A stretch of DNA of 64,000 nucleotides from Clostridia bacterium (lineage in GTDB: Bacteria > Bacillota > Clostridia > Oscillospirales > Acutalibacteraceae). Of this stretch, positions 1 through 64,000 are shown piece by piece (position 1 is the first letter of the stretch; the number at the start of each line of letters is the position of its first letter). The position numbers and the translations under genes were made by a program. The notes under the pieces are model-generated. The model was not told the origin of the DNA. It worked only from the letters and a program-made list of their open reading frames with translations, and did no database searches. The DNA lies in contig JAFRQM010000037.1 of NCBI GenBank assembly GCA_017428625.1, positions 62,001 through 126,000 of the forward strand, written 5' to 3'.

Positions 1-483
1 GGCAGCATCATACAGACTGTCATACTCTTTGCCGGGCTTCAGATTCTTAAATCCTTCTCTGACTGCTTCATCTTCCAGTGAAGAAATCCATAATCTCTTC
101 ATCGACTTTCGGCAGCCGATGATTCTGTAAACGGTTCTGAAAATCCGTTCGCCCTCTCTGCCTGCGTCACAGGCATTGATAACTTCGCTCACATCGGAAC
201 GGTTCATCAGGGTTTTAAGGATGTTGAACTGCTCCTTTTTCTTTCCGTCGAGTCTGTACTTCCAGACATCGGGAACAATCGGCAGATCATCCATATACCA
301 TTTGGCGTATCTCTCATCATAGCTTTCGGGATAACACAATTCCGCAAGATGGCCGATACACCAGGAAACGATATATCCGTTTCCTTCACGGTATCCCTTG
401 CATTTCTTGTCCGCGCCGATGACTTTTGCGATACTGACAGCAACTGAAGGTTTCTCGGCGATGACAAGTTTGACTTTATTCAT
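1..483 (-). CDS. topB: DNA topoisomerase III, N-terminal part (cut by window edge)
   Basis: Only the first 161 codons are present and the frame runs off the left edge. The protein opens MNKVKLVIAEKPSVA, the Toprim start of type IA topoisomerases, and later shows NACDAGREGERIFR, the acidic Toprim motif that binds the catalytic magnesium. Type IA topoisomerases relax or decatenate DNA by single-strand passage. Copies carried by Tn1549-like ICEs are thought to help process transferred DNA. The ATG at 483 overlaps the end of the DUF4366 gene by 8 bp, so the two are probably translationally coupled. The order DUF4315, DUF4366, topoisomerase is typical of this ICE family. The identification is firm; the missing C-terminus cannot be judged. 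Confidence 0.93.
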   Translation of the reverse strand, partial: MNKVKLVIAEKPSVAVSIAKVIGADKKCKGYREGNGYIVSWCIGHLAELCYPESYDERYAKWYMDDLPIVPDVWKYRLDGKKKEQFNILKTLMNRSDVSEVINACDAGREGERIFRTVYRIIGCRKSMKRLWISSLEDEAVREGFKNLKPGKEYDSLYDAA

Positions 484-1195
484 TACCATCACCGTCTTCC
501 GAACTGCTGTAGATGTCATACATATCCTCGTCCTCGTTTACGGTTTCTTCCTCTTCATCGTCACCGTAATCCTCTGTATCCTCAACTGCCGGCTTCTGTT
601 TGGTTCCTTTGTTTCTGAATTTGAACCAATACAGAGCAAAGCCGCCGCCTGCGAGAATGAGAACAATTACGACAGCGGAGCCGCTTTTGGAGTTTTTCTC
701 CTTCGGCGTGTCTTTTTCCTCCTCTTCATCCCCATTATCTCCTGTCTGCTCCTCGGAGGGCTTTTCGGTTTCCGTTTCCTTTTCGGGTGTTTCCTCACCC
801 AAAAGAGCGAGCAGATCCGCTTCATCCACCATATTCAGAAAATGGACATTATCCGTATTGCCGTCACGGTCAACAATGATATAAAAGGTGTTGCCGGATT
901 TGGTGGTTACGGTCAGGAACTGCTTCTGCTGAACCTTATCGCTTCCCTCAGATTCAATCTGTGAATAATCATCAACAAGGGTCAGGTTTCCGTCGGGCGT
1001 CAGCTGATAGGTATTGTTTTCACCGGTCTGCGGAAGCTCGACATCTTCTTCCGAAATCTTGATTGAGGCAATGTATTCGGGAATATCCGTTTTTCCGCTT
1101 TCATCGCTCGCGTAATATTCCGCGGCATAGGACGGAAAACAAAAAGCCGCCGTCATCACGACAGCGGCGAACAAACTGAGTATTCTTTTTATCAT
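476..1195 (-). CDS. DUF4366 (CD1107-type) mobile-element membrane protein
   Basis: This 239-residue protein has a signal peptide (basic start, hydrophobic stretch, cleavage near SYA at residues 22-24). An extracellular domain follows (about 25-130), then an acidic, lysine-rich low-complexity linker (about 135-172), one transmembrane helix (about 173-192, VVIVLILAGGGFALYWF) and a strongly acidic cytosolic tail. The layout matches the DUF4366/CD1107 family found between DUF4315 and topoisomerase genes in Tn1549-like ICEs. The function is unknown; a role at the cell surface during mating is an inference from context. It overlaps both neighbours by a few bases, consistent with a single transcript. 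Confidence 0.85.
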   Translation of the reverse strand: MIKRILSLFAAVVMTAAFCFPSYAAEYYASDESGKTDIPEYIASIKISEEDVELPQTGENNTYQLTPDGNLTLVDDYSQIESEGSDKVQQKQFLTVTTKSGNTFYIIVDRDGNTDNVHFLNMVDEADLLALLGEETPEKETETEKPSEEQTGDNGDEEEEKDTPKEKNSKSGSAVVIVLILAGGGFALYWFKFRNKGTKQKPAVEDTEDYGDDEEEETVNEDEDMYDIYSSSEDGDGNE

Positions 1196-1458
1196 TCTGT
1201 GCTTTCAGCCTCCTTCTTTTTCTTTTCTTTGTTTTCTTTAAGGAAAGCTACAAGGTCTTCGGGAGTAAGATTCAACTGACGGCAGATAAGTCCGTACTCG
1301 CCGTCTTCAATACTCTGAAGCTTTTCGTTTGCCTTGCGCTTTCTCTTTTTTAAATCTTCATTCTTTTCTGTCAGGCTTTTGATTTTCTCATCGTTCTGAC
1401 TGATTTTCTTATCAATATCATCAATCTCAGCCTTGAGTTTTTCTTTGTTTGTGCTCAT
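1192..1458 (-). CDS. DUF4315 family coiled-coil protein
   Basis: The protein has 88 residues. The frame is open further upstream, but the ATG at 1458 is preceded by a GGAGG six bases away, which fixes the start. The N-terminal two-thirds is a highly charged coiled coil (Lys/Glu/Asp heptads). The C-terminus carries LNLTPEDLVAFLKENK, the short helical motif of the DUF4315 family. Such proteins sit beside DUF4366 in conjugative elements and have no established function. The stop overlaps the DUF4366 start by 4 bp. A second DUF4315-like protein lies in the neighbouring element at 21399-21629. Confidence 0.85.
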   Translation of the reverse strand: MSTNKEKLKAEIDDIDKKISQNDEKIKSLTEKNEDLKKRKRKANEKLQSIEDGEYGLICRQLNLTPEDLVAFLKENKEKKKKEAESTE

Positions 1459-1469
1459 TGGTACCTCCG

Positions 1470-1505
1470 AAAAAAGGAAAGCCGCTGCAAATGAATGCAA
1501 CGGCT
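1470..1505 (-). terminator. Rho-independent terminator after the toxin-antitoxin pair
   Basis: AGCCGCTGCA at 1480-1489 pairs with TGCAACGGCT at 1496-1505 with one mismatch. On the minus strand the hairpin is followed by a T-rich run. It separates the XRE/RelE unit from DUF4315, but it also lies just upstream of the DUF4315 ribosome site, so it could act as an attenuator. Confidence 0.6.
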
Positions 1506-1522
1506 GAAATATGGTGTTTGTT

Positions 1523-1834
1523 TTATGCGGAAATGATATTGAGTTTTGCCAACATTGAAGGATCTGCCTGCAGCATACTCAGAAGTCTTCTTGCCGCACC
1601 GACAGGTTTGTTCGTTCCCGCTTCCCAGGCTTCAACGGTTTTGATGGACACGCCCATAACCTGTGCAAAAGTTGTCTGCGTCATTCCGAGAGACAGTCTT
1701 GCGTCTCTGATTTGTTTTGCGTCAAATTCAGGCGCCGGATTTACGGTGCATTTTGTTGTCCTTGCAGTAATCTTACCGTTCTCATAATCTACGGCTTCGT
1801 TTAACCCTTTAATAATGCTTTCATAGACTCCCAT
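1523..1834 (-). CDS. XRE-family antitoxin (HigA/MqsA-like)
   Basis: The 103-residue protein starts at the ATG at 1834, which has AGGAGA upstream. The first 40 residues form a small N-terminal region. Residues about 45-100 are a helix-turn-helix: IRDARLSLGMTQTTFAQVMG, then SIKTVEAWEAG. This is the usual form of antitoxins encoded after a RelE/HigB toxin, where the HTH protein neutralises the toxin and represses the operon. It starts 4 bp after the toxin stop. The cognate operator is probably the palindrome at 2206-2226. Confidence 0.87.
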   Translation of the reverse strand: MGVYESIIKGLNEAVDYENGKITARTTKCTVNPAPEFDAKQIRDARLSLGMTQTTFAQVMGVSIKTVEAWEAGTNKPVGAARRLLSMLQADPSMLAKLNIISA

Positions 1835-1838
1835 ACAA

Positions 1839-2180
1839 TCATCTCCTGTCAATCGTGTTCTTAAGTAACTCAATAACTTTCTTTACTTCATTGCGTTCTT
1901 CTTTTGTTAGATTGTCTTTCTCGTTTTTAGTATATGCGGTAATCAGATAAATACGCTCATACACTGCAAAATCAACATAGCACACTCTGGCGCTTGAGCT
2001 TTTTCCTCTGCCTTCAAAGGCTACTCTGATTTTTCTCAATCCGCCGGTTCCCTGCATCAGATCGCCTTTGTTCGGATTAATCGTGAGTTCCTCTTGAAGA
2101 GTCTTAAGTTCTTTGTCCGTGAATCCGATTTCTTTCCATTTCTTATCGAATTCGGGAAGCATTACAAACTCTCTTGTCAT
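1839..2180 (-). CDS. RelE/HigB-family toxin
   Basis: The 114-residue protein (MTREFVMLPEFDKKW...) has the RelE/ParE fold signature: an N-terminal helix pair, then GGLRKIRVAFEGRGKSSSARVCY, where the basic strand supplies RNA-contacting residues, and a C-terminal helical tail. RelE-type toxins cut mRNA in the ribosome. The ATG at 2180 is chosen because a consensus promoter ends at 2203 and predicts a transcript start near 2196, which excludes the in-frame ATG at 2198. The toxin precedes the antitoxin, the HigBA-type order. The pair is likely to stabilise the ICE; that is inference. Confidence 0.85.
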   Translation of the reverse strand: MTREFVMLPEFDKKWKEIGFTDKELKTLQEELTINPNKGDLMQGTGGLRKIRVAFEGRGKSSSARVCYVDFAVYERIYLITAYTKNEKDNLTKEERNEVKKVIELLKNTIDRR

Positions 2181-2202
2181 ACATTCACCACTTTCCACTT
2201 GT

Positions 2203-2231
2203 ATTATACCCTATATAATAGGGTATGTCAA
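2203..2231 (-). promoter_or_regulatory. Consensus promoter with palindromic operator for the toxin-antitoxin pair
   Basis: On the minus strand, TTGACA (2231-2226) is followed after exactly 17 bp by TATAAT (2208-2203), a perfect sigma-A match. The spacer holds the palindrome ATACCCTA-TATAA-TAGGGTAT (2206-2226), which overlaps both hexamers. A bound XRE dimer would block polymerase, so autoregulation is the natural reading. Confidence 0.85.
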
Positions 2232-2239
2232 GATGTTTT

Positions 2240-3991
2240 TTACGGATTCGGCAGTCTGCCGCAGGAATAATAGTGGTTATTCCAGTAGCTTGTATCATAG
2301 GATTCATACTGTATCGGATCACCGGCGTCCACCATAATCTTGTTGACAGGGTCAACGATAATACCGACATGGGAACATAGCGTTCCGCTGTTGTAGGTGC
2401 CTGCAAAGAAGATGAGGTCACCGGGTTTTGCGTTGGCTATTGAAACCGGCGTACAGATGTTATATAACTGGGTCGCCGTCAGTCTCCCGACATTCCAGCC
2501 ACTGTGGTTTATCACCCAGGAAACATAGCCCGAACAGTCAAAGGATGTGGAAGGCGAACTGCCGCCGAACACATAAGGATAGCCGACATATTTATCCGCT
2601 TCTTCCATCATTTTCGCAAATCTTTCATCGCCCATATATGAAGCAGGAATATCATAATGCTTAACTTCTCCGTCATATCTGCCGATATATTCCGAGTCGG
2701 GAAACAAGTCATCTCTGTTGCCGAGCGTAGCCATATATATCGAATACATTGAAAGCTGATCCTCGCTGAGCATCTGCGACGGCACATGAGAAAGATTGTT
2801 GTTTCTGAGAGTAACATAACAGATAAAGTAATCGTATGGTACTCTTACCCGATATGATTCGATTGCCGTAAAGGGGTTGCCTTCCGAATCATAAAGAGTT
2901 ACATACCTGTATCTCGTTTCATATCTGTAACGGGTTTCCTTTACAACTCTGAATGAGAATTTGTACTGTTTATTAAACGCAGTCTGCAGTTCTCCGCGGA
3001 CTTCATCAGCGGTAAATTCGCCGTCATGAAGAGCGGATAACATAGAGATAAGCACATACGGATCGTGACCGATTTCATCAAGGTCATAATGGTATTCATC
3101 ATAACTGTGAGTGCTTTCAAAGTTATCAATCTTTGACTGCAAATCAGCTTCAAGCTGACAGTATGCCTGCTCCGCGTTCAGCATATCCTCATCTTCGGAT
3201 GCATAGGTGCTGAGTGTAACTCCGCCTGTCGTGCTTTGAACAAGAACCGTTCCGGTAGATGATAAAACACCGACACCGATAATAATTGCAAGAACAACAC
3301 CGAGAGCAATGGCGACAAGACCTTTATGCTCCGCAACATATTCAACAACCTTATTCCTTGTTTCTTCGGTTGCCTTCTTTGCCGATTTCTTAACGGAATC
3401 GCCGAAAGAGGAAACAGAAGCGGATGCGGAAGAACCGTGCTTCGCGGCATAGTATTCTTTCCGTATCTCCTGCTTCTGTTTCCATCTGGAATACGGATTT
3501 GATTTCACTTCGGGATGTTCCGAACTGTATGAGGCATATCGCTCTTTTAGATTCTCACGGTCAAACCGCTGTTCCTGTTTGCGAGCCGCTCTTTCTTCAT
3601 TGAGCTGTTGTTTCTGAGACTCATCTGTAACTTTGCGATTCTTTCTTCTGGTATATGTTCTTACCGTTCTTGATGTGTTTTCAACCTGTTTTGTGCCTTC
3701 ATTGACTGCCTGAACGGAAACGTTTTCTTCAGAATCAGATTCGGTCTTTTGGCGGATGCGGTTTGTAACGGCTTTGCCGGGCATTTCTTTAATGTATTCA
3801 CCTTCATCGGTTCTCAGCTTTTCCGACAGCTTCGGTTTGTTTTCTTCGAAATCAAGCCGCTTCCTGACTTTCATCTGTTTCTTGGGCTTTTTGCCGTGTT
3901 TGGTTTTTACGGTTTCTTCGGCAAGCTTATCCGCCTTCTTACCGTTTAACTCTTCCTCTGTGAAATTGAGTTTATGCTTACGCTTCGGCAT
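2240..3991 (-). CDS. CD1108-family NlpC/P60 peptidoglycan hydrolase of the conjugation module
   Basis: The protein has 583 residues. The N-terminus is cytosolic and very basic (about 1-220), one transmembrane helix follows (about 225-250), then an extracellular region with a conserved AYCQLEADLQSKI and YDEYHYDLDEIGHDPY segment, and a C-terminal NlpC/P60 domain (about 450-583). The catalytic Cys is in FDCSGYV (about 483) and the His is in SHVGII (about 540). These VirB1-like enzymes are expected to open peptidoglycan for the mating channel. The ATG at 3991 overlaps the upstream gene by 14 bp; an in-frame TTG at 4024 with weak GGAG is an alternative. Family assignment is strong. Confidence 0.9.
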   Translation of the reverse strand: MPKRKHKLNFTEEELNGKKADKLAEETVKTKHGKKPKKQMKVRKRLDFEENKPKLSEKLRTDEGEYIKEMPGKAVTNRIRQKTESDSEENVSVQAVNEGTKQVENTSRTVRTYTRRKNRKVTDESQKQQLNEERAARKQEQRFDRENLKERYASYSSEHPEVKSNPYSRWKQKQEIRKEYYAAKHGSSASASVSSFGDSVKKSAKKATEETRNKVVEYVAEHKGLVAIALGVVLAIIIGVGVLSSTGTVLVQSTTGGVTLSTYASEDEDMLNAEQAYCQLEADLQSKIDNFESTHSYDEYHYDLDEIGHDPYVLISMLSALHDGEFTADEVRGELQTAFNKQYKFSFRVVKETRYRYETRYRYVTLYDSEGNPFTAIESYRVRVPYDYFICYVTLRNNNLSHVPSQMLSEDQLSMYSIYMATLGNRDDLFPDSEYIGRYDGEVKHYDIPASYMGDERFAKMMEEADKYVGYPYVFGGSSPSTSFDCSGYVSWVINHSGWNVGRLTATQLYNICTPVSIANAKPGDLIFFAGTYNSGTLCSHVGIIVDPVNKIMVDAGDPIQYESYDTSYWNNHYYSCGRLPNP

Positions 3992-4619
3992 TGCAGTCAG
4001 CGACCAGCACAGCGGCTTTGACAAAAAGCTCCGGATTCTCGAGAGCTTTGCTTATTGCCTCATTGAGGAAATCATAAGCGTCCAGCGCTTTTTCAAAACC
4101 TTCAATGAAATCTTTGCCGAGATAATTGTATGTGGCTTCGTCAAAATCGGGGATTTCGGGAGCGTTATTTTTCTCAATCAGTTCAAGATAACCTTCGTCG
4201 TGTTCATCATCGGGGAAAATATCAATTTCATCCTCTTCATCGTCGTAATCATCTTCGTAATCTTCCTCTTCGCAGCCAGCGAAATCATTTTCGATGTCAC
4301 AGAAGAAATCATCGGTTACGCACTCGATATATTCGCAGATGTCGCAGGGATCGGGTTCAGGTGAGTTTTCACAGAGGCGGCAGATATCTTCCTGACCGAT
4401 GAAGTTAAGTCTCTGAACACCGCCGTCTGTATTGAAGCATATTTTTGAAATATGCCTGCAAAGATTGCGGACGCTTCTGCCGGGGTCTTTGAAGCCGAAC
4501 ATCTTGGCTGCATCCTTAGCGCAATAGAGAAGCTCGTCTTCCGAGGGGTTGTACCAAAGACGGAGAGTTCCGTATACCTCGCTGTCAATCGTTGCTCTGA
4601 TTTCTGTGTTTTTTGTCAT
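3978..4619 (-). CDS. BRO-N-like domain protein with acidic Cys-rich C-terminus
   Basis: The protein has 213 residues. Residues about 10-75 (TLRLWYNPSEDELLYCAKDAAKMFGF, then PGRSVRNLCRH) resemble the BRO-N/antirepressor domain of phage and mobile-element proteins. The middle has several cysteines (CENSPEPDPCDICEYIEC) that could bind a metal. A very acidic stretch (EEEDYEDDYDDEEDEIDIF) follows, then a helical C-terminus. A regulatory or DNA-binding role is likely, but the target is unknown. It follows a strong terminator (4653-4688) and so should have its own promoter. It overlaps the CD1108 gene by 14 bp. Confidence 0.65.
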   Translation of the reverse strand: MTKNTEIRATIDSEVYGTLRLWYNPSEDELLYCAKDAAKMFGFKDPGRSVRNLCRHISKICFNTDGGVQRLNFIGQEDICRLCENSPEPDPCDICEYIECVTDDFFCDIENDFAGCEEEDYEDDYDDEEDEIDIFPDDEHDEGYLELIEKNNAPEIPDFDEATYNYLGKDFIEGFEKALDAYDFLNEAISKALENPELFVKAAVLVADCNAEA

Positions 4620-4652
4620 AATTTTGTTCTCCTTTCCCGCCCGAAAGGGCGC

Positions 4653-4688
4653 AAAAAAGCAGCCCGTTTACGAATAAACGAACTGCTT
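4653..4688 (-). terminator. Rho-independent terminator downstream of the VirB4 region
   Basis: AAGCAG (4657-4662) pairs with CTGCTT (4683-4688), and an inner stem CGTTTA/TAAACG closes on a CGAA loop. On the minus strand the hairpin is followed by a run of Ts. It separates the type IV secretion genes from the BRO-N/CD1108 transcript. Confidence 0.75.
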
Positions 4689-4693
4689 CTGTT

Positions 4694-4879
4694 TTAATAG
4701 ATTGTTATTACCATTTCATCATGGTGTCTGAGATAGATATCCTCAAAATCGAAGTAGAAACCGTAAAAGGTCAATATTTCCTCCTGCAGGTCATACAGTT
4801 TTTCAAGGATTCTCTCTTTACAGTTTTCAAATTCCTCTTCGGCTTTTGCGTTATAGAATTCGCGCTTGTCAGGTATAGG
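4694..4879 (-). CDS. Small acidic ORF with no usable start (possible frameshifted gene)
   Basis: A 61-codon frame with coding-like composition reads PIPDKREFYNAKAEEEF... and ends DEMVITIY before a TAA at 4696-4694. It is helical and acidic with many aromatics. It has no ATG, GTG or TTG near its beginning. An ATG with GTGGTG upstream lies just before it in another frame (ATG ACC TAT ACC TGA), and removal of one T would join the two as MTYT-DKREF. It is therefore either a gene broken by a one-base insertion or one with an unusual start. It starts just after the VirB4 stop. No family recognised. Confidence 0.4.
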   Translation of the reverse strand, partial: PIPDKREFYNAKAEEEFENCKERILEKLYDLQEEILTFYGFYFDFEDIYLRHHDEMVITIY

Positions 4880-4892
4880 TCATCACCACTTT

Positions 4893-7271
4893 TCATTCCC
4901 GCAATTGCTCCTGCGGTTTAGTGGTCATGATTCTGTAAAGCATTGTATCCTTCGGGAACCTGTCAACAAACGGAATAATCGTACTGCCGTAAAACAGTAA
5001 TCCTTCGCCTTCACCGGATGATGTGACATACGAAAGCTGATACTGTGAAATGTTCAGCTGTTTTGCGAGAATCTGTCTGTCACCGGCTGCCTGATTGAGC
5101 ATATATATGTAATCGCTGTTTTCAAAGATGTTCTCTATCTCTCTTGACGAAAGCAGGTCTTTTACATTCTGCGTTATGCCCGTCGGAATGCCGCCCCATT
5201 TACGGAAACGCTTCCAGATTTCAACCGTATACGCTGCCGTCTGCTCTTCTTTGAGAAGAAGGTGCATTTCATCGATATAATACCTCGTTGATTTGTGCGC
5301 CTCACGGTTGACTGTAACACGGTTCCAGACCTGATCCTGAACAATCAGCATACCGATTTTCTTCAGCTGCTTGCCGAGTTCCTTGATGTCATAACTGACC
5401 ACACGGCTTTTTATGTCAACATTGGTTCTGTGATTAAACACATTGAGTGAACCCGTGACATATATTTCAAGAGCCGTGGCAAGATATTTTGCCTCTTTTT
5501 CATCCTGCTTCAGAAGTTCATTATAAAGGTCTTCAAGAATCGGCATGTTTTCGGGTATAGGATACTGCAGATAAGTTCTGTAAACCATACGGACACAGCG
5601 GTCTATAATCGTCTTTTCCACAGGCTGAAGTCCTTCCTTGCCGCCGACAATCAATTCGCAGAGCGAAAGAATAAAGTCGGATTTAAGGGTAAGCGGGTTC
5701 TCATCTTCACTGTAATTTAGATTCAGATCCATGGGATTGATATAGTCCTGAGAAACAGGAGAAATTTTAATCACCTGACCGCCGAGATGTTCCACGAGCG
5801 CTCCGTATTCCGCTTCGGGATCACAGATGATAATATCATCATCCGTAACAAGAAATACATTTGAGATTTCTCTCTTTGCCGAGAACGATTTGCCTGAACC
5901 CGGAGTTCCGAGAATCAGACCGTTCGGATTCTTGAGCAGTTTTCTGTCCACCATAATGATGTTATTTGACAGTGCATTCAAACCGCAGTAAAGTGCTTCT
6001 TTGCTTGACTGGAACAGTTCCTGTGTCGTAAACGGAATGAATATTGCAGCAGATGAAGTAGTAAGTCCTCTCTGTATATCAATCTGATTGTATCCGAGAG
6101 GCAGACAGCTCATAAGGCCCTCTTCCTGCTGGAAGTCAAGCCTTACAAGATTGCAGTTATGCTGCTGTGCGATGCTTGATGCTCTGAAAACATCATTTGC
6201 AAGTTCCTTCTTCGTTTTGGCTACATTCATAACTATGAATGTCACAAGAAACATTCTCTCGTTTCTGGACTGCAGATCCTGAAGCAGTTTCATGGCTTCA
6301 TCATTGTAGGTTGAAAGGTCGCTCGGAATAATATCCATATCATAACCTGAGCGGACCGCTTTTTTCTGCTCTTCAATCTTGGATTTCTGCAGGTCGGTAA
6401 TCTTTCTCTTTATTGTTTTGATTGCTTTGACCTGATCCATAGACTGAATATGCATTGATACAACCACATTGCTCTCCATATCGAGAAAATCAGCAAGAAG
6501 TCTGTCGTTAAGTTCGGGAGCGAGAATCTGCAGAAATGATACATTTCCTATCTGTTTTCCCATAACGAATTCCTTACCATTTTTAAATTCAAACGAAGAG
6601 GGAGCAATATGATCTTTTACAGAAAGACCTGTTTTAACGAGCCAGTCCCAGTCAAAACGAAATGGAGTGTTTTCGCCGATATGGAACATACCGTGAATAA
6701 CCTTCAGCCTATCAAAACCGTTCATAGGCTGCGCCTGAACTCCAAGTTTCTTGAAATTTTGAATAATATCGGTTTCTATTCTTTCAAGACGGGGCTTTGC
6801 GTCTTTGATATTGTTTGCTTCAATACCGAAAGACAGATACTTCGTTTTGACAAGGCCGTTATTGCCTTTGGAAAGCTGATTGTTCAGAAATGTCTGATAC
6901 TCAGCCGCTATATCGGCAAAGCCGTCGTCTCTTATGGGGATATTTATGCTTTCCGACACATTGTCGGACTGTCCGGTCATATTCACAAACGAAAACTGAA
7001 AACGGACAGATGAATCAAAATAGTTGAGAAAATCACACCATGAATCAAATATGGCGTTCTTATCCTCGTTGCTGCTTATCTGATAATTGATATCATTGAA
7101 ACGTACTGTTTTGGTATAGAGCGTATCTGTCACTTTGCAGATACCGTCTTTGAACATCCGCTGAAACGGAATACTGTCCTGTGCGGACATTTCCTTTTTG
7201 TTTTTGCCCAAAGCCCTGGCTTTAGCTTCGTTTATCTGCTTTTGCTGTGCTTTGGTTACTGCCTGAGACAA
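4893..7271 (-). CDS. virB4: VirB4-like type IV secretion ATPase
   Basis: The 792-residue protein is the energising ATPase of the mating channel. The N-terminal half (about 1-400) is the VirB4/CagE domain. The C-terminal RecA-like domain has Walker A LILGTPGSGKSFSAKRE (about 450) and the Walker B-type stretch YYIDEMHLLL (about 670). GGIPTGITQNVKDLL follows it and is typical of TraE/VirB4 of Tn1549-like ICEs. The start is a TTG at 7271 with GGGAGGTG seven bases upstream; its first 17 codons overlap the PrgI gene. It is cytosolic or membrane-associated, and works with PrgI and the VirB6-like protein encoded immediately upstream. Confidence 0.94.
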   Translation of the reverse strand: MSQAVTKAQQKQINEAKARALGKNKKEMSAQDSIPFQRMFKDGICKVTDTLYTKTVRFNDINYQISSNEDKNAIFDSWCDFLNYFDSSVRFQFSFVNMTGQSDNVSESINIPIRDDGFADIAAEYQTFLNNQLSKGNNGLVKTKYLSFGIEANNIKDAKPRLERIETDIIQNFKKLGVQAQPMNGFDRLKVIHGMFHIGENTPFRFDWDWLVKTGLSVKDHIAPSSFEFKNGKEFVMGKQIGNVSFLQILAPELNDRLLADFLDMESNVVVSMHIQSMDQVKAIKTIKRKITDLQKSKIEEQKKAVRSGYDMDIIPSDLSTYNDEAMKLLQDLQSRNERMFLVTFIVMNVAKTKKELANDVFRASSIAQQHNCNLVRLDFQQEEGLMSCLPLGYNQIDIQRGLTTSSAAIFIPFTTQELFQSSKEALYCGLNALSNNIIMVDRKLLKNPNGLILGTPGSGKSFSAKREISNVFLVTDDDIIICDPEAEYGALVEHLGGQVIKISPVSQDYINPMDLNLNYSEDENPLTLKSDFILSLCELIVGGKEGLQPVEKTIIDRCVRMVYRTYLQYPIPENMPILEDLYNELLKQDEKEAKYLATALEIYVTGSLNVFNHRTNVDIKSRVVSYDIKELGKQLKKIGMLIVQDQVWNRVTVNREAHKSTRYYIDEMHLLLKEEQTAAYTVEIWKRFRKWGGIPTGITQNVKDLLSSREIENIFENSDYIYMLNQAAGDRQILAKQLNISQYQLSYVTSSGEGEGLLFYGSTIIPFVDRFPKDTMLYRIMTTKPQEQLRE

Positions 7272-7623
7272 TGGATTTCACCTCCCTGTCAAATTTGTCC
7301 TGCTTTTCAAGCATTGAATAATAGTTTGCGGTTTTGTACGGTCTCTGTTTCGGGCGGAGAAACATTACATTCAGCATGTTCTTCGCAATTTTCTCAAACG
7401 GTCTGCCGTTTTTCTCATACATTGCCAGAAGCATAAACGGGATAACGGTCATTACCATAAGAATTGCCGCAGCACTGGAGCCGATGTGAGATTTCGACAG
7501 AAAAAACAGCGGCAGTCCGAGAGCACCGCCGGCTCCGAAACAGATAAGCTGTCTTTTAGTGAGGTTAAACATCACTTTGGTTTTTACAGCATTCAGATCT
7601 TTTGGTACGGGTACATATGCCAT
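7222..7623 (-). CDS. prgI: PrgI family protein (VirB3-like)
   Basis: This 133-residue protein opens MAYVPVPKDLNAVKTKVMFNLTKRQL and has two adjacent transmembrane helices (about 27-45 and 50-70). A conserved RPFEKIAKNML segment and a basic cytosolic tail follow. That is the PrgI family layout, equivalent to VirB3, which anchors VirB4 at the membrane. The ATG at 7623 has GGAAGGTG upstream. Its end overlaps the VirB4 start by 50 bp, consistent with coupled synthesis. Confidence 0.9.
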   Translation of the reverse strand: MAYVPVPKDLNAVKTKVMFNLTKRQLICFGAGGALGLPLFFLSKSHIGSSAAAILMVMTVIPFMLLAMYEKNGRPFEKIAKNMLNVMFLRPKQRPYKTANYYSMLEKQDKFDREVKSIVSGSNQSTAKADKRS

Positions 7624-7641
7624 AGCGTTTCACCTTCCTTC

Positions 7642-8490
7642 TTAATGTGCATTGAAGATACTCTTGGCGAGTGATCCGGTCTTGAACAGCGAGAAACACA
7701 GCAATACTGTATATCCCATACAGGTCCACAAAGCGTATGAAATATCGTCCGTAACGGTAATGTGTTCAACAAGCGCGGCGTATATTGCAACGCAGACAAT
7801 AATGAGAAATGCCTGAAAGGCAAGCGCAATCAGATTTCGCAGATAATTCCTGCCGACCTGCTCGCTTTCTTTATTCATCATTGTCGCCATAGGCACGGGA
7901 GCAACAGAAGTTACGAGATAGATTTCTATCATCCTTCCGAACACAACCACGAGGATACATATCTGGAGTAATCCCATACAGAGTTTGACAACTCCTGTCT
8001 GCACCCACAGGCCGAGCAATGCTCCAAGTGTCATTGCAGCCAGCTTTTCATCTAGTCCGTCCATAAACAGCGACGAATCGATGGCAACACTTCCTATTGC
8101 AACTCCTGCAGCTTCATTGACTATATGCTGACCGACATCAAACACCGCCATTACAATGTTCCATGTGTTAGTAACGATTAAACAGGCTGCTGATGATTTG
8201 AACACCCATTTGAAGAAGGCGAATGTATCGCCGTCATTCAGGTTGTTTCTGTCAATTACCATCTGAAGAAGTTCAAGCGACATAACGAACGCGAGAACCA
8301 TTGCCGCTATCGGAACCATTACATTATCCGAAAGACCTTTGACCATATTATATATGGCACCGTTCCAGCCCTGCGGGGTTTTGCCTACTGTTTCCGCTAT
8401 CTCTCCGACCTTTGTGTTTACCTGATCGAACAGACCGGACAGATTTGAAGTGATACCGCTTGTGAGGATTTCCCGTAACCATTCTTCCAA
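7642..8490 (-). CDS. VirB6/TrbL-like multi-spanning membrane protein (CD1112 family)
   Basis: The 282-residue protein has a short amphipathic start (EEWLREILTSGI), the family motif GKTPQGWNGAIYNMVKGL, and about six transmembrane helices (near 60-80, 100-120, 150-200, 230-250 and 260-275). It matches the CD1112 group of VirB6/TrbL channel proteins that sit between Maff2 and PrgI in Tn1549-like ICEs. The start used is a TTG at 8490 with only a weak ribosome site. The frame stays open seven more codons upstream through a CTG, so the N-terminus may be slightly longer (LDKIKEAL...). Confidence 0.88.
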   Translation of the reverse strand: MEEWLREILTSGITSNLSGLFDQVNTKVGEIAETVGKTPQGWNGAIYNMVKGLSDNVMVPIAAMVLAFVMSLELLQMVIDRNNLNDGDTFAFFKWVFKSSAACLIVTNTWNIVMAVFDVGQHIVNEAAGVAIGSVAIDSSLFMDGLDEKLAAMTLGALLGLWVQTGVVKLCMGLLQICILVVVFGRMIEIYLVTSVAPVPMATMMNKESEQVGRNYLRNLIALAFQAFLIIVCVAIYAALVEHITVTDDISYALWTCMGYTVLLCFSLFKTGSLAKSIFNAH

Positions 8491-8595
8491 TGCTTCTTTT
8501 ATTTTATCCAGTGTTCATCACTTCACTTTCTTTGGAAGCGGAAGCCTCCGAAGAGACTCCCGCTTCGATATTGGTCGGCTGATTTTTAACGGGTA

Positions 8596-8811
8596 TCAGC
8601 CGAAAAGACCCGAAAGCAGAGGAACAAGGGTGATGCCGATAAGGGCGACTCCGCCGCCTGCCATGAGCTGCTTCATACCTTGTGACTTGGCGCCGGGATT
8701 GTCATTGCCGTAACCTTCAAGAAGGTTGATTGCGCCCCAGATACCGAGACCTGCGCCGAGTGCTATAACAAGAGTCTGAAGAACTCCTACTGCTGAATTA
8801 AAAAATGCCAT
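8596..8811 (-). CDS. Maff2 family small membrane protein (VirB2-like)
   Basis: The 71-residue protein has two transmembrane helices (about 7-30 and 50-70) joined by a small polar loop (EGYGNDNPGAKSQGMKQ). Position, size and sequence match the Maff2 family of Tn1549-like elements. The two-helix layout is that of VirB2-type pilin-like subunits; the pilin role is inferred. It starts the T4SS gene block after a 266-bp gap that holds a hairpin motif (8906-8937). Confidence 0.87.
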   Translation of the reverse strand: MAFFNSAVGVLQTLVIALGAGLGIWGAINLLEGYGNDNPGAKSQGMKQLMAGGGVALIGITLVPLLSGLFG

Positions 8812-8905
8812 AAATTAAAAATCACCGATAACCGCGTCATTTCAGACCGCTGCGGTTTCGGCTTCTCCTTTCGTATTTTATTGGTGTTTGCGGTCATAGA
8901 TTATA

Positions 8906-8937
8906 TATGTAAAACCCCGCCTGTGCACCGGCGGGAT
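8906..8937 (-). terminator. GC-rich hairpin shared with the neighbouring element (copy 1)
   Basis: CCCGCC (8916-8921) and GGCGGG (8930-8935) form a stem with an 8-base loop. On the minus strand GTTTTAC follows, so it resembles a terminator. Almost the same 31-32 bases recur at 21663-21693. Here it lies about 95 bp upstream of Maff2 and downstream of DUF4256, so terminator and leader-regulator roles are both possible. The rest of the 8812-9077 gap shows nothing further that I can call. Confidence 0.55.
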
Positions 8938-9077
8938 GATTGCCAACAGGCAAAAGAAAAAGCCGCTGACGAATCAACGACTTTAAATATTGTTATTCTT
9001 TTTTTACTCGACAAACCGGAATTTGTCATTTTTACAGTCCAATGAATCGCAGAGCTTTTTATCATTGAGTCCGGTGC

Positions 9078-9602
9078 TCAGACAAGAATATACCCTCTGA
9101 ATCCGCGCACAGAATAGTAGGAATCCGCGCCGTTGTGAAAAGTGAAAACGGTATCATAGCGCCGTTCGCAGAACAGCGCGCCGCCCTTGCTGCGGATATC
9201 CTCCGGCGTAGCGATCCAGCTTGACGTTTTCAGATCAAATGAGCCGAGACTTTGCAGTCGACGATAGAGTTCCTCTGTCATGATCGAAATGCCAATCTCT
9301 TTCGCTTTCCGTTCGGCGCTGTCGGACGGCGGGTTCTTCGTGCGCCCGCGCAACGCCTTTTCGTCATAGCACAGGCTTCTGCGCCCGACGGGCGATTCCT
9401 TTGCACAGTCACAGAAAATGAGTTTCCCCGTCTTTACGTCATACCCTATGGTGTCAGGCTCACCGCCGCTTTCCTCCATCTTTTGCAAAACTGCGATGAC
9501 AGCGGGAGCCTCGCGCAGCCTATGTTCCACCTCGGACCATTCCAAGTCCGGATGAAGTTCCTTGTGTTCTGAAAATCTCACTCTCAATAATTCCAACATC
9601 AT
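9078..9602 (-). CDS. DUF4256 family protein (ICE cargo)
   Basis: The 174-residue protein contains EVEHRLREAPAVIAVLQKMEESGGEPD, then KTGKLIFCDCAKESPVGRRSLCYDEKALRGRTKNPP, and ends in a repeated YDTVFTFHNGADSYYSVRGFRG segment. This is the DUF4256 signature. The biochemical function is unknown. It is inserted between the coupling protein and the Maff2 block, where Tn1549-like elements usually have no such gene. Base composition here is GC-richer than the flanking ICE genes, which points to separate acquisition. Two ATGs (9602, 9599) follow AGGGTG; the GTG at 9608 is less likely. Confidence 0.8.
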   Translation of the reverse strand: MMLELLRVRFSEHKELHPDLEWSEVEHRLREAPAVIAVLQKMEESGGEPDTIGYDVKTGKLIFCDCAKESPVGRRSLCYDEKALRGRTKNPPSDSAERKAKEIGISIMTEELYRRLQSLGSFDLKTSSWIATPEDIRSKGGALFCERRYDTVFTFHNGADSYYSVRGFRGYILV

Positions 9603-9640
9603 GCTCACCCTATAAATCCCGATTTGTTGAGCTCAGTATA

Positions 9641-11413
9641 TCACGAATCCGCCGTTTCTTCAACCGCAATTTCGTAAACATCATACTCTTCATCCGGCTT
9701 CACTTTCAGTTTCGTTGATAAGAATTTCTCAACATCAAACTCATTCTTTTTGTCATAATCCGAAAGATATTTGTAGTTCGGATGTTTTGTGATGTCATAC
9801 TTGTTTGATAAAAACGGTCTTACGCCTCTTAACTGCAATACACATTTACTTCCGTCAAGAACAGACAGCTCATCAATACTCATCAGTTTCTTACCGAGCT
9901 TTTGATAGTTAAGACTGTGAGATGTTTCCCGTCCTCTGCTTTCACCGGTATTGAATGTATCAATGGTTTCCTGTCCGAGTGCTTCGGATAACTCTTTCAG
10001 CGTTGTCGGTTCAGACCCGCCGAGAAATATTCTGCTGTCGCAGTTGCCGATAATGGTATCGGCGCTGTCTTTGTATAACGCCTTTAACTGTGACTGCGCC
10101 TGTAATACAAGACAAGCTGAAATCTCTCTGCTTCTGATTGTAGCCATAAGTTTTTCCAGATTTGGGATCTGTCCGATGTTTGCCGCCTCGTCAATCAGGC
10201 AGCGCACATGGAATGGCAGTTTGCCGCCGTAAACATCATCCGCCTTTTCACATAGTAGATTGAACAGCTGTGTATAGATCATCGAAATCAGGAAATTGAA
10301 GGTCGCGTCCGTGTCGGACATAATGAGGAATAAAACGGATTTCCGGTCGCCGAGTGTGTCCAGCTCCAGTTCGTCATACATCGTGATCTCTCGAATCTCT
10401 GCAATATCAAACGGCGCGAGCCTGGCGGCGCAGGAAATGAGAACGGATTTGGCTGTTTTCCCTGCCGCCAGTTTGTATTTTTCATACTGCCGCACGGCGA
10501 AATGGTCCGGTTCTTCCGCCGCAAGCTCGTCAAAGAGCAGGTCCACGGCGTTTTTGAAGGATTCGTCATCCTCGCGCACTTCCATGGAATTGAGAAAGGT
10601 GACCAGCGTCGTGAAGTTCTGTTCCTCCTCCGGGGCTTCATACCACAGATAACCGATAAGAGCGCAGTAAAGCAGCGTTTCAGCCTTCACCCAGAAATCA
10701 TCGCCGGTCTTGCCTTCGCCCTTGGTATTGGCGATCAGCGTCGTGACCAGTTTCAGAATATCCTTTTCACTATGGATATACGCAAAAGGGTTGTAGTGCA
10801 TGGACTTTTTGAAATTTATCGTGTTGAACACCTTGATGCAGTAGCTGTTTATCTGAAAGAGCTTCCCGATCTCATTGATCACGGTGCCTTTCGGATCTGT
10901 TAAAACATAACTGGAATGCAGCTGCATCAGGTTCGGCTTGATCCAGAACCGTGTTTTGCCCGACCCGGAGCCGCCGACGATCAGCACGTTTTTGTTGCGC
11001 GCGTTTTTGGGATCCTTCGGGCGGTTGCTCATCATCAGTCTTTCTGTTTGGGTAAGAATGATGTTTTCCTGAAACACCGGATCTACAAAAGGGCGGATGT
11101 CCTCCTGCGTGCCCCAGCGGGCAGAACCGTATTCCTCGTTCTTGCGGAACTTCTTCGCGTTCTTGCTTTTGACATAGACGGCAAGGCGGATTGCCAGAGC
11201 ACATGAGAAACCGATTATGAGGTCGAACGCATAAAAACTCGGAGAAAAAGATTCAAAAGCAGCGGAAAAGCCCTCCATAATGCGAAGGGCTTTATCCGAA
11301 AATGTAATGCCCGGCGTCAGGCGGTAGGCCTGCCCGAGCTTGGTGAATAGCAGAGCGAGAAACACATACGGAATGTTCGGAATGACATATTTCTTGATGT
11401 ACACATTGTTCAT
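9641..11413 (-). CDS. virD4: VirD4/TraG-like coupling protein
   Basis: The 590-residue ATPase links the relaxosome to the secretion channel. Two N-terminal transmembrane segments (about 10-25 and 55-75) are followed by the nucleotide-binding domain: Walker A NVLIVGGSGSGKTRFW (about 137-152), the TDPKGT motif, and the Walker B-like HVRCLIDEAANIGQIPNL. QAQSQLKALY and IFLGGSEPTTL are also typical of VirD4/TcpA-TraG proteins. The ATG at 11413 overlaps the PcfB stop by 4 bp (ATGA), the usual PcfB-PcfC arrangement. The middle of the gene (about 10290-11250) is visibly GC-richer than its ends, so it may be mosaic. Confidence 0.94.
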   Translation of the reverse strand: MNNVYIKKYVIPNIPYVFLALLFTKLGQAYRLTPGITFSDKALRIMEGFSAAFESFSPSFYAFDLIIGFSCALAIRLAVYVKSKNAKKFRKNEEYGSARWGTQEDIRPFVDPVFQENIILTQTERLMMSNRPKDPKNARNKNVLIVGGSGSGKTRFWIKPNLMQLHSSYVLTDPKGTVINEIGKLFQINSYCIKVFNTINFKKSMHYNPFAYIHSEKDILKLVTTLIANTKGEGKTGDDFWVKAETLLYCALIGYLWYEAPEEEQNFTTLVTFLNSMEVREDDESFKNAVDLLFDELAAEEPDHFAVRQYEKYKLAAGKTAKSVLISCAARLAPFDIAEIREITMYDELELDTLGDRKSVLFLIMSDTDATFNFLISMIYTQLFNLLCEKADDVYGGKLPFHVRCLIDEAANIGQIPNLEKLMATIRSREISACLVLQAQSQLKALYKDSADTIIGNCDSRIFLGGSEPTTLKELSEALGQETIDTFNTGESRGRETSHSLNYQKLGKKLMSIDELSVLDGSKCVLQLRGVRPFLSNKYDITKHPNYKYLSDYDKKNEFDVEKFLSTKLKVKPDEEYDVYEIAVEETADS

Positions 11414-11895
11414 CGCTCAAGTTCCTTGTGCTTGACTTTTGCCGGAATGGCTTTGATAGCTTCTTTCGCCTTGGACAGCTTATCCAGCACGGAATCCTTG
11501 CGGGCTTTCGAGCGGACGGTTTTACGGGTGTAATCCTTAAAAGCTGCTGTCAGCGCGTCCGTATCTTTGGCTTTGAAAAATACCAGATACTTCGGCGGGT
11601 CAACCGTTTTGTCCTTTTTGACCGCGTAATCCACACCGTATTTCCTCGCTACTCTGTCGAATGTCCGGATGTTTTTATCCGTAATCTCAATATTGGTCAT
11701 ACCCTGATTCTGGGCGGCGAGCTGTTTGACGGTCTGTTTTCCGCGGGGAATAACATCCTTTGTCTGTGCTTTGTCGTTATGACGGTTCTTTTGATAAGCA
11801 AGGAACTTTTCAAGCGCCTGCTTAAGTTCTCTTGCCGTAAGCTTTGAAGTATTGATTGCCAGGGTTATGGTTTTATTTTGAACTTCCTCCTGCAT
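11410..11895 (-). CDS. pcfB: PcfB family protein (relaxosome/coupling accessory)
   Basis: The 161-residue basic protein contains the family core: an N-terminal helix pair (SKLTARELKQALEKFL), then GMTNIEITDKNIRTFDRVARKYGVDYAV and LVFFKAKDTDALTAAFKDY. This matches PcfB (DUF3801), which in pCF10 binds the relaxosome and couples it to the VirD4-like PcfC. It is directly upstream of, and overlaps, the coupling protein gene. The ATG at 11895 has GGAGGG six bases upstream. Confidence 0.88.
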   Translation of the reverse strand: MQEEVQNKTITLAINTSKLTARELKQALEKFLAYQKNRHNDKAQTKDVIPRGKQTVKQLAAQNQGMTNIEITDKNIRTFDRVARKYGVDYAVKKDKTVDPPKYLVFFKAKDTDALTAAFKDYTRKTVRSKARKDSVLDKLSKAKEAIKAIPAKVKHKELER

Positions 11896-11896
11896 A

Positions 11897-13717
11897 TCAA
11901 TCCCTCCAGTCTATGACAAAAGTGACATCAAGCACATTCGTGCCGGAAATAGGCTGAGATGTTGCAGACACAACCGCTGAATAGGTCAAAGGCAGATTAC
12001 TGCCTTTTGAGATATTCCAGTTGCCTGTAACCGGCATGGTATTACCCGATACGCTCTGAGAATCTCTTAATTTCAGACCGATTTTATGCGAATCAACCTT
12101 TTGGTTGGCCATATTAGTTGAATACGGAACGACAGTCCATCCGTTTTTCGGAGAAAGACCGATACCCGTGACTTTGACGGCTGCAGTTGAGTTGTTGGAT
12201 ATTACCGCGTTTGTAGGAGTATATACATTGCCGTCCTTATCCATCACCAGTGAAAGCGTTGCAGGGACAGTAACCGAAAATCTCGTCATAAGATATCCGC
12301 AGTCGTCACAGTAGCAGTCGCTGTCATCATCATGGTGGTCTCCGTAAGAGATGTTTGTATGTCCGCATTTACAAACCGATGTAAACTTATGCCTTGTATC
12401 AGAGATCGGTTCACAGGTTGTTGTGAAAGTGTGGTCTTCGTCAAATTCGTTCAGCCAGCCGCAGTCCGTACATGTCTGCTTAACATGGTGCTGTGTTTCG
12501 GAAATATCTGTATATACATTATCATTTGCATTGTATTTGTGCTTTATGTAATATATAATCCCGTGAGTGCAAATTGTACAATGAACTGTATAATAGTGAG
12601 ATGTGCCGCTGAATCCACCTGTTACTGCAGGTTTGTATCCCTCAAAATCACGCACATGATTATGTTCTTGGTATTCGTATCCTGTATAACCGCAACTTGA
12701 GCAGCTCTTTGTTCTGACATGATATTTTATTGAATCGGGTGCATTATTGTCGATTGCGTTTTGACCCGCCTGTGTGTATTCCAGCCAGTCGCCATATACC
12801 AAACTGTGATTCTGCTGAATCGTATCGGTATATCCGCATACTGAACAGGTTCTTTTTACAGAATGTTTTGTTCCGTCAACAGAAGTGTAATTGCTGTAAG
12901 TCCAAGAATGGTTTGCTTTTTGTGTGTTGGAGTAATTACAAACCGTACAAGTGGTTGTTCTTTGGTGTTGTGTACTGCTGATGGAAGTCCAGTCTGTGGA
13001 CGATGTTCTGTGAATCGATTTTTCGGTTTCTGTATAACCGCAATCGTTGCAGGTGTTTGTCCTCTGATGGTAAGTTCCGTCATACTTGGTCCATGTTCCC
13101 ATTGACCAATTATGATGCTCGTATTCTTGTTTAACTCCGTTGCATCCCTTTGCGCATATTATTGTCTCTATTGCATCAAGTTCATCATTACTCAGATACC
13201 CGTCATTGAATGTGCCGTCTGCCAATACCTGTGAAATAATGGATCCGGTTACGCTTGCTCTTTTAGAGCCGGTACATTTGTATGTTGTAAGATGATAACC
13301 GGTTTTTCGGTAAGTAGTTTCACCTGATGTTACATCGTCGGTAAGTTGCGCATATGATTGTGCAACATAAACATGACTGAAACGGAACAAGGCCATTGCA
13401 TGCTTGGATAGTCCCGAATTGGTATAACTTGGGCAGTATGCAGCAAAAAAATGATCATTGGTTGTCATACTGTAAATTGTCGCGTCAATTCTATTATCAG
13501 CATTTAGGATTGTTCCTCCCAGATACGGAACAGAAGACGGAATTGTCGCTCCATATAACAGAGGTCCGCATAATTTAATCTTCTTGCCGCAGAGACTCTT
13601 GTGACATGTGATTGATAATTCTGTATCCGCATAAGCACTGAGATTTGTGCCGAAAACAATCATTGTAAAAATCACAAAGCTTACTATTATTCTGAATAAC
13701 CTGGAGTGTTTCTTCAT
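11897..13717 (-). CDS. Secreted protein with Cys-x2-Cys/His repeats and a C-terminal beta domain
   Basis: The 606-residue protein starts at the ATG at 13717 with GGAGGCG upstream. It has a signal peptide ending near SAYA. Residues about 180-450 hold six or more irregular repeats of the form C-x2-CGYT...H (CNDCGYTETEKSIH, CTVCNYSNTQKANH, CSVCGYTDTIQQNH), which look like zinc-ribbon-type metal knuckles. The last 130 residues (FSVTVPATLSLVMDKDG...) form a beta-rich domain also seen in the next two genes (SVTVPATLP, NNS..AVKV, KVDS.KIGLK). No family name can be assigned. It may be the large or tip subunit of a surface structure made with its two neighbours. Confidence 0.7.
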   Translation of the reverse strand: MKKHSRLFRIIVSFVIFTMIVFGTNLSAYADTELSITCHKSLCGKKIKLCGPLLYGATIPSSVPYLGGTILNADNRIDATIYSMTTNDHFFAAYCPSYTNSGLSKHAMALFRFSHVYVAQSYAQLTDDVTSGETTYRKTGYHLTTYKCTGSKRASVTGSIISQVLADGTFNDGYLSNDELDAIETIICAKGCNGVKQEYEHHNWSMGTWTKYDGTYHQRTNTCNDCGYTETEKSIHRTSSTDWTSISSTQHQRTTTCTVCNYSNTQKANHSWTYSNYTSVDGTKHSVKRTCSVCGYTDTIQQNHSLVYGDWLEYTQAGQNAIDNNAPDSIKYHVRTKSCSSCGYTGYEYQEHNHVRDFEGYKPAVTGGFSGTSHYYTVHCTICTHGIIYYIKHKYNANDNVYTDISETQHHVKQTCTDCGWLNEFDEDHTFTTTCEPISDTRHKFTSVCKCGHTNISYGDHHDDDSDCYCDDCGYLMTRFSVTVPATLSLVMDKDGNVYTPTNAVISNNSTAAVKVTGIGLSPKNGWTVVPYSTNMANQKVDSHKIGLKLRDSQSVSGNTMPVTGNWNISKGSNLPLTYSAVVSATSQPISGTNVLDVTFVIDWRD

Positions 13718-13730
13718 CTGAAACGCCTCC

Positions 13731-14240
13731 TTATTCAACCAGCGAAATAGTAAAGATAACTTTTGCAACCTCTTTATCCTTCATTATGCCTGCATCCTTT
13801 GACACCTTTGCAAAATAGCTCAGAGGAAGATTCTCTGCCGGAGCGATATTCGGAAATGCTGATTCGCTTATTTCCATATTGCCGCTGCCCTTTGTCACAA
13901 TGCCGTTGATTTTAAGGGCAATGGTCTTATTACCCGAAAAGGAATCGTAACTGCCGACTTTGAAATCTCCGTCATTTACAGCTACCGCTTTAACCTTAAC
14001 CGAACCTGATTTCGCGTTGTTCGTGATTCTGGCATTATTCGCCGTAACAACTGTGCCGTTGTAGATCTCAACAGGCAGTGAAGCCGGAACGGTTACCGAT
14101 ATGCTTCTGTAGTCATTAACTACAGTAAGCTTTACGGGAACGGAAGCAGTAGCTTCTTTGTTTGCAAAAGCGGTAATGCAGGAAACTGAAAAGAGGGTAG
14201 CTATGGCAAGTAAGATTGCCGTAATAGTTTTAAGTTTCAT
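13731..14240 (-). CDS. Secreted single-domain beta protein (minor subunit candidate)
   Basis: The 169-residue protein has a signal peptide cleaved near AFA (about 26). A single domain follows with SISVTVPASLPVEIYNG, then ARITNNAKSGSVKVKAVAV, KTIALKING and PLSYFAKVS. The same ordered motifs occur in the proteins at 14314-14934 and at the end of 11897-13717. The ATG at 14240 has AGGCAGG upstream; the stop lies 13 bp before the next start. Secretion without an obvious LPXTG or membrane anchor suggests assembly into a polymer or attachment by partners. Function unknown. Confidence 0.68.
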   Translation of the reverse strand: MKLKTITAILLAIATLFSVSCITAFANKEATASVPVKLTVVNDYRSISVTVPASLPVEIYNGTVVTANNARITNNAKSGSVKVKAVAVNDGDFKVGSYDSFSGNKTIALKINGIVTKGSGNMEISESAFPNIAPAENLPLSYFAKVSKDAGIMKDKEVAKVIFTISLVE

Positions 14241-14264
14241 ATTTTTTACCTGCCTTCCTATAAG

Positions 14265-14290
14265 AACGGAGGGCGTTGCCGCCCTCCGTT
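14265..14290 (-). promoter_or_regulatory. Perfect hairpin between two secreted-subunit genes
   Basis: AACGGAGGGC (14265-14274) and GCCCTCCGTT (14281-14290) form a 10-bp perfect stem with a 6-base loop. No T-run follows on the minus strand. It could be an attenuator or an mRNA-stabilising 3' end, giving more of the upstream product (14314-14934) than of the downstream ones. Confidence 0.55.
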
Positions 14291-14313
14291 GTAAAAGTAT
14301 TGTTTAGAACTGA

Positions 14314-14934
14314 TTAAGCAGCTGTATCGAATTCAACAACGAATACGATATTTGCAACTGTCTTATTGGTTACGGCCGTTGAAACGGGAGTAACGATAGC
14401 GTCATAGGCAACATCTACGCTGTTCTTGGTTGTATCGCCGACACCTGACATATAGCAGCCTGTTACGGGAGCGGAGATAAGAGCCTGGGAATTGTTTGTA
14501 TTCGCGGTCTTTACCTGTGCGCCGTTACCGAGCTTCATGGCGAAACCGATTTTGTTGGAGTCAACCTTTTCGGATGCGAGAGTGCTCTTGTTGCCGAAAG
14601 GAACGAGAGTCCAGCTGTTAGCGCCGCTGATAGTGGCGGTCTTTACTCTGACTGCGCCGAAAGAGTTGTTTGTGATCTTTGCGTTATCGGCAGTTGTGGT
14701 CTCGCCGTCAGTGCCTACCGCAACGGGAAGAGCGGTGGGAATGGTTACGGAAAGAGCTGTCGGAGCCGGGTCACCGTTGAGGGTGCCGTCATCGGTTGAA
14801 TAAAGGTTTACGGGAGTAGTGCCGTTGCCGCCGTTGGTGGTAATGTCGGCTGCGAATGAGGGAACTGCCATAACTGCGATAGCACAGACAGCAAGAACGA
14901 TGGAAATGACCTTTGTAAGTTTGTTGTTTTTCAT
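14314..14934 (-). CDS. Secreted beta protein (major subunit candidate)
   Basis: The 206-residue protein has a classic signal peptide (MKNNKLTKVISIVLAVCAIAV, cleavage near SFAA) and one beta-rich domain: LSVTIPTALPVAVGTDGE, AKITNNSFGAVRVKTATI, EKVDSNKIGFAMK, then AYDAIVTPVSTAV and ANIVFVVEFDTAA. It shares its domain with the next two genes. Its position as first gene of the trio, with a hairpin after it, resembles a major pilin or fibre subunit. No sortase motif is seen. Structural resemblance to TasA/camelysin-type fibre proteins is a guess. AGGAGA lies upstream of the ATG at 14934. Confidence 0.68.
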   Translation of the reverse strand: MKNNKLTKVISIVLAVCAIAVMAVPSFAADITTNGGNGTTPVNLYSTDDGTLNGDPAPTALSVTIPTALPVAVGTDGETTTADNAKITNNSFGAVRVKTATISGANSWTLVPFGNKSTLASEKVDSNKIGFAMKLGNGAQVKTANTNNSQALISAPVTGCYMSGVGDTTKNSVDVAYDAIVTPVSTAVTNKTVANIVFVVEFDTAA

Positions 14935-14989
14935 AAAATAAATTCTCCTTTGTTAGTTATAGTATATTTTTTGTTTTGAACTGTTTCGG

Positions 14990-15547
14990 TCAGTTCTTAA
15001 CCGTAATTGTAATGATCGCACCGGCGCATCCGAGCGATTCTCCCGTATCGGGATTCATATTATGGAACATCGCCGTGCATTCATAAGTTCCCGCAGGTAA
15101 ATTCTCCGAAAGCATTGCTTTCTCAATCTTACTGCCTACGGGGATACCCTTGGATTCGTAAATTACATCACCGTTGTCATTACGAGTGATTATTACCTTC
15201 TGAGGGTATTTGTTGATTGTTTCGTTGACAATCATCAGGTTTCCTTCGGCTTTACCGTTCTCAAACACGGGTGTGGTGTTCATACTGATATTGATATATC
15301 CTTCTTCCACACTGGCGTTAAGGTTCTCGCGAACTTTATCTTCGTCAACCTTGTTCCAGCCGCCTTCAACGGCGTTATCGTCCATAACGAAGCCGTTGTC
15401 GGGATTATCATCCTTTGTGCATCGTCTGACACCGAACAGAAGAAGTCCGGTAAAACCGATGATAATACAAAGGATGCCCGCGGTTGCCATGATGATTCTC
15501 TGCCTTTCCTTTTTGGAATAGCTGTTTGACTGATTTTTGTTTTTCAT
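14990..15547 (-). CDS. Single-pass membrane protein with extracellular domain
   Basis: The 185-residue protein has a basic cytosolic start (KNKNQSNSYSKKERQR), a transmembrane helix (about 19-40, IIMATAGILCIIIGFTGLLLF), an acidic linker, then a beta-rich extracellular domain (ASVEEGYINISMNTTPVFENG to the C-terminus). The core includes KAEGNLMIVNETINKYP, then SKGIPVGSKIEKAML and LPAGTYECTAMFH. It lies immediately upstream of the three secreted beta proteins and could anchor or assemble them. No family recognised. The ATG has GGAGG upstream. Confidence 0.65.
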   Translation of the reverse strand: MKNKNQSNSYSKKERQRIIMATAGILCIIIGFTGLLLFGVRRCTKDDNPDNGFVMDDNAVEGGWNKVDEDKVRENLNASVEEGYINISMNTTPVFENGKAEGNLMIVNETINKYPQKVIITRNDNGDVIYESKGIPVGSKIEKAMLSENLPAGTYECTAMFHNMNPDTGESLGCAGAIITITVKN

Positions 15548-15685
15548 AAACTTTTACCTCCGTATTGAAATATTGTTTTTCTTTGATTCGGCTTTTTACC
15601 GAATCTCTAAGGCGGAATTCTCCGCACAAGGCAGAATATGTTTTTCACCTCCTGTTGCTCAGATTTTATCGGCTGTATTTATCTC

Positions 15686-15775
15686 TTATCTGATAAGCAT
15701 ACCGACTACCTTTGCAGCGGCTTCAATGGCAAGCCAGACATAAAGACCGCCGACGCTGATAATGAAGTGACCCAT
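15686..15775 (-). CDS. 29-residue hydrophobic peptide
   Basis: A short ORF (MGHFIISVGGLYVWLAIEAA and nine more residues ending MLIR) has a strong ribosome site (AAAGGAGGCG) seven bases before its ATG. It would form one membrane helix with an embedded Glu and Lys. It lies between the hypothetical gene ending at 15832 and the membrane protein at 15547, in the same direction. The clean start and stop support a real gene. It could be a small membrane subunit or pilin-like peptide; nothing more can be said. Confidence 0.55.
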   Translation of the reverse strand: MGHFIISVGGLYVWLAIEAAAKVVGMLIR

Positions 15776-15802
15776 AGATACGCCTCCTTTCGCTGTAAAA
15801 TA

Positions 15803-15848
15803 CAAAAAAGCCGGACAATGTACGATTGATTTCATACGCTGTCCGGCT
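15803..15848 (-). terminator. Rho-independent terminator
   Basis: AGCCGGACA (15809-15817) pairs perfectly with TGTCCGGCT (15840-15848), followed by a run of Ts on the minus strand. It includes the stop codon of the 15832-16140 gene and separates it from the secreted-protein block. Confidence 0.8.
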
Positions 15849-16140
15849 GTAATTTGTTTTGATATTTAAGATTGTCTGTATGTTGCTTCCCGTTTTCGGA
15901 ACGGGCTGCTTTTTGTCCTTCGGTGATTGATTTTTGAAATCTGATTGAAATGTAGTCCATCTTAACTGCCGCACGCAGGAATTGCGGATATTCTTCATCG
16001 TAAAGAACAACTACTGCATCCGGTTCGTTATCTTTTAACTCCATAACTGATTTATTGATACTTTTATCCCAGCTTTCAACCTGGATTTCATCGTCTCCGA
16101 CAGGCATAAACAAATGCAGTTCTTTAGTTATTTTCGACAT
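15832..16140 (-). CDS. Small hypothetical ICE protein
   Basis: The 102-residue cytosolic protein (MSKITKELHLFMPVGDDEIQ...) has a mixed alpha/beta first half (PDAVVVLYDEEYPQFLRAAVKMDYISIRF) and a charged C-terminus. No family is recognised. The ATG at 16140 is preceded by AAGG; an in-frame TTG at 16164 would add eight basic residues but has no ribosome site. It follows parB on the same strand and ends inside a terminator hairpin, so it probably forms the end of the parB transcript. Confidence 0.6.
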   Translation of the reverse strand: MSKITKELHLFMPVGDDEIQVESWDKSINKSVMELKDNEPDAVVVLYDEEYPQFLRAAVKMDYISIRFQKSITEGQKAARSENGKQHTDNLKYQNKLQPDSV

Positions 16141-16201
16141 TATTTTTTTCCTTATCTTTTTCAAATATTTTTTGAGAGTGGCTTTTTTGACGATTTTTTA
16201 T

Positions 16202-16214
16202 CGGCACCGTGCCG
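16202..16214. promoter_or_regulatory. 13-bp palindrome next to parB
   Basis: CGGCAC-C-GTGCCG is a perfect inverted repeat around one central base, in the 157-bp gap between parB and the next gene. It is a candidate binding site, possibly for the ParB protein, but it does not resemble the Spo0J parS sequence. Confidence 0.35.
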
Positions 16215-16297
16215 TTGTTTTTTGCACTTTTTCCTCTCAGTTTTTCCCGGAGTGATGTCAGGCACTATGAGATATTTCTATTTGGAAAAAGCACATT

Positions 16298-17176
16298 TTA
16301 TCGGCTCTGTTGATTTCTCGCACGTTTTATCTGAGCCTGTCGGAAATTCTCAAGAAGCTTCATTATTCCGTTTTTCATCTGCAATGGGGTATATGCTTTC
16401 GGAAAAAACTCTTTTATATCGTTATACCTTAATAGTATATCCATTCCCTCGGGTTTCTTCTGCGCCTGCATCAAATCGAGCATAGTATCCTCATTGAGAC
16501 TTCCTTCCTTACTCATTTTCCTCATTTTCTGTGCCTGGGAGAGTGAGGGAGTTGTCTGCTCACTCTCAATAGTTTCCATCAGCAAATCCTGCTCGGCAGG
16601 GGAAAGATATGAGACTTCGACCGCGGGAGTAATACCCATCTTTCTTTCGTCAACCAATCTCTGAAGTTTGGGATTGAGTTCATTAAGGCGGATATATCGC
16701 TGAATGTTTCTGGCGCTCTCGTTAGCTCCCTCTGCAATCAGGTCACGAGTCTTGCCTGAAAAAGTGTGGCCATTTTGTCCACCGTTTTCCTGAGTCAATG
16801 GCGGTCTGCCCATTCTCCTGTTAATGGCTTCCATTTTCATTTTATATGCCTTACCTTTTTCACTCGGCAAAATACAGTCTCTTTGAAGATTGCTGTCCAC
16901 CATCATAATGATGGCTTCATCTCTGGTGCAGTCACGGATGATAGCGGGGATTTCGGTTATACCGGATAGCTCGCAGGCGTGTTTCCGCCTGTGCCCGGAA
17001 ATGATTTCATAACCACCCTCATCTCTCAGTCGCACGGTAATCGGGGTTAAGATTCCGTATTCTTTTGTACTCTCCGTAATCTCCCTCATTGCATCATCAT
17101 CTCTGACGGCGAAAGGGTGATCCGGGAAATCGTGAAGTTCGCTCACGGGTATCATTTCGATTGATTCTTTTGTCAT
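16298..17176 (-). CDS. parB: ParB/RepB/Spo0J family partition protein
   Basis: The 292-residue protein starts at the ATG at 17176 (GGAGGA upstream). Residues about 5-95 form the ParB N-terminal CTPase fold, with IPVSELHDFPDHPF, GILTPITVRLRDEGGYEIISGHRRKHACEL and IIRDCTRDEAIIMMVDSNLQR. The DNA-binding part follows (GKAYKMKMEAINRRMGRPP, then RNIQRYIRLNELNP). ParB-like proteins mark DNA for segregation; in ICEs they usually help maintain the excised circle or regulate transfer. No ParA is visible in the window. It is the last gene before the right attachment site. Confidence 0.9.
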   Translation of the reverse strand: MTKESIEMIPVSELHDFPDHPFAVRDDDAMREITESTKEYGILTPITVRLRDEGGYEIISGHRRKHACELSGITEIPAIIRDCTRDEAIIMMVDSNLQRDCILPSEKGKAYKMKMEAINRRMGRPPLTQENGGQNGHTFSGKTRDLIAEGANESARNIQRYIRLNELNPKLQRLVDERKMGITPAVEVSYLSPAEQDLLMETIESEQTTPSLSQAQKMRKMSKEGSLNEDTMLDLMQAQKKPEGMDILLRYNDIKEFFPKAYTPLQMKNGIMKLLENFRQAQIKRARNQQSR

Positions 17177-17210
17177 ATTTTTTCCTCCTTCTAGTTGATT
17201 TTTGACAACA

Positions 17211-17253
17211 AAAAAAGCCGGACTTCTCAATCATAACGATTAAAAAGTCCGGC
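17211..17253 (-). terminator. Terminator-like hairpin in the parB leader
   Basis: GCCGGACTT (17217-17225) pairs perfectly with AAGTCCGGC (17245-17253), followed by a T-run on the minus strand. It lies 35 bp before the parB start, so it either blocks transcripts from beyond the att site or attenuates parB. Confidence 0.7.
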
Positions 17254-17293
17254 CTAATTAATTATGAAGTTTTGAGAACAAGGCTGTAGTTAA

Positions 17294-17326
17294 ATCCCTA
17301 CAATCATCCCTACAGCTATCCCCACA
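17294..17326. repeat. Three 12-bp iteron-like direct repeats at the ICE end
   Basis: ATCCCTACA, ATCCCTACA and ATCCCCACA occur at 17294, 17306 and 17318, exactly 12 bp apart. They lie between parB and the att site. Helically phased repeats here suggest binding of a recombinase, ParB or replication protein. The third copy loosely resembles a DnaA box. Confidence 0.6.
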
Positions 17327-17407
17327 GTAATTGAAAAATATAAAAAATACTGAAATTATTGTGCTAAATCCAGTAAAAAACAACGCCATATAGACAATAT
17401 TTAACTA

Positions 17408-17539
<132 letters not shown>

Positions 17540-17553
17540 CTCCGAGTGGGCAT

Positions 17554-17577
17554 TTGCTTCAGAGTTTTGCTTCAGAG
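17554..17577. repeat. Integrase arm-type repeats, left end
   Basis: TTGCTTCAGAG occurs at 17554-17564 and 17567-17577, 13 bp apart. The same motif recurs beside the integrase stop and at the right end of the element (37148-37185). Paired repeats at both ends next to att sites are typical arm sites for tyrosine recombinases. Confidence 0.55.
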
Positions 17578-17620
17578 CTGACGAAAAGGGCTCAAAAAGC
17601 CGCTGATTTTAATCCGTAAA

Positions 17621-17643
17621 ATGGATAAAAATGAAGATATTTA
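17621..17643. repeat. Direct repeat shared with the right end of the element
   Basis: ATGGATAAAAATGAAGATA and following bases match 37282-37303 with two differences. It is a second type of end repeat and a candidate integrase or excisionase binding site. The rest of 17540-17789 holds only the arm repeats and a short copy of AACCCGGAGGTC at about 17704. Confidence 0.5.
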
Positions 17644-17766
17644 TTGCAAATCCAATGCATAAAAGATAAATAATCGATGAATATTATGACCTTTTCCTAC
17701 AGAACCCGGAGGTCAATCTGTTGATTCCCTTGAAAAATAAGGATTCTTTTATGCATTTTTTGTGTT

Positions 17767-17788
17767 TTGCTTCAGAGTTTGCTTCACA
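17767..17788. repeat. Second pair of arm-type repeats beside the integrase gene
   Basis: TTGCTTCAGAG (17767-17777) and TTGCTTCACA (17779-17788) end one base before the integrase stop codon. They repeat the motif at 17554-17577. Confidence 0.5.
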
Positions 17789-17789
17789 A

Positions 17790-19001
17790 TCACCCTGTTT
17801 CACGCATTTTATCAAGTTCACAGATTATTCCTGTTTCACTGTCTGCGCCCTTAATCGCCTCGTCTGCAAAACTGCCAAGCAGATTCGCGGCCGCCTTATC
17901 TCTTGATTTGAACTGATGAGTATAAATCTTCAATGTCGTAGAAGCATCGGCATGACCGAGTCTCCCCGAGACCGTAGCTACATCTGCATCATAGGCAATA
18001 AGCAGCGATGCATTTGTGTGCCTGAGAGAATGAAGTGAATGGTGCTCCAGCCCGTACTTTGCCTGAAACTTATCCCACCAGTCACCAACAGTATCGGGAT
18101 GAATGGGCGTTCCGTCTGCTTTGGTGAAAAGCCTGTCGCAATCCTGCCAGAATTTACCCGCCTTAAGTCTTTGGACGCTTTGCCAACTCTTATACTCCCT
18201 GAGAAGTTCAGCTGTATGAGTGTCCAACGAAAGGTTGCGGATACTGCTTGTCGTTTTAGGTTCCTTAGTGATTATCTGATGATGAACATATTGAGAAGTG
18301 CGGCGGATATGGATGGTGCTTCTTTCAAAATCAATGTCTTTCCATTCAAGACCGCACAGCTCGCCGCGGCGACAACCGCATAACAATAAAACGGTTATCA
18401 TTGTTCTATACTGAATCGGCTCATCTTCAAGAAGTTGGAGCACATGCCTTGCTTCGTCCTCTGACATACATTCAATCTGCTTGCGATGAACTGTCGGAGG
18501 TTCAGCGCGATTGGCAATATTCTCGTTTATTATTCCCCAGCGCCAAGCAGCATTAAGAACTCTTGAAATGATGTTATGATATTCGCGCACGGTTTTCGGG
18601 GAAAGAGGTCCTCCGGTTTTTGCGTTGGTTCCCGGTTTCATCAGAGAAAAATAAAACTCATTTAGTTGTTGCTGATCAATGTCTCTGAGTTTTGTTGAGC
18701 CTATTGACGAAGCGAATATTCTTTTGAAAAGGCTTTCATATCTCTCGTAGGTCTTCGGTGCAAGTCTGTCTTTCGCAACATTCTCCATCCAGTACTCTGC
18801 AGTTTTTCTGAAAGTTGAGTATGATGTTATATACCTGTTTTTTTCAAGATCCTTCTGAAACTCAGCAAGTTGCTGCTCCAGAGCAAGAGCAAGCTGACCG
18901 GGTGTAATATCGTCAGGCGGACGATATGTTCTCGTGTGAAGCTTTTTGTTGAAGTAAATGCGAAGTTCATAGGAATTACCTCTTTTTTTATAAGTCGCCA
19001 T
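17790..19001 (-). CDS. int: Tyrosine-recombinase integrase of the mobilizable element
   Basis: The 403-residue protein has an N-terminal AP2-like arm-binding domain (MATYKKRGNSYELRIYFNKK), a core-binding SAM-like domain (about 60-165), and a catalytic domain. The catalytic Arg is in GCRRGELCGLEW (about 213), the His-x2-Arg in HSLRHTNASLL (about 324), and the nucleophilic Tyr in LKIYTHQF (about 358). It lies 300 bp from attA, the usual position of an integrase next to its own site. The target is inferred to be the tRNA-fMet 3' end. GAAGG lies upstream of the ATG. The active-site residues are all present. Confidence 0.94.
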   Translation of the reverse strand: MATYKKRGNSYELRIYFNKKLHTRTYRPPDDITPGQLALALEQQLAEFQKDLEKNRYITSYSTFRKTAEYWMENVAKDRLAPKTYERYESLFKRIFASSIGSTKLRDIDQQQLNEFYFSLMKPGTNAKTGGPLSPKTVREYHNIISRVLNAAWRWGIINENIANRAEPPTVHRKQIECMSEDEARHVLQLLEDEPIQYRTMITVLLLCGCRRGELCGLEWKDIDFERSTIHIRRTSQYVHHQIITKEPKTTSSIRNLSLDTHTAELLREYKSWQSVQRLKAGKFWQDCDRLFTKADGTPIHPDTVGDWWDKFQAKYGLEHHSLHSLRHTNASLLIAYDADVATVSGRLGHADASTTLKIYTHQFKSRDKAAANLLGSFADEAIKGADSETGIICELDKMRETG

Positions 19002-19070
19002 TAATGATATACCTTCTTTCCGGCGAATGTAATTCCGTATGTTTCCACGCCCGCATTATAACATAAGCAG

Positions 19071-19301
19071 TCATATAATACAACCTTCATTTGACTTGTT
19101 CACGGTATCGGGTTTGCCGAATGTCAGCAAATATTTTTCCAAGTCATCAAGGTCGAAAACCGTTCTGTTGCCGAAGCGCAGCGACGGTATTTTACCCGAA
19201 TTGACAATTTGCCTGATTGCATTTTTTGTAACCGCGGTATTGGGATCGTCACAAATTAGTTCTTCATAAGCTGTATTTACCGTTCTCATTCTGTTAGTCA
19301 T
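19071..19301 (-). CDS. xis: Excisionase / MerR-type DNA-binding protein
   Basis: The 76-residue protein has the excisionase helix-turn-helix layout: TAVTKNAIRQIVNSGKIPSLRFGNRTVFDLDDLEKYL. It lies immediately upstream of the integrase on the same strand, the standard xis-int order. It should bend the att DNA and direct recombination toward excision. Confidence 0.82.
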   Translation of the reverse strand: MTNRMRTVNTAYEELICDDPNTAVTKNAIRQIVNSGKIPSLRFGNRTVFDLDDLEKYLLTFGKPDTVNKSNEGCII

Positions 19302-19337
19302 ATATCACGTTCCTTTCTGCCTCATTGGCTGTAGAAT

Positions 19338-20930
19338 TCACTGTTCAATATTAGATTTATTCTTTTCTTTCTCTCTTTCCTCCTTCAGTCGCCGGTTGTG
19401 TTCATCGGCTTTTATTTGCGCCTGCTTTAATCTTGCATTCATTGAAAAATCTTTCTTTTCAATGAAAATTGTCCTTCCGTCAATTTCAACGGGAACCGCG
19501 TCATCCGAATTGCCGAGAGCAACATCGATACTGTGTTGAATGGTTTTCAGGAATTTCAGCTCCTTTTCGATTTTTACGAGAGATTCATCATAAGATTTCA
19601 TAATCGGCATCAACTTCTTCAGTTCCGACTTTGCTTTCTTTTCAGAATCCACATTGAGAAGCTTTGACTTGTTCTTTTTAATGAAGTAATATGATTTAAT
19701 CTCTTTTTCGTGTTCACGGTAAAATTTGTCTCTGCCTATTTTCTTATTTTCATACTGTTCACCGATCGGCTTTACCGTTTCCCATCTCTTAATTGTTTTC
19801 AAATCCGAATTGAGCAAATCAACCTGTTTTTTGATTCTGTCTTTTTCGGCTTTTGTTTTTTCATAATCTCTTTCTATTGATTGAATATGATTATCCAAAT
19901 CTGAGGGCGTGAGTATGCTGCGCGAAACAAGATATTCTGTCTGAACCGAAAGCCGCTTAAGGTTTTCCGCTTTCGCTTTATCACTGTATGCGCCGTAGTT
20001 TCTGCCGTCGGAATAATCCTGCAAAAGGTCAATCAGAGTTTTTTCTTTAGGAACTTTGACAACCAGTCCCTTTGCCCAACTCAATAATCCGCTGAGATAT
20101 TCGTGGATAAGCCGTAAAGACTGATTTATCTTTTTTACCAACCGATTGTATTCTCCGCGTTCTGTTACAATGCCTTTTGCTTCCATTGCTCTCACATTCG
20201 GACCTTCGTGAATTGTCGGCAATAATTCAATGCCGCGGCTTTCAAAGCTGTCTGCTGTTATTCTTTCTGTCATGTCTTTTTCCTCAAACATTCTGTTATT
20301 GATTTCAGCCCATGCATTTCTCCACTCAATAAGCGTTTTGCTGTCGGACCAATCCGTTGTCTTGACGGCTTTTTTCTTTTTCTTTCCGCTTTCATCAACG
20401 AATGTGATGAGCTTTTGTTTTTCTCCCCAGGTGCCGTCTTTGTTCATCGGTCTTATCGGGCAGAGCAGATGAATGTGGGGATTTGGTTTTGAATCGTTTT
20501 CTTCCGGATAATGAAACGACCAGTCACATATCATTCCTCTGCTTACGAAATTTTCAAGAATGAATTTCCGGACAATTTCGATGTTTTCTTCGTTTGTAAA
20601 TTCCGTCTGCAACGCAAAATCAAAATTGAAGGCAAGCTGAGCGTCTGCTCTTTTCTCCTGAAACTCAACCTCATCCCAAAGAGTTTTCCTGTCTTTATAC
20701 TTTTCCGGAACATATTCGGGGATAAGTATTTCACTGTGAATCAATCCTTTTTTATTTGAGAAATCATAAGTTTCGTGATAATAATCCGATTGTAGTTTTT
20801 CACAAGCCCTGTATGCCGCCATTTCGGTCACCGAGTGTCCCTCCGATCGCTTAACCTGTTCAACATGAAAATGATAATCTGCGTTTATCAATCCTCCTTC
20901 AAATAGATTTTCTGTTTTCAATCGCATCAT
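19338..20930 (-). CDS. mobA: MobA/MobL-type (MobQ) relaxase
   Basis: The 530-residue protein has the MobQ N-terminus: ADYHFHVEQVKRSEGHSVTE (nucleophile Tyr-containing region), then AAYRACEKL and the metal-binding NPHIHLLCPIRP (about 150). A long coiled-coil C-terminus (about 330-470) follows. It nicks oriT and leads the strand into the T4SS. The predicted oriT lies 400 bp upstream. The ATG pair at 20930/20927 has no ribosome site; an AAGGAGG lies only one base before an in-frame TTG at codon 15 (LINADYHFH), so the true start is uncertain. It overlaps the upstream gene. Confidence 0.9.
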   Translation of the reverse strand: MMRLKTENLFEGGLINADYHFHVEQVKRSEGHSVTEMAAYRACEKLQSDYYHETYDFSNKKGLIHSEILIPEYVPEKYKDRKTLWDEVEFQEKRADAQLAFNFDFALQTEFTNEENIEIVRKFILENFVSRGMICDWSFHYPEENDSKPNPHIHLLCPIRPMNKDGTWGEKQKLITFVDESGKKKKKAVKTTDWSDSKTLIEWRNAWAEINNRMFEEKDMTERITADSFESRGIELLPTIHEGPNVRAMEAKGIVTERGEYNRLVKKINQSLRLIHEYLSGLLSWAKGLVVKVPKEKTLIDLLQDYSDGRNYGAYSDKAKAENLKRLSVQTEYLVSRSILTPSDLDNHIQSIERDYEKTKAEKDRIKKQVDLLNSDLKTIKRWETVKPIGEQYENKKIGRDKFYREHEKEIKSYYFIKKNKSKLLNVDSEKKAKSELKKLMPIMKSYDESLVKIEKELKFLKTIQHSIDVALGNSDDAVPVEIDGRTIFIEKKDFSMNARLKQAQIKADEHNRRLKEEREKEKNKSNIEQ

Positions 20931-21261
20931 TGATAATTACGGGAATGGTATCATCATAATCCACGAGTATTTTTTCAAAGAGCGCTTCAAGCTCATGAGG
21001 ATAAAGTTCGGCAAGAGCAGGGTAAAACTTTATTATGGCTCCGCCGATATTGCAAAGCTGATGTGTCCTTATATCCCGTTCTTTTTTCTTTGCAGATTTT
21101 GCCCTGTTGTTATCCCTGACAGCTCTGTGAAAAGCGGCTGAAGCTTTCTCATCCTCTTTAAGCTTTTTCAATACTGCTGTGATTTCATCTTCCGAAACAT
21201 CCGAATATCCGTATTCACTGAAAAGATTATATAATTCATCTTTTGAAATGTCCTTTTTCAA
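20899..21261 (-). CDS. Relaxase-associated small protein (DUF3847-like)
   Basis: The 120-residue basic helical protein includes KKERDIRTHQLCNIGGAIIKFYP and LYPHELEALFEKIL. These resemble the DUF3847 proteins that accompany MobQ relaxases. It may act as a MobC-type relaxosome accessory at oriT; that is inferred from position. The start is a TTG at 21261 with AGGAGG seven bases upstream. The stop overlaps the relaxase frame by 32 bp. Confidence 0.65.
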   Translation of the reverse strand: MKKDISKDELYNLFSEYGYSDVSEDEITAVLKKLKEDEKASAAFHRAVRDNNRAKSAKKKERDIRTHQLCNIGGAIIKFYPALAELYPHELEALFEKILVDYDDTIPVIINDAIENRKSI

Positions 21262-21327
21262 TATTCATCCTCCTTTGGGGCAGCAACTTGTTGCGAAGGG
21301 CGCAGCCCTTTTGAGCGAAGCGAGTTT

Positions 21328-21397
21328 GTTATGACGGCAACTGTCATAACCGCACAAATATCATATTCCGTAATATGATATAGAAGTGCGCCTTGGC
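21328..21397 (+). other. oriT: Putative MobQ-type oriT
   Basis: Two perfect inverted repeats lie side by side: GTTATGAC...GTCATAAC (21328-21350) and ATATCATATT-CCGT-AATATGATAT (21358-21381). AGAAGTGCGCCTTGG (21382-21396) follows directly. The MobQ/RSF1010 nick region is an inverted repeat followed by TAAGTGCGCCCT, so spacing and sequence agree closely. It lies in the intergenic gap upstream of the relaxosome genes, the expected place. Confidence 0.8.
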
Positions 21398-21398
21398 A

Positions 21399-21629
21399 TT
21401 ACTCCTCGCTCTCCGCAACTTTTGTTTTAACAAAAGCCTTTTCCAGCATTTCTGCTGTAATATTGTTTTCCCTGATTATTGTGAGAAGTTCCTCATCGCG
21501 CATCACGGTTATTTTGGCATCAAGCTCTTTTAACTTTTTTCTTGCTTTGCTCAAAAGCGCCTCATATCTTTCTGCGTCTGCCGCGGCTTTCTCTCTTTCG
21601 GTAATTGCCTTTTCAAGTTTTTGATTCAT
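21399..21629 (-). CDS. DUF4315-like coiled-coil protein of the mobilizable element
   Basis: The 76-residue protein (MNQKLEKAITEREKAAADAERYEALLSKARKKLKELD...) is a charged coiled coil ending in LLTIIRENNITAEMLEKAFVKTK. That is the same layout as the ICE DUF4315 protein at 1192-1458. The ATG at 21629 has GGAGG eight bases upstream, so the longer open frame to 21740 is not used. It ends right beside the oriT nick region, which suggests a relaxosome role. A leader hairpin motif (21663-21693) lies upstream. Confidence 0.68.
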   Translation of the reverse strand: MNQKLEKAITEREKAAADAERYEALLSKARKKLKELDAKITVMRDEELLTIIRENNITAEMLEKAFVKTKVAESEE

Positions 21630-21662
21630 TTTGTAATTCCTCCTGTTTTTTGAAAATCTATC

Positions 21663-21693
21663 TATGTAAAATCCGCCTGTGCACCGGCGTGAT
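21663..21693 (-). promoter_or_regulatory. Leader hairpin motif shared with the ICE (copy 2)
   Basis: This copy matches 8906-8937 over almost its full length, with one gap and one or two changes (CGCC and GGCG stem arms around the same TGTGCACC loop). It sits 34-64 bp upstream of the DUF4315-like start, downstream of a promoter at 21772-21745. A transcribed regulatory leader fits both copies better than a simple terminator. Confidence 0.5.
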
Positions 21694-21744
21694 ATTATTT
21701 GGATAATTGGAATTCTCTCAACTCCGTTTTCTGATTTCAACTAA

Positions 21745-21786
21745 AGTATATCCATTCTTGACAAAAAGGCAATAGTTTTGTAGAAT
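21745..21786. promoter_or_regulatory. Overlapping divergent promoters
   Basis: Plus strand: TTGACA (21758-21763), 17 bp, TAGAAT (21781-21786), toward DUF6076. Minus strand: TTGCCT (21772-21767), 16 bp, TATACT (21750-21745), toward the mobilization genes. The two overlap, so only one can be occupied at a time. Confidence 0.65.
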
Positions 21787-21945
21787 GTTTATTGTAGTGA
21801 TGTGATTATCCAAATATTTTACGAATTAACATTTTCCAAAAAACAAATCAGCCGCATCCTCAGACACGACCGATTCCATTTAATTTACTTACTAAAAAAT
21901 CTTGTTTTTCAGCAAGTAAAAATATTATATGCTTAAGGTGTAATT

Positions 21946-23439
21946 ATGAGCCAATTTGATTTTTCTGAATACAAGCCCGATGAATATGAAAAATATAACT
22001 CAATGATGAGTGACAACGAAAATATCATATATTCGTTTTTCATGAACAAAGCGTTTTTCGGCAAAGATAAAAACACATTTCAAATCGTGGTTGATGAACA
22101 TTTTGAGCATGAGAATATGGAGTATCTTGTTCATTCCATACAAGAGAAGCATCCTGAGATTCACACAGCACACACCGATGATTCAGATGAAGATTTCGAT
22201 GATGAAAAAGCATATAACGAGGATATGCGAAAAACCGCAATGAGCAAATATGATATTTCTCTTGACGGCATTGATGATTTAAAACCTCAAATAAACATTT
22301 ACAGCGGAGCAACTATCAATCTGCATTATGGAGAAGGACTGCTGGACTTTATCTATGCTGATTTTGAAACTCCAATAAAAAAGGTTTATACCGAAGAAAG
22401 ACAACTTGAACTGCTGTTTGAAAGAGCCCGTGCAAATAAAAAAATGGCGGATTTTCTCAATGATGTGTCGGAGAAATCCGATAACGGCAATTGGAACCTG
22501 AAACCTCAAAAAATATATGACGAGGATCAGTTGTTTCTTAACGATTTTGAACAATATGAATTAACCTTCAATTTGATAAATGAGATCGCTTATGCTTCTC
22601 TGTATTCCGCAATATGCCCTCCTGTCTTCAGAAAAACTGATGAAATTACAAAGAGTATCAGGCTTTATGCGAGATATATTTCAGCCCTGCAAAAAGAATA
22701 CCGGGATCTGATTGAGTTTTGTTATGACGAAAACTTATTCCCAAAGACGCTGAACTATATAACGCCGGCAGAAAAATACAATATTTATAAATCGTTGATC
22801 AATTTCCCGGGAAGTATTATGAGGCGTGAAGTATTTGGAACAGGTTTAGCAATATCTGCCGGCGAAAAAGCTCCTTTATATTCTGTTACGGACATCGAAA
22901 ATGCTCGATACAGACTGATGAATCCCGTCAGCGAAGAATCTATAGCTGAATTGGCAAATAAATACAATATTGAACCACACGACTTGGCATTAAAGCTTTC
23001 ATTACCGAGAGGTATATGCGTTTATTACGAATTCGGATCTTTGCGTGACATTCTGGAACTTGAATTTACAAAGATGCTGGAAGAAAACATCCGTTTTCGT
23101 AAATGCAAACGGTGTGGCAGATATTTCATTATGAAAGGCAATTACGATACAAATTACTGCGACCGTATTGAAGCCGGCACAAACCGCACCTGCAAAGATC
23201 TCGCTGCACAGGAAAATTACAAAAAGAAAACAGAGGGCAATGAAGCCATCGCCCTCTATCATAAATATTACAAACGATATGCCGCACGGGTAAAAGTGCG
23301 CCAAATAAAAGAAAAGGATTTCAAGAATTGGAAATATGAAGCGATCGTCAAACGCGATGAATGCTCCGACGGCAAAATCACTCCCGCAGAGTTTACCGAA
23401 TGGTTGGAAGCGTGCTTTCCAAACAGAAAAAAACAATAA
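21946..23439 (+). CDS. DUF6076 family protein
   Basis: The 497-residue protein is acidic in its first half. Its C-terminal region (about 385-497) contains a likely zinc site: RKCKRCGRYFIMKGNYDTNYC and then RTCKDLAAQENYKKK. Dense helices follow. This matches the DUF6076 family, common in Clostridia mobile elements and of unknown function. It is divergent from the mobilization operon and shares a promoter region with it. The 160-bp leader contains an inverted repeat (TTTACTTACT against AGCAAGTAAA, about 21882-21920) just before the ribosome site. A regulatory or DNA-binding role is plausible, not shown. Confidence 0.75.
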   Translation: MSQFDFSEYKPDEYEKYNSMMSDNENIIYSFFMNKAFFGKDKNTFQIVVDEHFEHENMEYLVHSIQEKHPEIHTAHTDDSDEDFDDEKAYNEDMRKTAMSKYDISLDGIDDLKPQINIYSGATINLHYGEGLLDFIYADFETPIKKVYTEERQLELLFERARANKKMADFLNDVSEKSDNGNWNLKPQKIYDEDQLFLNDFEQYELTFNLINEIAYASLYSAICPPVFRKTDEITKSIRLYARYISALQKEYRDLIEFCYDENLFPKTLNYITPAEKYNIYKSLINFPGSIMRREVFGTGLAISAGEKAPLYSVTDIENARYRLMNPVSEESIAELANKYNIEPHDLALKLSLPRGICVYYEFGSLRDILELEFTKMLEENIRFRKCKRCGRYFIMKGNYDTNYCDRIEAGTNRTCKDLAAQENYKKKTEGNEAIALYHKYYKRYAARVKVRQIKEKDFKNWKYEAIVKRDECSDGKITPAEFTEWLEACFPNRKKQ

Positions 23440-23580
23440 TCAGTTTAACTCTATACTAATAACGCAATCGGGAAAAGTGCAAAATTCCGATATAAAATCC
23501 GTGGAAAAGTGTAAATAATGAGTTGATTATCTCGCGGATTTGTGTTATTATAGTGGCAACATTATCGCAGGAGGATAAAA

Positions 23581-24945
23581 ATGCTCCAACGAAAAATCAC
23601 AAAAAAAATTGAAGAGTTCTATAAAGGCAATCCGAAAAAGGCGCTGATGATTACCGGCGCCCGCCAGGTCGGAAAGTCTTATATAATCGAAAAGTTTGCA
23701 AAGGCAAACTATAAAAGTGTAATAAAAATGGATTTTATCGAGAATCCGGATTATATTACGCTGTTTGAAAACGCGCAAGGTGCAGATGAGATTTTACTGC
23801 GCCTTTCCGCTCTTTTCGGAGATCGTATGCTCCCCGGCAAGACGATTATCTTTTTTGACGAAGTTCAGGAATGCAGGGAATTGATTACCCAGATCAAATA
23901 CCTTGTTCAGGACGGCAAATATTCATTTATTCTCAGCGGCTCACTGCTCGGAACCGTATTTAAGGATATTATTTCCGCTCCGGTAGGATATATGGATATT
24001 ATCACGATGTTTCCTCTTGATTTTGAGGAATTCGCCCTAGCAAACGGCGTAGGCACAAATGTCATTGATGCGCTTCGTGATTCGTTTGAGCATAAAAAGC
24101 CTGTGGATAAGTTTATTCATGAGCGAATGACAGCGCTGTTTGAGCTCTACCTTATCGTCGGCGGTATGCCGGAGGCAGTCTCCGCTTATTTGGAAACAAA
24201 AAATCTCCGCAAAGTTGCCGATGCGCAAAATGCGATCATCCGGCTTTACAAGCGCGATATTTCAAAATACAACGAGAAGAACCGTTTGTATCTCAATGAG
24301 ATATTTGATTTGATTCCCAGCGAGCTGAACGCAAAAAACAAGCGGTTTATTCTGAAAAATCTCAATGAAAAAGCGCGGTTTGATAAATATTATGACAGCT
24401 TTCTGTGGCTGAAGAATGCGGGTGTGGCGCTTCCGGCAAATGTGGTAGATGAGCCGACTGTGCCGTTGCTTCTCTCTAAATCGCAAAACCTTTTTAAGCT
24501 GTTTTCAAATGATATCGGCCTGCTCGCCGCGCAATACGGAAACGAGATACAGCTCAAAATTTTGCAGCATGAAACGACGATCAACTTCGGCTCGGTTTAC
24601 GAAAATGTCGCCGCCGAAGAGCTGACCGCCCACGGATATACGCTCTATTACTACAACAGCAAAAAATTCGGTGAGCTTGATTTTGTGATTGAAGAGGACG
24701 GAAAGATATTGCCGATTGAAATTAAATCAGGCAAGGACTATTACCGCCATAATGCGATGGATAATGTGCTGAATCTGACGGATTACGGTATCAGCGAGGG
24801 CTATGTTTTCTGCAACGGCAATGTCGAAACAGACGGCAAAATCATCTACTTCCCTATCTATATGCTGATGTTCCTGCACAAGAAGGAACTTCCGGAAAAA
24901 ATCATGTTCAATTCCGACTTTTCGGATTTGAATAGTAAGACATAA
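23581..24945 (+). CDS. AAA ATPase with C-terminal DUF4143/nuclease-like domain
   Basis: The 454-residue protein has Walker A ALMITGARQVGKSYIIEKFA (about 22-40), Walker B TIIFFDEVQE (about 98) and sensor motif FILSGSLLG. The DUF4143 domain follows (about 200-420) with GELDFVIEEDGKILPIEIKSG, an acidic/ExK pattern like PD-(D/E)xK nucleases. These ATPases are very widespread in gut bacteria, often as selfish or defence-island cargo; their biochemical role is not settled. It has its own ribosome site (AGGAGG) and a plausible promoter in the 140-bp gap before it. Confidence 0.85.
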   Translation: MLQRKITKKIEEFYKGNPKKALMITGARQVGKSYIIEKFAKANYKSVIKMDFIENPDYITLFENAQGADEILLRLSALFGDRMLPGKTIIFFDEVQECRELITQIKYLVQDGKYSFILSGSLLGTVFKDIISAPVGYMDIITMFPLDFEEFALANGVGTNVIDALRDSFEHKKPVDKFIHERMTALFELYLIVGGMPEAVSAYLETKNLRKVADAQNAIIRLYKRDISKYNEKNRLYLNEIFDLIPSELNAKNKRFILKNLNEKARFDKYYDSFLWLKNAGVALPANVVDEPTVPLLLSKSQNLFKLFSNDIGLLAAQYGNEIQLKILQHETTINFGSVYENVAAEELTAHGYTLYYYNSKKFGELDFVIEEDGKILPIEIKSGKDYYRHNAMDNVLNLTDYGISEGYVFCNGNVETDGKIIYFPIYMLMFLHKKELPEKIMFNSDFSDLNSKT

Positions 24946-25096
24946 CATCGTTCCGATTTGAAACATTATATATCATTGCAATTGTATTGAAATCGTAAAG
25001 ACACACGAAAGCACGATAGACGACATCATGGAATTCGTGCCGGAGGTCTAATTATTTCAGTTCGCAGAGTTCAGCGATAAAGACGAGGTGAGTTGT

Positions 25097-26200
25097 ATGC
25101 CGATTGATGTTTTTTCATTTTTTTCAGGGCTTGGTTTTTTGGACTTGGGATTCGAGAATGCAGGATTTAATATCGCATTTGTTAATGAATACAACGAGAC
25201 CTTTTTGAGAGCATATCAGTATGCGAGAAGACACAGGGATTTCACTCCGGAATTTGGATATAGTCATGATGATGTAAGAGCTTTTTTATCGGATGAAAAG
25301 TGGGAAGATACATTTCCCCAGTATAATCATCGTGGAGATAGATTAATTGGTTTTATTGGAGGCCCCCCGTGTCCTGATTTTTCTGCCGCAGGAACAAACG
25401 CTGGAGAGAAGGGACTAAATGGACAACTCACAACAGTTTATGTTCAACTGATTGAAAAGCGGCGCCCCGACTTTTTTGTGTTGGAGAATGTCAAAGGGCT
25501 TTATCAAACGAAAAAGCATCATGAATACTACGAAAGAATAAAACGAAGACTATATAGATCGGGTTATTCTCTGTTTGACTCAATAGAAAATGCGTTGCTA
25601 TATGGAGTTCCCCAATTTAGGGATAGACTAATACTGATTGGATTCAAGCGTGAACGTTTTGGACGCAATCTTCAATATGTTTTCGGTGGCCGACGGCTTT
25701 ATACAATGGATATCATCAAGCGAACTCAATGGCCCACTGTCACGCCTTTTCAACAAAATGGGCGTCTGGAACAACCAAGAGGTATAATACAGGAACTAAC
25801 AGTACAACATTGGTTTGAAATTAACAGGGTTGAAGAACATCCTAATGCTTGCGATTGTTTTGCGGTAAAAAAGGAAGATAAATTCTTAACCATTCCCGAG
25901 GGGGAATCAAGAGGCAAGTCTTTTAAACGACTCCACAGATGGCGTTATTCACCTACTGCTGCTTATGGCAATAACGAAGTCCACTTACATCCATATCTTC
26001 CACGAAGGATCAGTGTTGCTGAAGCTCTTGCAATACAATCTTTACCTCAAGATTTTTCATTACCGTCAGATATCACGCTATCATCAAAATTCAAAATGGT
26101 GGGCAACGGAGTGCCTTATCTTTTGGCACTGGGAATAGCACGTGATCTTTACGAATGGATAGAAAACAATTTGCGTAGAATAGAGGGAGAAAATGGTTAA
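25097..26200 (+). CDS. DNA cytosine-5 methyltransferase (first of two)
   Basis: The 367-residue protein has the m5C methyltransferase motifs in order: I (FSFFSGLGFLDLGF, SAM binding), IV (GGPPCPDFSAAG with the catalytic Cys, about 90), VI (FFVLENVKGL), VIII (PQFRDRLILIGF), a target-recognition region (about 200-290) and X (VGNGVPYLLALGIARDL). The ATG at 25097 follows GAGGTG. Its last codons overlap the next gene by 8 bp, so it forms a tight operon with the NTase-fold and DUF262 genes. It probably marks self DNA for that system. The recognition sequence cannot be read from sequence. Confidence 0.92.
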   Translation: MPIDVFSFFSGLGFLDLGFENAGFNIAFVNEYNETFLRAYQYARRHRDFTPEFGYSHDDVRAFLSDEKWEDTFPQYNHRGDRLIGFIGGPPCPDFSAAGTNAGEKGLNGQLTTVYVQLIEKRRPDFFVLENVKGLYQTKKHHEYYERIKRRLYRSGYSLFDSIENALLYGVPQFRDRLILIGFKRERFGRNLQYVFGGRRLYTMDIIKRTQWPTVTPFQQNGRLEQPRGIIQELTVQHWFEINRVEEHPNACDCFAVKKEDKFLTIPEGESRGKSFKRLHRWRYSPTAAYGNNEVHLHPYLPRRISVAEALAIQSLPQDFSLPSDITLSSKFKMVGNGVPYLLALGIARDLYEWIENNLRRIEGENG

Positions 26201-26807
26201 TCTTGAATCTATCAAGAATGATCTAATGACAATGGATGCAAAAGACTATTATCTTAAGCACATTGTAAAATCACATAACTGGTATTTTTCAGAATACTTA
26301 CATATTCCTGCAGAAGATCTCGTTGATAAAATGGATTTTTTTAAGGAAATAGTGTCAACCAAGCTTAATATTAGTTTTCATAGTTTGCAAATCGTAGGAA
26401 GCGCTAAAACAGGATATAGTTTGTCACCCAGTAAACTGTTACGTCCTTTCCATGATGAAGCTCCTGGTAAGCCATCATCCGACATTGATATTGCAATAGT
26501 TTCTGAGCGACTCTATCAATTGTTTTGGGATAAGCTTCGGAACGTTAAAGGGATTTGGTACCAAAGATATTATAATCATCTAACTGAGTCGATATTTCGT
26601 GGATACATCAATGAAAAAGATCTTATGCAAATATCTGGCTTAAGTGAAGAATGGGAAAGACTGGTAAATCCAATCAATGTAGCACTGCAAGATAATCTTG
26701 GTTTTGTACATCCCATCACCTATCGAATCTACAGAAATTGGGATGATTTGGAGGAATACCAAATAATTGGTATAAGAAAAGCAAAAAAAATAATGGAGGA
26801 AGATTAA
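26193..26807 (+). CDS. Nucleotidyltransferase-fold protein in the Dcm-DUF262 operon
   Basis: The 204-residue protein carries an NTase-like core: VGSAKTGYSLSPSKLL (about 66-80), then KPSSDIDIAIVSERLYQLFW (about 92-112), fitting the G-S...D-x-D pattern of the Pol-beta fold. The rest is helical with many aromatics. It may transfer nucleotides to a protein or nucleic acid, or act as a signalling enzyme; I recognise no named family. It is sandwiched with an 8-bp overlap upstream and no gap downstream, so its function is probably tied to both partners. Confidence 0.7.
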   Translation: MVNLESIKNDLMTMDAKDYYLKHIVKSHNWYFSEYLHIPAEDLVDKMDFFKEIVSTKLNISFHSLQIVGSAKTGYSLSPSKLLRPFHDEAPGKPSSDIDIAIVSERLYQLFWDKLRNVKGIWYQRYYNHLTESIFRGYINEKDLMQISGLSEEWERLVNPINVALQDNLGFVHPITYRIYRNWDDLEEYQIIGIRKAKKIMEED

Positions 26808-27971
26808 ATGTTTAATTTTACTGATAACAGGAAGACCATCAAAGAAATATCTTCGATGTTTGCCGATGGAAGTTTAATAGTAGATCAAACTTATCAGCGC
26901 AGATCTGTATGGAGCGAAAAAGATAAAATTAGGTTGATAGAAACTGTTCTTTTAAATCTGATAATTCCTGTACTTTTTTTCTGGAAGGCGGAAACCGATC
27001 CTGATACCGGGTTATCAATTACGCATATCGTAGATGGGCAACAAAGGATAAAGGCAATTTGCTCCTTTATAGATAACGAATTTAAACTTAAGCCACAGTT
27101 TTTGCTTGATGCTACAGCAAAAGAAAAATATGCGAATAAGTATTTTAAGGACCTTTCTTCAGAGGACAAAAAAGCATTCTGGAATTACCAGTTGATGGTG
27201 ATTGATATTGATCCTTCGGCAACTCGCCCAGACATTATTACCATGTTTAATCGGTTAAATCTCACAGATTATAATTTGAATGATCAGGAAAAACGAAACA
27301 GTATGTCAGGAGAGTTTGCTGCACTCGCTAGAGAGCTTTCCGAGTATACCATTTGGGATGAGAAAAGACTTTTTACAGCACCTGATATAAGAAGGATGAA
27401 GGATGTTGAATTCTGTGCATCGTTGGTTCTGCTATACAGGCGAGGTATTATTGATCAAACCGATCAATCTGCATTAAATCAGGCATATGAAGAGTTGCAA
27501 ACAGGCTATAGTGATGCAGAAAGTGATAAAGAAGCTGTCTGCAAAGCAATTGATGCTGTCCCGCAATTCTTTGTTTCTGAAGAGGTCTCAAAATTCCTAA
27601 AGAAGAAAACTCAGTTATATACACTTTTTTCTGTCATATTTTATATGCAAAGAAATGGGTTAGATGTAGATGAGAACTTGTTGAACAGGTTTCAGTCATT
27701 CGTTAAACTTTATTCTGTTTTCAGTAATGATATGGATCTTGCTGATCAGATTGGCGAAGATGAGAAAACTCTCTTTGACTGGTTGAAAAAGTACAAGCTT
27801 GCTTCTTCGGAGGGCCTGAATAAACACACGAACCGTATGATACGGTTTAACGTTCTTAAAGACTTTATGTTTGGCTTAACTCCCGCTTTGCAAACAGCAG
27901 AGGACGAGTTGTATTCCAAAATGCTTGCTGCGTCAATTGACCCAACCGATGATCCAGATGAAGAAATATAA
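26808..27971 (+). CDS. DUF262 (GmrS/ParB-fold) domain protein
   Basis: The 387-residue protein opens with the DUF262 signature: DQTYQRRSVWSEKDKIRLIET, PVLFFW, then VDGQQRIKAI (about 74-83, the DGQQR NTP-site motif), followed by TMFNRLNLTDYNLNDQEKRN. DUF262 is the nucleotide-hydrolysing half of GmrSD-type restriction enzymes. The usual DUF1524 HNH nuclease half is not present: the C-terminal 200 residues show no HNH motif. The nuclease function, if any, must lie elsewhere. It is the last gene of the operon and is followed by a strong terminator. Confidence 0.86.
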   Translation: MFNFTDNRKTIKEISSMFADGSLIVDQTYQRRSVWSEKDKIRLIETVLLNLIIPVLFFWKAETDPDTGLSITHIVDGQQRIKAICSFIDNEFKLKPQFLLDATAKEKYANKYFKDLSSEDKKAFWNYQLMVIDIDPSATRPDIITMFNRLNLTDYNLNDQEKRNSMSGEFAALARELSEYTIWDEKRLFTAPDIRRMKDVEFCASLVLLYRRGIIDQTDQSALNQAYEELQTGYSDAESDKEAVCKAIDAVPQFFVSEEVSKFLKKKTQLYTLFSVIFYMQRNGLDVDENLLNRFQSFVKLYSVFSNDMDLADQIGEDEKTLFDWLKKYKLASSEGLNKHTNRMIRFNVLKDFMFGLTPALQTAEDELYSKMLAASIDPTDDPDEEI

Positions 27972-28002
27972 CGGTCCAAGATATTGCTACAGCTTTCTTG
28001 CG

Positions 28003-28038
28003 CTCTGGGAAAAAACAGGTACTCTAATTTTCCCAGAG
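28003..28038 (+). terminator. Terminator after the DUF262 gene
   Basis: CTCTGGGAAAA (28003-28013) pairs perfectly with TTTTCCCAGAG (28028-28038). It closes the Dcm-NTase-DUF262 operon. Confidence 0.75.
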
Positions 28039-28040
28039 CC

Positions 28041-28069
28041 TTGAAACACTGTTAGTAAGGTGCTATAAT
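28041..28069 (+). promoter_or_regulatory. Promoter of the RHH-methyltransferase operon
   Basis: TTGAAA (28041-28046), a 17-bp spacer, then TATAAT (28064-28069). It lies 43 bp before the methyltransferase start, so the encoded RHH domain could bind here to control expression. Confidence 0.75.
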
Positions 28070-28111
28070 AGGGACAGATTTGGTATTAATCTTTTCCCGG
28101 AGGGTAATGAG

Positions 28112-29236
28112 ATGGCAAAGCAGGTACACATTCGAGTTGATGATGAAGTCTATGAAGAATTGAGCAACTATTCTTCCGTAAGCGGTCAGTCTATACAAGA
28201 CTGTCTCTCGGTGGCGATTAGACAACTTCTGATTAATGCGAAAGAAGAACCGGCTTCTGATGATGACCAGATGACTTTCATTGACTTGTTTGCCGGTATA
28301 GGAGGTATGCGTATTGCATACGAGAAGGCTGGTTGCCGTTGCGTCTATTCCAATGAGTGGAATAAATACAGTCAGCAGACTTATTATGCCAATTTTGGTG
28401 TTCAGCCAGATGGCGACATAACTAAAGTAGACGCAGAAAGCATCCCGGATCATGATATCCTTGTGGCAGGGTTCCCCTGTCAGCCTTTTTCCATTGCAGG
28501 TGTTTCTAAAAAACAAAGTCTTGGCCGTGCAACAGGTTTTGCAGACAAGACGCAAGGAACTTTGTTCTTTGATATCTGTAGAATATTGAAGGCAAAAAGG
28601 CCTAAGGCCTTTATGCTTGAAAACGTTAAGAACCTTTGCAGTCACGATAAAGGAAGAACATTTAAGATTATTCAGGAATCTTTGGAGGAATTAAATTACA
28701 AGATTTTCTATTCGATTCTTGACGGAAAAATGTATGTACCTCAACATAGAGAGCGAATAGTAATTGTTGGATTCGACAAAGAACGCTACGGTGATTCATT
28801 TAACTTCAAGTTTGATTTGAAGCCCAAGAAAAAAGTACCAACTGTTAGCGGGATACTTGAACCCAAGGTGGACACCAAGTACACCCTGTCAGATAAACTC
28901 TGGGATTATCTGCAAGCCTATGCTGAAAAGCATAAAGAAGCAGGTAATGGCTTTGGTTATGGTATTGCGCCTCTTGATGGAATCACAAGAACCATCAGCG
29001 CCCGGTATTATAAGGACGGATCAGAAATCTTAATAGAGCAGGAAGGCAAGAATCCGCGGCGCCTTACGCCCCGGGAGTGTGCCAGACTGCAAGGCTTCCC
29101 GGATTCCTTTAAGATTCCTGTATCTGACACACAGGCATATAAACAGTTTGGGAACTCTGTTGTAGTTCCATTAATGACAGAAGTTGCTAAATTGGTCGTA
29201 AGAAAGCTTCAGCAACTAGACAGTACATCTGATTAA
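28112..29236 (+). CDS. RHH domain fused to DNA cytosine-5 methyltransferase (EcoRII/Dcm type)
   Basis: The 374-residue protein begins with a ribbon-helix-helix-like domain (about 1-45, KQVHIRVDDEVYEELSNYSS...). The methyltransferase follows: motif I FIDLFAGIGGMRIAYEKAGC (about 54), IV AGFPCQPFSIAG (Cys about 121), VI FMLENVKNL, VIII QHRERIVIVGF, TRD, and IX/X (RECARLQGFPDSF, YKQFGNSV). The partners (EcoRII-like nuclease, Vsr) suggest it methylates CCWGG-like sites. An N-terminal DNA-binding domain lets some methyltransferases repress their own gene, so restriction-modification timing can be set without a C protein. Confidence 0.9.
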   Translation: MAKQVHIRVDDEVYEELSNYSSVSGQSIQDCLSVAIRQLLINAKEEPASDDDQMTFIDLFAGIGGMRIAYEKAGCRCVYSNEWNKYSQQTYYANFGVQPDGDITKVDAESIPDHDILVAGFPCQPFSIAGVSKKQSLGRATGFADKTQGTLFFDICRILKAKRPKAFMLENVKNLCSHDKGRTFKIIQESLEELNYKIFYSILDGKMYVPQHRERIVIVGFDKERYGDSFNFKFDLKPKKKVPTVSGILEPKVDTKYTLSDKLWDYLQAYAEKHKEAGNGFGYGIAPLDGITRTISARYYKDGSEILIEQEGKNPRRLTPRECARLQGFPDSFKIPVSDTQAYKQFGNSVVVPLMTEVAKLVVRKLQQLDSTSD

Positions 29237-29275
29237 TTGGTTATATCAAAATACAACAGAGAGGTTGTGTAAGTA

Positions 29276-30451
29276 ATGGAGAACTATGCATCTCTTGCAA
29301 TTCAAGCGTCAATGCGAGGACAAAGGGCATATTGCAAATTTCTGTCAGCAAATGACACTGGCCTGACAGGTGCACACCAAGCTGGAATTTACATATCGAA
29401 ACCGGCAATACCGATTCTCTTTGATGTACCAGGGCAAAAGGGAGAAAACAAAGAGAAATGGGTAAAAATCAAGTGGCAGGAAGATTTTGAAACTGACAGT
29501 CGGTTCATTTACTATGGGCAAGGCACGAGAAATGAATATCGAATAACCAATTTTGGACGCGGGTTTCCATTCTTGAAACATGAGTATACTGGCGCTTTAT
29601 TGGTGTTTGTAAAATGGACGGATACAGACTACAGCGGATATGTACTGAACTCTGAAGATGATATAAACCAATTTCTGGAAGCGTTTGGTATCAGCCCAAC
29701 TGAAACAAATCAGCTGATTGAAGTTGAACAGGTAAACCCCGAAGCACAAGAGCAAATCGCAATGCAGGAGTTTATCAGGGGCTTAACGGTTGATTTTCCT
29801 GATTCGGTTGAAATGTCTGCTGCAGCGAGAGAGATTCAAAACCGGGTATACAATCACGCAGAGTTCATTCGCACTGATCCTGACAGAAAGGTAATTGATT
29901 GGACGAGAATGGAATATGCGCTATTCCGGGCCATTGAGCATGCTCGCTATGGAACAGTAATTCAGCAGGGGTTCAGTTCTGTTGACGACTTTATAACTAT
30001 GGCGAATATGGTACTAAATCGCCGGAAAAGCCGGGCGGGAAAAAGCCTTGAACATCACCTGTCAGCTATTTTTGACGGTAACGGAATTAGATACAAGGCT
30101 CAAGCTGTTACTGAAGGAAACAAAAAGCCTGACTTTATTTTCCCTTCCCAGGAAGCATACCATGATATATCGTTCCCCACGGAAAAGCTCATATCACTTG
30201 CCGCAAAAACCACATGCAAGGACCGGTGGAGACAAGTTATAAACGAAGCGGACAGGCTAAGGAACAGGCCGAAGTATCTTTGCACCCTCCAGCAAGGAAT
30301 CTCGCCGGCTCAAATGGATGAGATGCAGGAGGAGCAAGTAATTCTGGTCGTTCCCAAACCCTATATTGCAACATACCCCCGTGACAGGCAGGAGAGGATT
30401 TGGACGTTGAACAAATTTGTCAGCTTTATAAAAGAAACAGAGGGAGTTTGA
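29276..30451 (+). CDS. EcoRII-like type II restriction endonuclease
   Basis: The 391-residue protein has an N-terminal effector-binding domain (about 1-170, RGQRAYCKFLSANDTG...HQAGIYISK) and the EcoRII-C catalytic domain (about 245-385): SRAGKSLEHHLSAIF, then EGNKKPDFIFPS, AAKTTCKDRWRQVINEADR and LCTLQQGIS. This PD-(D/E)xK-type core includes the conserved Tyr, Lys and Glu region of EcoRII. EcoRII cuts before CCWGG and needs a second site as effector; both domains being present suggests the same mode. It is preceded by its methyltransferase and overlaps vsr by one base. Confidence 0.88.
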   Translation: MENYASLAIQASMRGQRAYCKFLSANDTGLTGAHQAGIYISKPAIPILFDVPGQKGENKEKWVKIKWQEDFETDSRFIYYGQGTRNEYRITNFGRGFPFLKHEYTGALLVFVKWTDTDYSGYVLNSEDDINQFLEAFGISPTETNQLIEVEQVNPEAQEQIAMQEFIRGLTVDFPDSVEMSAAAREIQNRVYNHAEFIRTDPDRKVIDWTRMEYALFRAIEHARYGTVIQQGFSSVDDFITMANMVLNRRKSRAGKSLEHHLSAIFDGNGIRYKAQAVTEGNKKPDFIFPSQEAYHDISFPTEKLISLAAKTTCKDRWRQVINEADRLRNRPKYLCTLQQGISPAQMDEMQEEQVILVVPKPYIATYPRDRQERIWTLNKFVSFIKETEGV

Positions 30452-30906
30452 TGGCTGATAAGCTAACTGTCGAGAGAAGAAGTTGGAATATGTCCAAAAT
30501 ACGCAGTAAGGATACAACGATTGAGACCAAGGTGCGCCAATGGCTATTCCATCACGGATATCGCTACAGGAAAAACGTTAAAGGGATGCCAGGAAAACCG
30601 GATATTTTTCTTGGCTCATATAATACGGTGGTGTTTGTACACGGGTGTTTTTGGCATCGCCACCTCGGTTGTATAGAAGCTGCTGTTCCAAAGACAAGGA
30701 CTGCTTTTTGGCTTGAAAAATTCGAGAAGAACATTTCCAATGACAAAAAGAACATCCAAACGCTTGAATCCATGGGGTATCAAGTCATTGTTCTCTGGGA
30801 GTGTGAAATTGAAAAACACTTCGAGGAGACGATGGATAAGGTGGTATCCGTAATTGGCCCGCCTCACAAGGGAAAGAAAAACAGAGATGATGGGAGTAAA
30901 GAGTAA
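30451..30906 (+). CDS. vsr: Very short patch repair endonuclease (Vsr)
   Basis: The 151-residue protein has the Vsr signature: RRSWNMSKIRSKDTTIE, then GMPGKPDIFLGSYNTVVFVHGCFWHRH (metal and zinc-binding residues), KNISNDKKN and the C-terminal VLWECEIEK. Vsr nicks T:G mismatches that arise when 5-methylcytosine deaminates in CCWGG, so it matches a Dcm/EcoRII-type methyltransferase. The start ATG overlaps the nuclease stop (TGATG) with GAGGGAG upstream; this is the third gene of the operon. Confidence 0.93.
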   Translation: MADKLTVERRSWNMSKIRSKDTTIETKVRQWLFHHGYRYRKNVKGMPGKPDIFLGSYNTVVFVHGCFWHRHLGCIEAAVPKTRTAFWLEKFEKNISNDKKNIQTLESMGYQVIVLWECEIEKHFEETMDKVVSVIGPPHKGKKNRDDGSKE

Positions 30907-30918
30907 TGAAGAAGCGAT

Positions 30919-30977
30919 CTAGAATTGATTCAAGAATGTTTACTTAATTCATTCGTTTCTTGATATCATTATTCTAG
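30919..30977 (+). terminator. Terminator-like stem after vsr
   Basis: CTAGAAT and TCAAGAA (30919-30936) pair with TTCTTGA and ATTCTAG (30957-30977), giving a two-part stem across an AT-rich loop. The gap to 31091 holds no further feature I can call. Confidence 0.5.
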
Positions 30978-31091
30978 TCTACGGCTCCCTCGCTCGAGCC
31001 CACGAGTCGATCAACAAGCTGGCCCTTGTGCCGGAGAGTTTTTAACAATAGTTTTCTGCTCTTGAAAGTGTTAATGTAGTTGGAGGAACAC

Positions 31092-31976
31092 ATGGAGTTT
31101 TTAAGCAAAGAAATTGAAAACCTTCTACAAGAATGTATAGACCGTTCTGATGACTTCCCGGCAGTCCTTGCCGAAAAATTTGAGGGTTTATCAGCGAAAG
31201 CTGACAATCAGCTCAGAAGTTGCATTAAAGTGCTCATCGACGAGGGATACATATCAAAGCTCAGTTGGGGAAGCAACGTACCTTATTATGGGCGCATCGA
31301 GCAAAAAGGATATGATTATTTTCGCCAAAAGGAAATATATATCAGGGCGAAATTGCGTCATGATCCATATTTCACTTTGCTGGATGATGAGTCTGAAAAA
31401 GCATTGCGTGAACTGTCTCAGTCCTCCGAAATGCATATAATGGTTTCCGGGAACGCCGACCAAGGCCGCGTCTTAGAGTATTTGAATAGAAATGGCTATA
31501 TTCAATTCAGGCCGAAGGGTTTGTCCTATGACTTTAGTGGCAATTTTACTGCAGTAGCTTCCATTACGCAGAAAGGAAAGAATTACTTTGCTGATAAAGC
31601 CGACCGGATTGAGGAAATTATGGTATTAGGTGATGAGGCATTTGTGGTAAACAATATTGACAAACAGTTTAATGTCAGCGGAAACACGATTTCAAATTCG
31701 CCAATTCAAGTCGGCGATGGCAACACGCAAAACATTGACTACTCTGACATTGAGAATAAACTAGGTGAATTAAAGGAAGAAATTACTTCTCTTAAGCTCT
31801 CGGATGAACAGATCAGCTTTCTCTCATCATTAATTGAGCGTGCGGAGAATGAGTGCAAGAGCAAAAATTCCAGCAAACTGAAAACCATTCTGAGTGAGTT
31901 GTGGGACTTTACGAAGCAGACGGGATCAAATTTGCTTGCAGCTTTTGTGGCGTACAAATTTGGCTTTGGGGCATAA
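31092..31976 (+). CDS. Winged-helix protein with C-terminal adaptor-like region (defence candidate)
   Basis: The 294-residue protein starts at the ATG at 31092 (GGAGG five bases upstream). Two winged-helix-like modules occupy about 1-85 and 90-185 (each with an EQKGYDYF or ITQKGKNYFADK beta-wing ending). Next comes a short Asn/Gly-rich segment (QFNVSGNTISNSPIQVGDGN, about 195-215), a coiled-coil helix pair and a hydrophobic C-terminus (LLAAFVAYKFGFG). The Asn/Gly segment resembles the linker of AbiTii-type and effector-associated proteins. It is 80 bp upstream of the helicase-nuclease gene, so the two probably form one system. No exact family is known to me. Confidence 0.6.
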   Translation: MEFLSKEIENLLQECIDRSDDFPAVLAEKFEGLSAKADNQLRSCIKVLIDEGYISKLSWGSNVPYYGRIEQKGYDYFRQKEIYIRAKLRHDPYFTLLDDESEKALRELSQSSEMHIMVSGNADQGRVLEYLNRNGYIQFRPKGLSYDFSGNFTAVASITQKGKNYFADKADRIEEIMVLGDEAFVVNNIDKQFNVSGNTISNSPIQVGDGNTQNIDYSDIENKLGELKEEITSLKLSDEQISFLSSLIERAENECKSKNSSKLKTILSELWDFTKQTGSNLLAAFVAYKFGFGA

Positions 31977-32056
31977 GTTTTTCTTGCAAAAACAAATTGA
32001 AGTTAGTCAAAGAAGCAGCAAATAGCAAACCGAGGAGCTATTAGGAGGATAAAATT

Positions 32057-34561
32057 ATGGCATCTTTACTGTCTAAACTGAGCAGCAAAACGAAGAGTGT
32101 TGCTATTGAGCCAAGAGAGATATTTATGGCATTGCCCAAAAAAGATAAAAGATATGAGTATCCGAGGGATGTGCAATCTGAAGTCTGGAAAAAATGGTTT
32201 GATGTTCGTGATGAGAAAAACTGCATCATAAAGATGAATACAGGAAGCGGGAAAACGGTTGTCGGATTGATGATATTACAAAGCTGTCTAAACGAAGGAA
32301 AAGGCCCCGCCGTTTATGTCGTTCCAGATAAGTATCTTGTTGGACAAGTATGCAATGAGGCTAAGAATCTTGGAATTCTTGTAACAGATGATAAAGACAG
32401 TTATTATTACACAGAGAATAAAGCGATATTAGTTACAACAGTTTATTCGTTAATTAATGGCCGAAGTGCTTTTGGAATGAGGCAAACAAACAACTATCCG
32501 ATAGGAAGCGTATTATTGGATGATGTTCATGCATGCCTTGATACAATTACAACACAGTTTTCTATAAGGATACCTGCCTCACACGCTCTGTATCAGCAGA
32601 TTGTCAAGCTCTTTGCATCGGAATGGAAAAGCTATAACAACAGCACGTATATAAACATCATTGATAACTGTGACCCGACAAAAACAGCAATTATTCCTTT
32701 TTGGGTATGGCAGGACAAGAAGAATTCAGTATATGAATTATTGTCAAAATATAACAATGCTGATGATGGCAATGAGTGTGTATATTTTAATTTGCCTCTT
32801 ATTGAGGACACTTTTTCAACGTGTGATTGCTTTATTTCCTCTCGTGAAATTGAGATCATACCGGAAGGAGTATCAATTTCAAAAATAACAAGCTTTGTAA
32901 ACGCCCAGCGAAGAATATTTATGAGTGCAACCCTTGCAGATGATAGCGTATTTATTTCTGCTGTTGGTCTACATAGAGATGATATTAAAAGAATTATTGT
33001 GCCTGATAACGCAAATGATATTGGTGACAGGTTATTCCTTTTTCCAAGACATTTGAATAGTGAGATAAAAAATGAAGAAATTAGGGACAAATTGTTCTTA
33101 ATTTCACAGAAGCATAATGTTGTTGTAATTGTACCCTCTTTTGAAAGAGCAAAATTCTGGGATCCACACGTGGAAAGGACCGTAACAAAAGACACAATTG
33201 ATGCTGCGGTTGCTAAATTAAAGGCCACTCATCTCGGATTAGTGGTTATGGTTAATAGATATGATGGTGTTGATCTACCCGATAATGCTTGCCGAGTCTT
33301 AGTTATAGATGGATTACCTCCGCTAAGAAATGAGAAGGACAAGTATATTCAGAGTATAAATCCTTCAAGCAGAATTCTTGTGAAAGAGCAAATTCAGAGA
33401 ATAGAGCAAGGAATGGGAAGAGGGGTTCGATCAAACAGTGATTCATGTTGTATTGTTCTGATGGGCGATAATCTTGCCGATGTTCTTCTTCGAAACAATG
33501 GAGTATCGCTTTTTAGCACAGCAACGAAAGAACAATATTCACTCTCGAAGGATCTCTGGGATTTATTAATTCAAGAAACCCCTAAACCTAGTGTGGATGA
33601 TGTTCTTGCACTTGCTGATTACTCACTTAATCGAGAAATCGAATGGATTCAGACTAGTAAAGAATGCTTATCAGAAGCGGTTTATTCATCTGAACCACAG
33701 TTCGATAGTAATACAATAGCATTACGCAATGCCTACGATTATGCAGCTTTATTACAGTGGCAAAAGGCGATAGATGTCATTGACTCTGAAATCAACAATG
33801 AAACCGATAGTAACACAAAAGGATATTTGCTACAACTTAAAGCAAAATATATGAACTTTATAGACAGGCTAACCGCTCAACAGATCTTGTTGGCGGGCAG
33901 GCGGTTCAATATAAGTATTCTTGCCCCGATTAATGGTATCAGATATGATAAATCCATCAATAATGTCGGACAAGCAAAGGCAATTTGCGATTATATTGAT
34001 GAAGAAAAGATTTCACAGAATAACTATGTTATTCATGTAAATTCGATTACTTCTTCACTAACATTTTCGCCAGATGCAAGTGGCTTTGAGAGTGCTCTTC
34101 AGAAGATCGGTAAGTTGATAGGTTTTGCTTCTACTCTACCAGACAAAGAAACAAACGGTGAAGGACCGGATAATCTCTGGGCAATAGGAGATAATAACTA
34201 TCTAGTAATAGAATGCAAAAGCGGAGCCACTTCATCAACTATATCCAAGGAATACTGCAACCAGTTGGGTGGCTCAATGAGGTGGTTTGCAAGTGAATAC
34301 GGCGACGCCTATAATGCTAAACCAATTATTGTGCATCAATCGCTTGTTATTGATAGACAGGCAACAGCACTAAATGATATGCGTATTATAAATCAGGAAA
34401 TGATAGAAAAGCTGAAGAAGAGTATAGATGATTTTGCAATAGCCATAGCGCAGGATGTAAACTGGCATGATGAAAGAAACATTAACGAATTATTGCATCA
34501 GTATGGCTTGCGAGGAGGCGACATTGTAAATAATTATACCTACCCGTATCAAGAAGCATAA
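32057..34561 (+). CDS. Superfamily 2 helicase with C-terminal nuclease-like domain
   Basis: The 834-residue protein has helicase motifs Q (YEYPRDVQSEVW), Walker A IIKMNTGSGKTVVG (about 60), DDVH in place of DEAH (about 154), the SAT-like MSATLAD motif III, and motif VI QRIEQGMGRGVRSNSD. The C-terminal domain (about 650-834) contains DNLWAIGDNNYLVIECKSG (about 704-723), a D...E-x-K pattern of PD-(D/E)xK nucleases. Helicase-nuclease fusions of this kind are frequent in phage-defence loci. AGGAGG precedes the ATG. The partner is the winged-helix gene upstream. Confidence 0.82.
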   Translation: MASLLSKLSSKTKSVAIEPREIFMALPKKDKRYEYPRDVQSEVWKKWFDVRDEKNCIIKMNTGSGKTVVGLMILQSCLNEGKGPAVYVVPDKYLVGQVCNEAKNLGILVTDDKDSYYYTENKAILVTTVYSLINGRSAFGMRQTNNYPIGSVLLDDVHACLDTITTQFSIRIPASHALYQQIVKLFASEWKSYNNSTYINIIDNCDPTKTAIIPFWVWQDKKNSVYELLSKYNNADDGNECVYFNLPLIEDTFSTCDCFISSREIEIIPEGVSISKITSFVNAQRRIFMSATLADDSVFISAVGLHRDDIKRIIVPDNANDIGDRLFLFPRHLNSEIKNEEIRDKLFLISQKHNVVVIVPSFERAKFWDPHVERTVTKDTIDAAVAKLKATHLGLVVMVNRYDGVDLPDNACRVLVIDGLPPLRNEKDKYIQSINPSSRILVKEQIQRIEQGMGRGVRSNSDSCCIVLMGDNLADVLLRNNGVSLFSTATKEQYSLSKDLWDLLIQETPKPSVDDVLALADYSLNREIEWIQTSKECLSEAVYSSEPQFDSNTIALRNAYDYAALLQWQKAIDVIDSEINNETDSNTKGYLLQLKAKYMNFIDRLTAQQILLAGRRFNISILAPINGIRYDKSINNVGQAKAICDYIDEEKISQNNYVIHVNSITSSLTFSPDASGFESALQKIGKLIGFASTLPDKETNGEGPDNLWAIGDNNYLVIECKSGATSSTISKEYCNQLGGSMRWFASEYGDAYNAKPIIVHQSLVIDRQATALNDMRIINQEMIEKLKKSIDDFAIAIAQDVNWHDERNINELLHQYGLRGGDIVNNYTYPYQEA

Positions 34562-34590
34562 TAGATTGTAAAGCATATTCTATGACAAAT

Positions 34591-34630
34591 GAACGATAGG
34601 CACGAAGGTAATCCTTCGTGCCTATCGTTC
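34591..34630 (+). terminator. Very strong bidirectional terminator hairpin
   Basis: An 18-bp perfect stem (34591-34608 with 34613-34630) closes on a TAAT loop. It ends the helicase gene and also faces the end of the TnpV gene. Confidence 0.8.
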
Positions 34631-34632
34631 TC

Positions 34633-35028
34633 TTACGTAAAAATTACTTCGAGATTCACTACCTCCACTGCCTCAAGCTTGATCCCATTCATCCTCCGTA
34701 CCCATTCCATTGGTTCCTCCACCTTGAGCTGCTCGGTGACGCCTTCGGAGGCGGCATAGTCTTTGACTAACCGAAGGAAAAGAGCGTTGGCTTGTTCCTC
34801 GACGTCGGCGAGGTGGGAGCGGAGCTGACCGCTGGTTTTCAGGTTGGTATAGAGGATTGGACGATGCTCCTTGAGATAGCGCAGCCTGCGCTGGCCCCAG
34901 ACGCCAACGGGGCGCTCTTCTTCGGGTGGTAATTTAAGATCCGGCAGAAAATAATCGTCCTGTTGGGTGTAGGTGTCGCCGAACTGTTCAAACAATGATT
35001 TTATGCAAAACCTCCTTTGCACATCCAT
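34633..35028 (-). CDS. tnpV: TnpV family transposon-encoded protein
   Basis: The 131-residue protein contains SLFEQFGDTYTQQDDYFLPDLKLP, RPVGVWGQRRLRYLKEH, then LYTNLKTSGQLRSHLADVEEQA and EQLKVEEPMEWVRRMNGI. This matches TnpV, a small accessory protein of Tn4451-like and related elements, function unknown. The N-terminus overlaps an inverted repeat (35011-35041) that includes the ribosome site, so the exact start is uncertain. It looks like a remnant of another mobile element at the edge of the defence island. Confidence 0.8.
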   Translation of the reverse strand: MDVQRRFCIKSLFEQFGDTYTQQDDYFLPDLKLPPEEERPVGVWGQRRLRYLKEHRPILYTNLKTSGQLRSHLADVEEQANALFLRLVKDYAASEGVTEQLKVEEPMEWVRRMNGIKLEAVEVVNLEVIFT

Positions 35029-35054
35029 TGTACAAAGGAGGTTTCGTTTCGTCC

Positions 35055-35081
35055 AATGTGCGATTTACCAGATCGCACATT
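35055..35081. repeat. Perfect hairpin upstream of tnpV
   Basis: AATGTGCGAT (35055-35064) pairs with ATCGCACATT (35072-35081). Together with CCTCCTTTG/CAAAGGAGG (35011-35019, 35033-35041) it gives two adjacent hairpins; the second can sequester the tnpV ribosome site. The rest of 35082-35543 has no gene, only the tRNA-like scar. Confidence 0.5.
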
Positions 35082-35290
35082 TTAAATGTTAACCTAATAA
35101 GAACAGATGGATAGGAAAATACTCTGCTCAAAAATGCCGACAATGAAAAAGGCGTTACTTGATTTTTACTTGAAACTGAAAATAATGATTGTGATTATTT
35201 TAATAATCGGCAAGCAAATTGTCATCAAAAAACGGTAATAATTCAAGTAAATTCAAATAAATCCAATCATTTCAAGGCTTTTAACCCGAT

Positions 35291-35333
35291 GGCATTCAAG
35301 AGGTAAGGGGTTCGATCCCCCTCATCTCCTGCA
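35291..35333 (+). repeat. tRNA- or tmRNA-like 3' end fragment
   Basis: AGGGG-TTCGATC-CCCCT forms a proper T-arm, followed by CATCTCC and TGCA, which would be an acceptor strand. No 5' partner is present nearby. It looks like a tRNA (for example Ser) or tmRNA 3' end left by an integrative element. Confidence 0.5.
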
Positions 35334-35543
35334 GGTTTTAGAAATTTATACCCCGTCGGAGACAATCATTCCCGCCGTCAACAGAGCAGACTCCACATAA
35401 GCAACAATTTAAATCGTGCCTCTATTCATTTTCAATCAAGTCGCCGCACTTTCAGCACATAATGCGATTATGGATGCTCTTGTCTATCTTTGCAAAAATG
35501 ATATTTTCGCCGATAGTCGTGAATTATACACGGTATCTTTTTG

Positions 35544-36158
35544 CTATTGAAGTAATTCTTCTATAGTGCAATCAAGGGTATGCGCAAGCATTTGCAGCGT
35601 TTCTCCCTGAGCTTTGGCGATATCGTTATCACCTTGCTCGTAAGCACGGATTGATCGAATATTTACACCACTGAGAGCCGCCAGTTGTTCTTGCGTAAGC
35701 TTTCTTGACTTACGAATTTGTTTCAGTGCCGACTCCTTTGGAGGAAATTTGCTGCTGATAAGGTCGATGGTTTTGCTGTCATCCGCCTCGTGATAAGGGT
35801 GGTACAGCACAATCAATGAGGAAAGCGGAATAACTGACAGGATTTCCGCAAAGGTTTTGCTAAGTTCCCATTGTGCTCTTGCCAGGATCCAACCCGCCCA
35901 GTATTCGGGTGTACGATCCATAGGAACATTCGTATAACTGACGCTTTTGTTGAGAATAAGCGCAAGCATTTCGGTTGCCGATTTGCCTGCAAGCATATCG
36001 GGTATGGCATGCTCAATCTTTTTAGCGACATCTGACAAGGCAAACAGTTTGCCAAACTCGTCAGCGTCAAGCCCTTCTGCGTTAATTGCCAAATCCGCCA
36101 GTGCCGCAAGATTTTTCATAACACCCGGAAGGTACATTTCATTGTAAGCGTGGATCAT
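35544..36158 (-). CDS. Antitoxin-like protein with C-terminal XRE helix-turn-helix
   Basis: The 204-residue protein has an unassigned helical N-terminal domain (about 1-135) and a C-terminal XRE domain (about 145-204): ALKQIRKSRKLTQEQLAALS, IRSIRAYEQGDNDIAK, LQMLAHTLDCTIEELL. It overlaps the DUF3990 gene by 20 bp. The pair is therefore a probable toxin-antitoxin unit, with this protein as antitoxin and repressor. The reversed domain order (HTH last) is seen in several ART-type toxin systems. Confidence 0.75.
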   Translation of the reverse strand: MIHAYNEMYLPGVMKNLAALADLAINAEGLDADEFGKLFALSDVAKKIEHAIPDMLAGKSATEMLALILNKSVSYTNVPMDRTPEYWAGWILARAQWELSKTFAEILSVIPLSSLIVLYHPYHEADDSKTIDLISSKFPPKESALKQIRKSRKLTQEQLAALSGVNIRSIRAYEQGDNDIAKAQGETLQMLAHTLDCTIEELLQ

Positions 36159-36813
36159 CAGCCTTCATCTCGTTTCTGATAATATCAATCATATAAAGAT
36201 CGTCAGCGGAAAATGCAGTTCCTTGCCTGTTGGTCAAATAAGCAGCTCGAGCCAACTCATCTCTTTTTTTACGAAGAGGCAGGTGGATTTCCTGCGGTGC
36301 CTCTTCAAAGCCGAGAAAGTGTATTGCATTAAAAGCCTTTGGTGAAATCAACACAATTTGGTTGCCGAGATTACCGAGCTTCATAACCTGCGAAAGCCGT
36401 TTCACAGAAATCGCGTTCTGCAAAAAATCCCGTGCATAGGAGAAGTAGGAGTCATCAGCACGATAACCTTTGATGATATCAAAACCTTCTGTATTAACCG
36501 GGAAATTCTTCAGAATATAGTCCTTTGCCCGCACGGCAAGATCGTTATCCAATGTGAACTTGCGGTTGTTCAGCAGAATGGAAATCCAATGAAGTATACA
36601 ATAATCACTTCCGTTAAGATCGAGTATTTTCAAATCTTCGATATCGAGCTCGTATTTGTTTGCATACCCGCCGCCTTCGTCATCACAAGCCCATTCCTTG
36701 GCAAGATCCGGGTATTCCGTGCAATAAAAGCCACGCCCGTAATCATTATACGGCTTGCCTTTACCGTACTCAGGCGTATTAATAATATGTTTAGATCCGT
36801 GATAGATAATCAT
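36139..36813 (-). CDS. DUF3990 protein (ADP-ribosyltransferase-like toxin candidate)
   Basis: The 224-residue protein opens with IIYHGSKHIINTPEYGKGKPYNDYGRGFYCTEYPDLAKEWA, the DUF3990 core. Its H-G-S, F-Y-x-T pattern resembles the NAD site of ADP-ribosyltransferases. The C-terminal helices end KKRDELARAAYLTNRQG. The toxin role is inferred from the HTH partner. The ATG at 36813 has AAGGAG upstream; a perfect sigma-A promoter precedes it. Confidence 0.75.
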   Translation of the reverse strand: MIIYHGSKHIINTPEYGKGKPYNDYGRGFYCTEYPDLAKEWACDDEGGGYANKYELDIEDLKILDLNGSDYCILHWISILLNNRKFTLDNDLAVRAKDYILKNFPVNTEGFDIIKGYRADDSYFSYARDFLQNAISVKRLSQVMKLGNLGNQIVLISPKAFNAIHFLGFEEAPQEIHLPLRKKRDELARAAYLTNRQGTAFSADDLYMIDIIRNEMKADDPRLQ

Positions 36814-36835
36814 AGTATTACTCCTTTTCAACCGT

Positions 36836-36864
36836 ATTATACTATTGTAATGTTAGTTTGTCAA
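36836..36864 (-). promoter_or_regulatory. Consensus promoter of the DUF3990/HTH pair
   Basis: On the minus strand TTGACA (36864-36859), 17 bp, TATAAT (36841-36836). An imperfect inverted repeat (TAATGTTA, 36849-36856, against TAACATTG, about 36873-36880) brackets the -35 and could be the repressor site. Confidence 0.82.
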
Positions 36865-37147
36865 GTGAAAATATAACATTGTGATGTGACTTTATAATGA
36901 AAATTATACGAAGCCGGTGTCGGCTCCGCTTGAAGTAGCCTCCTCAAATATGTAATTATTCTCAACCCTGTGAAAAAGCGGAAGCAAATCCGTCGAAAAA
37001 CGCGAAATGGCGCTCAAAATCTAATGATAATCTCCCAATAACTGTATTTAAAGCATAAGACAGAAGAAGCCGTTGCGGTTGAAACGGCCTCTTTTTGCAT
37101 ATTTATTAATCTGTAACGCTGACCTCCGGGGTTTTGAAATCATGAAT

Positions 37148-37185
37148 TTGCTTCACAGTTTTTGCTTCAGAGTTTTGCTTCAATA
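37148..37185. repeat. Integrase arm-type repeats, right end
   Basis: TTGCTTCACAG (37148), TTGCTTCAGAG (37162) and TTGCTTCAATA (37175) are spaced 13-14 bp apart. They match the repeats at 17554-17577 and 17767-17788. A nearby GACCTCCGGGGTT (about 37127) is an inverted near-copy of the att core AACCCGGAGGTC. The rest of 36881-37280 holds no gene. Confidence 0.55.
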
Positions 37186-37281
37186 TTCTGTATCAGAAAG
37201 ATATTGTCGATTTTGATTTGTGTCTTTTGCACAGTTAAATATCTTCGCTATTGTGGAAACATACTGAAATAATCCGCCTAA

Positions 37282-37303
37282 ATTGATAAAAATGAAGAAA
37301 TTT
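37282..37303. repeat. Direct repeat shared with the left end
   Basis: ATTGATAAAAATGAAGAAA and following TTT match 17621-17643 with two changes. It lies 14 bp before attB, whereas the left copy lies 130 bp inside attA. Confidence 0.5.
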
Positions 37304-37316
37304 GGCTTAAATTGAG

Positions 37317-37369
37317 CCCTCATAACCCGGAGGTCGGAGGTTCAAATCCTCCCTCCGCAACCAAAGAAA
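37317..37369 (+). repeat. attB: second 3' half of initiator tRNA-fMet
   Basis: The same anticodon-loop-to-CCA segment as attA, with T-stem GGAGG/CCTCC in place of GCAGG/CCTGC. The bases 5' of it do not complete a tRNA. Together with attA it brackets the 19.9-kb mobilizable element. Confidence 0.85.
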
Positions 37370-37400
37370 CAGGCACGCTTTTGCGTGCCTGTTTCTTTGG
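37361..37400 (+). terminator. 18-bp perfect hairpin after attB
   Basis: Positions 37361-37378 and 37383-37400 pair perfectly around TTTT. It begins with the CCA of the tRNA fragment, so it is the tRNA transcription terminator. Confidence 0.75.
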
Positions 37401-37462
37401 CTGTGAAACGGAAGTTTTAATCACCGTTTCAGGTTACGAGCCCGAAGGGTAAATACTCGGAG
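37401..37462 (+). repeat. tRNA-downstream repeat, copy 1
   Basis: CTGTGAAACGGAAG and the next 31 bases recur at 38416-38460 with one difference in 45. The unit contains a small hairpin (GAAACGG/CCGTTTC) followed by GGTTACGAGCCCGA. The two copies flank the AAA ATPase gene. A weaker third copy is at about 44507-44543. Confidence 0.65.
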
Positions 37463-37599
37463 GTTAATTTCTTTTTATATATGGATGCAACGAATTATTA
37501 TGCATCCACCTTTTTTGTAGTAACAGTCCTTTATTTAGGACAGAGTCTGTGGCAGAATTAAAGTTGAGAAGCATTTATGATATTATGGAGGTAATTGCC

Positions 37600-38340
37600 G
37601 TGAATTCTCAATACATTTGCAATGTTATGCTTAATGAACAGATTAACCCTGATTCTTATCTTCCAAAACTTCCTGCTGTGAAGTATCTTGCAGGGAACGG
37701 AATACAGTTTGATTATCCTGTTACTATCCTCGTCGGTGAAAACGGAACCGGAAAGTCTACACTGCTGGAAGCGATAGCCGTTGCCTATGGTTTTAATGCT
37801 GAAGGCGGCACCGTGAATTTCAACTTTTCCACTAATGCGACCCATTCCGAATTGTATCGCCATCTGACATTGTCCCGGCGTGCTTTTGCAAACGATGGAT
37901 TTTTTCTGAGGGCAGAAAGTCTGTATAATGTTGCCTCAAACATTGACGAAATGGACACAATTCTTGCTAACGCTCCACCGATTATTGACTCATACGGCGG
38001 CGTTTCATTACATGAACAGTCTCATGGTGAGAGTTTTCTGGCTATAGTCCATAATCGTTTTCAGGGGAATGGTCTTTACATCCTGGATGAACCGGAGGCA
38101 GCGCTGTCTCCTATGCGTATTCTGACATTGATGGCAGAAATTGACCGACTTGTAAAGGCTGATTCTCAATTCATTATTGCAACTCATTCGCCCATGCTGA
38201 TGGCACTCCCCTGCGCACAGGTTCTTGAATTATCTGATAATGGTATTCGACCTGTTCACTATTCTGATTCCGAGCATTTTCGCATAATGAAGTATTTCAT
38301 TAATAATCCGGAGAAAATCTTACGTGATCTTCTTGACTGA
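37600..38340 (+). CDS. Single-domain AAA/ABC-type ATPase between duplicated tRNA flanks
   Basis: The 246-residue protein has Walker A VTILVGENGTGKSTLLEA (about 38-55), a signature-like HEQSHGESFL (about 145), Walker B GLYILDEPEAALSP (about 160-173) and the H-loop FIIATHSPML. It resembles the stand-alone ATPases of SMC/RecF-type or abortive-infection systems. The GTG at 37600 has GGAGG eight bases upstream, better than the in-frame GTG at 37549. It stands alone, bracketed by near-identical tRNA-downstream sequence, so it is a mini-island of its own. Confidence 0.82.
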   Translation: MNSQYICNVMLNEQINPDSYLPKLPAVKYLAGNGIQFDYPVTILVGENGTGKSTLLEAIAVAYGFNAEGGTVNFNFSTNATHSELYRHLTLSRRAFANDGFFLRAESLYNVASNIDEMDTILANAPPIIDSYGGVSLHEQSHGESFLAIVHNRFQGNGLYILDEPEAALSPMRILTLMAEIDRLVKADSQFIIATHSPMLMALPCAQVLELSDNGIRPVHYSDSEHFRIMKYFINNPEKILRDLLD

Positions 38341-38356
38341 TGAATTTTGTGCAAGC

Positions 38357-38472
38357 AAAAGTCAAATCCTTCCTGACGCAACATGGGGCACGTTTTTGCG
38401 TGCCCGATTCTTTTGCTGTGAAACGGAAGTTTTAATCACCGTTTCGGGTTACGAGCCCGAGCGGTGAGCCGG
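38357..38472 (+). repeat. attC: decayed third tRNA-fMet 3' end with terminator and repeat copy 2
   Basis: GTCAAATCCTTCCTGACGCAAC (split: GTCAAATCCT, TCCTGACGCAAC; 38361-38382) is a mutated T-arm/acceptor. It is followed by GGGCACG-TTTTT-GCGTGCCC, the counterpart of the hairpin at 37361-37400, and then by the 45-base repeat (38416-38460). It is the oldest visible scar at this tRNA. Confidence 0.65.
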
Positions 38473-38511
38473 CTTTTATTGTTAAATCCGTCAGTGTATC
38501 CGCGGCGTTTC

Positions 38512-39399
38512 TCAAAGCGGAAAGGCGACGGCTTCGCTGCAGAGTTTTTTTATAACGCCGATAAACTCTCTAAGCGATTCTCTGCCGTCATCCCTGTGAG
38601 CGCACAGCACACAGTCGAAATGTTCGTCGCAATCAAAAGGAACCCAGGCGAACTGACCGCTGTGGTCGTTGAGAAATCCGGGCGCAAGGCAGACTCCTTT
38701 TCCTGCGGCAACATTTGTAAGCGTTGTGTCGTGGTCGGGGCTGTTGAAATAATTGATTTTCCCTGTCGCAATCAATCGGTGCTGAACCGCTTTCAGAGCA
38801 GGCGGAGAACCTCCGCCGACCATGAGAGTTCTGCCGTATAAATCTTTTTCGGTTATCAGATTGTTCTTTGCAATAGAGTCGTCACGCCGAGCAATAAGAT
38901 AAATACGGCTTTTAAATAAATCATATACATTTATACCCGGTATCTGTTTTGTCTGCTCTTTCAGGGCAAAAAGGATATCGGATTCATTTTTTAAAAAGCT
39001 GTCCATACCGTTTTCATATTGGAATACCGGGGTTATCTGAACATCGGGATACTTTTTATCAAAAATCTGGATTGCCTCAGGCAGAAAATAAACCGCCTGG
39101 CGCACCATAAGGCTGATTGAAATACTGTCCTTGTATTTTGCCCCGAAATTCTGCCCCTGTTCTATTGCGCGCTTCAGATCCTCACGCATTGCAGAAAGGA
39201 AGCTTACAAACTGCGTTCCCGCGGGAGTGAGCGCGGCGCCTTTACCGCTGCGTTCAAAAATCCCGAAACCAACTTCATCCTCAAGCAGTTTAATCTGATA
39301 AGAAAATGTCGGCTGGCTTACAAACTGATTTTCCGCCGCTCTGCTGAAATTGAGCGTGTGCGCGAGTTCAATGCAGTAATCTATTTGTTTTGTGGTCAT
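38512..39399 (-). CDS. LysR-family transcriptional regulator
   Basis: The 295-residue protein has the LysR winged helix (about 1-60): MTTKQIDYCIELAHTLNFSRAAENQFVSQPTFSYQIKLLEDEVG. The effector-binding domain (about 90-290) follows. It is divergent from the flavodoxin operon and separated by 112 bp, the classical LysR layout, so it probably controls that operon in response to a small molecule or redox stress. The ATG has GGAGGCG upstream. Confidence 0.92.
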   Translation of the reverse strand: MTTKQIDYCIELAHTLNFSRAAENQFVSQPTFSYQIKLLEDEVGFGIFERSGKGAALTPAGTQFVSFLSAMREDLKRAIEQGQNFGAKYKDSISISLMVRQAVYFLPEAIQIFDKKYPDVQITPVFQYENGMDSFLKNESDILFALKEQTKQIPGINVYDLFKSRIYLIARRDDSIAKNNLITEKDLYGRTLMVGGGSPPALKAVQHRLIATGKINYFNSPDHDTTLTNVAAGKGVCLAPGFLNDHSGQFAWVPFDCDEHFDCVLCAHRDDGRESLREFIGVIKKLCSEAVAFPL

Positions 39400-39448
39400 A
39401 AACGCCTCCGTGTTATTTAATAATTAAATCAATTATATACTATTTCTA

Positions 39449-39478
39449 TTGGACTTTGCAATAGCATTTTGCTATAAT
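39449..39478 (+). promoter_or_regulatory. Flavodoxin operon promoter with LysR-type palindrome
   Basis: TTGGAC (39449-39454), 18 bp, TATAAT (39473-39478). The palindrome ATAGCA-TTT-TGCTAT (39461-39475) overlaps the -10. It is a likely operator for the divergent LysR protein. Confidence 0.7.
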
Positions 39479-39511
39479 CAAGTCAGAAAGAAATGAACGG
39501 AGGAATCAAAA

Positions 39512-40033
39512 ATGTCAAAAACACTTATTGCCTATTTCTCAAGAGCCGATGAAAACTACTTCGGCGGCGCAATGCGCTATGTTAAGGTAGGCAACACCGA
39601 AATCGTCTGTAACCTGATGAAAGATATGGTTGAGACGGACACTTTTAAAATTGAAATGAAAAACCCTTATTCGCCCGTATATATGACTTGCATTGACGAG
39701 GCGAAAAAAGACCTGAGAGAAAACGCAAGACCCGAACTTGTTTCATACCCTGACAGTATAGACGGTTATGAAACGGTGATTCTCGCTTACCCGAACTACT
39801 GGGGAACAATGCCGATGGCTGTTGTTACTTTTCTTGAAAAATTCGATTTTTCGGGCAAAACAATACTCCCGCTGTGCACCAACGAGGGCAGCGGTATGGG
39901 CTCAAGCGAGCGTGATATTAAAAAATACGCTCCCGGCGCAGAGGTCGCAAAAGGGCTTTCCGTCAACGGAAGCAGCGCCGCGAATTCGTCAGAAAGCGTA
40001 AAACACTGGCTCAGTTCAAATGGTTTGATTTAA
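39512..40033 (+). CDS. Flavodoxin-family protein
   Basis: The 173-residue protein has the flavodoxin start SKTLIAYFSRADEN (FMN phosphate loop is longer than usual) and the AYPNYWGTMPMAVVTFLEKFDFSGK segment that binds the isoalloxazine ring. The domain is cytosolic and probably FMN-dependent, acting in electron transfer or quinone reduction. GGAGG precedes the ATG. It is the first gene of a four-gene set ending with an aldo/keto reductase, probably a detoxification unit. Confidence 0.87.
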   Translation: MSKTLIAYFSRADENYFGGAMRYVKVGNTEIVCNLMKDMVETDTFKIEMKNPYSPVYMTCIDEAKKDLRENARPELVSYPDSIDGYETVILAYPNYWGTMPMAVVTFLEKFDFSGKTILPLCTNEGSGMGSSERDIKKYAPGAEVAKGLSVNGSSAANSSESVKHWLSSNGLI

Positions 40034-40046
40034 AAGGGTGAATAAA

Positions 40047-40631
40047 ATGGATTATGCGAAAGATTATGTTTACGGCCTTATGGATAAAGGCGGCCCCACC
40101 GATGTTAGAGAGCCTTACTTCAAAGAGGCTGTTGATGAGATGATGCGGGCAAGAACGCTTTGCGCAAAGGCCAATATGACTTTGCCCGACGACCCGTCTT
40201 ATGTGAAATATCTCGAGGAACTTTTCGGCAGAAAACTTGACGGTGTAAGAATACTGACGCCGTTTATCTGCGATTTCGGCAACCGCGTTAAATTCGGCAG
40301 TGGCGTTTTCATCAACCATTCGGCAATTCTGTCCGCTTCCGGCGGAATTGAGTTTGAAGACGGCGTTATGCTTGCGCCCGGCGTGCGCATCGCAACCATA
40401 AACCACGATATGAACGAGCGCCACATAAAATACACCTACGGCAAGGTCCTGATTAAGAAAAACGCCTGGATAGGAATGAACGCAACAATCTGCCCCGGTG
40501 TGACAATCGGCAGATACGCTGTTGTGGCGGCAGGCGCAGTTGTTACAAAAGATGTGCCCGACTATGCCGTTGTCGGCGGTGTGCCCGCAAAAGTTATCCG
40601 TATGCAGAACCCCGATGAACAGAAGGAATAA
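40047..40631 (+). CDS. Hexapeptide-repeat (maltose O-acetyltransferase-like) acetyltransferase
   Basis: The 194-residue protein has a short N-terminal maltose-acetyltransferase domain (YAKDYVYGLMDKGG). The left-handed beta-helix (about 75-185) follows, with FINHSAILSASGGIEFEDGV, GVRIATINHDMNERH and WIGMNATICPGVTIGRYAVVAAGAVV. The His in INHD is the catalytic base position. The acceptor is unknown. The ATG at 40047 has GGGTG six bases upstream; the GTG at 40038 lies inside that site. It lies 13 bp after the flavodoxin stop. Confidence 0.88.
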   Translation: MDYAKDYVYGLMDKGGPTDVREPYFKEAVDEMMRARTLCAKANMTLPDDPSYVKYLEELFGRKLDGVRILTPFICDFGNRVKFGSGVFINHSAILSASGGIEFEDGVMLAPGVRIATINHDMNERHIKYTYGKVLIKKNAWIGMNATICPGVTIGRYAVVAAGAVVTKDVPDYAVVGGVPAKVIRMQNPDEQKE

Positions 40632-40633
40632 AT

Positions 40634-41002
40634 ATGGAAGAAAAAGATATTATAAGGGCGCTTTATTCCGAATACTGGGACTGTATGATAAATAAGGATG
40701 CCGCCCGGCTCAAAGAGATGATGTCAGATGATTATTATCTTATGCATATGACGGGAGTAAAACAGACAAGGGATGAGTTTCTCAGCGGTCTGCTCAGCGG
40801 CACCTTCAATTATTATTCCGCACAACATGATGAAATAACCGTTACAATCAGCGGCGGTGCAGCGCGTATGACCGGCAAAAGCCGTGTTACAGCGGCGGTT
40901 TACAGCGGCGGAAAATCGTCCTGGCGGCTTCAAGGAGACTTCACTCTGAAAAAAGAAAACGGAAACTGGGTTTTTACAGGTTCCCGTGCGTCAACTTATT
41001 AA
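40634..41002 (+). CDS. NTF2-like (DUF4440/SnoaL-type) protein
   Basis: The 122-residue cone-shaped fold reads IIRALYSEYWDCMINKDAARLKEMMSDDYYLMHMTG, then a typical C-terminal sheet (ARMTGKSRVTAAVYSGGKSSWRLQGDFTLKKENGNWVFTGSRAS). Such proteins bind or convert small hydrophobic ligands. It starts 2 bp after the acetyltransferase gene. Substrate unknown. Confidence 0.82.
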   Translation: MEEKDIIRALYSEYWDCMINKDAARLKEMMSDDYYLMHMTGVKQTRDEFLSGLLSGTFNYYSAQHDEITVTISGGAARMTGKSRVTAAVYSGGKSSWRLQGDFTLKKENGNWVFTGSRASTY

Positions 41003-41022
41003 AAACAGAAAGGAAAACAACT

Positions 41023-41865
41023 GTGGAATATATTACTTTAAACAACGGGCTTGAATGCCCCGTAATCGGAATCGGAACATTTATGCTCTCACCCGCAGAC
41101 GCTCCGAACAGCGTCAGAGAAGCGCTTAAAATGGGTTACTCGCTTGTTGATACGGCAAACGCCTATGTCAATGAACGCGCGGTGGGCAGAGGAATGAAAG
41201 AAAGCGGCGTTGCCCGTGAAAACATCTTCCTCTCAACCAAACTATGGCCCAGCGAATATGAAAATGAAAATGCCGTTGACGAAACCCTTGAAAGGCTCGG
41301 TGTTGACTATGTTGACCTGCTCTATATTCATCAGCCCGCGGGCAACTGGCTCGCAGGCTACCGTCAGCTTGAAAAAGCGTATAAAAAGGGCAAGGCAAAG
41401 AGTATCGGCATCTCCAATTTTGAAGGCAAATATATTGCCGAACTTGAAACAAAATGGGAAATCGCGCCGCAGTTTATTCAGGTGGAAGCGCACCCGTATT
41501 TCACACAAACAGAGCTCCGTAAAACGCTTGACAGATACGGCATAAAACTGATGAGCTGGTATCCCCTCGGCCACGGCGACAAGTCGCTTATCAACGAGCC
41601 GCTTTTCGCGAAATTCGGTGAGAAATACGGCAAAACCCCGACGCAGATAATTCTCAGATGGCATACTCAAATGGGCTTCGCCGTTATTCCCGGCAGCAGA
41701 AATGTTGAACACATAAAAGACAACCTCAATATACTTGATTTTACGCTTACTGATGACGAAATGGCAGAGATAGCAAAACTTGACAAGGGCGAAAGATATT
41801 ATCACAGAACAGACGCGCAACTTGTTCAGTTTGCAGGCTGGCAGCCTTCTTATGAGATAAATTGA
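41023..41865 (+). CDS. Aldo/keto reductase
   Basis: The 280-residue NADPH-dependent reductase has the catalytic tetrad in the usual places: Asp in LVDTANAY (about 42), Tyr in the same segment (about 47), Lys in LSTKLWPSE (about 72) and His in LYIHQPAG (about 105). The cofactor site is GFAVIPGSRNVEHIKDN. A GTG start follows AAAGGAAA. As last gene of the LysR-controlled unit it probably reduces aldehydes or ketones. Confidence 0.92.
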   Translation: MEYITLNNGLECPVIGIGTFMLSPADAPNSVREALKMGYSLVDTANAYVNERAVGRGMKESGVARENIFLSTKLWPSEYENENAVDETLERLGVDYVDLLYIHQPAGNWLAGYRQLEKAYKKGKAKSIGISNFEGKYIAELETKWEIAPQFIQVEAHPYFTQTELRKTLDRYGIKLMSWYPLGHGDKSLINEPLFAKFGEKYGKTPTQIILRWHTQMGFAVIPGSRNVEHIKDNLNILDFTLTDDEMAEIAKLDKGERYYHRTDAQLVQFAGWQPSYEIN

Positions 41866-41884
41866 CGGTCTGAAATATAAGAAC

Positions 41885-41912
41885 AGCGGCTCTCATCCGA
41901 GAGCCGCTGATT
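41885..41912 (+). terminator. Terminator after the aldo/keto reductase
   Basis: AGCGGCTCTC (41885-41894) and GAGAGCCGCT (41899-41908) form a 10-bp stem with an ATCC loop, followed by GATTTTGT. Confidence 0.8.
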
Positions 41913-41965
41913 TTGTGTCTGTCGGTATAAAACCGCAAAACAATAAGGAACAGTTATTGTATTTT

Positions 41966-44233
41966 TCAATTATTAAACAAGGCAATAATCTTGTTTATAA
42001 GATTTCTGAAGAACGCGAGAACACGGTGAATAAAGCCTATAAATGCACTGGAGTGCTCGGGCTGACCGCACCACGGGCATACATCCGCCTGTTCTTCTCC
42101 GCCTTCAGAAGGCGCTGACGGTTCAAGTTTGTCAATGCTTTTCTTTTCTCTGCCGAGTTCTTCACCGCAAACCGAACAATGCGTTACGCAGTCATAACTG
42201 CCTTCTGCTTCTTCGGTGGGCAGCACGAGGTTTTCAATTTCCGGAGTATCGGCAATGTGCCCGGTTTTGGCAAGAATCTTTTGTTCTCTTGAAATCTCCT
42301 CTCCGCAGTCAACACAGTAAACTGCCACTTCATAACCGCCGTCTTCCGAGCAGGTCGCGGCAACAACATTTTCCACGGTAACTTCGCCTGCGGTGTGGCT
42401 GCCGCCTTCAATAACCTTTGTTTCTCTTGATATTTCCTCTCCGCAGTTGACGCAGCAGATTACCAGTTCATAACTGCCGTTTTCGTTGCAGGTCGCGGCA
42501 ACAACATTTTCAACAGCGACTTCGCCTGCGGAGTGACTGCCGCTTTCAACAACTGTTGTTTTTCTTGATATTTCTTCACCGCAAACCGAGCAGTAAACCG
42601 CTATATCGTAACTTCCTTCTGCTATGCAAGTGGCGGCAACTTCATTTTCGATGACTGCGTCACCCACGGTATGGCTGATTTTTTCAATTGTTTTTTGCTC
42701 TCTTGACAGTTCTTCGCCGCACTCCGAGCAGTAAACAACTTCGTCACAGCTGCCTTCCTCCTTGCAAGTGGCGGCAACTTCATTTTCGATGACTGCGTCA
42801 CCCACGGTATGGCTGATTTTTTCAATTGTTTTTTGCTCTCTTGTCAGTTCTTCGCCGCACTCCGAACAGTAAACAACTTCGTCACAGCAGCCTTCCTCCG
42901 TGCAGGTGGAAGGAACAACATTTTCCTCAACAGGTGTGCCGGGCGTGTGGTCAAGTTTTTCAAGAGTTACGTGGGTCCTGCTGAAATCTTCACCGCAAAC
43001 CGAGCAGTAAATCACTATATCATAACTTCCTTCTGCCGAGCAGGTGGCGGCAGTTTCGTTTTCAACCGCCGCGTTGCCGACGGTATGGCTGATTTTTTCA
43101 ATTGTTTTTTGCTCTCTTGACACTTCCTCACCGCAAACCGTGCAGCAAACGACCTCTTCATAACTTCCTTCTGCCGAGCAGGTGGCGGGGTTAAGGTTTT
43201 CAACGGCAGGGTCGCCGGCGTTGTGACCGGCTATTCTGCAGGTGGCGGGGTCGGATTCGGTGATTTCCGCCTCAAGATAGAGTTTTAACACCGGGCGGAC
43301 TCCATACTGTGTAGCAGCGACATCCATATAAACATTTCTTGTGCATCCGTCTGCATCAACAACACAAGCCAGCGTCGGAGAACCGCCGGGCGTGCGTTGC
43401 CAGTAAGTCGAGAAACCGTTGCTGACAGTCAGACCGAGACCCTTTGCGTAGTCGGTGCCTGTTGCCTGTTTGGAACTGTCTGCGTCATTTGTATTCTGAA
43501 AGCCGTAATTTCTGTTTACAATTTCGCTCAGTGACAGAATCCAGACATTGTCCGCAGTGCTGTTTCCGCCGGATGTTCCCAAGTCCGGATTGTTTTCATT
43601 TGAGTGTGTAATGTTGATGATTTTCTCTTTTTCATTACCGGAGAAAGCAGTGTCGAAAAATTCGTTATTGAGCCATGCCCTGAGCGAGGATGTCTCCCAG
43701 GTGGTGTCTTCTGAAAACTCATTATATGACTTTGTGTCAATAATACGGTTTGAAATAATATATAACCCGTCATTTTCCGCTCTCAGAACATTCCAGAAAA
43801 TCGGTTCCCATTTAAAATAATAGGAACTGCCGGAAGGATACCCGTTTTCGTTGTGAGAAGGATTCGTTCTGCCGTAAGTGTTTTGAGTAACAACCGGGTT
43901 ATACTCGTTAATTGTAATCTTGCGGTATAGTTCGCCATCAAAGGCTATGTCGGCATAACTGATATCAACCGCATCAAAAGTATGAGTGTTATAATCTGTA
44001 TTCTTTTTATAACCGCAGTTTATCATTGCGCAGTCGATTTCGCCGAGCTGCGTCAACAAACCGGAATCGGTCACTCTGCTCTGAGGATACATACCGAACT
44101 GCAGAAAATCACCTTTTGAAAAAGCGGATGCCTTAACCGCACTCGTCGTAACGGTAAATATGCTCAAAGCGGGTAAAAGCATAAGAAGTGACATCAGAAC
44201 GCTGATAATTCTGAGAGATATCTTGTTTTTCAT
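41966..44233 (-). CDS. Large secreted protein: DUF6273 domain plus eight Cys-rich repeats
   Basis: The 755-residue protein starts at the ATG at 44233 (GGAGG upstream) and has a signal peptide. The first domain (about 35-340) is DUF6273-like (FLQFGMYPQSRV, YFKWEPIFWNVL, SLRAWLNNEFF, STYWQRTPG, YGVRPVLKL). Eight repeats of about 42 residues (about 345-690) follow, each with C..EGSY, C-S-x-CGEE-x-SRE and a His, a likely metal knuckle. The end (PWCGQPEHS...FFRNLINKIIALFNN) is an amphipathic aromatic tail shared with neighbours. Two repeats are almost identical at the DNA level (about 42630 and 42770). It is probably a cell-surface protein. Confidence 0.78.
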   Translation of the reverse strand: MKNKISLRIISVLMSLLMLLPALSIFTVTTSAVKASAFSKGDFLQFGMYPQSRVTDSGLLTQLGEIDCAMINCGYKKNTDYNTHTFDAVDISYADIAFDGELYRKITINEYNPVVTQNTYGRTNPSHNENGYPSGSSYYFKWEPIFWNVLRAENDGLYIISNRIIDTKSYNEFSEDTTWETSSLRAWLNNEFFDTAFSGNEKEKIINITHSNENNPDLGTSGGNSTADNVWILSLSEIVNRNYGFQNTNDADSSKQATGTDYAKGLGLTVSNGFSTYWQRTPGGSPTLACVVDADGCTRNVYMDVAATQYGVRPVLKLYLEAEITESDPATCRIAGHNAGDPAVENLNPATCSAEGSYEEVVCCTVCGEEVSREQKTIEKISHTVGNAAVENETAATCSAEGSYDIVIYCSVCGEDFSRTHVTLEKLDHTPGTPVEENVVPSTCTEEGCCDEVVYCSECGEELTREQKTIEKISHTVGDAVIENEVAATCKEEGSCDEVVYCSECGEELSREQKTIEKISHTVGDAVIENEVAATCIAEGSYDIAVYCSVCGEEISRKTTVVESGSHSAGEVAVENVVAATCNENGSYELVICCVNCGEEISRETKVIEGGSHTAGEVTVENVVAATCSEDGGYEVAVYCVDCGEEISREQKILAKTGHIADTPEIENLVLPTEEAEGSYDCVTHCSVCGEELGREKKSIDKLEPSAPSEGGEEQADVCPWCGQPEHSSAFIGFIHRVLAFFRNLINKIIALFNN

Positions 44234-44433
44234 AAAATCTGCCTCCTTCACCGCAGGGGAGCGCTTATTGATTTTATCCGGAATTATACAACGGTTAACA
44301 CCGGAATTCATAGCTTTTGAATGTGAGATAACTGCCCCTGCAACCCGTCAGCATTATAAATAAAAAACATATATTTTGTCAAGAAAAAGTATATATTTAC
44401 TTGCCGGAATACTCAAGAATACTGTATAAATTT

Positions 44434-44470
44434 AATCAGCAGCTCCCGTCACGGGAACCGCTGATTTTTT
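44434..44470 (+). terminator. Hairpin in the gap between two surface-protein genes
   Basis: AATCAGC (44434-44440) pairs with GCTGATT (44460-44466) with an internal CCCGT/ACGGG stem, followed by Ts. On the plus strand it would stop antisense reads. Confidence 0.55.
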
Positions 44471-44506
44471 TATCTATCATTGAAACAAAATAATTCAAAT
44501 ATTTTA

Positions 44507-44543
44507 TTTCGGGTTATGAATCAAAAGGGTAAATACCCGGTGT
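44507..44543. repeat. Degenerate third copy of the tRNA-downstream repeat
   Basis: TTTCGGGTTATGAATC and AAAGGGTAAATACCCGG resemble the second half of 37401-37462 (TTTCAGGTTACGAGCC, GAAGGGTAAATACTCGG). It lies just after the stop of the BspA gene, far from any tRNA fragment. Confidence 0.4.
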
Positions 44544-44554
44544 GCCTGCCTACA

Positions 44555-46525
44555 TTACGGCAGATAAACCGATCTGTCAACCTTGAACAGGTTTTTGAAA
44601 AATGAAATGATAACCTGGAAAAATCCCGAATTAACCGTGACTTTGACGCTGTCTGAAATCTGCTTTCCGTTATCGTCAAGCAAAGGCTTTCCGTTTGCGT
44701 CAACCGCCGTTGCGGTAACCGTAACGGTCCCTTTTTCGGGCGATATGCTGAAACTGCTTCCTTTCTTTGTTTCTCCTGTTGAAGTGCTCCATTTGATGTA
44801 ACCGCCATCAACGGGATTCCCGACCTGTGCCTCCATTTTCAGAATGTCGCCGGTGTTTATTGTTTTTTCTCCCTTGCTGTTGTTTTTGATGGCAATTTTT
44901 GTCACAACCGAGAAAACGGCGGTTACGGTCATATTCTTTGCCGGCATAGTGGTCGGCAGGGCAGGTTTCCATTTTGAAAATGCTTTTCCCGCAGTTGCTT
45001 TCGGGTTTTCTATTTCGACAGGGTCACCGTATTCAAAAGTATATACTTTGCTGACGCCGTCAATAACCGTGGTGACGGTGTAACTGTTTTTCTCCCACGA
45101 AGCGCTTATGTTAAGGCTGTAATCGGGCATTGTCTCGGGCAGAACAGATGACCAGCCCGTGAATGTGTAGCCTGTTCTTGAAGGTGATTCAAGTGTTATG
45201 CTGACCGTGTCGCCTGTTTTGTATTTATAACTTTTTGTTTTGCTTCCGTCGGCAAATGTGCCGCCGGTTGCGTTTATGACTATTCTGAAAAAGCCCGCTT
45301 CATACTGAATGTTGTTTTCCTGAGCAAACTGCATGGCGTATGAGCCTTCTTCAACATACAGAACAATGCTGTCTTTGATATTGAGAAAAGCGTTCGGGTG
45401 AATACTTGTGACATTAGCGGGCATATCAAGAGTAGTGAGTGAGTTACAGTCTTTGAAAGCGCCGGCAGAAACGGTTGTGAGGCTGTCCGGCACCGATACG
45501 CTCTCAAGGTCTTTGCACATATCGAACGCCGCCCGGCTGATTACCGTAACGCCTTCCGACAGCACAACATTGGTAAGCCCGCAATTATAAAATGCGCTGT
45601 CAAACTCGGTAACGGTTGACGGAATCGTTATATTCTTGAGTGCGGTGCAGTTTTTGAACGCGAGCGTTCCTATGGTTTCAAGCCCTTCGTTAAGGCTGAC
45701 TTCCGCCAGCGACGTGCAGTCCGAAAACGCATAGGGACCTATTTCTTTAAGCGTCGAAGGCAATGCAACTTCCTGAATGTTAGTGTTTTTTGCAAACGCG
45801 AGTTCGCCTATGACTTCCACGCCTTCCGGCACGGTGCAGGCTCTCTCCTCGCTTTTTGTCGGGAAAGCGATAAGTTCTTTGCCGTCGTGCGTGTAAAGCG
45901 CATATTTTGAGTCTCTTTTATAGTTCGGATTACTGCTGTCAACATAAAATGCCCTGTTGTTTATACAGTTGGCAAATGCGTTTTTGCCTATTGTCTCAAC
46001 GCTTGCGGGAATGGTTACCTGCGCAAGGCCGCTCCCTGCAAACGCGCTGTCTCCGATTGAAACAAGCGTTGAAGGGAAAGCTATGCCCGTCAGCGCAAGG
46101 CAGCCGGAAAAATCATAAGCTTTGATTTCCGTCAGTTGAGAAGGCAGGGTTACCTGCGAGAGGTTGTCGCACTCTGCAAAAACATAGTTGCCGAAGGTGA
46201 TGTCTGCGCTTTTCATCGTCGCTTTGGTAAGGCTTCTGCAGCTCATAAACGCTCTGTCTTCAATCTTTGTAACGGTTGCGGGTATTTCAACAGAAGATAT
46301 GCCGCAATTCATAAAAGCTTCTTTGCCGATTGCCGTTATTGTTTTGCCGTTAATTGTTTCGGGAATTACAAGGTCGCCTGTCGCCGCCTGACTGCAACCT
46401 GTGATTTTGCCTGCGGAACTGACAACCAGATCGTCAACCGAGGCGGCAAAAACAAACAAAGGCAGGCACCCGGCAATAATCGCGAGCACCGTAAAAAGGC
46501 AAATGTATTTTTTAACCCGGTTCAT
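44555..46525 (-). CDS. BspA-type leucine-rich repeat surface protein
   Basis: The 656-residue protein starts at the ATG at 46525 (GGGGAGA upstream) and has a signal peptide. LRR_5 repeats fill about 45-400 (ITAIGKEAFMNCGISSVEIP, then TVTKIEDRAFMSCRSL...). Two Flg_new/InlB B-repeat-like modules follow (GYTFTGWSSVLPETMPDYSL and KAFSKWKPALPTTMPAKNM), then an Ig-like domain and an aromatic tail (FFQVIISFFKNLFK). BspA proteins mediate adhesion and host or co-aggregation contacts. The C-terminal tail type is shared with the DUF6273 and PHP proteins of this region. Confidence 0.86.
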   Translation of the reverse strand: MNRVKKYICLFTVLAIIAGCLPLFVFAASVDDLVVSSAGKITGCSQAATGDLVIPETINGKTITAIGKEAFMNCGISSVEIPATVTKIEDRAFMSCRSLTKATMKSADITFGNYVFAECDNLSQVTLPSQLTEIKAYDFSGCLALTGIAFPSTLVSIGDSAFAGSGLAQVTIPASVETIGKNAFANCINNRAFYVDSSNPNYKRDSKYALYTHDGKELIAFPTKSEERACTVPEGVEVIGELAFAKNTNIQEVALPSTLKEIGPYAFSDCTSLAEVSLNEGLETIGTLAFKNCTALKNITIPSTVTEFDSAFYNCGLTNVVLSEGVTVISRAAFDMCKDLESVSVPDSLTTVSAGAFKDCNSLTTLDMPANVTSIHPNAFLNIKDSIVLYVEEGSYAMQFAQENNIQYEAGFFRIVINATGGTFADGSKTKSYKYKTGDTVSITLESPSRTGYTFTGWSSVLPETMPDYSLNISASWEKNSYTVTTVIDGVSKVYTFEYGDPVEIENPKATAGKAFSKWKPALPTTMPAKNMTVTAVFSVVTKIAIKNNSKGEKTINTGDILKMEAQVGNPVDGGYIKWSTSTGETKKGSSFSISPEKGTVTVTATAVDANGKPLLDDNGKQISDSVKVTVNSGFFQVIISFFKNLFKVDRSVYLP

Positions 46526-46715
46526 ATTATATCTCCCCAAAGATTATTCTTCGTTTATATTATACACTTAACCTTGATTTTTTTCAATATTTCAGAAAAA
46601 TGTTAGTTAAATTTTAAAATACATTTAATAATTTGTTTAATATTGACAATAATCGTTAAAAATATTAAAATAAATTATTATTGAATAACTCTTGATTTAT
46701 CGGGAGGACAAAACT

Positions 46716-48344
46716 TTGACAGACAAAAACGGCAATTTCCATAAGCCCGAAAGAGGTTCAACCGAAAAGCCCGACCACATTTTTCTGAGTTTCTGCGGTG
46801 ATGCAAAAACATCAATGTGCGTGTCATGGCGCACCGATGAAAACACCGGCAGCGGCTATATTGTTTATTCCGACGGCATAAGCGAAAAACGGCAGACCGC
46901 AATAAGCAGAAAAATTGAAAGTGATATTGACAAAAGCTGCTATCACTGGGCTGTAATGCGCGACTTAACGCCCGGCACAAAATACAGATACACCGTCGGT
47001 GATGACGCAAACCGCAGCGAAGAGTTTTCATTTGAAACAGAGCCCGAAAATCTTGAAAGTTTCAAATTTATCATCATAACCGACCATCAGAAAGGGCATC
47101 CGCCTCAGCTCCCCGATTACTCAACGCTCGGCGCTGTTCTTGAAAAGGCGCTCCGCCAAAACCCCGACGCCCGTTTTATTCTTACGGCCGGCGACAACTG
47201 CGACAACGGTCAGAATGACTTGCAGTGGAACGGAATGTTCAGCGGCGCAAAGGGAATTATCGAAAGCATACCCTATATGATGACCACCGGCAACCATGAC
47301 AACCGCGGTTTTCTCACATATTTTCCCGAGCCTGTCGGCAAGTTTTACCTCGAACACGCCGATTTTTTCGACAGTCAGTTTGAACACTCATATCCGCTTA
47401 ACGGTCCCGACGGCTACAAAACCGAGAATTACTCGTTTGACTACGGCTGCGCCCACTTTACCGTTATGGGCATAAACGCGCCCGAAAAAGTCGCTGACTG
47501 GGCGTGCGAAGACATAAAATCAAGCAAAAAAATTTGGAAGTTCGGTGCCTATCATTTTCCGATTTATCCCGTTATGCCCGAAGGGCAGAATGATGACGGT
47601 TACCCCTGGCTGAGAAAAGCCGTCGAGGAATTGGATGTTCTTTTTGAAGGCCACGAGCATTCATTTGCCCGCACTTTTCCTATAAAAGGTGACGAACTGT
47701 TTGACAGACCTTCGCAGGGCACGGTTCACTATATTGCCGGCAACGCAGGCGGCAACATCTACCACTCAAACGCCCAGAAAGTCTGGCACTCCTGCTTCTT
47801 CCCGCAGGAAGAGAGAACTCCTCTCTACGCCGTCGCACAGGTTACAAAACAAAAACTTACAATCACCGCGTATATGCTTGACGGCAGAATTGCCGATGAG
47901 TTTATAATTGATAAAGAAAAGGATGAAATAAGACCTTTCGCTCTCGCTCCGAGATACGACAGAATTAAAATGGCGTTCAAGGGCAGAATGCTCGAACTCT
48001 CCGCGAGAGGGCTTGCACCCGAAGAAAAAGACGGTGTGTGGTATGCGCCTTTCGCCGTTTTGTGTCAGTCAATCGGCGGCGCCGTTTTAAAAGAAAAAGG
48101 AAAAGTTACCGTTGAGGTTTACGGTCACAGAGCAGTATTTACCGAAAACAGCAGCGTCGCCCTGACCGAGCGCGGAAGCGTCGAAATGGGCGGAACGGTT
48201 TATCTCAAAGACGGTCAGCTTTTTATCCCGATTGACGACAGCGCCGCAATGTTCGGAATGCAGTGGTATTATGCAAAAGAGAACGGCTTTGTCAACTGGA
48301 ACACTCCTTCCGAAGACAAACCGCTTTCAAAACAACCGGAATAA
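46716..48344 (+). CDS. Purple-acid-phosphatase-like metallophosphoesterase with C-terminal Cu-amine-oxidase-like domain
   Basis: The 542-residue protein starts at a TTG at 46716 with GGGAGG eight bases upstream. An N-terminal fibronectin-like PAP domain (about 20-110) precedes the metallophosphoesterase core (about 115-370): ITDHQKG, LTAGDNCDNG, MTTGNHDNRG, GAYHFPIYP, FEGHEHSFAR. The last 110 residues (WYAPFAVLCQSIGGAV...LFIPIDDSAAMFGMQ) resemble a copper amine oxidase N-terminal-type stalk. No signal peptide is seen, which is odd beside secreted paralogues. It is the first gene of the phosphoesterase operon. Confidence 0.85.
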   Translation: MTDKNGNFHKPERGSTEKPDHIFLSFCGDAKTSMCVSWRTDENTGSGYIVYSDGISEKRQTAISRKIESDIDKSCYHWAVMRDLTPGTKYRYTVGDDANRSEEFSFETEPENLESFKFIIITDHQKGHPPQLPDYSTLGAVLEKALRQNPDARFILTAGDNCDNGQNDLQWNGMFSGAKGIIESIPYMMTTGNHDNRGFLTYFPEPVGKFYLEHADFFDSQFEHSYPLNGPDGYKTENYSFDYGCAHFTVMGINAPEKVADWACEDIKSSKKIWKFGAYHFPIYPVMPEGQNDDGYPWLRKAVEELDVLFEGHEHSFARTFPIKGDELFDRPSQGTVHYIAGNAGGNIYHSNAQKVWHSCFFPQEERTPLYAVAQVTKQKLTITAYMLDGRIADEFIIDKEKDEIRPFALAPRYDRIKMAFKGRMLELSARGLAPEEKDGVWYAPFAVLCQSIGGAVLKEKGKVTVEVYGHRAVFTENSSVALTERGSVEMGGTVYLKDGQLFIPIDDSAAMFGMQWYYAKENGFVNWNTPSEDKPLSKQPE

Positions 48345-48377
48345 TTTCAAGTTTTATATAATCAGGAGGATTGAATT

Positions 48378-49868
48378 ATGAAAAACACATTGAGAAAATT
48401 ACTGAGCGTCTTTTTGTGCGTTCTGCTTGTCTTCGGCATTTCGGGCACAGCCTCGTTTGCCGACGGTGAAGAGGAACTTCCCGCAAAAGGTGAAACAGAA
48501 CCTTTCAGAATTTCCGTTTCAATGAACGGCGACGCGGGCACGCAGAGAGGTTTTTGCTGGTTCACAAAAACTCAGACCGATACAAAAATAGAGGTTCTCG
48601 ACGAATCCGGCGCGTCAGCCGGCAAGGTTACCTTTACCGACTCTCAGGAGTGGGAAGGCAATTATTACCATAAAGCAACCGTCAGCGAACTTGAGGCGGG
48701 CGGCAGTTACACCTTCCGCGTAGGTAACGGCACCGAATGGAGTGAATACGGCTCATTCGTTACCGACGACGGCGACGATTCGTTCTCTTTCATCGAAATA
48801 GCCGATGTTCAGGCAACTCCTCTTGAAAACTTTCAGAAGGCGGCTCTCACCGTCAGCGCCGCTTTTGAAACTCTTCCCGAAGCGGAATTTGTCGTAAACT
48901 GCGGCGATTTCACAAATGACAGCACTAACGAGGAATGGGACCGTTTCGACTGTGCTTTTGCCGAACTCAACAAAAACTGCACAATGGTTCCCGTCGCGGG
49001 CAACCACGACGGTCTGGGCGTTGAGAATTGGTTCAACAATATGTTCAACCTTGATACAAGCGAGAGCGTTCAGACAAAAGACGGCGTCAACTATTCATTT
49101 GATTACGGCAACGCTCATATTGCCGTTCTCAACACAAACGATATGTTCTGTATGACGCTCACCCAGATGAAGTGGCTTAAAAACGATCTGGATTCCACCG
49201 ATAAAGACTGGAAAATCTGCTTTATGCACAAATCCCCTTACACACTCGGCAAAGACGGCAAATGGCCCGACGCGCTTTATCTCGGCGAATCACTTGCGAG
49301 AGTTTTCGATATGTGCGATGTCGATCTGGTAGTTTCAGGTCACGACCATATGTATCTTCGAACCAAACCGCTTAAAAACAATATGCTCAATGATGACGGC
49401 ACCACCTATATTCTTTCAGGCACGGCAGGCACAAAAAGGTATGAAGTCAGAGAATTTCTCGCCGGTATGTTCCTCAACACCGACTTCATTGATGCCCTTA
49501 CCGTTCAGAAAGGCGGCTACGGCAACTACTGGAACGGCGAAGACTGGAACAGCACATCCGAAGAAAACATCGGCGGCTGTTTCAATACCGTTCAGATAAA
49601 AGGCGGCACTCTCACTTTTAATTCTTATATCCGCAACGATGAAACCGGCGAGGTCAAAAACATTGACACTTATTCGGTAACAAAAGAGACAGGCAAAAAC
49701 AAGGCAACTTTCTCAGGTGATAACACTACAAGCGCGTTTGAATACTACCTCGGGCTTATTCCCTCATTCATCTGCCTCGCGATTTATACCTTCGGCAGTT
49801 GGCTTCCCAGGTTCCTTCTTGACCTTCCCTATATTCTTTATGTTTATATCACACAGGATACATTTTAA
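48378..49868 (+). CDS. Secreted purple-acid-phosphatase-like metallophosphoesterase
   Basis: The 496-residue protein has a signal peptide (cleavage near ASFA) and a fibronectin-like domain (about 45-130). The dimetal phosphoesterase core follows: EIADVQATP in place of D-x-H, NCGDFTNDS, VAGNHDG, CFMHKSPY, VSGHDHMYLR. A C-terminal hydrophobic region (about 455-490) probably anchors it in the membrane. It likely releases phosphate or alcohol from extracellular phosphate esters. AGGAGG precedes the ATG; the gap to the previous gene is 33 bp. Confidence 0.88.
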   Translation: MKNTLRKLLSVFLCVLLVFGISGTASFADGEEELPAKGETEPFRISVSMNGDAGTQRGFCWFTKTQTDTKIEVLDESGASAGKVTFTDSQEWEGNYYHKATVSELEAGGSYTFRVGNGTEWSEYGSFVTDDGDDSFSFIEIADVQATPLENFQKAALTVSAAFETLPEAEFVVNCGDFTNDSTNEEWDRFDCAFAELNKNCTMVPVAGNHDGLGVENWFNNMFNLDTSESVQTKDGVNYSFDYGNAHIAVLNTNDMFCMTLTQMKWLKNDLDSTDKDWKICFMHKSPYTLGKDGKWPDALYLGESLARVFDMCDVDLVVSGHDHMYLRTKPLKNNMLNDDGTTYILSGTAGTKRYEVREFLAGMFLNTDFIDALTVQKGGYGNYWNGEDWNSTSEENIGGCFNTVQIKGGTLTFNSYIRNDETGEVKNIDTYSVTKETGKNKATFSGDNTTSAFEYYLGLIPSFICLAIYTFGSWLPRFLLDLPYILYVYITQDTF

Positions 49869-49901
49869 TCATTGTTTACTTGAATCTTTAAGGTGTGTTT
49901 T

Positions 49902-51449
49902 ATGAAAAAATCAATTAAAACTGTCTCTCTCATCCTCTGCATACTGTTTATCTTTTCGGCTTTTCTGCCTGCCGTCAACGGTATTGATGTCAGAGGTGAA
50001 AAAGGAGAATACTCAATAACAAATCCTTACAAAAATGTTGACTGGAACGCGGTCAGAGGTTGTAAAACAGCGCTCCACAACCATACAAACGCTTCAGACG
50101 GCGACCCGACGCTCAAAGAGTCAATAGAACGCCATATAGAAACGGGTTTTGATATTGTAGCCGTTACCGATCACGGCACCGTAAATTACAGTTGGGCTGA
50201 TGTCAACGAGAACAAATTCATCTACAATGTGATGAAACTTGTCGGCAGAACAGAGGGTGACCTTGAATATCTCGGCACTTCGGGCACTTTTGCCGACGGC
50301 AGAAGTTATGTTCTCACAACCGAAAACGGCGACGATTATTTATATGCCGACAACAGTCAGCGTGTAATGCGCGTGCCTTACGGAATAGAACAGAACGCCG
50401 TTTCAGTCAACGCCCATGTCAACAGCTGGTTTGTCGATTTTCACGACAACAGCATCAGCACCTATGTTGACGCAATAAGCGGCGTTCAGAAAGCCGGCGG
50501 CGTTTGTGTAATAAATCATCCCGGCGAATACACAAAAGCACGCTATGAACTTCATTCATCCGATGCTTATAATCCCTCAAATTTCAATTATTGGTATCAC
50601 ATCAATAAATTCGCATCTCTTCTCAATAAATATGACAGATGCATAGGCATAGACATAAACTCAAAAGGCGATGACAGAACCCGTTTTGACCGCATTCTCT
50701 GGGACAAGCTGCTTATGAGATTTGCCCCGAACGGTAAAAATGTTTTCGCAATCTGTTCGTCAGACGCTCATCAGCTCGACAAAATAGATACGGGTTTTGT
50801 AATCGCTCTTCTTCCCGAACAGACTTCAAAGGCTCTTTCATCCGCTCTGCTCAACGGTGAGTTTTTCGGCGGCAGCCATTGCATCGGCAATTATGAAGAA
50901 CTTGTTCAGATTGCTTCCGCTCTCAAAAAGTTTTACGGCGAAACCGACCTTTACAAAGAGGTCAGCGCGAAAGCCTCAGAGATGGCGCAACGGGTCCGTA
51001 TGATTGAAGAGGGCGAACTCGACCCCGACTCAAGCGTTGGCGTAACCTACAGAATTCTTGATGATGACGGCTTCTGCACCGCGGCGACACAGCCCGAAAT
51101 AACATCAATTTCCGTTGATGAAAACAGCGGCACAATAACCGTCAATTCCGAAAACGCTCTTATAGTCCGCTGGATTTCCGACGGCGAACTTATAACAACC
51201 ACTTCATCCGACAACGCAACTTTCACCATAGCGGATTATTCGGATAAAACCGGCTCCTATGTCCGCGCCGAGGTTTTCGGCGAGGGCGGTATTCTCTACA
51301 CTCAGCCTTTCATCATTTCAGACGGCTCGGATGTTGCCGTTCCCATAGTTGACGGCGGATTTTTCGATTTAGGTGTTTTCGATTTTCTCATCGGTGTTTT
51401 CAATAACTGGTTTGAAATTCTCGGCAGATTCTTCAACAATTTGTTTTAA
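49902..51449 (+). CDS. Secreted PHP-domain phosphoesterase
   Basis: The 515-residue protein has a signal peptide (start ATG 49902, AAGGTG upstream). The PHP domain (about 45-330) carries ALHNHTNASDGDPT, IVAVTDHGTVNYSW, VNAHVNSW, VINHPGEYTK and CSSDAHQLD, the metal-binding His/Asp sets. Next comes an Ig-like domain (about 390-470) and an aromatic amphipathic tail (WFEILGRFFNNLF). PHP proteins hydrolyse phosphoesters. It acts outside the cell with the phosphatases encoded on either side. Confidence 0.85.
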   Translation: MKKSIKTVSLILCILFIFSAFLPAVNGIDVRGEKGEYSITNPYKNVDWNAVRGCKTALHNHTNASDGDPTLKESIERHIETGFDIVAVTDHGTVNYSWADVNENKFIYNVMKLVGRTEGDLEYLGTSGTFADGRSYVLTTENGDDYLYADNSQRVMRVPYGIEQNAVSVNAHVNSWFVDFHDNSISTYVDAISGVQKAGGVCVINHPGEYTKARYELHSSDAYNPSNFNYWYHINKFASLLNKYDRCIGIDINSKGDDRTRFDRILWDKLLMRFAPNGKNVFAICSSDAHQLDKIDTGFVIALLPEQTSKALSSALLNGEFFGGSHCIGNYEELVQIASALKKFYGETDLYKEVSAKASEMAQRVRMIEEGELDPDSSVGVTYRILDDDGFCTAATQPEITSISVDENSGTITVNSENALIVRWISDGELITTTSSDNATFTIADYSDKTGSYVRAEVFGEGGILYTQPFIISDGSDVAVPIVDGGFFDLGVFDFLIGVFNNWFEILGRFFNNLF

Positions 51450-51458
51450 GGAGTCATT

Positions 51459-52787
51459 ATGGCGCAACCGGTTAAATTCTATCTTGTGACAGATACGCAT
51501 TTTCGCCCGAACAGTATGTGCGAAAACAATGAGTCATACCGCGAATATATGAAATATGAACAAATGTGCCTTGCCGAAAACGAGGCGATTCTCAAGGCGA
51601 CATTTGCCGAAATCGCAAAAGATAAAGAAACAAATATTGTCATTATTCCCGGTGATTTAAGCAAAGACGGCGAAAAGCAGAGCCATGTTGAACTGCTTAA
51701 ATACCTTGACGCTCTTAGACAGACGGGCAAAAAGATTTATGTCATTACCGCACGGCACGATTTCAACTCAAACGCCACCGCTTTCATTAACGGCGGCAGA
51801 AACCCGGTTGAGGGCACAACAAAAGAGGAACTTCTTGATTTATACTATGAATATGGCTATTCCGACGCAATCGCAAAGCACGAAGGCTCGCTGTCCTATG
51901 TCGCGCAGATAGCGCCCGGAATCCGTATGCTCGCCCTCGATTCCGACGGAGAACCGGACGGAAAAGACAAAGGCAGCGTCAACAGCGAAATTCTCGCCTG
52001 GGCAAAACAGCAGGCTGTCGAAGCAAAAAACTCGGGCAACGCCATGTTCGCAATCTGCCACTATCCGATTCTTCCTTCTTCACCGTTCTTTGAACTTGTC
52101 AAAGACGCAAGGCTTGAAAACAGAGAAGAGGTCATCGAAACCCTCGCAGACAACGGCGTAAACCTTGCGTTCACGGGGCATATGCATATTCAGAGCGCAA
52201 ATGTTGTCAAAACAAAAAACGGCAACGCGTTTTGGGATATCTGCACAAGCGCGTTGGTCGGCAGCCCCGCCGCCTACCGCAAGGTGGAATTTGACGGCAA
52301 AACCGCCGACATAAAAACTCTCAAAGTGCCCGCGTTTGACTGGGATATGCAGGGGCTTACCAACGATGAGTATTTTGACAGGCAGTTTGAGTGCAGAATC
52401 AAAAACAGAATCGAACGAACGCTTTCAGGCAAAAAAGGCTTCAAAGGCGTTATGTTCGCTCTTGTCAGGCGCATAATCAACTCGCTCACTCTCGGCGGTA
52501 TAGCAAGACTCTCCTGCGTGCGGATAGACAAATCGCTGCGAAAGGTAAAATTCCTTGATTTCGCCTGCAAAATCGCAATCAATATGTTCAGGGGCGACGC
52601 TCCTTTTGTTGAAGGCACGCCCGAATACGAAGCAGTTTCAAAAGTCGTCAGCAGGTTCTCGTTTATTATTAAGAGAGTTGAACCGAAAATCTCAAAAACC
52701 AAAAAGCTTGATTTAAAGCAGATGATTTTCGATTCAATCGGCAACAACAAAGGTTTTTCCGACAACAATCTGACGGTTAATCTTTAA
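51459..52787 (+). CDS. Cytosolic metallophosphoesterase with altered GNHD motif
   Basis: The 442-residue protein has no signal peptide. Motifs: VTDTHFRP, IIPGDLSKDG, VITARHDFN in place of GNHD, ICHYPILP and FTGHMHIQS. The Asn that normally ligates metal and phosphate is Arg here, while the catalytic His remains. The C-terminal 150 residues are basic and helical. AAGGAG lies upstream and the gap to the PHP gene is 9 bp. The substrate may differ from that of the secreted enzymes. Confidence 0.83.
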   Translation: MAQPVKFYLVTDTHFRPNSMCENNESYREYMKYEQMCLAENEAILKATFAEIAKDKETNIVIIPGDLSKDGEKQSHVELLKYLDALRQTGKKIYVITARHDFNSNATAFINGGRNPVEGTTKEELLDLYYEYGYSDAIAKHEGSLSYVAQIAPGIRMLALDSDGEPDGKDKGSVNSEILAWAKQQAVEAKNSGNAMFAICHYPILPSSPFFELVKDARLENREEVIETLADNGVNLAFTGHMHIQSANVVKTKNGNAFWDICTSALVGSPAAYRKVEFDGKTADIKTLKVPAFDWDMQGLTNDEYFDRQFECRIKNRIERTLSGKKGFKGVMFALVRRIINSLTLGGIARLSCVRIDKSLRKVKFLDFACKIAINMFRGDAPFVEGTPEYEAVSKVVSRFSFIIKRVEPKISKTKKLDLKQMIFDSIGNNKGFSDNNLTVNL

Positions 52788-52801
52788 ATCATTTATTTTT
52801 T

Positions 52802-53293
52802 ATGAACAAACAAGTTAAAAATATTTGCTTTTCATCGCTGTTTGCCGCCATAATATTTGCGGTAACGCGCTTTATTCAGATTCCCATACCGCTCGGTTAT
52901 CTCAATTTCGGCAACTGCATAATTCTTCTGTCCTGCTGCCTTCTGCCCGGCAGTTACGCCGTGGCTGCAAGCGCGCTCGGTTCATCTTTTGCCGACCTTA
53001 CATCGTTCCCGGTTTACACAGTCCCCACGCTGATTATCAAATCCATTTTCCCTCTTGTTTTTTGCGTAATGCTTAAAATCAAAATCAAAAACAGTTACGC
53101 AAAACATATAATCGCGGCGGCTGTTTCAACTCTCATCCCTCTCGTCGGCTATACCGTTACCGGTATGATTCTTTACGGAGGGGTTGCCGCGGGAGCGGCG
53201 CAGATACCGGGGCTGATAACCGAGTATGCCGCAAATCTCGTCATTTTTTCAATAATGCTTACGCAAACGGCAAAACGCGACATAAAACCGTAA
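52802..53293 (+). CDS. ECF transporter S component-like membrane protein
   Basis: The 163-residue protein has about five to six transmembrane helices (near 10-28, 38-58, 70-90, 105-125, 140-155) and an N-terminal KNICFSSLFAAIIFAVTRF segment typical of vitamin-binding S components. The conserved GYLNFGN and SFADL motifs line up with ECF family members. S components bind a vitamin or precursor and use a shared EcfAAT motor, not encoded here. It is 14 bp after the cytosolic phosphoesterase. The substrate is probably a product of dephosphorylation; that is inference. Confidence 0.78.
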   Translation: MNKQVKNICFSSLFAAIIFAVTRFIQIPIPLGYLNFGNCIILLSCCLLPGSYAVAASALGSSFADLTSFPVYTVPTLIIKSIFPLVFCVMLKIKIKNSYAKHIIAAAVSTLIPLVGYTVTGMILYGGVAAGAAQIPGLITEYAANLVIFSIMLTQTAKRDIKP

Positions 53294-53297
53294 AAAA

Positions 53298-53324
53298 CGG
53301 CTTGCAGTCAGAACCTGCAAGCCG
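53298..53324. terminator. Bidirectional terminator
   Basis: CGGCTTGCAG (53298-53307) and CTGCAAGCCG (53315-53324) pair perfectly. It separates the convergent ECF and WYL genes; Ts and As flank both sides. Confidence 0.8.
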
Positions 53325-53338
53325 TAATTCTTTGCGTA

Positions 53339-54328
53339 TTATTTATATTGTTTAATAATTTTTCTTATATGTTTTTTATAACCGTCAACCACATTCTGCG
53401 GTGCGGTGATTTTCATTTTATCTCCGAAGTTCGTAACCCAGCCGAAGAAATTGCCGCTGACCCTCACCGTAACGGAAACATCGAAATATCCGTTTTCGGA
53501 AGGGGTAACCGCAACACCTTTGCCAAACCTGTCATAAATAACGCCGGCAAGGCTGTCATCGCAACGCAGAGTGACGCATTCCTCATCCCCGTGATACATT
53601 CCGAAGAATTTGCGTGAGTAATCCTCGGATTTAAGGTTTTCCCGAAACAGTCTGTAACCTTCCCGTTTCTCTTTTGCGGCAGAAACATTCTGCATCTTGT
53701 CCACGCGAAAATGCTTAATAAAACCGCTCTTTTCTTCATAAGCCGCCAGGTAGTAGTATTCGTCGTCCCAGATAAGCGCCCACGGGCTTGCGTGGTAGAG
53801 TTTACCGCCGTGTTTTGCGACTTTTCTGCCTCCGGGTGTCCATTCAAGGTAATTGAAAGTAAGCGCTCTGTTTGTGTTAATGGCGTTGTGAATAGCGTCA
53901 ACGGTGTAAAGTATTTTTTCGTTTTCGCTTTTTATCTGGTTTGCAACCCTGATGTTTCTCTGCAGTTCATTCGCCTGGTAGTTGCTCGCGAGATGGCTGA
54001 TTTTTTCAACAAGCATTCTCGTCTTTTTCGGCGTAATGAATTTTGAAGACTGCACGGCGTCAACAAGCATTTTCAGTTCCGCTATGTCAAAATCTCTCGA
54101 CTGCAGATTGTAACGGTAGCCGTTCTGATGAAATGAGCCTATATCATAACCGAAAGAACGCAGCAGTTCAAAATCCTCATATATGCTTTTTCTTTCGGCG
54201 CTTATGTCATAAGCGTCAAGTTTCTCAATAATTTCAGGCATAGTCAGACCGTGTTCCTCGTCGGTGTATTTCTCAAGAATATCAATAAGGCACACGAGTT
54301 TTAGTTTCTGATTTCTTTGCTTTGCCAT
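53339..54328 (-). CDS. WYL-domain transcriptional regulator
   Basis: The 329-residue protein has an N-terminal HTH_11 winged helix (about 1-75, LVCLIDILEKYTDEEHGLTM...), then the WYL domain (about 140-225: NRALTFNYLEWTP, HASPWALIWDDEYYYLAAYEE, FRVDKMQNV) and the C-terminal WCX region. WYL domains sense oligonucleotides or other small ligands. It faces the end of the phosphatase operon and may regulate it or the HAD gene; no operator is obvious. Confidence 0.88.
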   Translation of the reverse strand: MAKQRNQKLKLVCLIDILEKYTDEEHGLTMPEIIEKLDAYDISAERKSIYEDFELLRSFGYDIGSFHQNGYRYNLQSRDFDIAELKMLVDAVQSSKFITPKKTRMLVEKISHLASNYQANELQRNIRVANQIKSENEKILYTVDAIHNAINTNRALTFNYLEWTPGGRKVAKHGGKLYHASPWALIWDDEYYYLAAYEEKSGFIKHFRVDKMQNVSAAKEKREGYRLFRENLKSEDYSRKFFGMYHGDEECVTLRCDDSLAGVIYDRFGKGVAVTPSENGYFDVSVTVRVSGNFFGWVTNFGDKMKITAPQNVVDGYKKHIRKIIKQYK

Positions 54329-54542
54329 AATTTCACCCCTTGTTTTTATATCAATTCAATTTCAATTCCCGTGGCATTATGCTCAACGAACTGTCCCGCC
54401 GATGACAGGCGATGTTTTCTTTTTTTTCGCCGTGAAGCCGCAGTGCAGTTGTTTTAACTCCACATTGACCTCCGTCAGAATATTTTTACTATATCATATT
54501 TAAAAAACTTTCGCAACGATATATTGCTGCAGAAAATAACGG

Positions 54543-54571
54543 TTGAAATAATAATGCGGATGTTATATTAT
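54543..54571 (+). promoter_or_regulatory. Promoter of the HAD phosphatase gene
   Basis: TTGAAA (54543-54548), 17 bp, TATTAT (54566-54571). It lies in the 300-bp gap after the WYL gene start; the rest of the gap has no gene. Confidence 0.65.
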
Positions 54572-54629
54572 TTAATAGGTTTATAATTGGCTAAAAAATA
54601 AAAAACTGTTTATTCGGAGAGGTTGAACT

Positions 54630-55751
54630 ATGGAAAAATCAAAAAACAACGCAACACCCTGGAAGATAATATCACTCCTTCTCGCAATCGCGCTCGTAGC
54701 GGTCAGCACGCTCTATGCTCTTAACTTAAAGAACTGCGAAACAACCGTCGCAAAGACTGCCGAAGAGTCGGCGGAAACCGTGAATACAACGGCTTTGTCA
54801 CTTTGGAACGACAGCGCTCCCGCAAAAAAAGAACTACTTCAATATGTCAGCGCGGTCACAACCGAAGGCTCAGCGCAGTTTATTCCCGAGGAAGACAGAA
54901 TTGCCGTGTTCGACCTTGACGGCACACTTGCCTGCGAAACAGACCCGTGCTATTTCGACCACTGCATTTATTATTACCGCGTTATGGAAGACCCGGATTA
55001 CAAAGACAAGGCAAGCGATTATGAAAAAGAAGTCGCGGCTGAGGTCAAACAGTTTATGGATACAGGTGTCTCTGCGCCGGATTCAATGGAGCGTCACGGC
55101 AGAGCGGTCGCTTCCGCATTCTCCGGCTTTACTCCCGAAGAGTTTGTGAATTATGTCGCTCAATATGCCGCAACTCCCGCTCCCGGATATGAGAATATGA
55201 CCCGTGCCGAAGCGTTTTACAAGCCTATGCTCGAGGTTGTTGACCTGCTCGAAGAAAACGGCTTTACCGTCTATGTGGTCAGCGGAACAGACAGATTCAT
55301 CGTCAGAGGTCTTGTTCAGGCTTCTCCTCTTGACCTGCCTCCGAGTCAGCTTATCGGTTCGGATGAAACGCTTGTCGCGTCGGAACAGGGCGACACAGAC
55401 GGGCTTGAATATCAGTTTGATGAAAACGACCAGCTTGTAATGGGCGGCGATTTTATAGTCAAAAACCTTGATATGAACAAAGTCACCGTCATTCAGCAGG
55501 AAATCGGCAAACAGCCCGTTCTCTCCTTCGGCAACAGCGGCAGCGACTCAAGTATGGCCGAATACACCATAAACAACAATAAATATGAAGCAAAAGCGTT
55601 TATGCTCTGCTGCGACGACACCGTCCGCGAAAACGGCAATCCCGAAAAAGCAGAGAAAATGGCAGGCAGCTGCGCTGAAAACGGATGGACTGCAATCTCT
55701 ATGAAAAATGACTGGAAAACAATTTACGGTGACAGTGTAACAAGAAAATAA
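54630..55751 (+). CDS. Membrane-anchored HAD-superfamily phosphatase
   Basis: The 373-residue protein has an N-terminal transmembrane anchor (about 13-33). The HAD core follows: motif I VFDLDGTLACE (nucleophile and acid Asp, about 97-104), motif II VVSGTDRF, motif III Lys (VKNL), motif IV FGNSGSDSSM. A helical cap (about 130-190) lies between motifs I and II. The domain appears to sit outside the cell. It resembles phosphoserine-phosphatase-type secreted HAD enzymes. GGAGAGG precedes the ATG. It adds to the phosphate-ester-scavenging theme of this region. Confidence 0.85.
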   Translation: MEKSKNNATPWKIISLLLAIALVAVSTLYALNLKNCETTVAKTAEESAETVNTTALSLWNDSAPAKKELLQYVSAVTTEGSAQFIPEEDRIAVFDLDGTLACETDPCYFDHCIYYYRVMEDPDYKDKASDYEKEVAAEVKQFMDTGVSAPDSMERHGRAVASAFSGFTPEEFVNYVAQYAATPAPGYENMTRAEAFYKPMLEVVDLLEENGFTVYVVSGTDRFIVRGLVQASPLDLPPSQLIGSDETLVASEQGDTDGLEYQFDENDQLVMGGDFIVKNLDMNKVTVIQQEIGKQPVLSFGNSGSDSSMAEYTINNNKYEAKAFMLCCDDTVRENGNPEKAEKMAGSCAENGWTAISMKNDWKTIYGDSVTRK

Positions 55752-55764
55752 TAATTATGCAATA

Positions 55765-55794
55765 AGCCCCCGGTTCGGTTCTGAACCGGGGGCT
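55765..55794. terminator. Bidirectional terminator
   Basis: AGCCCCCGGTTC (55765-55776) and GAACCGGGGGCT (55783-55794) form a perfect 12-bp stem between two convergent phosphatase genes. Confidence 0.85.
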
Positions 55795-55808
55795 CACCGT
55801 TATTTTGT

Positions 55809-56987
55809 TCAGGGCGTTTGTTCGGCAGGAGTTTCTTCAGCAGGTGTTTCTCCGCTGAAGCTGTAAGTGTATTCGCCGCGCAGTTTTTTCTCATTGTCAT
55901 AACTGACTGCGTAAATTTCATCGTTTCCGAAAGTCAGCATTGTCGCAATATATCGGTTGTCGCCGTTTTTGCCGCCGTCAAGCATCTGATAAAAGGGAGC
56001 GCCGTTCTGGTTGTATTCAAAATTGACGCGGTGCTTGTGACCTCCGATGAGAAGGTCAATTCCCATATCCGCAAGAATGTCAACCCAGTTATTTCCGTAT
56101 CGGTTTTTGATATTCGGAATATGAACCACGCAGATTTTGTATTGCGAATCCTCATCAAGCGTAAGTGATTTCATCCATTCCGTTTCTTCGGCAATATATG
56201 TCGTGTAGTCAACAAGTCCGCTGTAAGTCCAGTCGGAATCATTCTTATCCTCACCGGAGTCAAGGCACACAAATTCAATCGGACCGTATCTGCAGGTGTA
56301 GTAAAGCCCGCCGGTTGCGGTCTTGAAAATGTCAATGGAATCTCCGCCGTATTCACCGCGGTTTTCGTGGTTGCCGTTTGTGTAAATTACGGGAATACTG
56401 CCTTTCGAGAATCTGCGGGCATAGGAGAGAACCTGTTTGAACTTGTATTCCGCTGTCATAAAACTGACTTCATCGCCGTTCATAATTATCAGGTCAGGCT
56501 GTTTGTCAAAGCAGTTCACAGCTTTTTCGGCGTTGCCCGGGTTTTCGTGAATGTCCGAAATCACCAGAACATTGATTTTCTCCTGTCCCGAGTATCCATT
56601 TAACTTAACGGGTTTTGTGGAGACCGTTCTGCCTTTCACCGCAACATAGGCGCGCCTTGTAGCAACATACTGCGAATGGCAGGTGTAGGTGTTGTTGTCA
56701 AGATGTTTTTTCGGAATACGGACGCTGTGAACGGAGTCTTCCGTTCTCAGAGCGGCGTTCTGCAAATCCTTTACAGTGTATTCCTCGCCCTCATAGTTAT
56801 AGGTTACATAGCCTGTTCCGGGAAGGGTGGTGGACCAGATAACCGTATACATATCGTCTCCGCTCTCAAAAACAGACGCCTCGTTGTCAATACGGAACAG
56901 CAAAGTGTTCAGCGGCAGGCAGAGAGCGGATTGTATAACGATTATCGCCGAAACAATAACATTGAAAATCATATTCAGTTCATACAC
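55809..56987 (-). CDS. Membrane-anchored PAP-like metallophosphoesterase
   Basis: The protein has about 392 residues. It begins with a hydrophobic helix (FNVIVSAIIVIQSALC) that anchors or exports it. An N-terminal PAP/fibronectin-like domain precedes the core: LVISDIHENPG, IMNGDEVSFM, YTNGNHENRG, CVVHIPN, IGGHKHRVNF. The C-terminus is Pro/Glu-rich (EETPAEQTP). The GTG at 56987 has AAAGGA ten bases upstream; a GTG at 56996 sits directly on that site and an ATG lies at 56972, so the start is approximate. Confidence 0.85.
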   Translation of the reverse strand: MYELNMIFNVIVSAIIVIQSALCLPLNTLLFRIDNEASVFESGDDMYTVIWSTTLPGTGYVTYNYEGEEYTVKDLQNAALRTEDSVHSVRIPKKHLDNNTYTCHSQYVATRRAYVAVKGRTVSTKPVKLNGYSGQEKINVLVISDIHENPGNAEKAVNCFDKQPDLIIMNGDEVSFMTAEYKFKQVLSYARRFSKGSIPVIYTNGNHENRGEYGGDSIDIFKTATGGLYYTCRYGPIEFVCLDSGEDKNDSDWTYSGLVDYTTYIAEETEWMKSLTLDEDSQYKICVVHIPNIKNRYGNNWVDILADMGIDLLIGGHKHRVNFEYNQNGAPFYQMLDGGKNGDNRYIATMLTFGNDEIYAVSYDNEKKLRGEYTYSFSGETPAEETPAEQTP

Positions 56988-57167
56988 CGATATCACTTCC
57001 TTTGAATTTTATCCGGCTACCATTATAGTAGGTAATTGTTTTTCTGTAAATAAAAAAACGGGATTTATTTGCAGATTTCGAAAAAAAGAACAGATGAATA
57101 AAAATTTGTAGTGTCCCGTAAAAACTGTCATTAAAAGAGAGTGGCGCTTTTATGCACTTTACACCTA

Positions 57168-57196
57168 TTGACTTAGTAGGTTTTTGGTGATATAAT
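57168..57196 (+). promoter_or_regulatory. Promoter of the GNAT/hydrolase pair
   Basis: TTGACT (57168-57173), 17 bp, TATAAT (57191-57196), 38 bp before the GNAT start. The rest of the 247-bp gap shows no feature. Confidence 0.75.
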
Positions 57197-57234
57197 AACG
57201 CCCGCATTTTATAAATAATAATTCAGAGGCAGAA

Positions 57235-57681
57235 ATGGAAGAATATATCATAAGAGAAACCGAAGATTTTTTAGCGCTTTCAACCCTTTTCAACGAGAGC
57301 GGAATGGGCGTTAAAATAGAAGAGCGTATGCCTGAAAGAATCATAAAAATGTGGCGTATGGATGACCCGCAGACTGGCGAACTAATGGCGGCATCAACAT
57401 TTGAAATCCGCGACGGGGTTTATACTCTCGGCGATATCGCCGTTCGCGGTGACCTGCATCGCAAAGGTTACGGCAGAATTATGCAGAAAGTTGTTTTCGA
57501 TGAAGCGCGTAAATGCAGAGTGAAAGAACTTTGGGCTTGCGCCAAGGAACCCGCCTATTATCTTCACAGCGGATGGGAGAAAATGGTCTGGGATGAATCC
57601 CCGAACATTGCCGTTTACTGCACATCCTGCGGCAAACGCGGAACCGCCTGCCATCCCGAAATAATGAGATATACACTTTAA
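57235..57681 (+). CDS. GNAT-family acetyltransferase
   Basis: The 148-residue protein has the GNAT acetyl-CoA site VYTLGDIAVRGDLHRKGYGRIMQKVVFDEA (Q/R-x2-G-x-G/A), and an unusual C-terminal pair of cysteines (YCTSCGKRGTACHPE) that could bind a metal. The acceptor is unknown. It is followed after 20 bp by an alpha/beta hydrolase in the same direction. Confidence 0.85.
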   Translation: MEEYIIRETEDFLALSTLFNESGMGVKIEERMPERIIKMWRMDDPQTGELMAASTFEIRDGVYTLGDIAVRGDLHRKGYGRIMQKVVFDEARKCRVKELWACAKEPAYYLHSGWEKMVWDESPNIAVYCTSCGKRGTACHPEIMRYTL

Positions 57682-57701
57682 TAATCTATAAGAGAACATT
57701 T

Positions 57702-58550
57702 ATGGAATCAAAACGCTTATTTACCGAATTTGAAACTGACGATGTCAATTCATCACCCGAAGTTTTTGAACTGAATATCATCAGCGGAGGGTGCCGTCTT
57801 TACGGTTACCTCCTTTCACCCGACAAAAGAATAAAAGGTCCTTATCCCGCCGTGATTATGTCTCACGGTTTTCCGGGATACACCACAAACAACGACCTTG
57901 AACTTGCCCTGATGAGAGCCGGCTGTGTTGTTATTCATATGAATCACAGGGGCGCCTGGGGCAGTGAGGGCAATTATCTTTTCACGAACCTGAAAGACGA
58001 CCTTGTTGCCATAACAAAATGGGCGCATAATCCAGCTATAGCGGAACAGTATGACATTGACACAGAGAACATTTTTCTTGTCGGGCACAGTATGGGCGGG
58101 CAGACGGTCATAAATGCGGCAAAGGAACTGCCTTTTGTCAGAGGTGTTGCGGCTCTTGCCGCCTATGATATAGGCGCGGCTTTCTCAAACCGGCTTGAAA
58201 AAGATCTTTTTTTGATGATTGAAACCGAAGGGCAGTGCCTTAAAATGAACTCCGCAGGCGAGGTCTATGAAAATGCCCTCAATAACCGTTACGAACTGAG
58301 CGTTTTGAATAACAGCGAAAAACTCGGTGGTATTAATATTCTGTTTGTTGAAGCGTCTCTTGATACAGTCGCTCCCGCAGAAATAATGATGAAACCTCTT
58401 GCATACAAACTCAATGAATCGTCTGCCTGTGTTGAATATAAAACAATAGTAAGCGGTCACAGCTTCGCGGGGCAGAGAATGAAACTCGCCGAAACCGTCG
58501 GTAAATGGATAGAAAAGTGCATAAAAGAATATTTTTTGCCGCCGGAGTAA
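57702..58550 (+). CDS. Alpha/beta hydrolase
   Basis: The 282-residue protein has the oxyanion region MSHGFPGYTTNNDLE, the nucleophile elbow VGHSMGGQ (Ser about 128), the acid Asp in VEASLDTVAP (about 222) and the base His in VSGHSFAG (about 252). It is related to acyl-aminoacyl peptidase/esterase proteins. The substrate is unknown. It follows the GNAT gene and ends in a hairpin. Confidence 0.85.
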   Translation: MESKRLFTEFETDDVNSSPEVFELNIISGGCRLYGYLLSPDKRIKGPYPAVIMSHGFPGYTTNNDLELALMRAGCVVIHMNHRGAWGSEGNYLFTNLKDDLVAITKWAHNPAIAEQYDIDTENIFLVGHSMGGQTVINAAKELPFVRGVAALAAYDIGAAFSNRLEKDLFLMIETEGQCLKMNSAGEVYENALNNRYELSVLNNSEKLGGINILFVEASLDTVAPAEIMMKPLAYKLNESSACVEYKTIVSGHSFAGQRMKLAETVGKWIEKCIKEYFLPPE

Positions 58551-58559
58551 TTCGGCGGC
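58538..58559 (+). terminator. Terminator overlapping the hydrolase stop
   Basis: GCCGCCG (58538-58544) and CGGCGGC (58553-58559) enclose the stop codon; AATAATTTT follows. Confidence 0.65.
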
Positions 58560-58651
58560 AATAATTTTCGGAATGTTGAACCTTTCCGTCATTTTCTCCG
58601 ACTGTATAAGTGAAACCGGTTTCAAATCCAAAAGAAAACGAGGTGATTGTG

Positions 58652-59929
58652 ATGGGTGATTTTGACAAGCTGCTTCGAAAAGAAATGCCTGTGCTTGAGC
58701 GATTTGTGCGATTCCGTATCGGAAATGCGCACGACGCCGACGATGTATTGCAGGAGACCTGCATAGCGGCATTCAGGAACTTTGACGGACTGAAAGACGA
58801 AAACTTTTTCAAACCGTGGCTGTTGGGCATCGCGCGGCACAAGTGCAACGACTATTTCAGAGAGAAAGCAAAATCTATGGAAATACCGATAGACGAGTTG
58901 CGCGAACCCGCATTTTCTTACGGCGTGCAGGGCGTAACGACCGTATCAGTTGTGAGGGAAACGCTTGATTTGCTCGGCGATAAAGATAAACATATGCTGT
59001 ATTTGTATTATTTTAAAGATCTGCCGCAGGATGAAATTGCAAAGCGTCTCGGACTTCCGCTCGGAACAGTCAAAAGCCGCCTGCACAATGCCAAGCAAAG
59101 ATTCAAGAAGAAATACCCTTATATTCCGAAAGGAGAAAGCGAAATGAAACAATTGCCGGAAAAAATGCCGGAATACAAGATAACAAAGATCGACAAACCG
59201 CCGTTTGAAGTCCGTTGGGAAGAACTGATGGGTTGGTTCATCGTTCCGAAGCCGGGCGAAAAACTTGCGTTCGGGATTTACGATCAGCCCGGCGGCAAGC
59301 GCGGTGAGCTGTGTGAACTTGAAGTAACAGGCAAAGCAAAAGTTCACGGAATAGAAGGCGTGGAAATTACAGCGAAAGAATACAATCCGTCAGAGGCAAA
59401 CATAATTGATAACAACAAGAAGGCGGAACGGCGATTTGTAGCGCAGTTGACCGAAACACATTGCCGATTTCTTGCCGAAAGCCATATTGAAAACGGCGTA
59501 AAACAGTTTTTTACCTTTCTCGACGCAGATGAGTTTCTTCCGAACTGGGGTTTTGGTGAAAATAACTGCGGAAATGAGGTTCAGTTGAAGCAAAAAGGTA
59601 TCATGCATACAGACGGTGATACAATCAGCACCGAAGAAAAGAGTTTCCTGCTCGATATCGTCGGCAGATATAAGGTTGAAATCAACGGAAAAGAGTTCGA
59701 CACGGTTTGTGTCATTGATCTTTGGCAGTATGAAGACTATGTCGTTTCGCAGCAGTTTCTCGATAAAAACGGCAAAACAGTTCTGTGGCGCCGATTCAAC
59801 CGCGACGACTGGGCGTTTTCACGATACAAAAAGAAATGGACGGAAATACTGCCGGAAAACGAGCGCCTGACTGTGAACGGCGAAACTTTCGTTCATTGGT
59901 ATGACTGTATAACCGACTATATTATGTAA
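58652..59929 (+). CDS. ECF-type sigma factor with large C-terminal extension (first)
   Basis: The 425-residue protein starts at the ATG at 58652 (GAGGTG upstream). Sigma-2 (about 5-75: ADDVLQETCIAAFRNF, FKPWLLGIARHKCNDYFR) and sigma-4 (about 105-155: LYLYYFKDLPQDEIAKRLGLPLGTVKSRLHNAK) are typical. About 265 extra residues follow (ITKIDKPPFEVRWEELMGWFIVPKPGEK... to WYDCITDYIM), beta-rich with many Trp. The extension shows no membrane helix. No anti-sigma gene is nearby, so it may sense a ligand or hold the sigma inactive. It is followed by a second such gene. Confidence 0.85.
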   Translation: MGDFDKLLRKEMPVLERFVRFRIGNAHDADDVLQETCIAAFRNFDGLKDENFFKPWLLGIARHKCNDYFREKAKSMEIPIDELREPAFSYGVQGVTTVSVVRETLDLLGDKDKHMLYLYYFKDLPQDEIAKRLGLPLGTVKSRLHNAKQRFKKKYPYIPKGESEMKQLPEKMPEYKITKIDKPPFEVRWEELMGWFIVPKPGEKLAFGIYDQPGGKRGELCELEVTGKAKVHGIEGVEITAKEYNPSEANIIDNNKKAERRFVAQLTETHCRFLAESHIENGVKQFFTFLDADEFLPNWGFGENNCGNEVQLKQKGIMHTDGDTISTEEKSFLLDIVGRYKVEINGKEFDTVCVIDLWQYEDYVVSQQFLDKNGKTVLWRRFNRDDWAFSRYKKKWTEILPENERLTVNGETFVHWYDCITDYIM

Positions 59930-59946
59930 GCCGCGCCTATCCGTAT

Positions 59947-59989
59947 TGACATTCTCTGACACTTTAAAAGTGTAAATGCATTTACACTT
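59947..59989 (+). promoter_or_regulatory. 22-bp perfect palindrome upstream of the second sigma gene
   Basis: Positions 59968-59989 (AAGTGTAAATG and its complement) form an exact 22-bp palindrome. Another ACACTT at 59959 gives a second overlapping pair. TTGACA (59947-59952) lies upstream as a possible -35, with a weak -10 inside the palindrome. It is a strong operator candidate. Confidence 0.65.
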
Positions 59990-60009
59990 ATGCGAAAGGA
60001 GGGAATACA

Positions 60010-61611
60010 TTGGACCAAAACGAGATTTTGAAATATGTTGAGCCGATTCTGCAGTTTTGCAAAAAGCGCCTGAATAACAGCCATGATGCCGAAGACCTTG
60101 CAGGCGATATAATACTTAATGTTCTTTCGGGAATGAAAAAGTATGAAATCAAATCGCTTGATGCTTGGGTATGGCGCATAGCTCACAACAGGTATGCGCA
60201 TTTTATCGATGCTGACAGCAAAAATATAATGATATTATCAGGCGATGAATCTGTGTTTGATATAGCCGATCCGTCAGATTATGAAGCAGAAATCGATGAA
60301 AATGAAGAGTTTCAAATGGTCTTTCGGTATCTTCACACTCTTTCATCCTTGTATAAAAACATCTTTGTGGATTATTACCTCGGCGAAAAAAGTGTTCGTG
60401 AACTGTCCGTGAAGTATTCTCTCCCCGAAACAACGGTTAAATGGCGGCTGAATGAAGGCCGCCGAAAAATCAAAGACAGGATTGGAGAAAACGAAATGGA
60501 TAAGGTATATAAACATATCAACTGGAACACTAAAACCTGCAACGGCAATGCGGAACCTGACAGATACCTGCATTCGCAGATAGCGCGCGCAATATGTCTT
60601 GCCGCTTATGAAAAACCTGTGACAGTCGAAGAAATAAGTGTTGCAACCGGCATCCCCACAATGTATATTGAGGACGAATTGCCTGAACTTGAATACGGCG
60701 ACGCAGTTATAAAAACCGGAAACAAATGTGCGACGGATTTCATCATACTCAGTTTAGAAAACAACGGGCAGCTTGAAAAAATTTCGACTGATTTGGTGAA
60801 AAAACTTGCGGACAGTTTCGAAAAGAGTTTCAGTGAAAAAGCCGATTTGGTGAAAAAACTTGATTTTTACGGAAACTGTTTCGGTATGGAACGTTTGGGG
60901 TATATAGCGGTGCCGTTTGTTTTGCGGAATCTTGTAAGTAAAACAAAGACGAAACTTCACTTTGAAAACGGCGCATATCCCGTGAGAAAAGACGGCGGGC
61001 ACGGTTGGTTTATCGTTGCAGAGACCGAAGATGAATGTGAGATTGCAGATGATTACAGTGCCGGCTGCAATGTTGCGGGAGATGACAGCGGAAGCGCTTC
61101 GGCAATGGGATCGCATATATATTATTACTGGGTCAATAAATATTTTAAAAGCAGTATTTATCACGGGTTCGGAATAAGGTGGATGTGCGCTGAAAGTATT
61201 CCGCAAAACAGCGAAAACGGCTTTATAAAAACCGAGTTGAACGATGAGTCTGCCGCTCAACTTATACGCAACAATCTGATTATAAAAAGCGGCAACGGTT
61301 ATATGCTTAATTTCGCTTGCTTCAGCAGAGAGGCGTTTGATGAATTCATTTCTTTGTTTGAAATCGAAAATAAAAAAATATCAACTGCTCTTTCGGAATG
61401 GATAAAGGAATTGAGAAAAGGTTTTGCAGCTTTTGTGCCGAAAAGACTTAATTCGCAGATAAATCAATGGGTATCCTGTTACGCAAACCGGCTTGCGGGA
61501 TATGTGACCGAGGAACTGATAGGCAGAGGAGTGCTTGAAACTCCGCAAAATGAGGTTCCTTTTACAGACGGTGTGTTTTATGTAGAGGGCGAATACATCA
61601 ATAACATTTAG
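60010..61611 (+). CDS. ECF-type sigma factor with large C-terminal extension (second)
   Basis: The 533-residue protein has a TTG start with GGAGGG six bases upstream. Sigma-2 (about 5-80: DAEDLAGDIILNVLSGM, LDAWVWRIAHNRYAHF) and sigma-4 (about 115-155: VDYYLGEKSVRELSVKYSLPETTVKWRLNEGRRK). Then a winged-helix-like module (about 185-245: AICLAAYEKPVTVEEISVATG...) and about 290 residues of unassigned sequence with a Gly-rich segment (DGGHGWFIVAETED). It is cytosolic. The extension differs from that of the first sigma factor, so the two probably sense different signals. Confidence 0.82.
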   Translation: MDQNEILKYVEPILQFCKKRLNNSHDAEDLAGDIILNVLSGMKKYEIKSLDAWVWRIAHNRYAHFIDADSKNIMILSGDESVFDIADPSDYEAEIDENEEFQMVFRYLHTLSSLYKNIFVDYYLGEKSVRELSVKYSLPETTVKWRLNEGRRKIKDRIGENEMDKVYKHINWNTKTCNGNAEPDRYLHSQIARAICLAAYEKPVTVEEISVATGIPTMYIEDELPELEYGDAVIKTGNKCATDFIILSLENNGQLEKISTDLVKKLADSFEKSFSEKADLVKKLDFYGNCFGMERLGYIAVPFVLRNLVSKTKTKLHFENGAYPVRKDGGHGWFIVAETEDECEIADDYSAGCNVAGDDSGSASAMGSHIYYYWVNKYFKSSIYHGFGIRWMCAESIPQNSENGFIKTELNDESAAQLIRNNLIIKSGNGYMLNFACFSREAFDEFISLFEIENKKISTALSEWIKELRKGFAAFVPKRLNSQINQWVSCYANRLAGYVTEELIGRGVLETPQNEVPFTDGVFYVEGEYINNI

Positions 61612-61632
61612 TATTAATGATTATAAGAGTTG

Positions 61633-61656
61633 AGGCGGGGGTTTTGTTCCCCGCCT
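61633..61656 (+). terminator. Hairpin after the second sigma gene
   Basis: AGGCGGGG (61633-61640) and CCCCGCCT (61649-61656) form an 8-bp perfect stem. Confidence 0.6.
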
Positions 61657-61719
61657 TATGAATTAATGGCTTAATCCATTAACAAATGAAACCGGCAGCC
61701 GAACCTTCGGTTCAACTGC

Positions 61720-61745
61720 CTGCCTTTTGGTGCCGGTGGCGGGGG
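61720..61745 (-). repeat. Duplicated 3' end of tRNA-Leu
   Basis: These 26 bases are identical to 61918-61943, which is the CCA end of the tRNA-Leu gene plus downstream bases. The 172 bases between the two copies are GC-rich and contain a perfect hairpin (GAAAACATTCC at 61827-61837 with GGAATGTTTTC at 61841-61851). The pattern is that of a target-site duplication or an element remnant. Confidence 0.7.
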
Positions 61746-61925
61746 ACATCCGCTTCGGCTTCGCCTTGCGTCTTGCGTCCTTGCGGCCGACGCTTTTCGT
61801 CAGCACCCGCTTCGGATTTCGGCGCTGAAAACATTCCGCCGGAATGTTTTCTTAACGCGCCTCACCTTCTCAGGGTTCGCCCGCGCAAAAAAAACAGGCA
61901 GACGAACCTTTGGTTGTCTGCCTTT

Positions 61926-62012
61926 TGGTGCCGGTGGCGGGGGTCGAACCCGCACCCTGTCGCCAGGACCGGATTTTGAGTCCGGCACGTCTGCCAATTC
62001 CATCACACCGGC
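61926..62012 (-). tRNA. tRNA-Leu (anticodon CAA)
   Basis: The 87-nt gene on the minus strand has acceptor GCCGGTG/CACCGGC, discriminator A and encoded CCA. The anticodon stem CCGGA/TCCGG encloses CTCAAAA, giving anticodon CAA. The long variable arm and T-arm GCGGG-TTCGACC-CCCGC are typical of class II tRNA-Leu. The 3' end is duplicated downstream. Confidence 0.95.
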
Positions 62013-62205
62013 TTACCGACTTCCAGTATTATATCTTAATCCCGTTTAAAAATCAAGCGTTTGCCCGAGTTTTCTCATTTATATAAATTTATTAAAATTT
62101 TCTTTAAAAAATTGTTATATATTAATTATATATTAATCTTGAAAAAAAAATAAGTTTAGTATATATTATATCTTGTATCTACAATATTTTGTGGGAGTGG
62201 TGTTT

Positions 62206-62778
62206 TTGAAGCTTCTCGAAGAGCGGATTAAAAACGACGGCAGAGTTTTTCCCGGCAACATCCTTAAGGTTGACAACTTCCTTAATCATCAGATTGATGT
62301 CGGTCTGCTTGAAGCGATGGGCGAAGAGTTTCACCGTCTTTTCGGCAACTGCGGCGTAAACAAAATTCTCACAATCGAGGCGTCGGGCATTGCTATTGCC
62401 TGTATGGCTGCGTTAAAGTTCAATGTTCCGCTTGTGTTTGCCAAAAAGAATCAAACCAAAAACATTTCGGCGGATGTCTATACCTCAAAAGTAACCTCTT
62501 ACACACACGGCAGGGTTTATGACATAATGGTTTCAAAAGATTATCTCAATCCCGGCGACCGTGTGCTGATTATTGATGATTTTCTCGCAAACGGCAAAGC
62601 GCTTGAAGGGCTTATTGATATCGTCCGTCAGGCAGGTGCCGAGGTCGTCGGCGCGGGTATAGCAATTGAAAAATGTTTTCAGCCGGGCGGCAGAGAACTC
62701 CGCGAAAAGGGCATCCGGATTGAATCCCTTGCAATGATTGAATCACTCGACTGCAACATAGTTAAATTTGCTGAGTAA
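62206..62778 (+). CDS. xpt: Xanthine phosphoribosyltransferase
   Basis: The 190-residue protein opens LKLLEERIKNDGRVFPGNILKVDNFLNHQID and has the PRPP-binding motif RVLIIDDFLANGKALEGLIDI (about 117-137). Xpt converts xanthine and PRPP to XMP in purine salvage. The start is a TTG at 62206 with GGAGTGG six bases upstream; the longer open frame from 62173 adds residues absent from the family. The upstream gap (62013-62205) is AT-rich; I see no purine riboswitch in it. A nucleoside-binding lipoprotein follows. Confidence 0.93.
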   Translation: MKLLEERIKNDGRVFPGNILKVDNFLNHQIDVGLLEAMGEEFHRLFGNCGVNKILTIEASGIAIACMAALKFNVPLVFAKKNQTKNISADVYTSKVTSYTHGRVYDIMVSKDYLNPGDRVLIIDDFLANGKALEGLIDIVRQAGAEVVGAGIAIEKCFQPGGRELREKGIRIESLAMIESLDCNIVKFAE

Positions 62779-62813
62779 ATAATTTTTTAAATTATAAATT
62801 GGAGGAAATGACA

Positions 62814-64000
62814 ATGAAAAAGATTCTCGCAATTCTTATGGCACTTGCTCTCGTTCTCGGTCTCGCGGCGTGCGGCGGCAAAACTCCCGCAACACCCGAT
62901 GACAACGGTGGAGAAACAGCGGCGGCAGGCAATTATTCCGACATAAAAATCGGTCTTATCTGCCTTCACGATGAAAACTCCACCTACGACAACAACTTCA
63001 TTCTTGCTCTCAAAGAAGTCCGGACAGAACTCGGTCTCACCGACGATCAGGTTCTCATCAAGACCAACATCGGCGAAGATGACAGCTGCCTTACAACAGC
63101 CGAAGAACTTGTTGATGAAGGCTGCAACATCATTTTCGCAGACTCATTCGGTCACGAGACCTATATGATGCAGGCGGCTCAGGAAAACCCCGATGTTCAG
63201 TTCTGCCACGCAACGGGCACACACGCTCACAACGCGAACATCCCCAACTTCCACAACGCTTTCGCTTCAATCTATGAAGGTCGCTTCCTCGCCGGCGTTG
63301 TCGCGGGTATGAAAGTCAAAGAGATGATTGACAACGGCGACATCACCGCCGACAAAGCAAAAATCGGTTATGTAGGCGCTTTCCCCTATGCTGAAGTTAA
63401 ATCGGGCTACACCAGTTTCTTCCTCGGCGTGCGCTACATAGTTCCCGAGGCAACAATGGAAGTAACATTCACAAACTCCTGGTTTGACATCGCTCTCGAA
63501 AGAGAAGCCGCTCTCAAACTCATCAACAACGGCTGCGTTCTTATCAGTCAGCACGCCGACTCCGAAGGCGCTCCCAAGGCTTGCGAAGAAAAGGGCATTC
63601 CCAATGTTGCCTACAACATCAACACTGCTTCTATCGGTCCCAACACCGCTCTTGTTTCATCCAGAATCAACTGGGCTCCCTACTACAAACTCGCAATTAA
63701 CGCTGTAGCAAAAGGAGAGAACTTTGACGCCGACTGGACCGGCACAATCGCCACCGGCTCCGTTGAACTTCTTGAAATAAATGAATCCGTAGCGGCGGAA
63801 GGCACAGCGGCAAAAGTCGAAGAAGTCAAAAAGGCAATCGAAGCAGGCGAACTTCAGGTTTATGATATCACAACCTTCACCGTTGACGGCAAAACGCTTG
63901 ATTCCTATCAGGCGGATGTCATTGATGACGGCACATTCCAGGGCGACACCGAAGCGGTCTCCGACGGCTACTTCCATGAGAGCGAATACCGTTCGGCTCC
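62814..64000 (+). CDS. BMP-family nucleoside-binding lipoprotein (cut by window edge)
   Basis: The reading frame runs to the end of the window (395 codons) without a stop. It has a lipoprotein signal peptide (MKKILAILMALALVLGLAAC with lipobox LAAC) and an acidic linker. The BMP/PnrA fold follows (YSDIKIGLICLHDENSTYD, EELVDEGCNIIFADSFGH, FASIYEGRFLAGVVAGM, IGYVGAFPYAEVKSGYTSF, NNGCVLISQHADSEG). Relatives bind purine nucleosides for an ABC importer. GGAGG precedes the ATG. Next to xpt it suggests a purine uptake and salvage unit. Confidence 0.9.
   Translation, partial: MKKILAILMALALVLGLAACGGKTPATPDDNGGETAAAGNYSDIKIGLICLHDENSTYDNNFILALKEVRTELGLTDDQVLIKTNIGEDDSCLTTAEELVDEGCNIIFADSFGHETYMMQAAQENPDVQFCHATGTHAHNANIPNFHNAFASIYEGRFLAGVVAGMKVKEMIDNGDITADKAKIGYVGAFPYAEVKSGYTSFFLGVRYIVPEATMEVTFTNSWFDIALEREAALKLINNGCVLISQHADSEGAPKACEEKGIPNVAYNINTASIGPNTALVSSRINWAPYYKLAINAVAKGENFDADWTGTIATGSVELLEINESVAAEGTAAKVEEVKKAIEAGELQVYDITTFTVDGKTLDSYQADVIDDGTFQGDTEAVSDGYFHESEYRSA

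Follow-up and report, generated by a model that had tools for sequence, protein, structure and literature searches.

Gene content of the locus

We analyzed a 64,000-nucleotide stretch of a Clostridia bacterium contig (JAFRQM010000037.1), referred to here as the window, in which three consecutive genes encode a C5-cytosine DNA methyltransferase (the methylase), a nucleotidyltransferase-like protein (the NTase), and a DUF262 protein (Table 1). The coordinates agree with the original prediction that the first two genes overlap by 8 bp and that the second and third abut with no gap, and all three reading frames are intact, with no internal stops. The terminator that had been placed at the end of the operon stood as a stable hairpin (−22 kcal/mol, z −4.3) but not as a canonical intrinsic terminator, because it lacks a T-run and is unlisted in the terminator scan; it is a possible transcription boundary. 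A strong promoter-like site lies 3′ of the hairpin (28041–28069), where it is placed to serve the first gene of a complete EcoRII-type restriction-modification (R-M) system (M, R, and Vsr; 28112–30906). This system adjoins the trio downstream, and the original prediction was silent on it.

Table 1. Features of the trio and of its downstream neighbor in the window
Feature	Position	Strand	Evidence
C5-cytosine DNA methyltransferase, M.Cfr10I/M.BsrFI (RCCGGY) family	25097..26200	+	Pfam, motifs, homologues
Pol-beta-fold nucleotidyltransferase-like protein, 204 residues	26193..26807	+	Motif, relatives' Pfam matches
DUF262 (GmrSD_N, ParB/Srx-like) NTPase-type protein, 387 residues	26808..27971	+	Pfam, PADLOC
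Hairpin, 12-bp stem, 3′ of operon, without T-run	28003..28038	+	Folding energy, terminator scan
EcoRII-type C5-methyltransferase, neighbor outside trio	28112..29236	+	
EcoRII restriction endonuclease (EcoRII-N and EcoRII-C domains), neighbor	29276..30451	+	Domain search
Vsr mismatch endonuclease, neighbor	30448..30906	+	Domain search

Ahead of the trio lies an AAA_14/DUF4143 gene (PDC-S01; 23581–24945), and 3′ of the EcoRII system (31080–34561) an unknown 298-aa gene is accompanied by a helicase matching the PADLOC candidate PDC-S28 (E 2e-292). The left part of the window holds minus-strand genes resembling conjugative-transfer and relaxase genes (about 2240–21261) and an integrase-like gene (17790–19001). 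Judged from these ORFs, the defense cluster, including the trio, is probably cargo of an integrative conjugative element.

The methylase matches Pfam DNA_methylase (E 1.8e-45) and retains its motifs, namely the catalytic PC at C92 (about 25370–25372), ENV, QxRxR, and GNGVP, so that by motif content it would qualify as the sequence-specific methylase of a Type II R-M system. Its closest annotated plasmid homologues, from Moraxella (48% identity) and Nostoc (46%; 48–49% for the two when only aligned positions are counted), are of the Cfr10I/Bse634I family and each adjoins a Cfr10I-type endonuclease; the homologue on the BsrFI plasmid pBsrF30 of Geobacillus is 37% identical. The gene that had been called Dcm does encode a C5-methylase, as proposed, but one of the Cfr10I/BsrFI type and not a true Dcm. 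These homologues, together with the strong conservation of the presumed target-recognizing region, make RCCGGY the likely site, a family-based assignment.

The middle protein of the window, searched singly against Pfam, gave no match. Across 16 divergent relatives, only G69, S70, D97, and D99 are invariant, and these residues form the Pol-beta nucleotidyltransferase signature (GS at 26397–26402 and DxD at 26481–26489); six of the 16 match NTP_transf_2 (best 4e-4) and three match Polbeta. The G[GS]...DxD motif combined with family-level similarity places the protein in the Pol-beta superfamily by sequence, in line with the predicted Pol-beta-like partner. Although the motif is shared with MntA of the MNT/HEPN systems and with CBASS cyclases, comparison of the NTase with both yielded no significant match (cyclase E 0.0085; MntA E 0.026, one member), and the trio has neither a HEPN toxin partner nor a CBASS effector. 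That MntA hit was also the best match to any known toxin-antitoxin family, and none was significant; membership in such a family, which would have undone the original prediction, was checked and not found. PDB profile searches with the NTase and with the DUF262 protein returned no significant match, and nothing matched in a PDB fold search with the AlphaFold model of the NTase; AlphaFold, given six close sequences, produced models of too low a quality to use (pLDDT 73 and 52).

The DUF262 protein matches Pfam GmrSD_N (E 5.7e-19) and carries DGQQR at 27033–27047. It shares this ParB/Srx-like domain with GmrSD, BrxU, and SspE; unlike them, the trio has no DUF1524 HNH domain and instead has its own methylase and an NTase. 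Pfam and PADLOC domain searches of the trio detected neither DUF1524/HNH, whose absence had been predicted, nor any other nuclease family. We rejected membership in the GmrSD Type IV group, since the DUF262 protein comes without DUF1524 HNH. Nor did the description of this protein as one half of GmrSD hold, because its nearest PADLOC profile is Menshen NsnA (E 5e-37), followed by PD-T4-2 A (E 5e-17), and not GmrS as such. The trio resembles Menshen (NsnABC) in having a DUF262 protein of the same profile, and phage-borne Menshen operons start with the methylase family of the trio. It differs in that the Menshen partners are NsnB (an AAA/DUF3696 ATPase) and NsnC, neither of which was found in the operon with Pfam and PADLOC, and in that methylase-bearing NsnA has an extra N-terminal domain; in the DUF262 tree, the trio clade is separate from Menshen NsnA. 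PD-T4-2 resembles the trio through the weaker profile match and through the PD-T4-2-like loci L032/L033, whose methylase is sister to that of the trio; it differs in pairing its DUF262 protein with an HEPN RNase-type partner B where the trio has its NTase-like protein. Compared with the Cfr10I/Bse634I/BsrFI Type II R-M systems, which have a related methylase, the trio carries the NTase and the DUF262 protein in place of the endonuclease. No cognate restriction endonuclease was found within it, and hhalign detected no similarity of the NTase or the DUF262 protein to PADLOC PDLC03534 endonucleases. As the original prediction supposed, none of the reference libraries that we used names a methylase-NTase-DUF262 system, and we found no description of this composition in the DUF262 literature, judged mostly by titles and abstracts.

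Conservation and neighborhoods of the trio

A search of 84,980 genomes with the NTase recovered five loci (L002–L006), each with methylase, NTase, and DUF262 genes in that order and with 66–82% identity. Two further trios are L070 (62–66% identity) and the divergent L035 (42–48%). With the window, this makes eight copies, all contiguous and in the same gene order (8/8), a small number of related loci that are not independent. The gene overlap recurs in the window, L004, L070, and L035. Within the trio clade, the neighborhood survey thus found the genes together, not usually apart as a chance association would have had it. Only one in 150 genomes of the host's family contains the trio. Its absence from the host's relatives suggests horizontal spread; the phylum labels of L003 and L004, both assembled from metagenomes, are uncertain.

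Because long branches made the NTase tree unreliable, we used the DUF262 and methylase trees alone. The DUF262 tree groups all eight trios in a single clade (99/98), within which L035 is the sister of the remaining seven. In the tree of methylases, the enzymes of those seven have as their sister group that of L032/L033 (100/100), two loci with a different kind of DUF262 module, and the L035 methylase is placed elsewhere. The L035 methylase therefore comes from another branch of the same family, meaning that the slot was retained while the gene was swapped, which argues against the methylase being a passenger. Just upstream of the L035 trio is a gene for a 68-aa C (controller) protein (C.AhdI, E 2.6e-13; C.BclI, E 5e-11) that is absent from the window and from the gut-clade copies. 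C proteins are the usual regulators in some R-M systems, typically those in which the restriction gene would be harmful to DNA not yet marked, and they delay that gene until the DNA has been methylated.

The NTase-DUF262 pair also occurs with no methylase nearby at seven distant loci (L007, a Pseudoalteromonas plasmid, and L010, L011, L024, L025, L026, and L071), and L027 holds a related NTase without DUF262. In the two whole genomes and one plasmid record of pair-only loci that were searched, there were no methylase relatives. We conclude that the NTase-DUF262 pair is the core and that only one clade has the methylase, methylation not being intrinsic to the pair. The claim that the three genes make up one system consequently stands for a conserved unit but not for an obligatory three-gene composition. 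Among the stand-alone pairs, that of L011 has a DRT8-type reverse transcriptase 340 bp upstream (L011:6015–7607), and that of L026 adjoins an integrase. Neither the NTase nor the DUF262 alignment retrieved any relatives when viral contigs were scanned, and phage records compared with the NTase gave no match.

MNT-type NTases are known antitoxins. The seven methylase-free loci, including those beside the integrase and the DRT8 gene, would suit a toxin-antitoxin or abortive-infection pair in which the NTase is toxin or antitoxin, DUF262 its partner, and the methylase a passenger. We regard this as very unlikely, given that the methylase is present in all eight members of the trio clade and that L035 carries a version from elsewhere in the family, besides the recurrent gene overlap and the lack of significant toxin-antitoxin matches described above.

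In all six gut-clade relatives whose upstream sequence was readable (L002–L006 and L070), an R-M gene on the same strand ends 24–42 bp upstream of the trio. These upstream systems are of at least three types: an EcoRII system in L003, EcoO109I in L005, L006, and L070, a C5/N6-methylase with a PDLC03488 endonuclease in L004, and another type with Vsr in L002. The EcoRII system lies downstream of the trio in the window and upstream in L003, as if the order had been permuted. With such neighbors, the trio might act as a guard or back-up, by analogy with the PrrC anticodon nuclease, which guards EcoprrI; the NTase-DUF262 pair would then fire once the neighboring Type II R-M system is blocked. We find this quite unlikely, since the most divergent trio, L035, has no adjoining R-M system, the stand-alone pairs likewise have none, and in the window the hairpin and a new promoter-like site separate the trio from the EcoRII genes.

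One methylase family beside several DUF262 modules

The methylase alignment picked out 38 loci when run against viral contigs. A Cfr10I-like endonuclease stands beside the methylase family in L045 and L052, and a 360-aa endonuclease family (PDLC03534) does so in about ten loci, three of them profile-tested. In three kinds of module, namely the trio L035, Menshen, and L032/L033, the methylase family also stands directly 5′ of a DUF262 gene. Menshen with the methylase was found in seven viral-contig loci, with matches to the NsnA, NsnB, and NsnC profiles in those tested; in L032/L033, the methylase is followed by a DUF262 gene and then by a RiboL-PSP HEPN gene, the L032 HEPN protein matching the PD-T4-2 B profile at only E 4e-4.

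Of 28 viral-contig loci of the methylase family, 10 have a DUF262 gene no more than 3 kb away, compared with 0/80 for EcoRII-type and 1/57 for EcoO109I-type methylases (1/137 combined). Fisher's test gave p 4e-8 for this linkage and p 0.008 when the DUF262 cases were counted as three module types, the latter being the fairer value because the DUF262 loci are related. As judged from these gene neighborhoods, the trio is part of a wider pattern in which DUF262 defense modules are paired with one methylase family. Separately, plasmid DUF262 genes were seen with other neighbors, a protein-kinase gene directly after them in L014 and L015 and an unknown gene plus an N6-methylase in L016, which suggests further partner types.

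A scan anchored on the long form of NsnA found it complete at seven loci, each of which has the methylase upstream. Two Vibrio phages added two more, for a total of nine out of nine. Four other matches covered only about the first 138 residues; three of these fall at other loci of the methylase family, where GHKL or McrB-like genes are present, and the fourth (L216) starts too close to the contig end for the methylase to be judged. Short NsnA, which lacks the extra domain, was accompanied by the methylase in none of six plasmid Menshen systems. By hhalign, the extra domain of long NsnA is a homologue of the N-terminal region of the PDLC03534 endonuclease (probability 96, E 2e-9). Its presence in both NsnA and a Type II endonuclease, together with the methylase linkage, suggests that the methylase-bearing Menshen module reads the same site as its methylase.

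The phage-borne Menshen operons that start with an RCCGGY-type methylase are L040, L042, L046, L047, L049, L053, L060, L219, and L220; this methylase-linked variant may already have been described elsewhere. GHKL-ATPase/helicase and McrB-like/LlaJI loci of this methylase family also carry the reader-type domain (L055–L057, L038, and, close to a contig end, L216). We considered this NsnA reader domain as a candidate part of the trio proteins and rejected it, as both a profile scan and hhalign showed it to be absent, and we identified no other DNA-recognition part in the trio.

Proposed self-marking and possible modes of action

Base methylation is the classical self-mark of bacteria, and the retention of a methylase of one fixed family beside DUF262 fits the self-marking role that had been proposed for it. 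By sequence, the catalytic motifs of all three proteins are intact. On balance, we lean toward the trio being an R-M-like defense operon in which the NTase and the DUF262 protein take the place of the endonuclease. The methylase would mark host DNA at a site with a CCGG core, probably RCCGGY by family, and the mark would protect that DNA. The DUF262 protein may be a DNA-sensing NTPase that the host mark keeps off and unmarked invading DNA switches on, and the NTase could be the output enzyme or a modifier of the output.

Several observations argue for this R-M-like reading. Elsewhere, the methylase adjoins Cfr10I-type and other Type II endonucleases, L035 has the C gene, and the three genes are contiguous in every copy. 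The Menshen parallel, in which an endonuclease-like NsnA domain goes with the methylase wherever it is present and never where it is missing, points the same way, as do the retention of the methylase slot through exchange within the family and the excess of DUF262 linkage over the EcoRII- and EcoO109I-type methylases. Against it stand the seven methylase-free pairs, the absent reader domain, the lack of a recognized nuclease domain, the poor AlphaFold models, of which that of the NTase matched nothing in the PDB, and the small counts, drawn from loci that are related and not independent.

A broader and more tentative proposal is that DUF262 defense cores alternate between two modes, being either methylase-free or coupled to an RCCGGY-type methylase, the coupled form making up a class of R-M system with effectors other than DNA endonucleases (NTase, HEPN, and Menshen). 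Applied to the trio, this would mean that foreign DNA lacking the methyl mark triggers an NTase whose target is RNA, nucleotides, or protein, and that DNA is not cut.

The mark might instead activate. 5-Methylcytosine laid down by the trio's own methylase would then recruit and stimulate the DUF262 protein, licensing the NTase against invaders. There is precedent in SspE, a DUF262 protein that requires the host phosphorothioate mark and whose NTPase is stimulated by it (PMC9646914; PMC13251355), and in BrxU, which accepts 5mC (PMC10952713). The domain that Menshen shares with Type II endonucleases and the C protein of L035 point to a protect-self logic instead, neither being direct evidence for the trio, and we consider activation by the mark unlikely.

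If the R-M-like reading is true, base methylation would control effectors other than endonucleases. One methylase family would then connect DUF262 systems that are poorly understood, namely Menshen, PD-T4-2-like modules, and the NTase pairs, and the phage-carried copies of Menshen would gain a rule for telling self from nonself.
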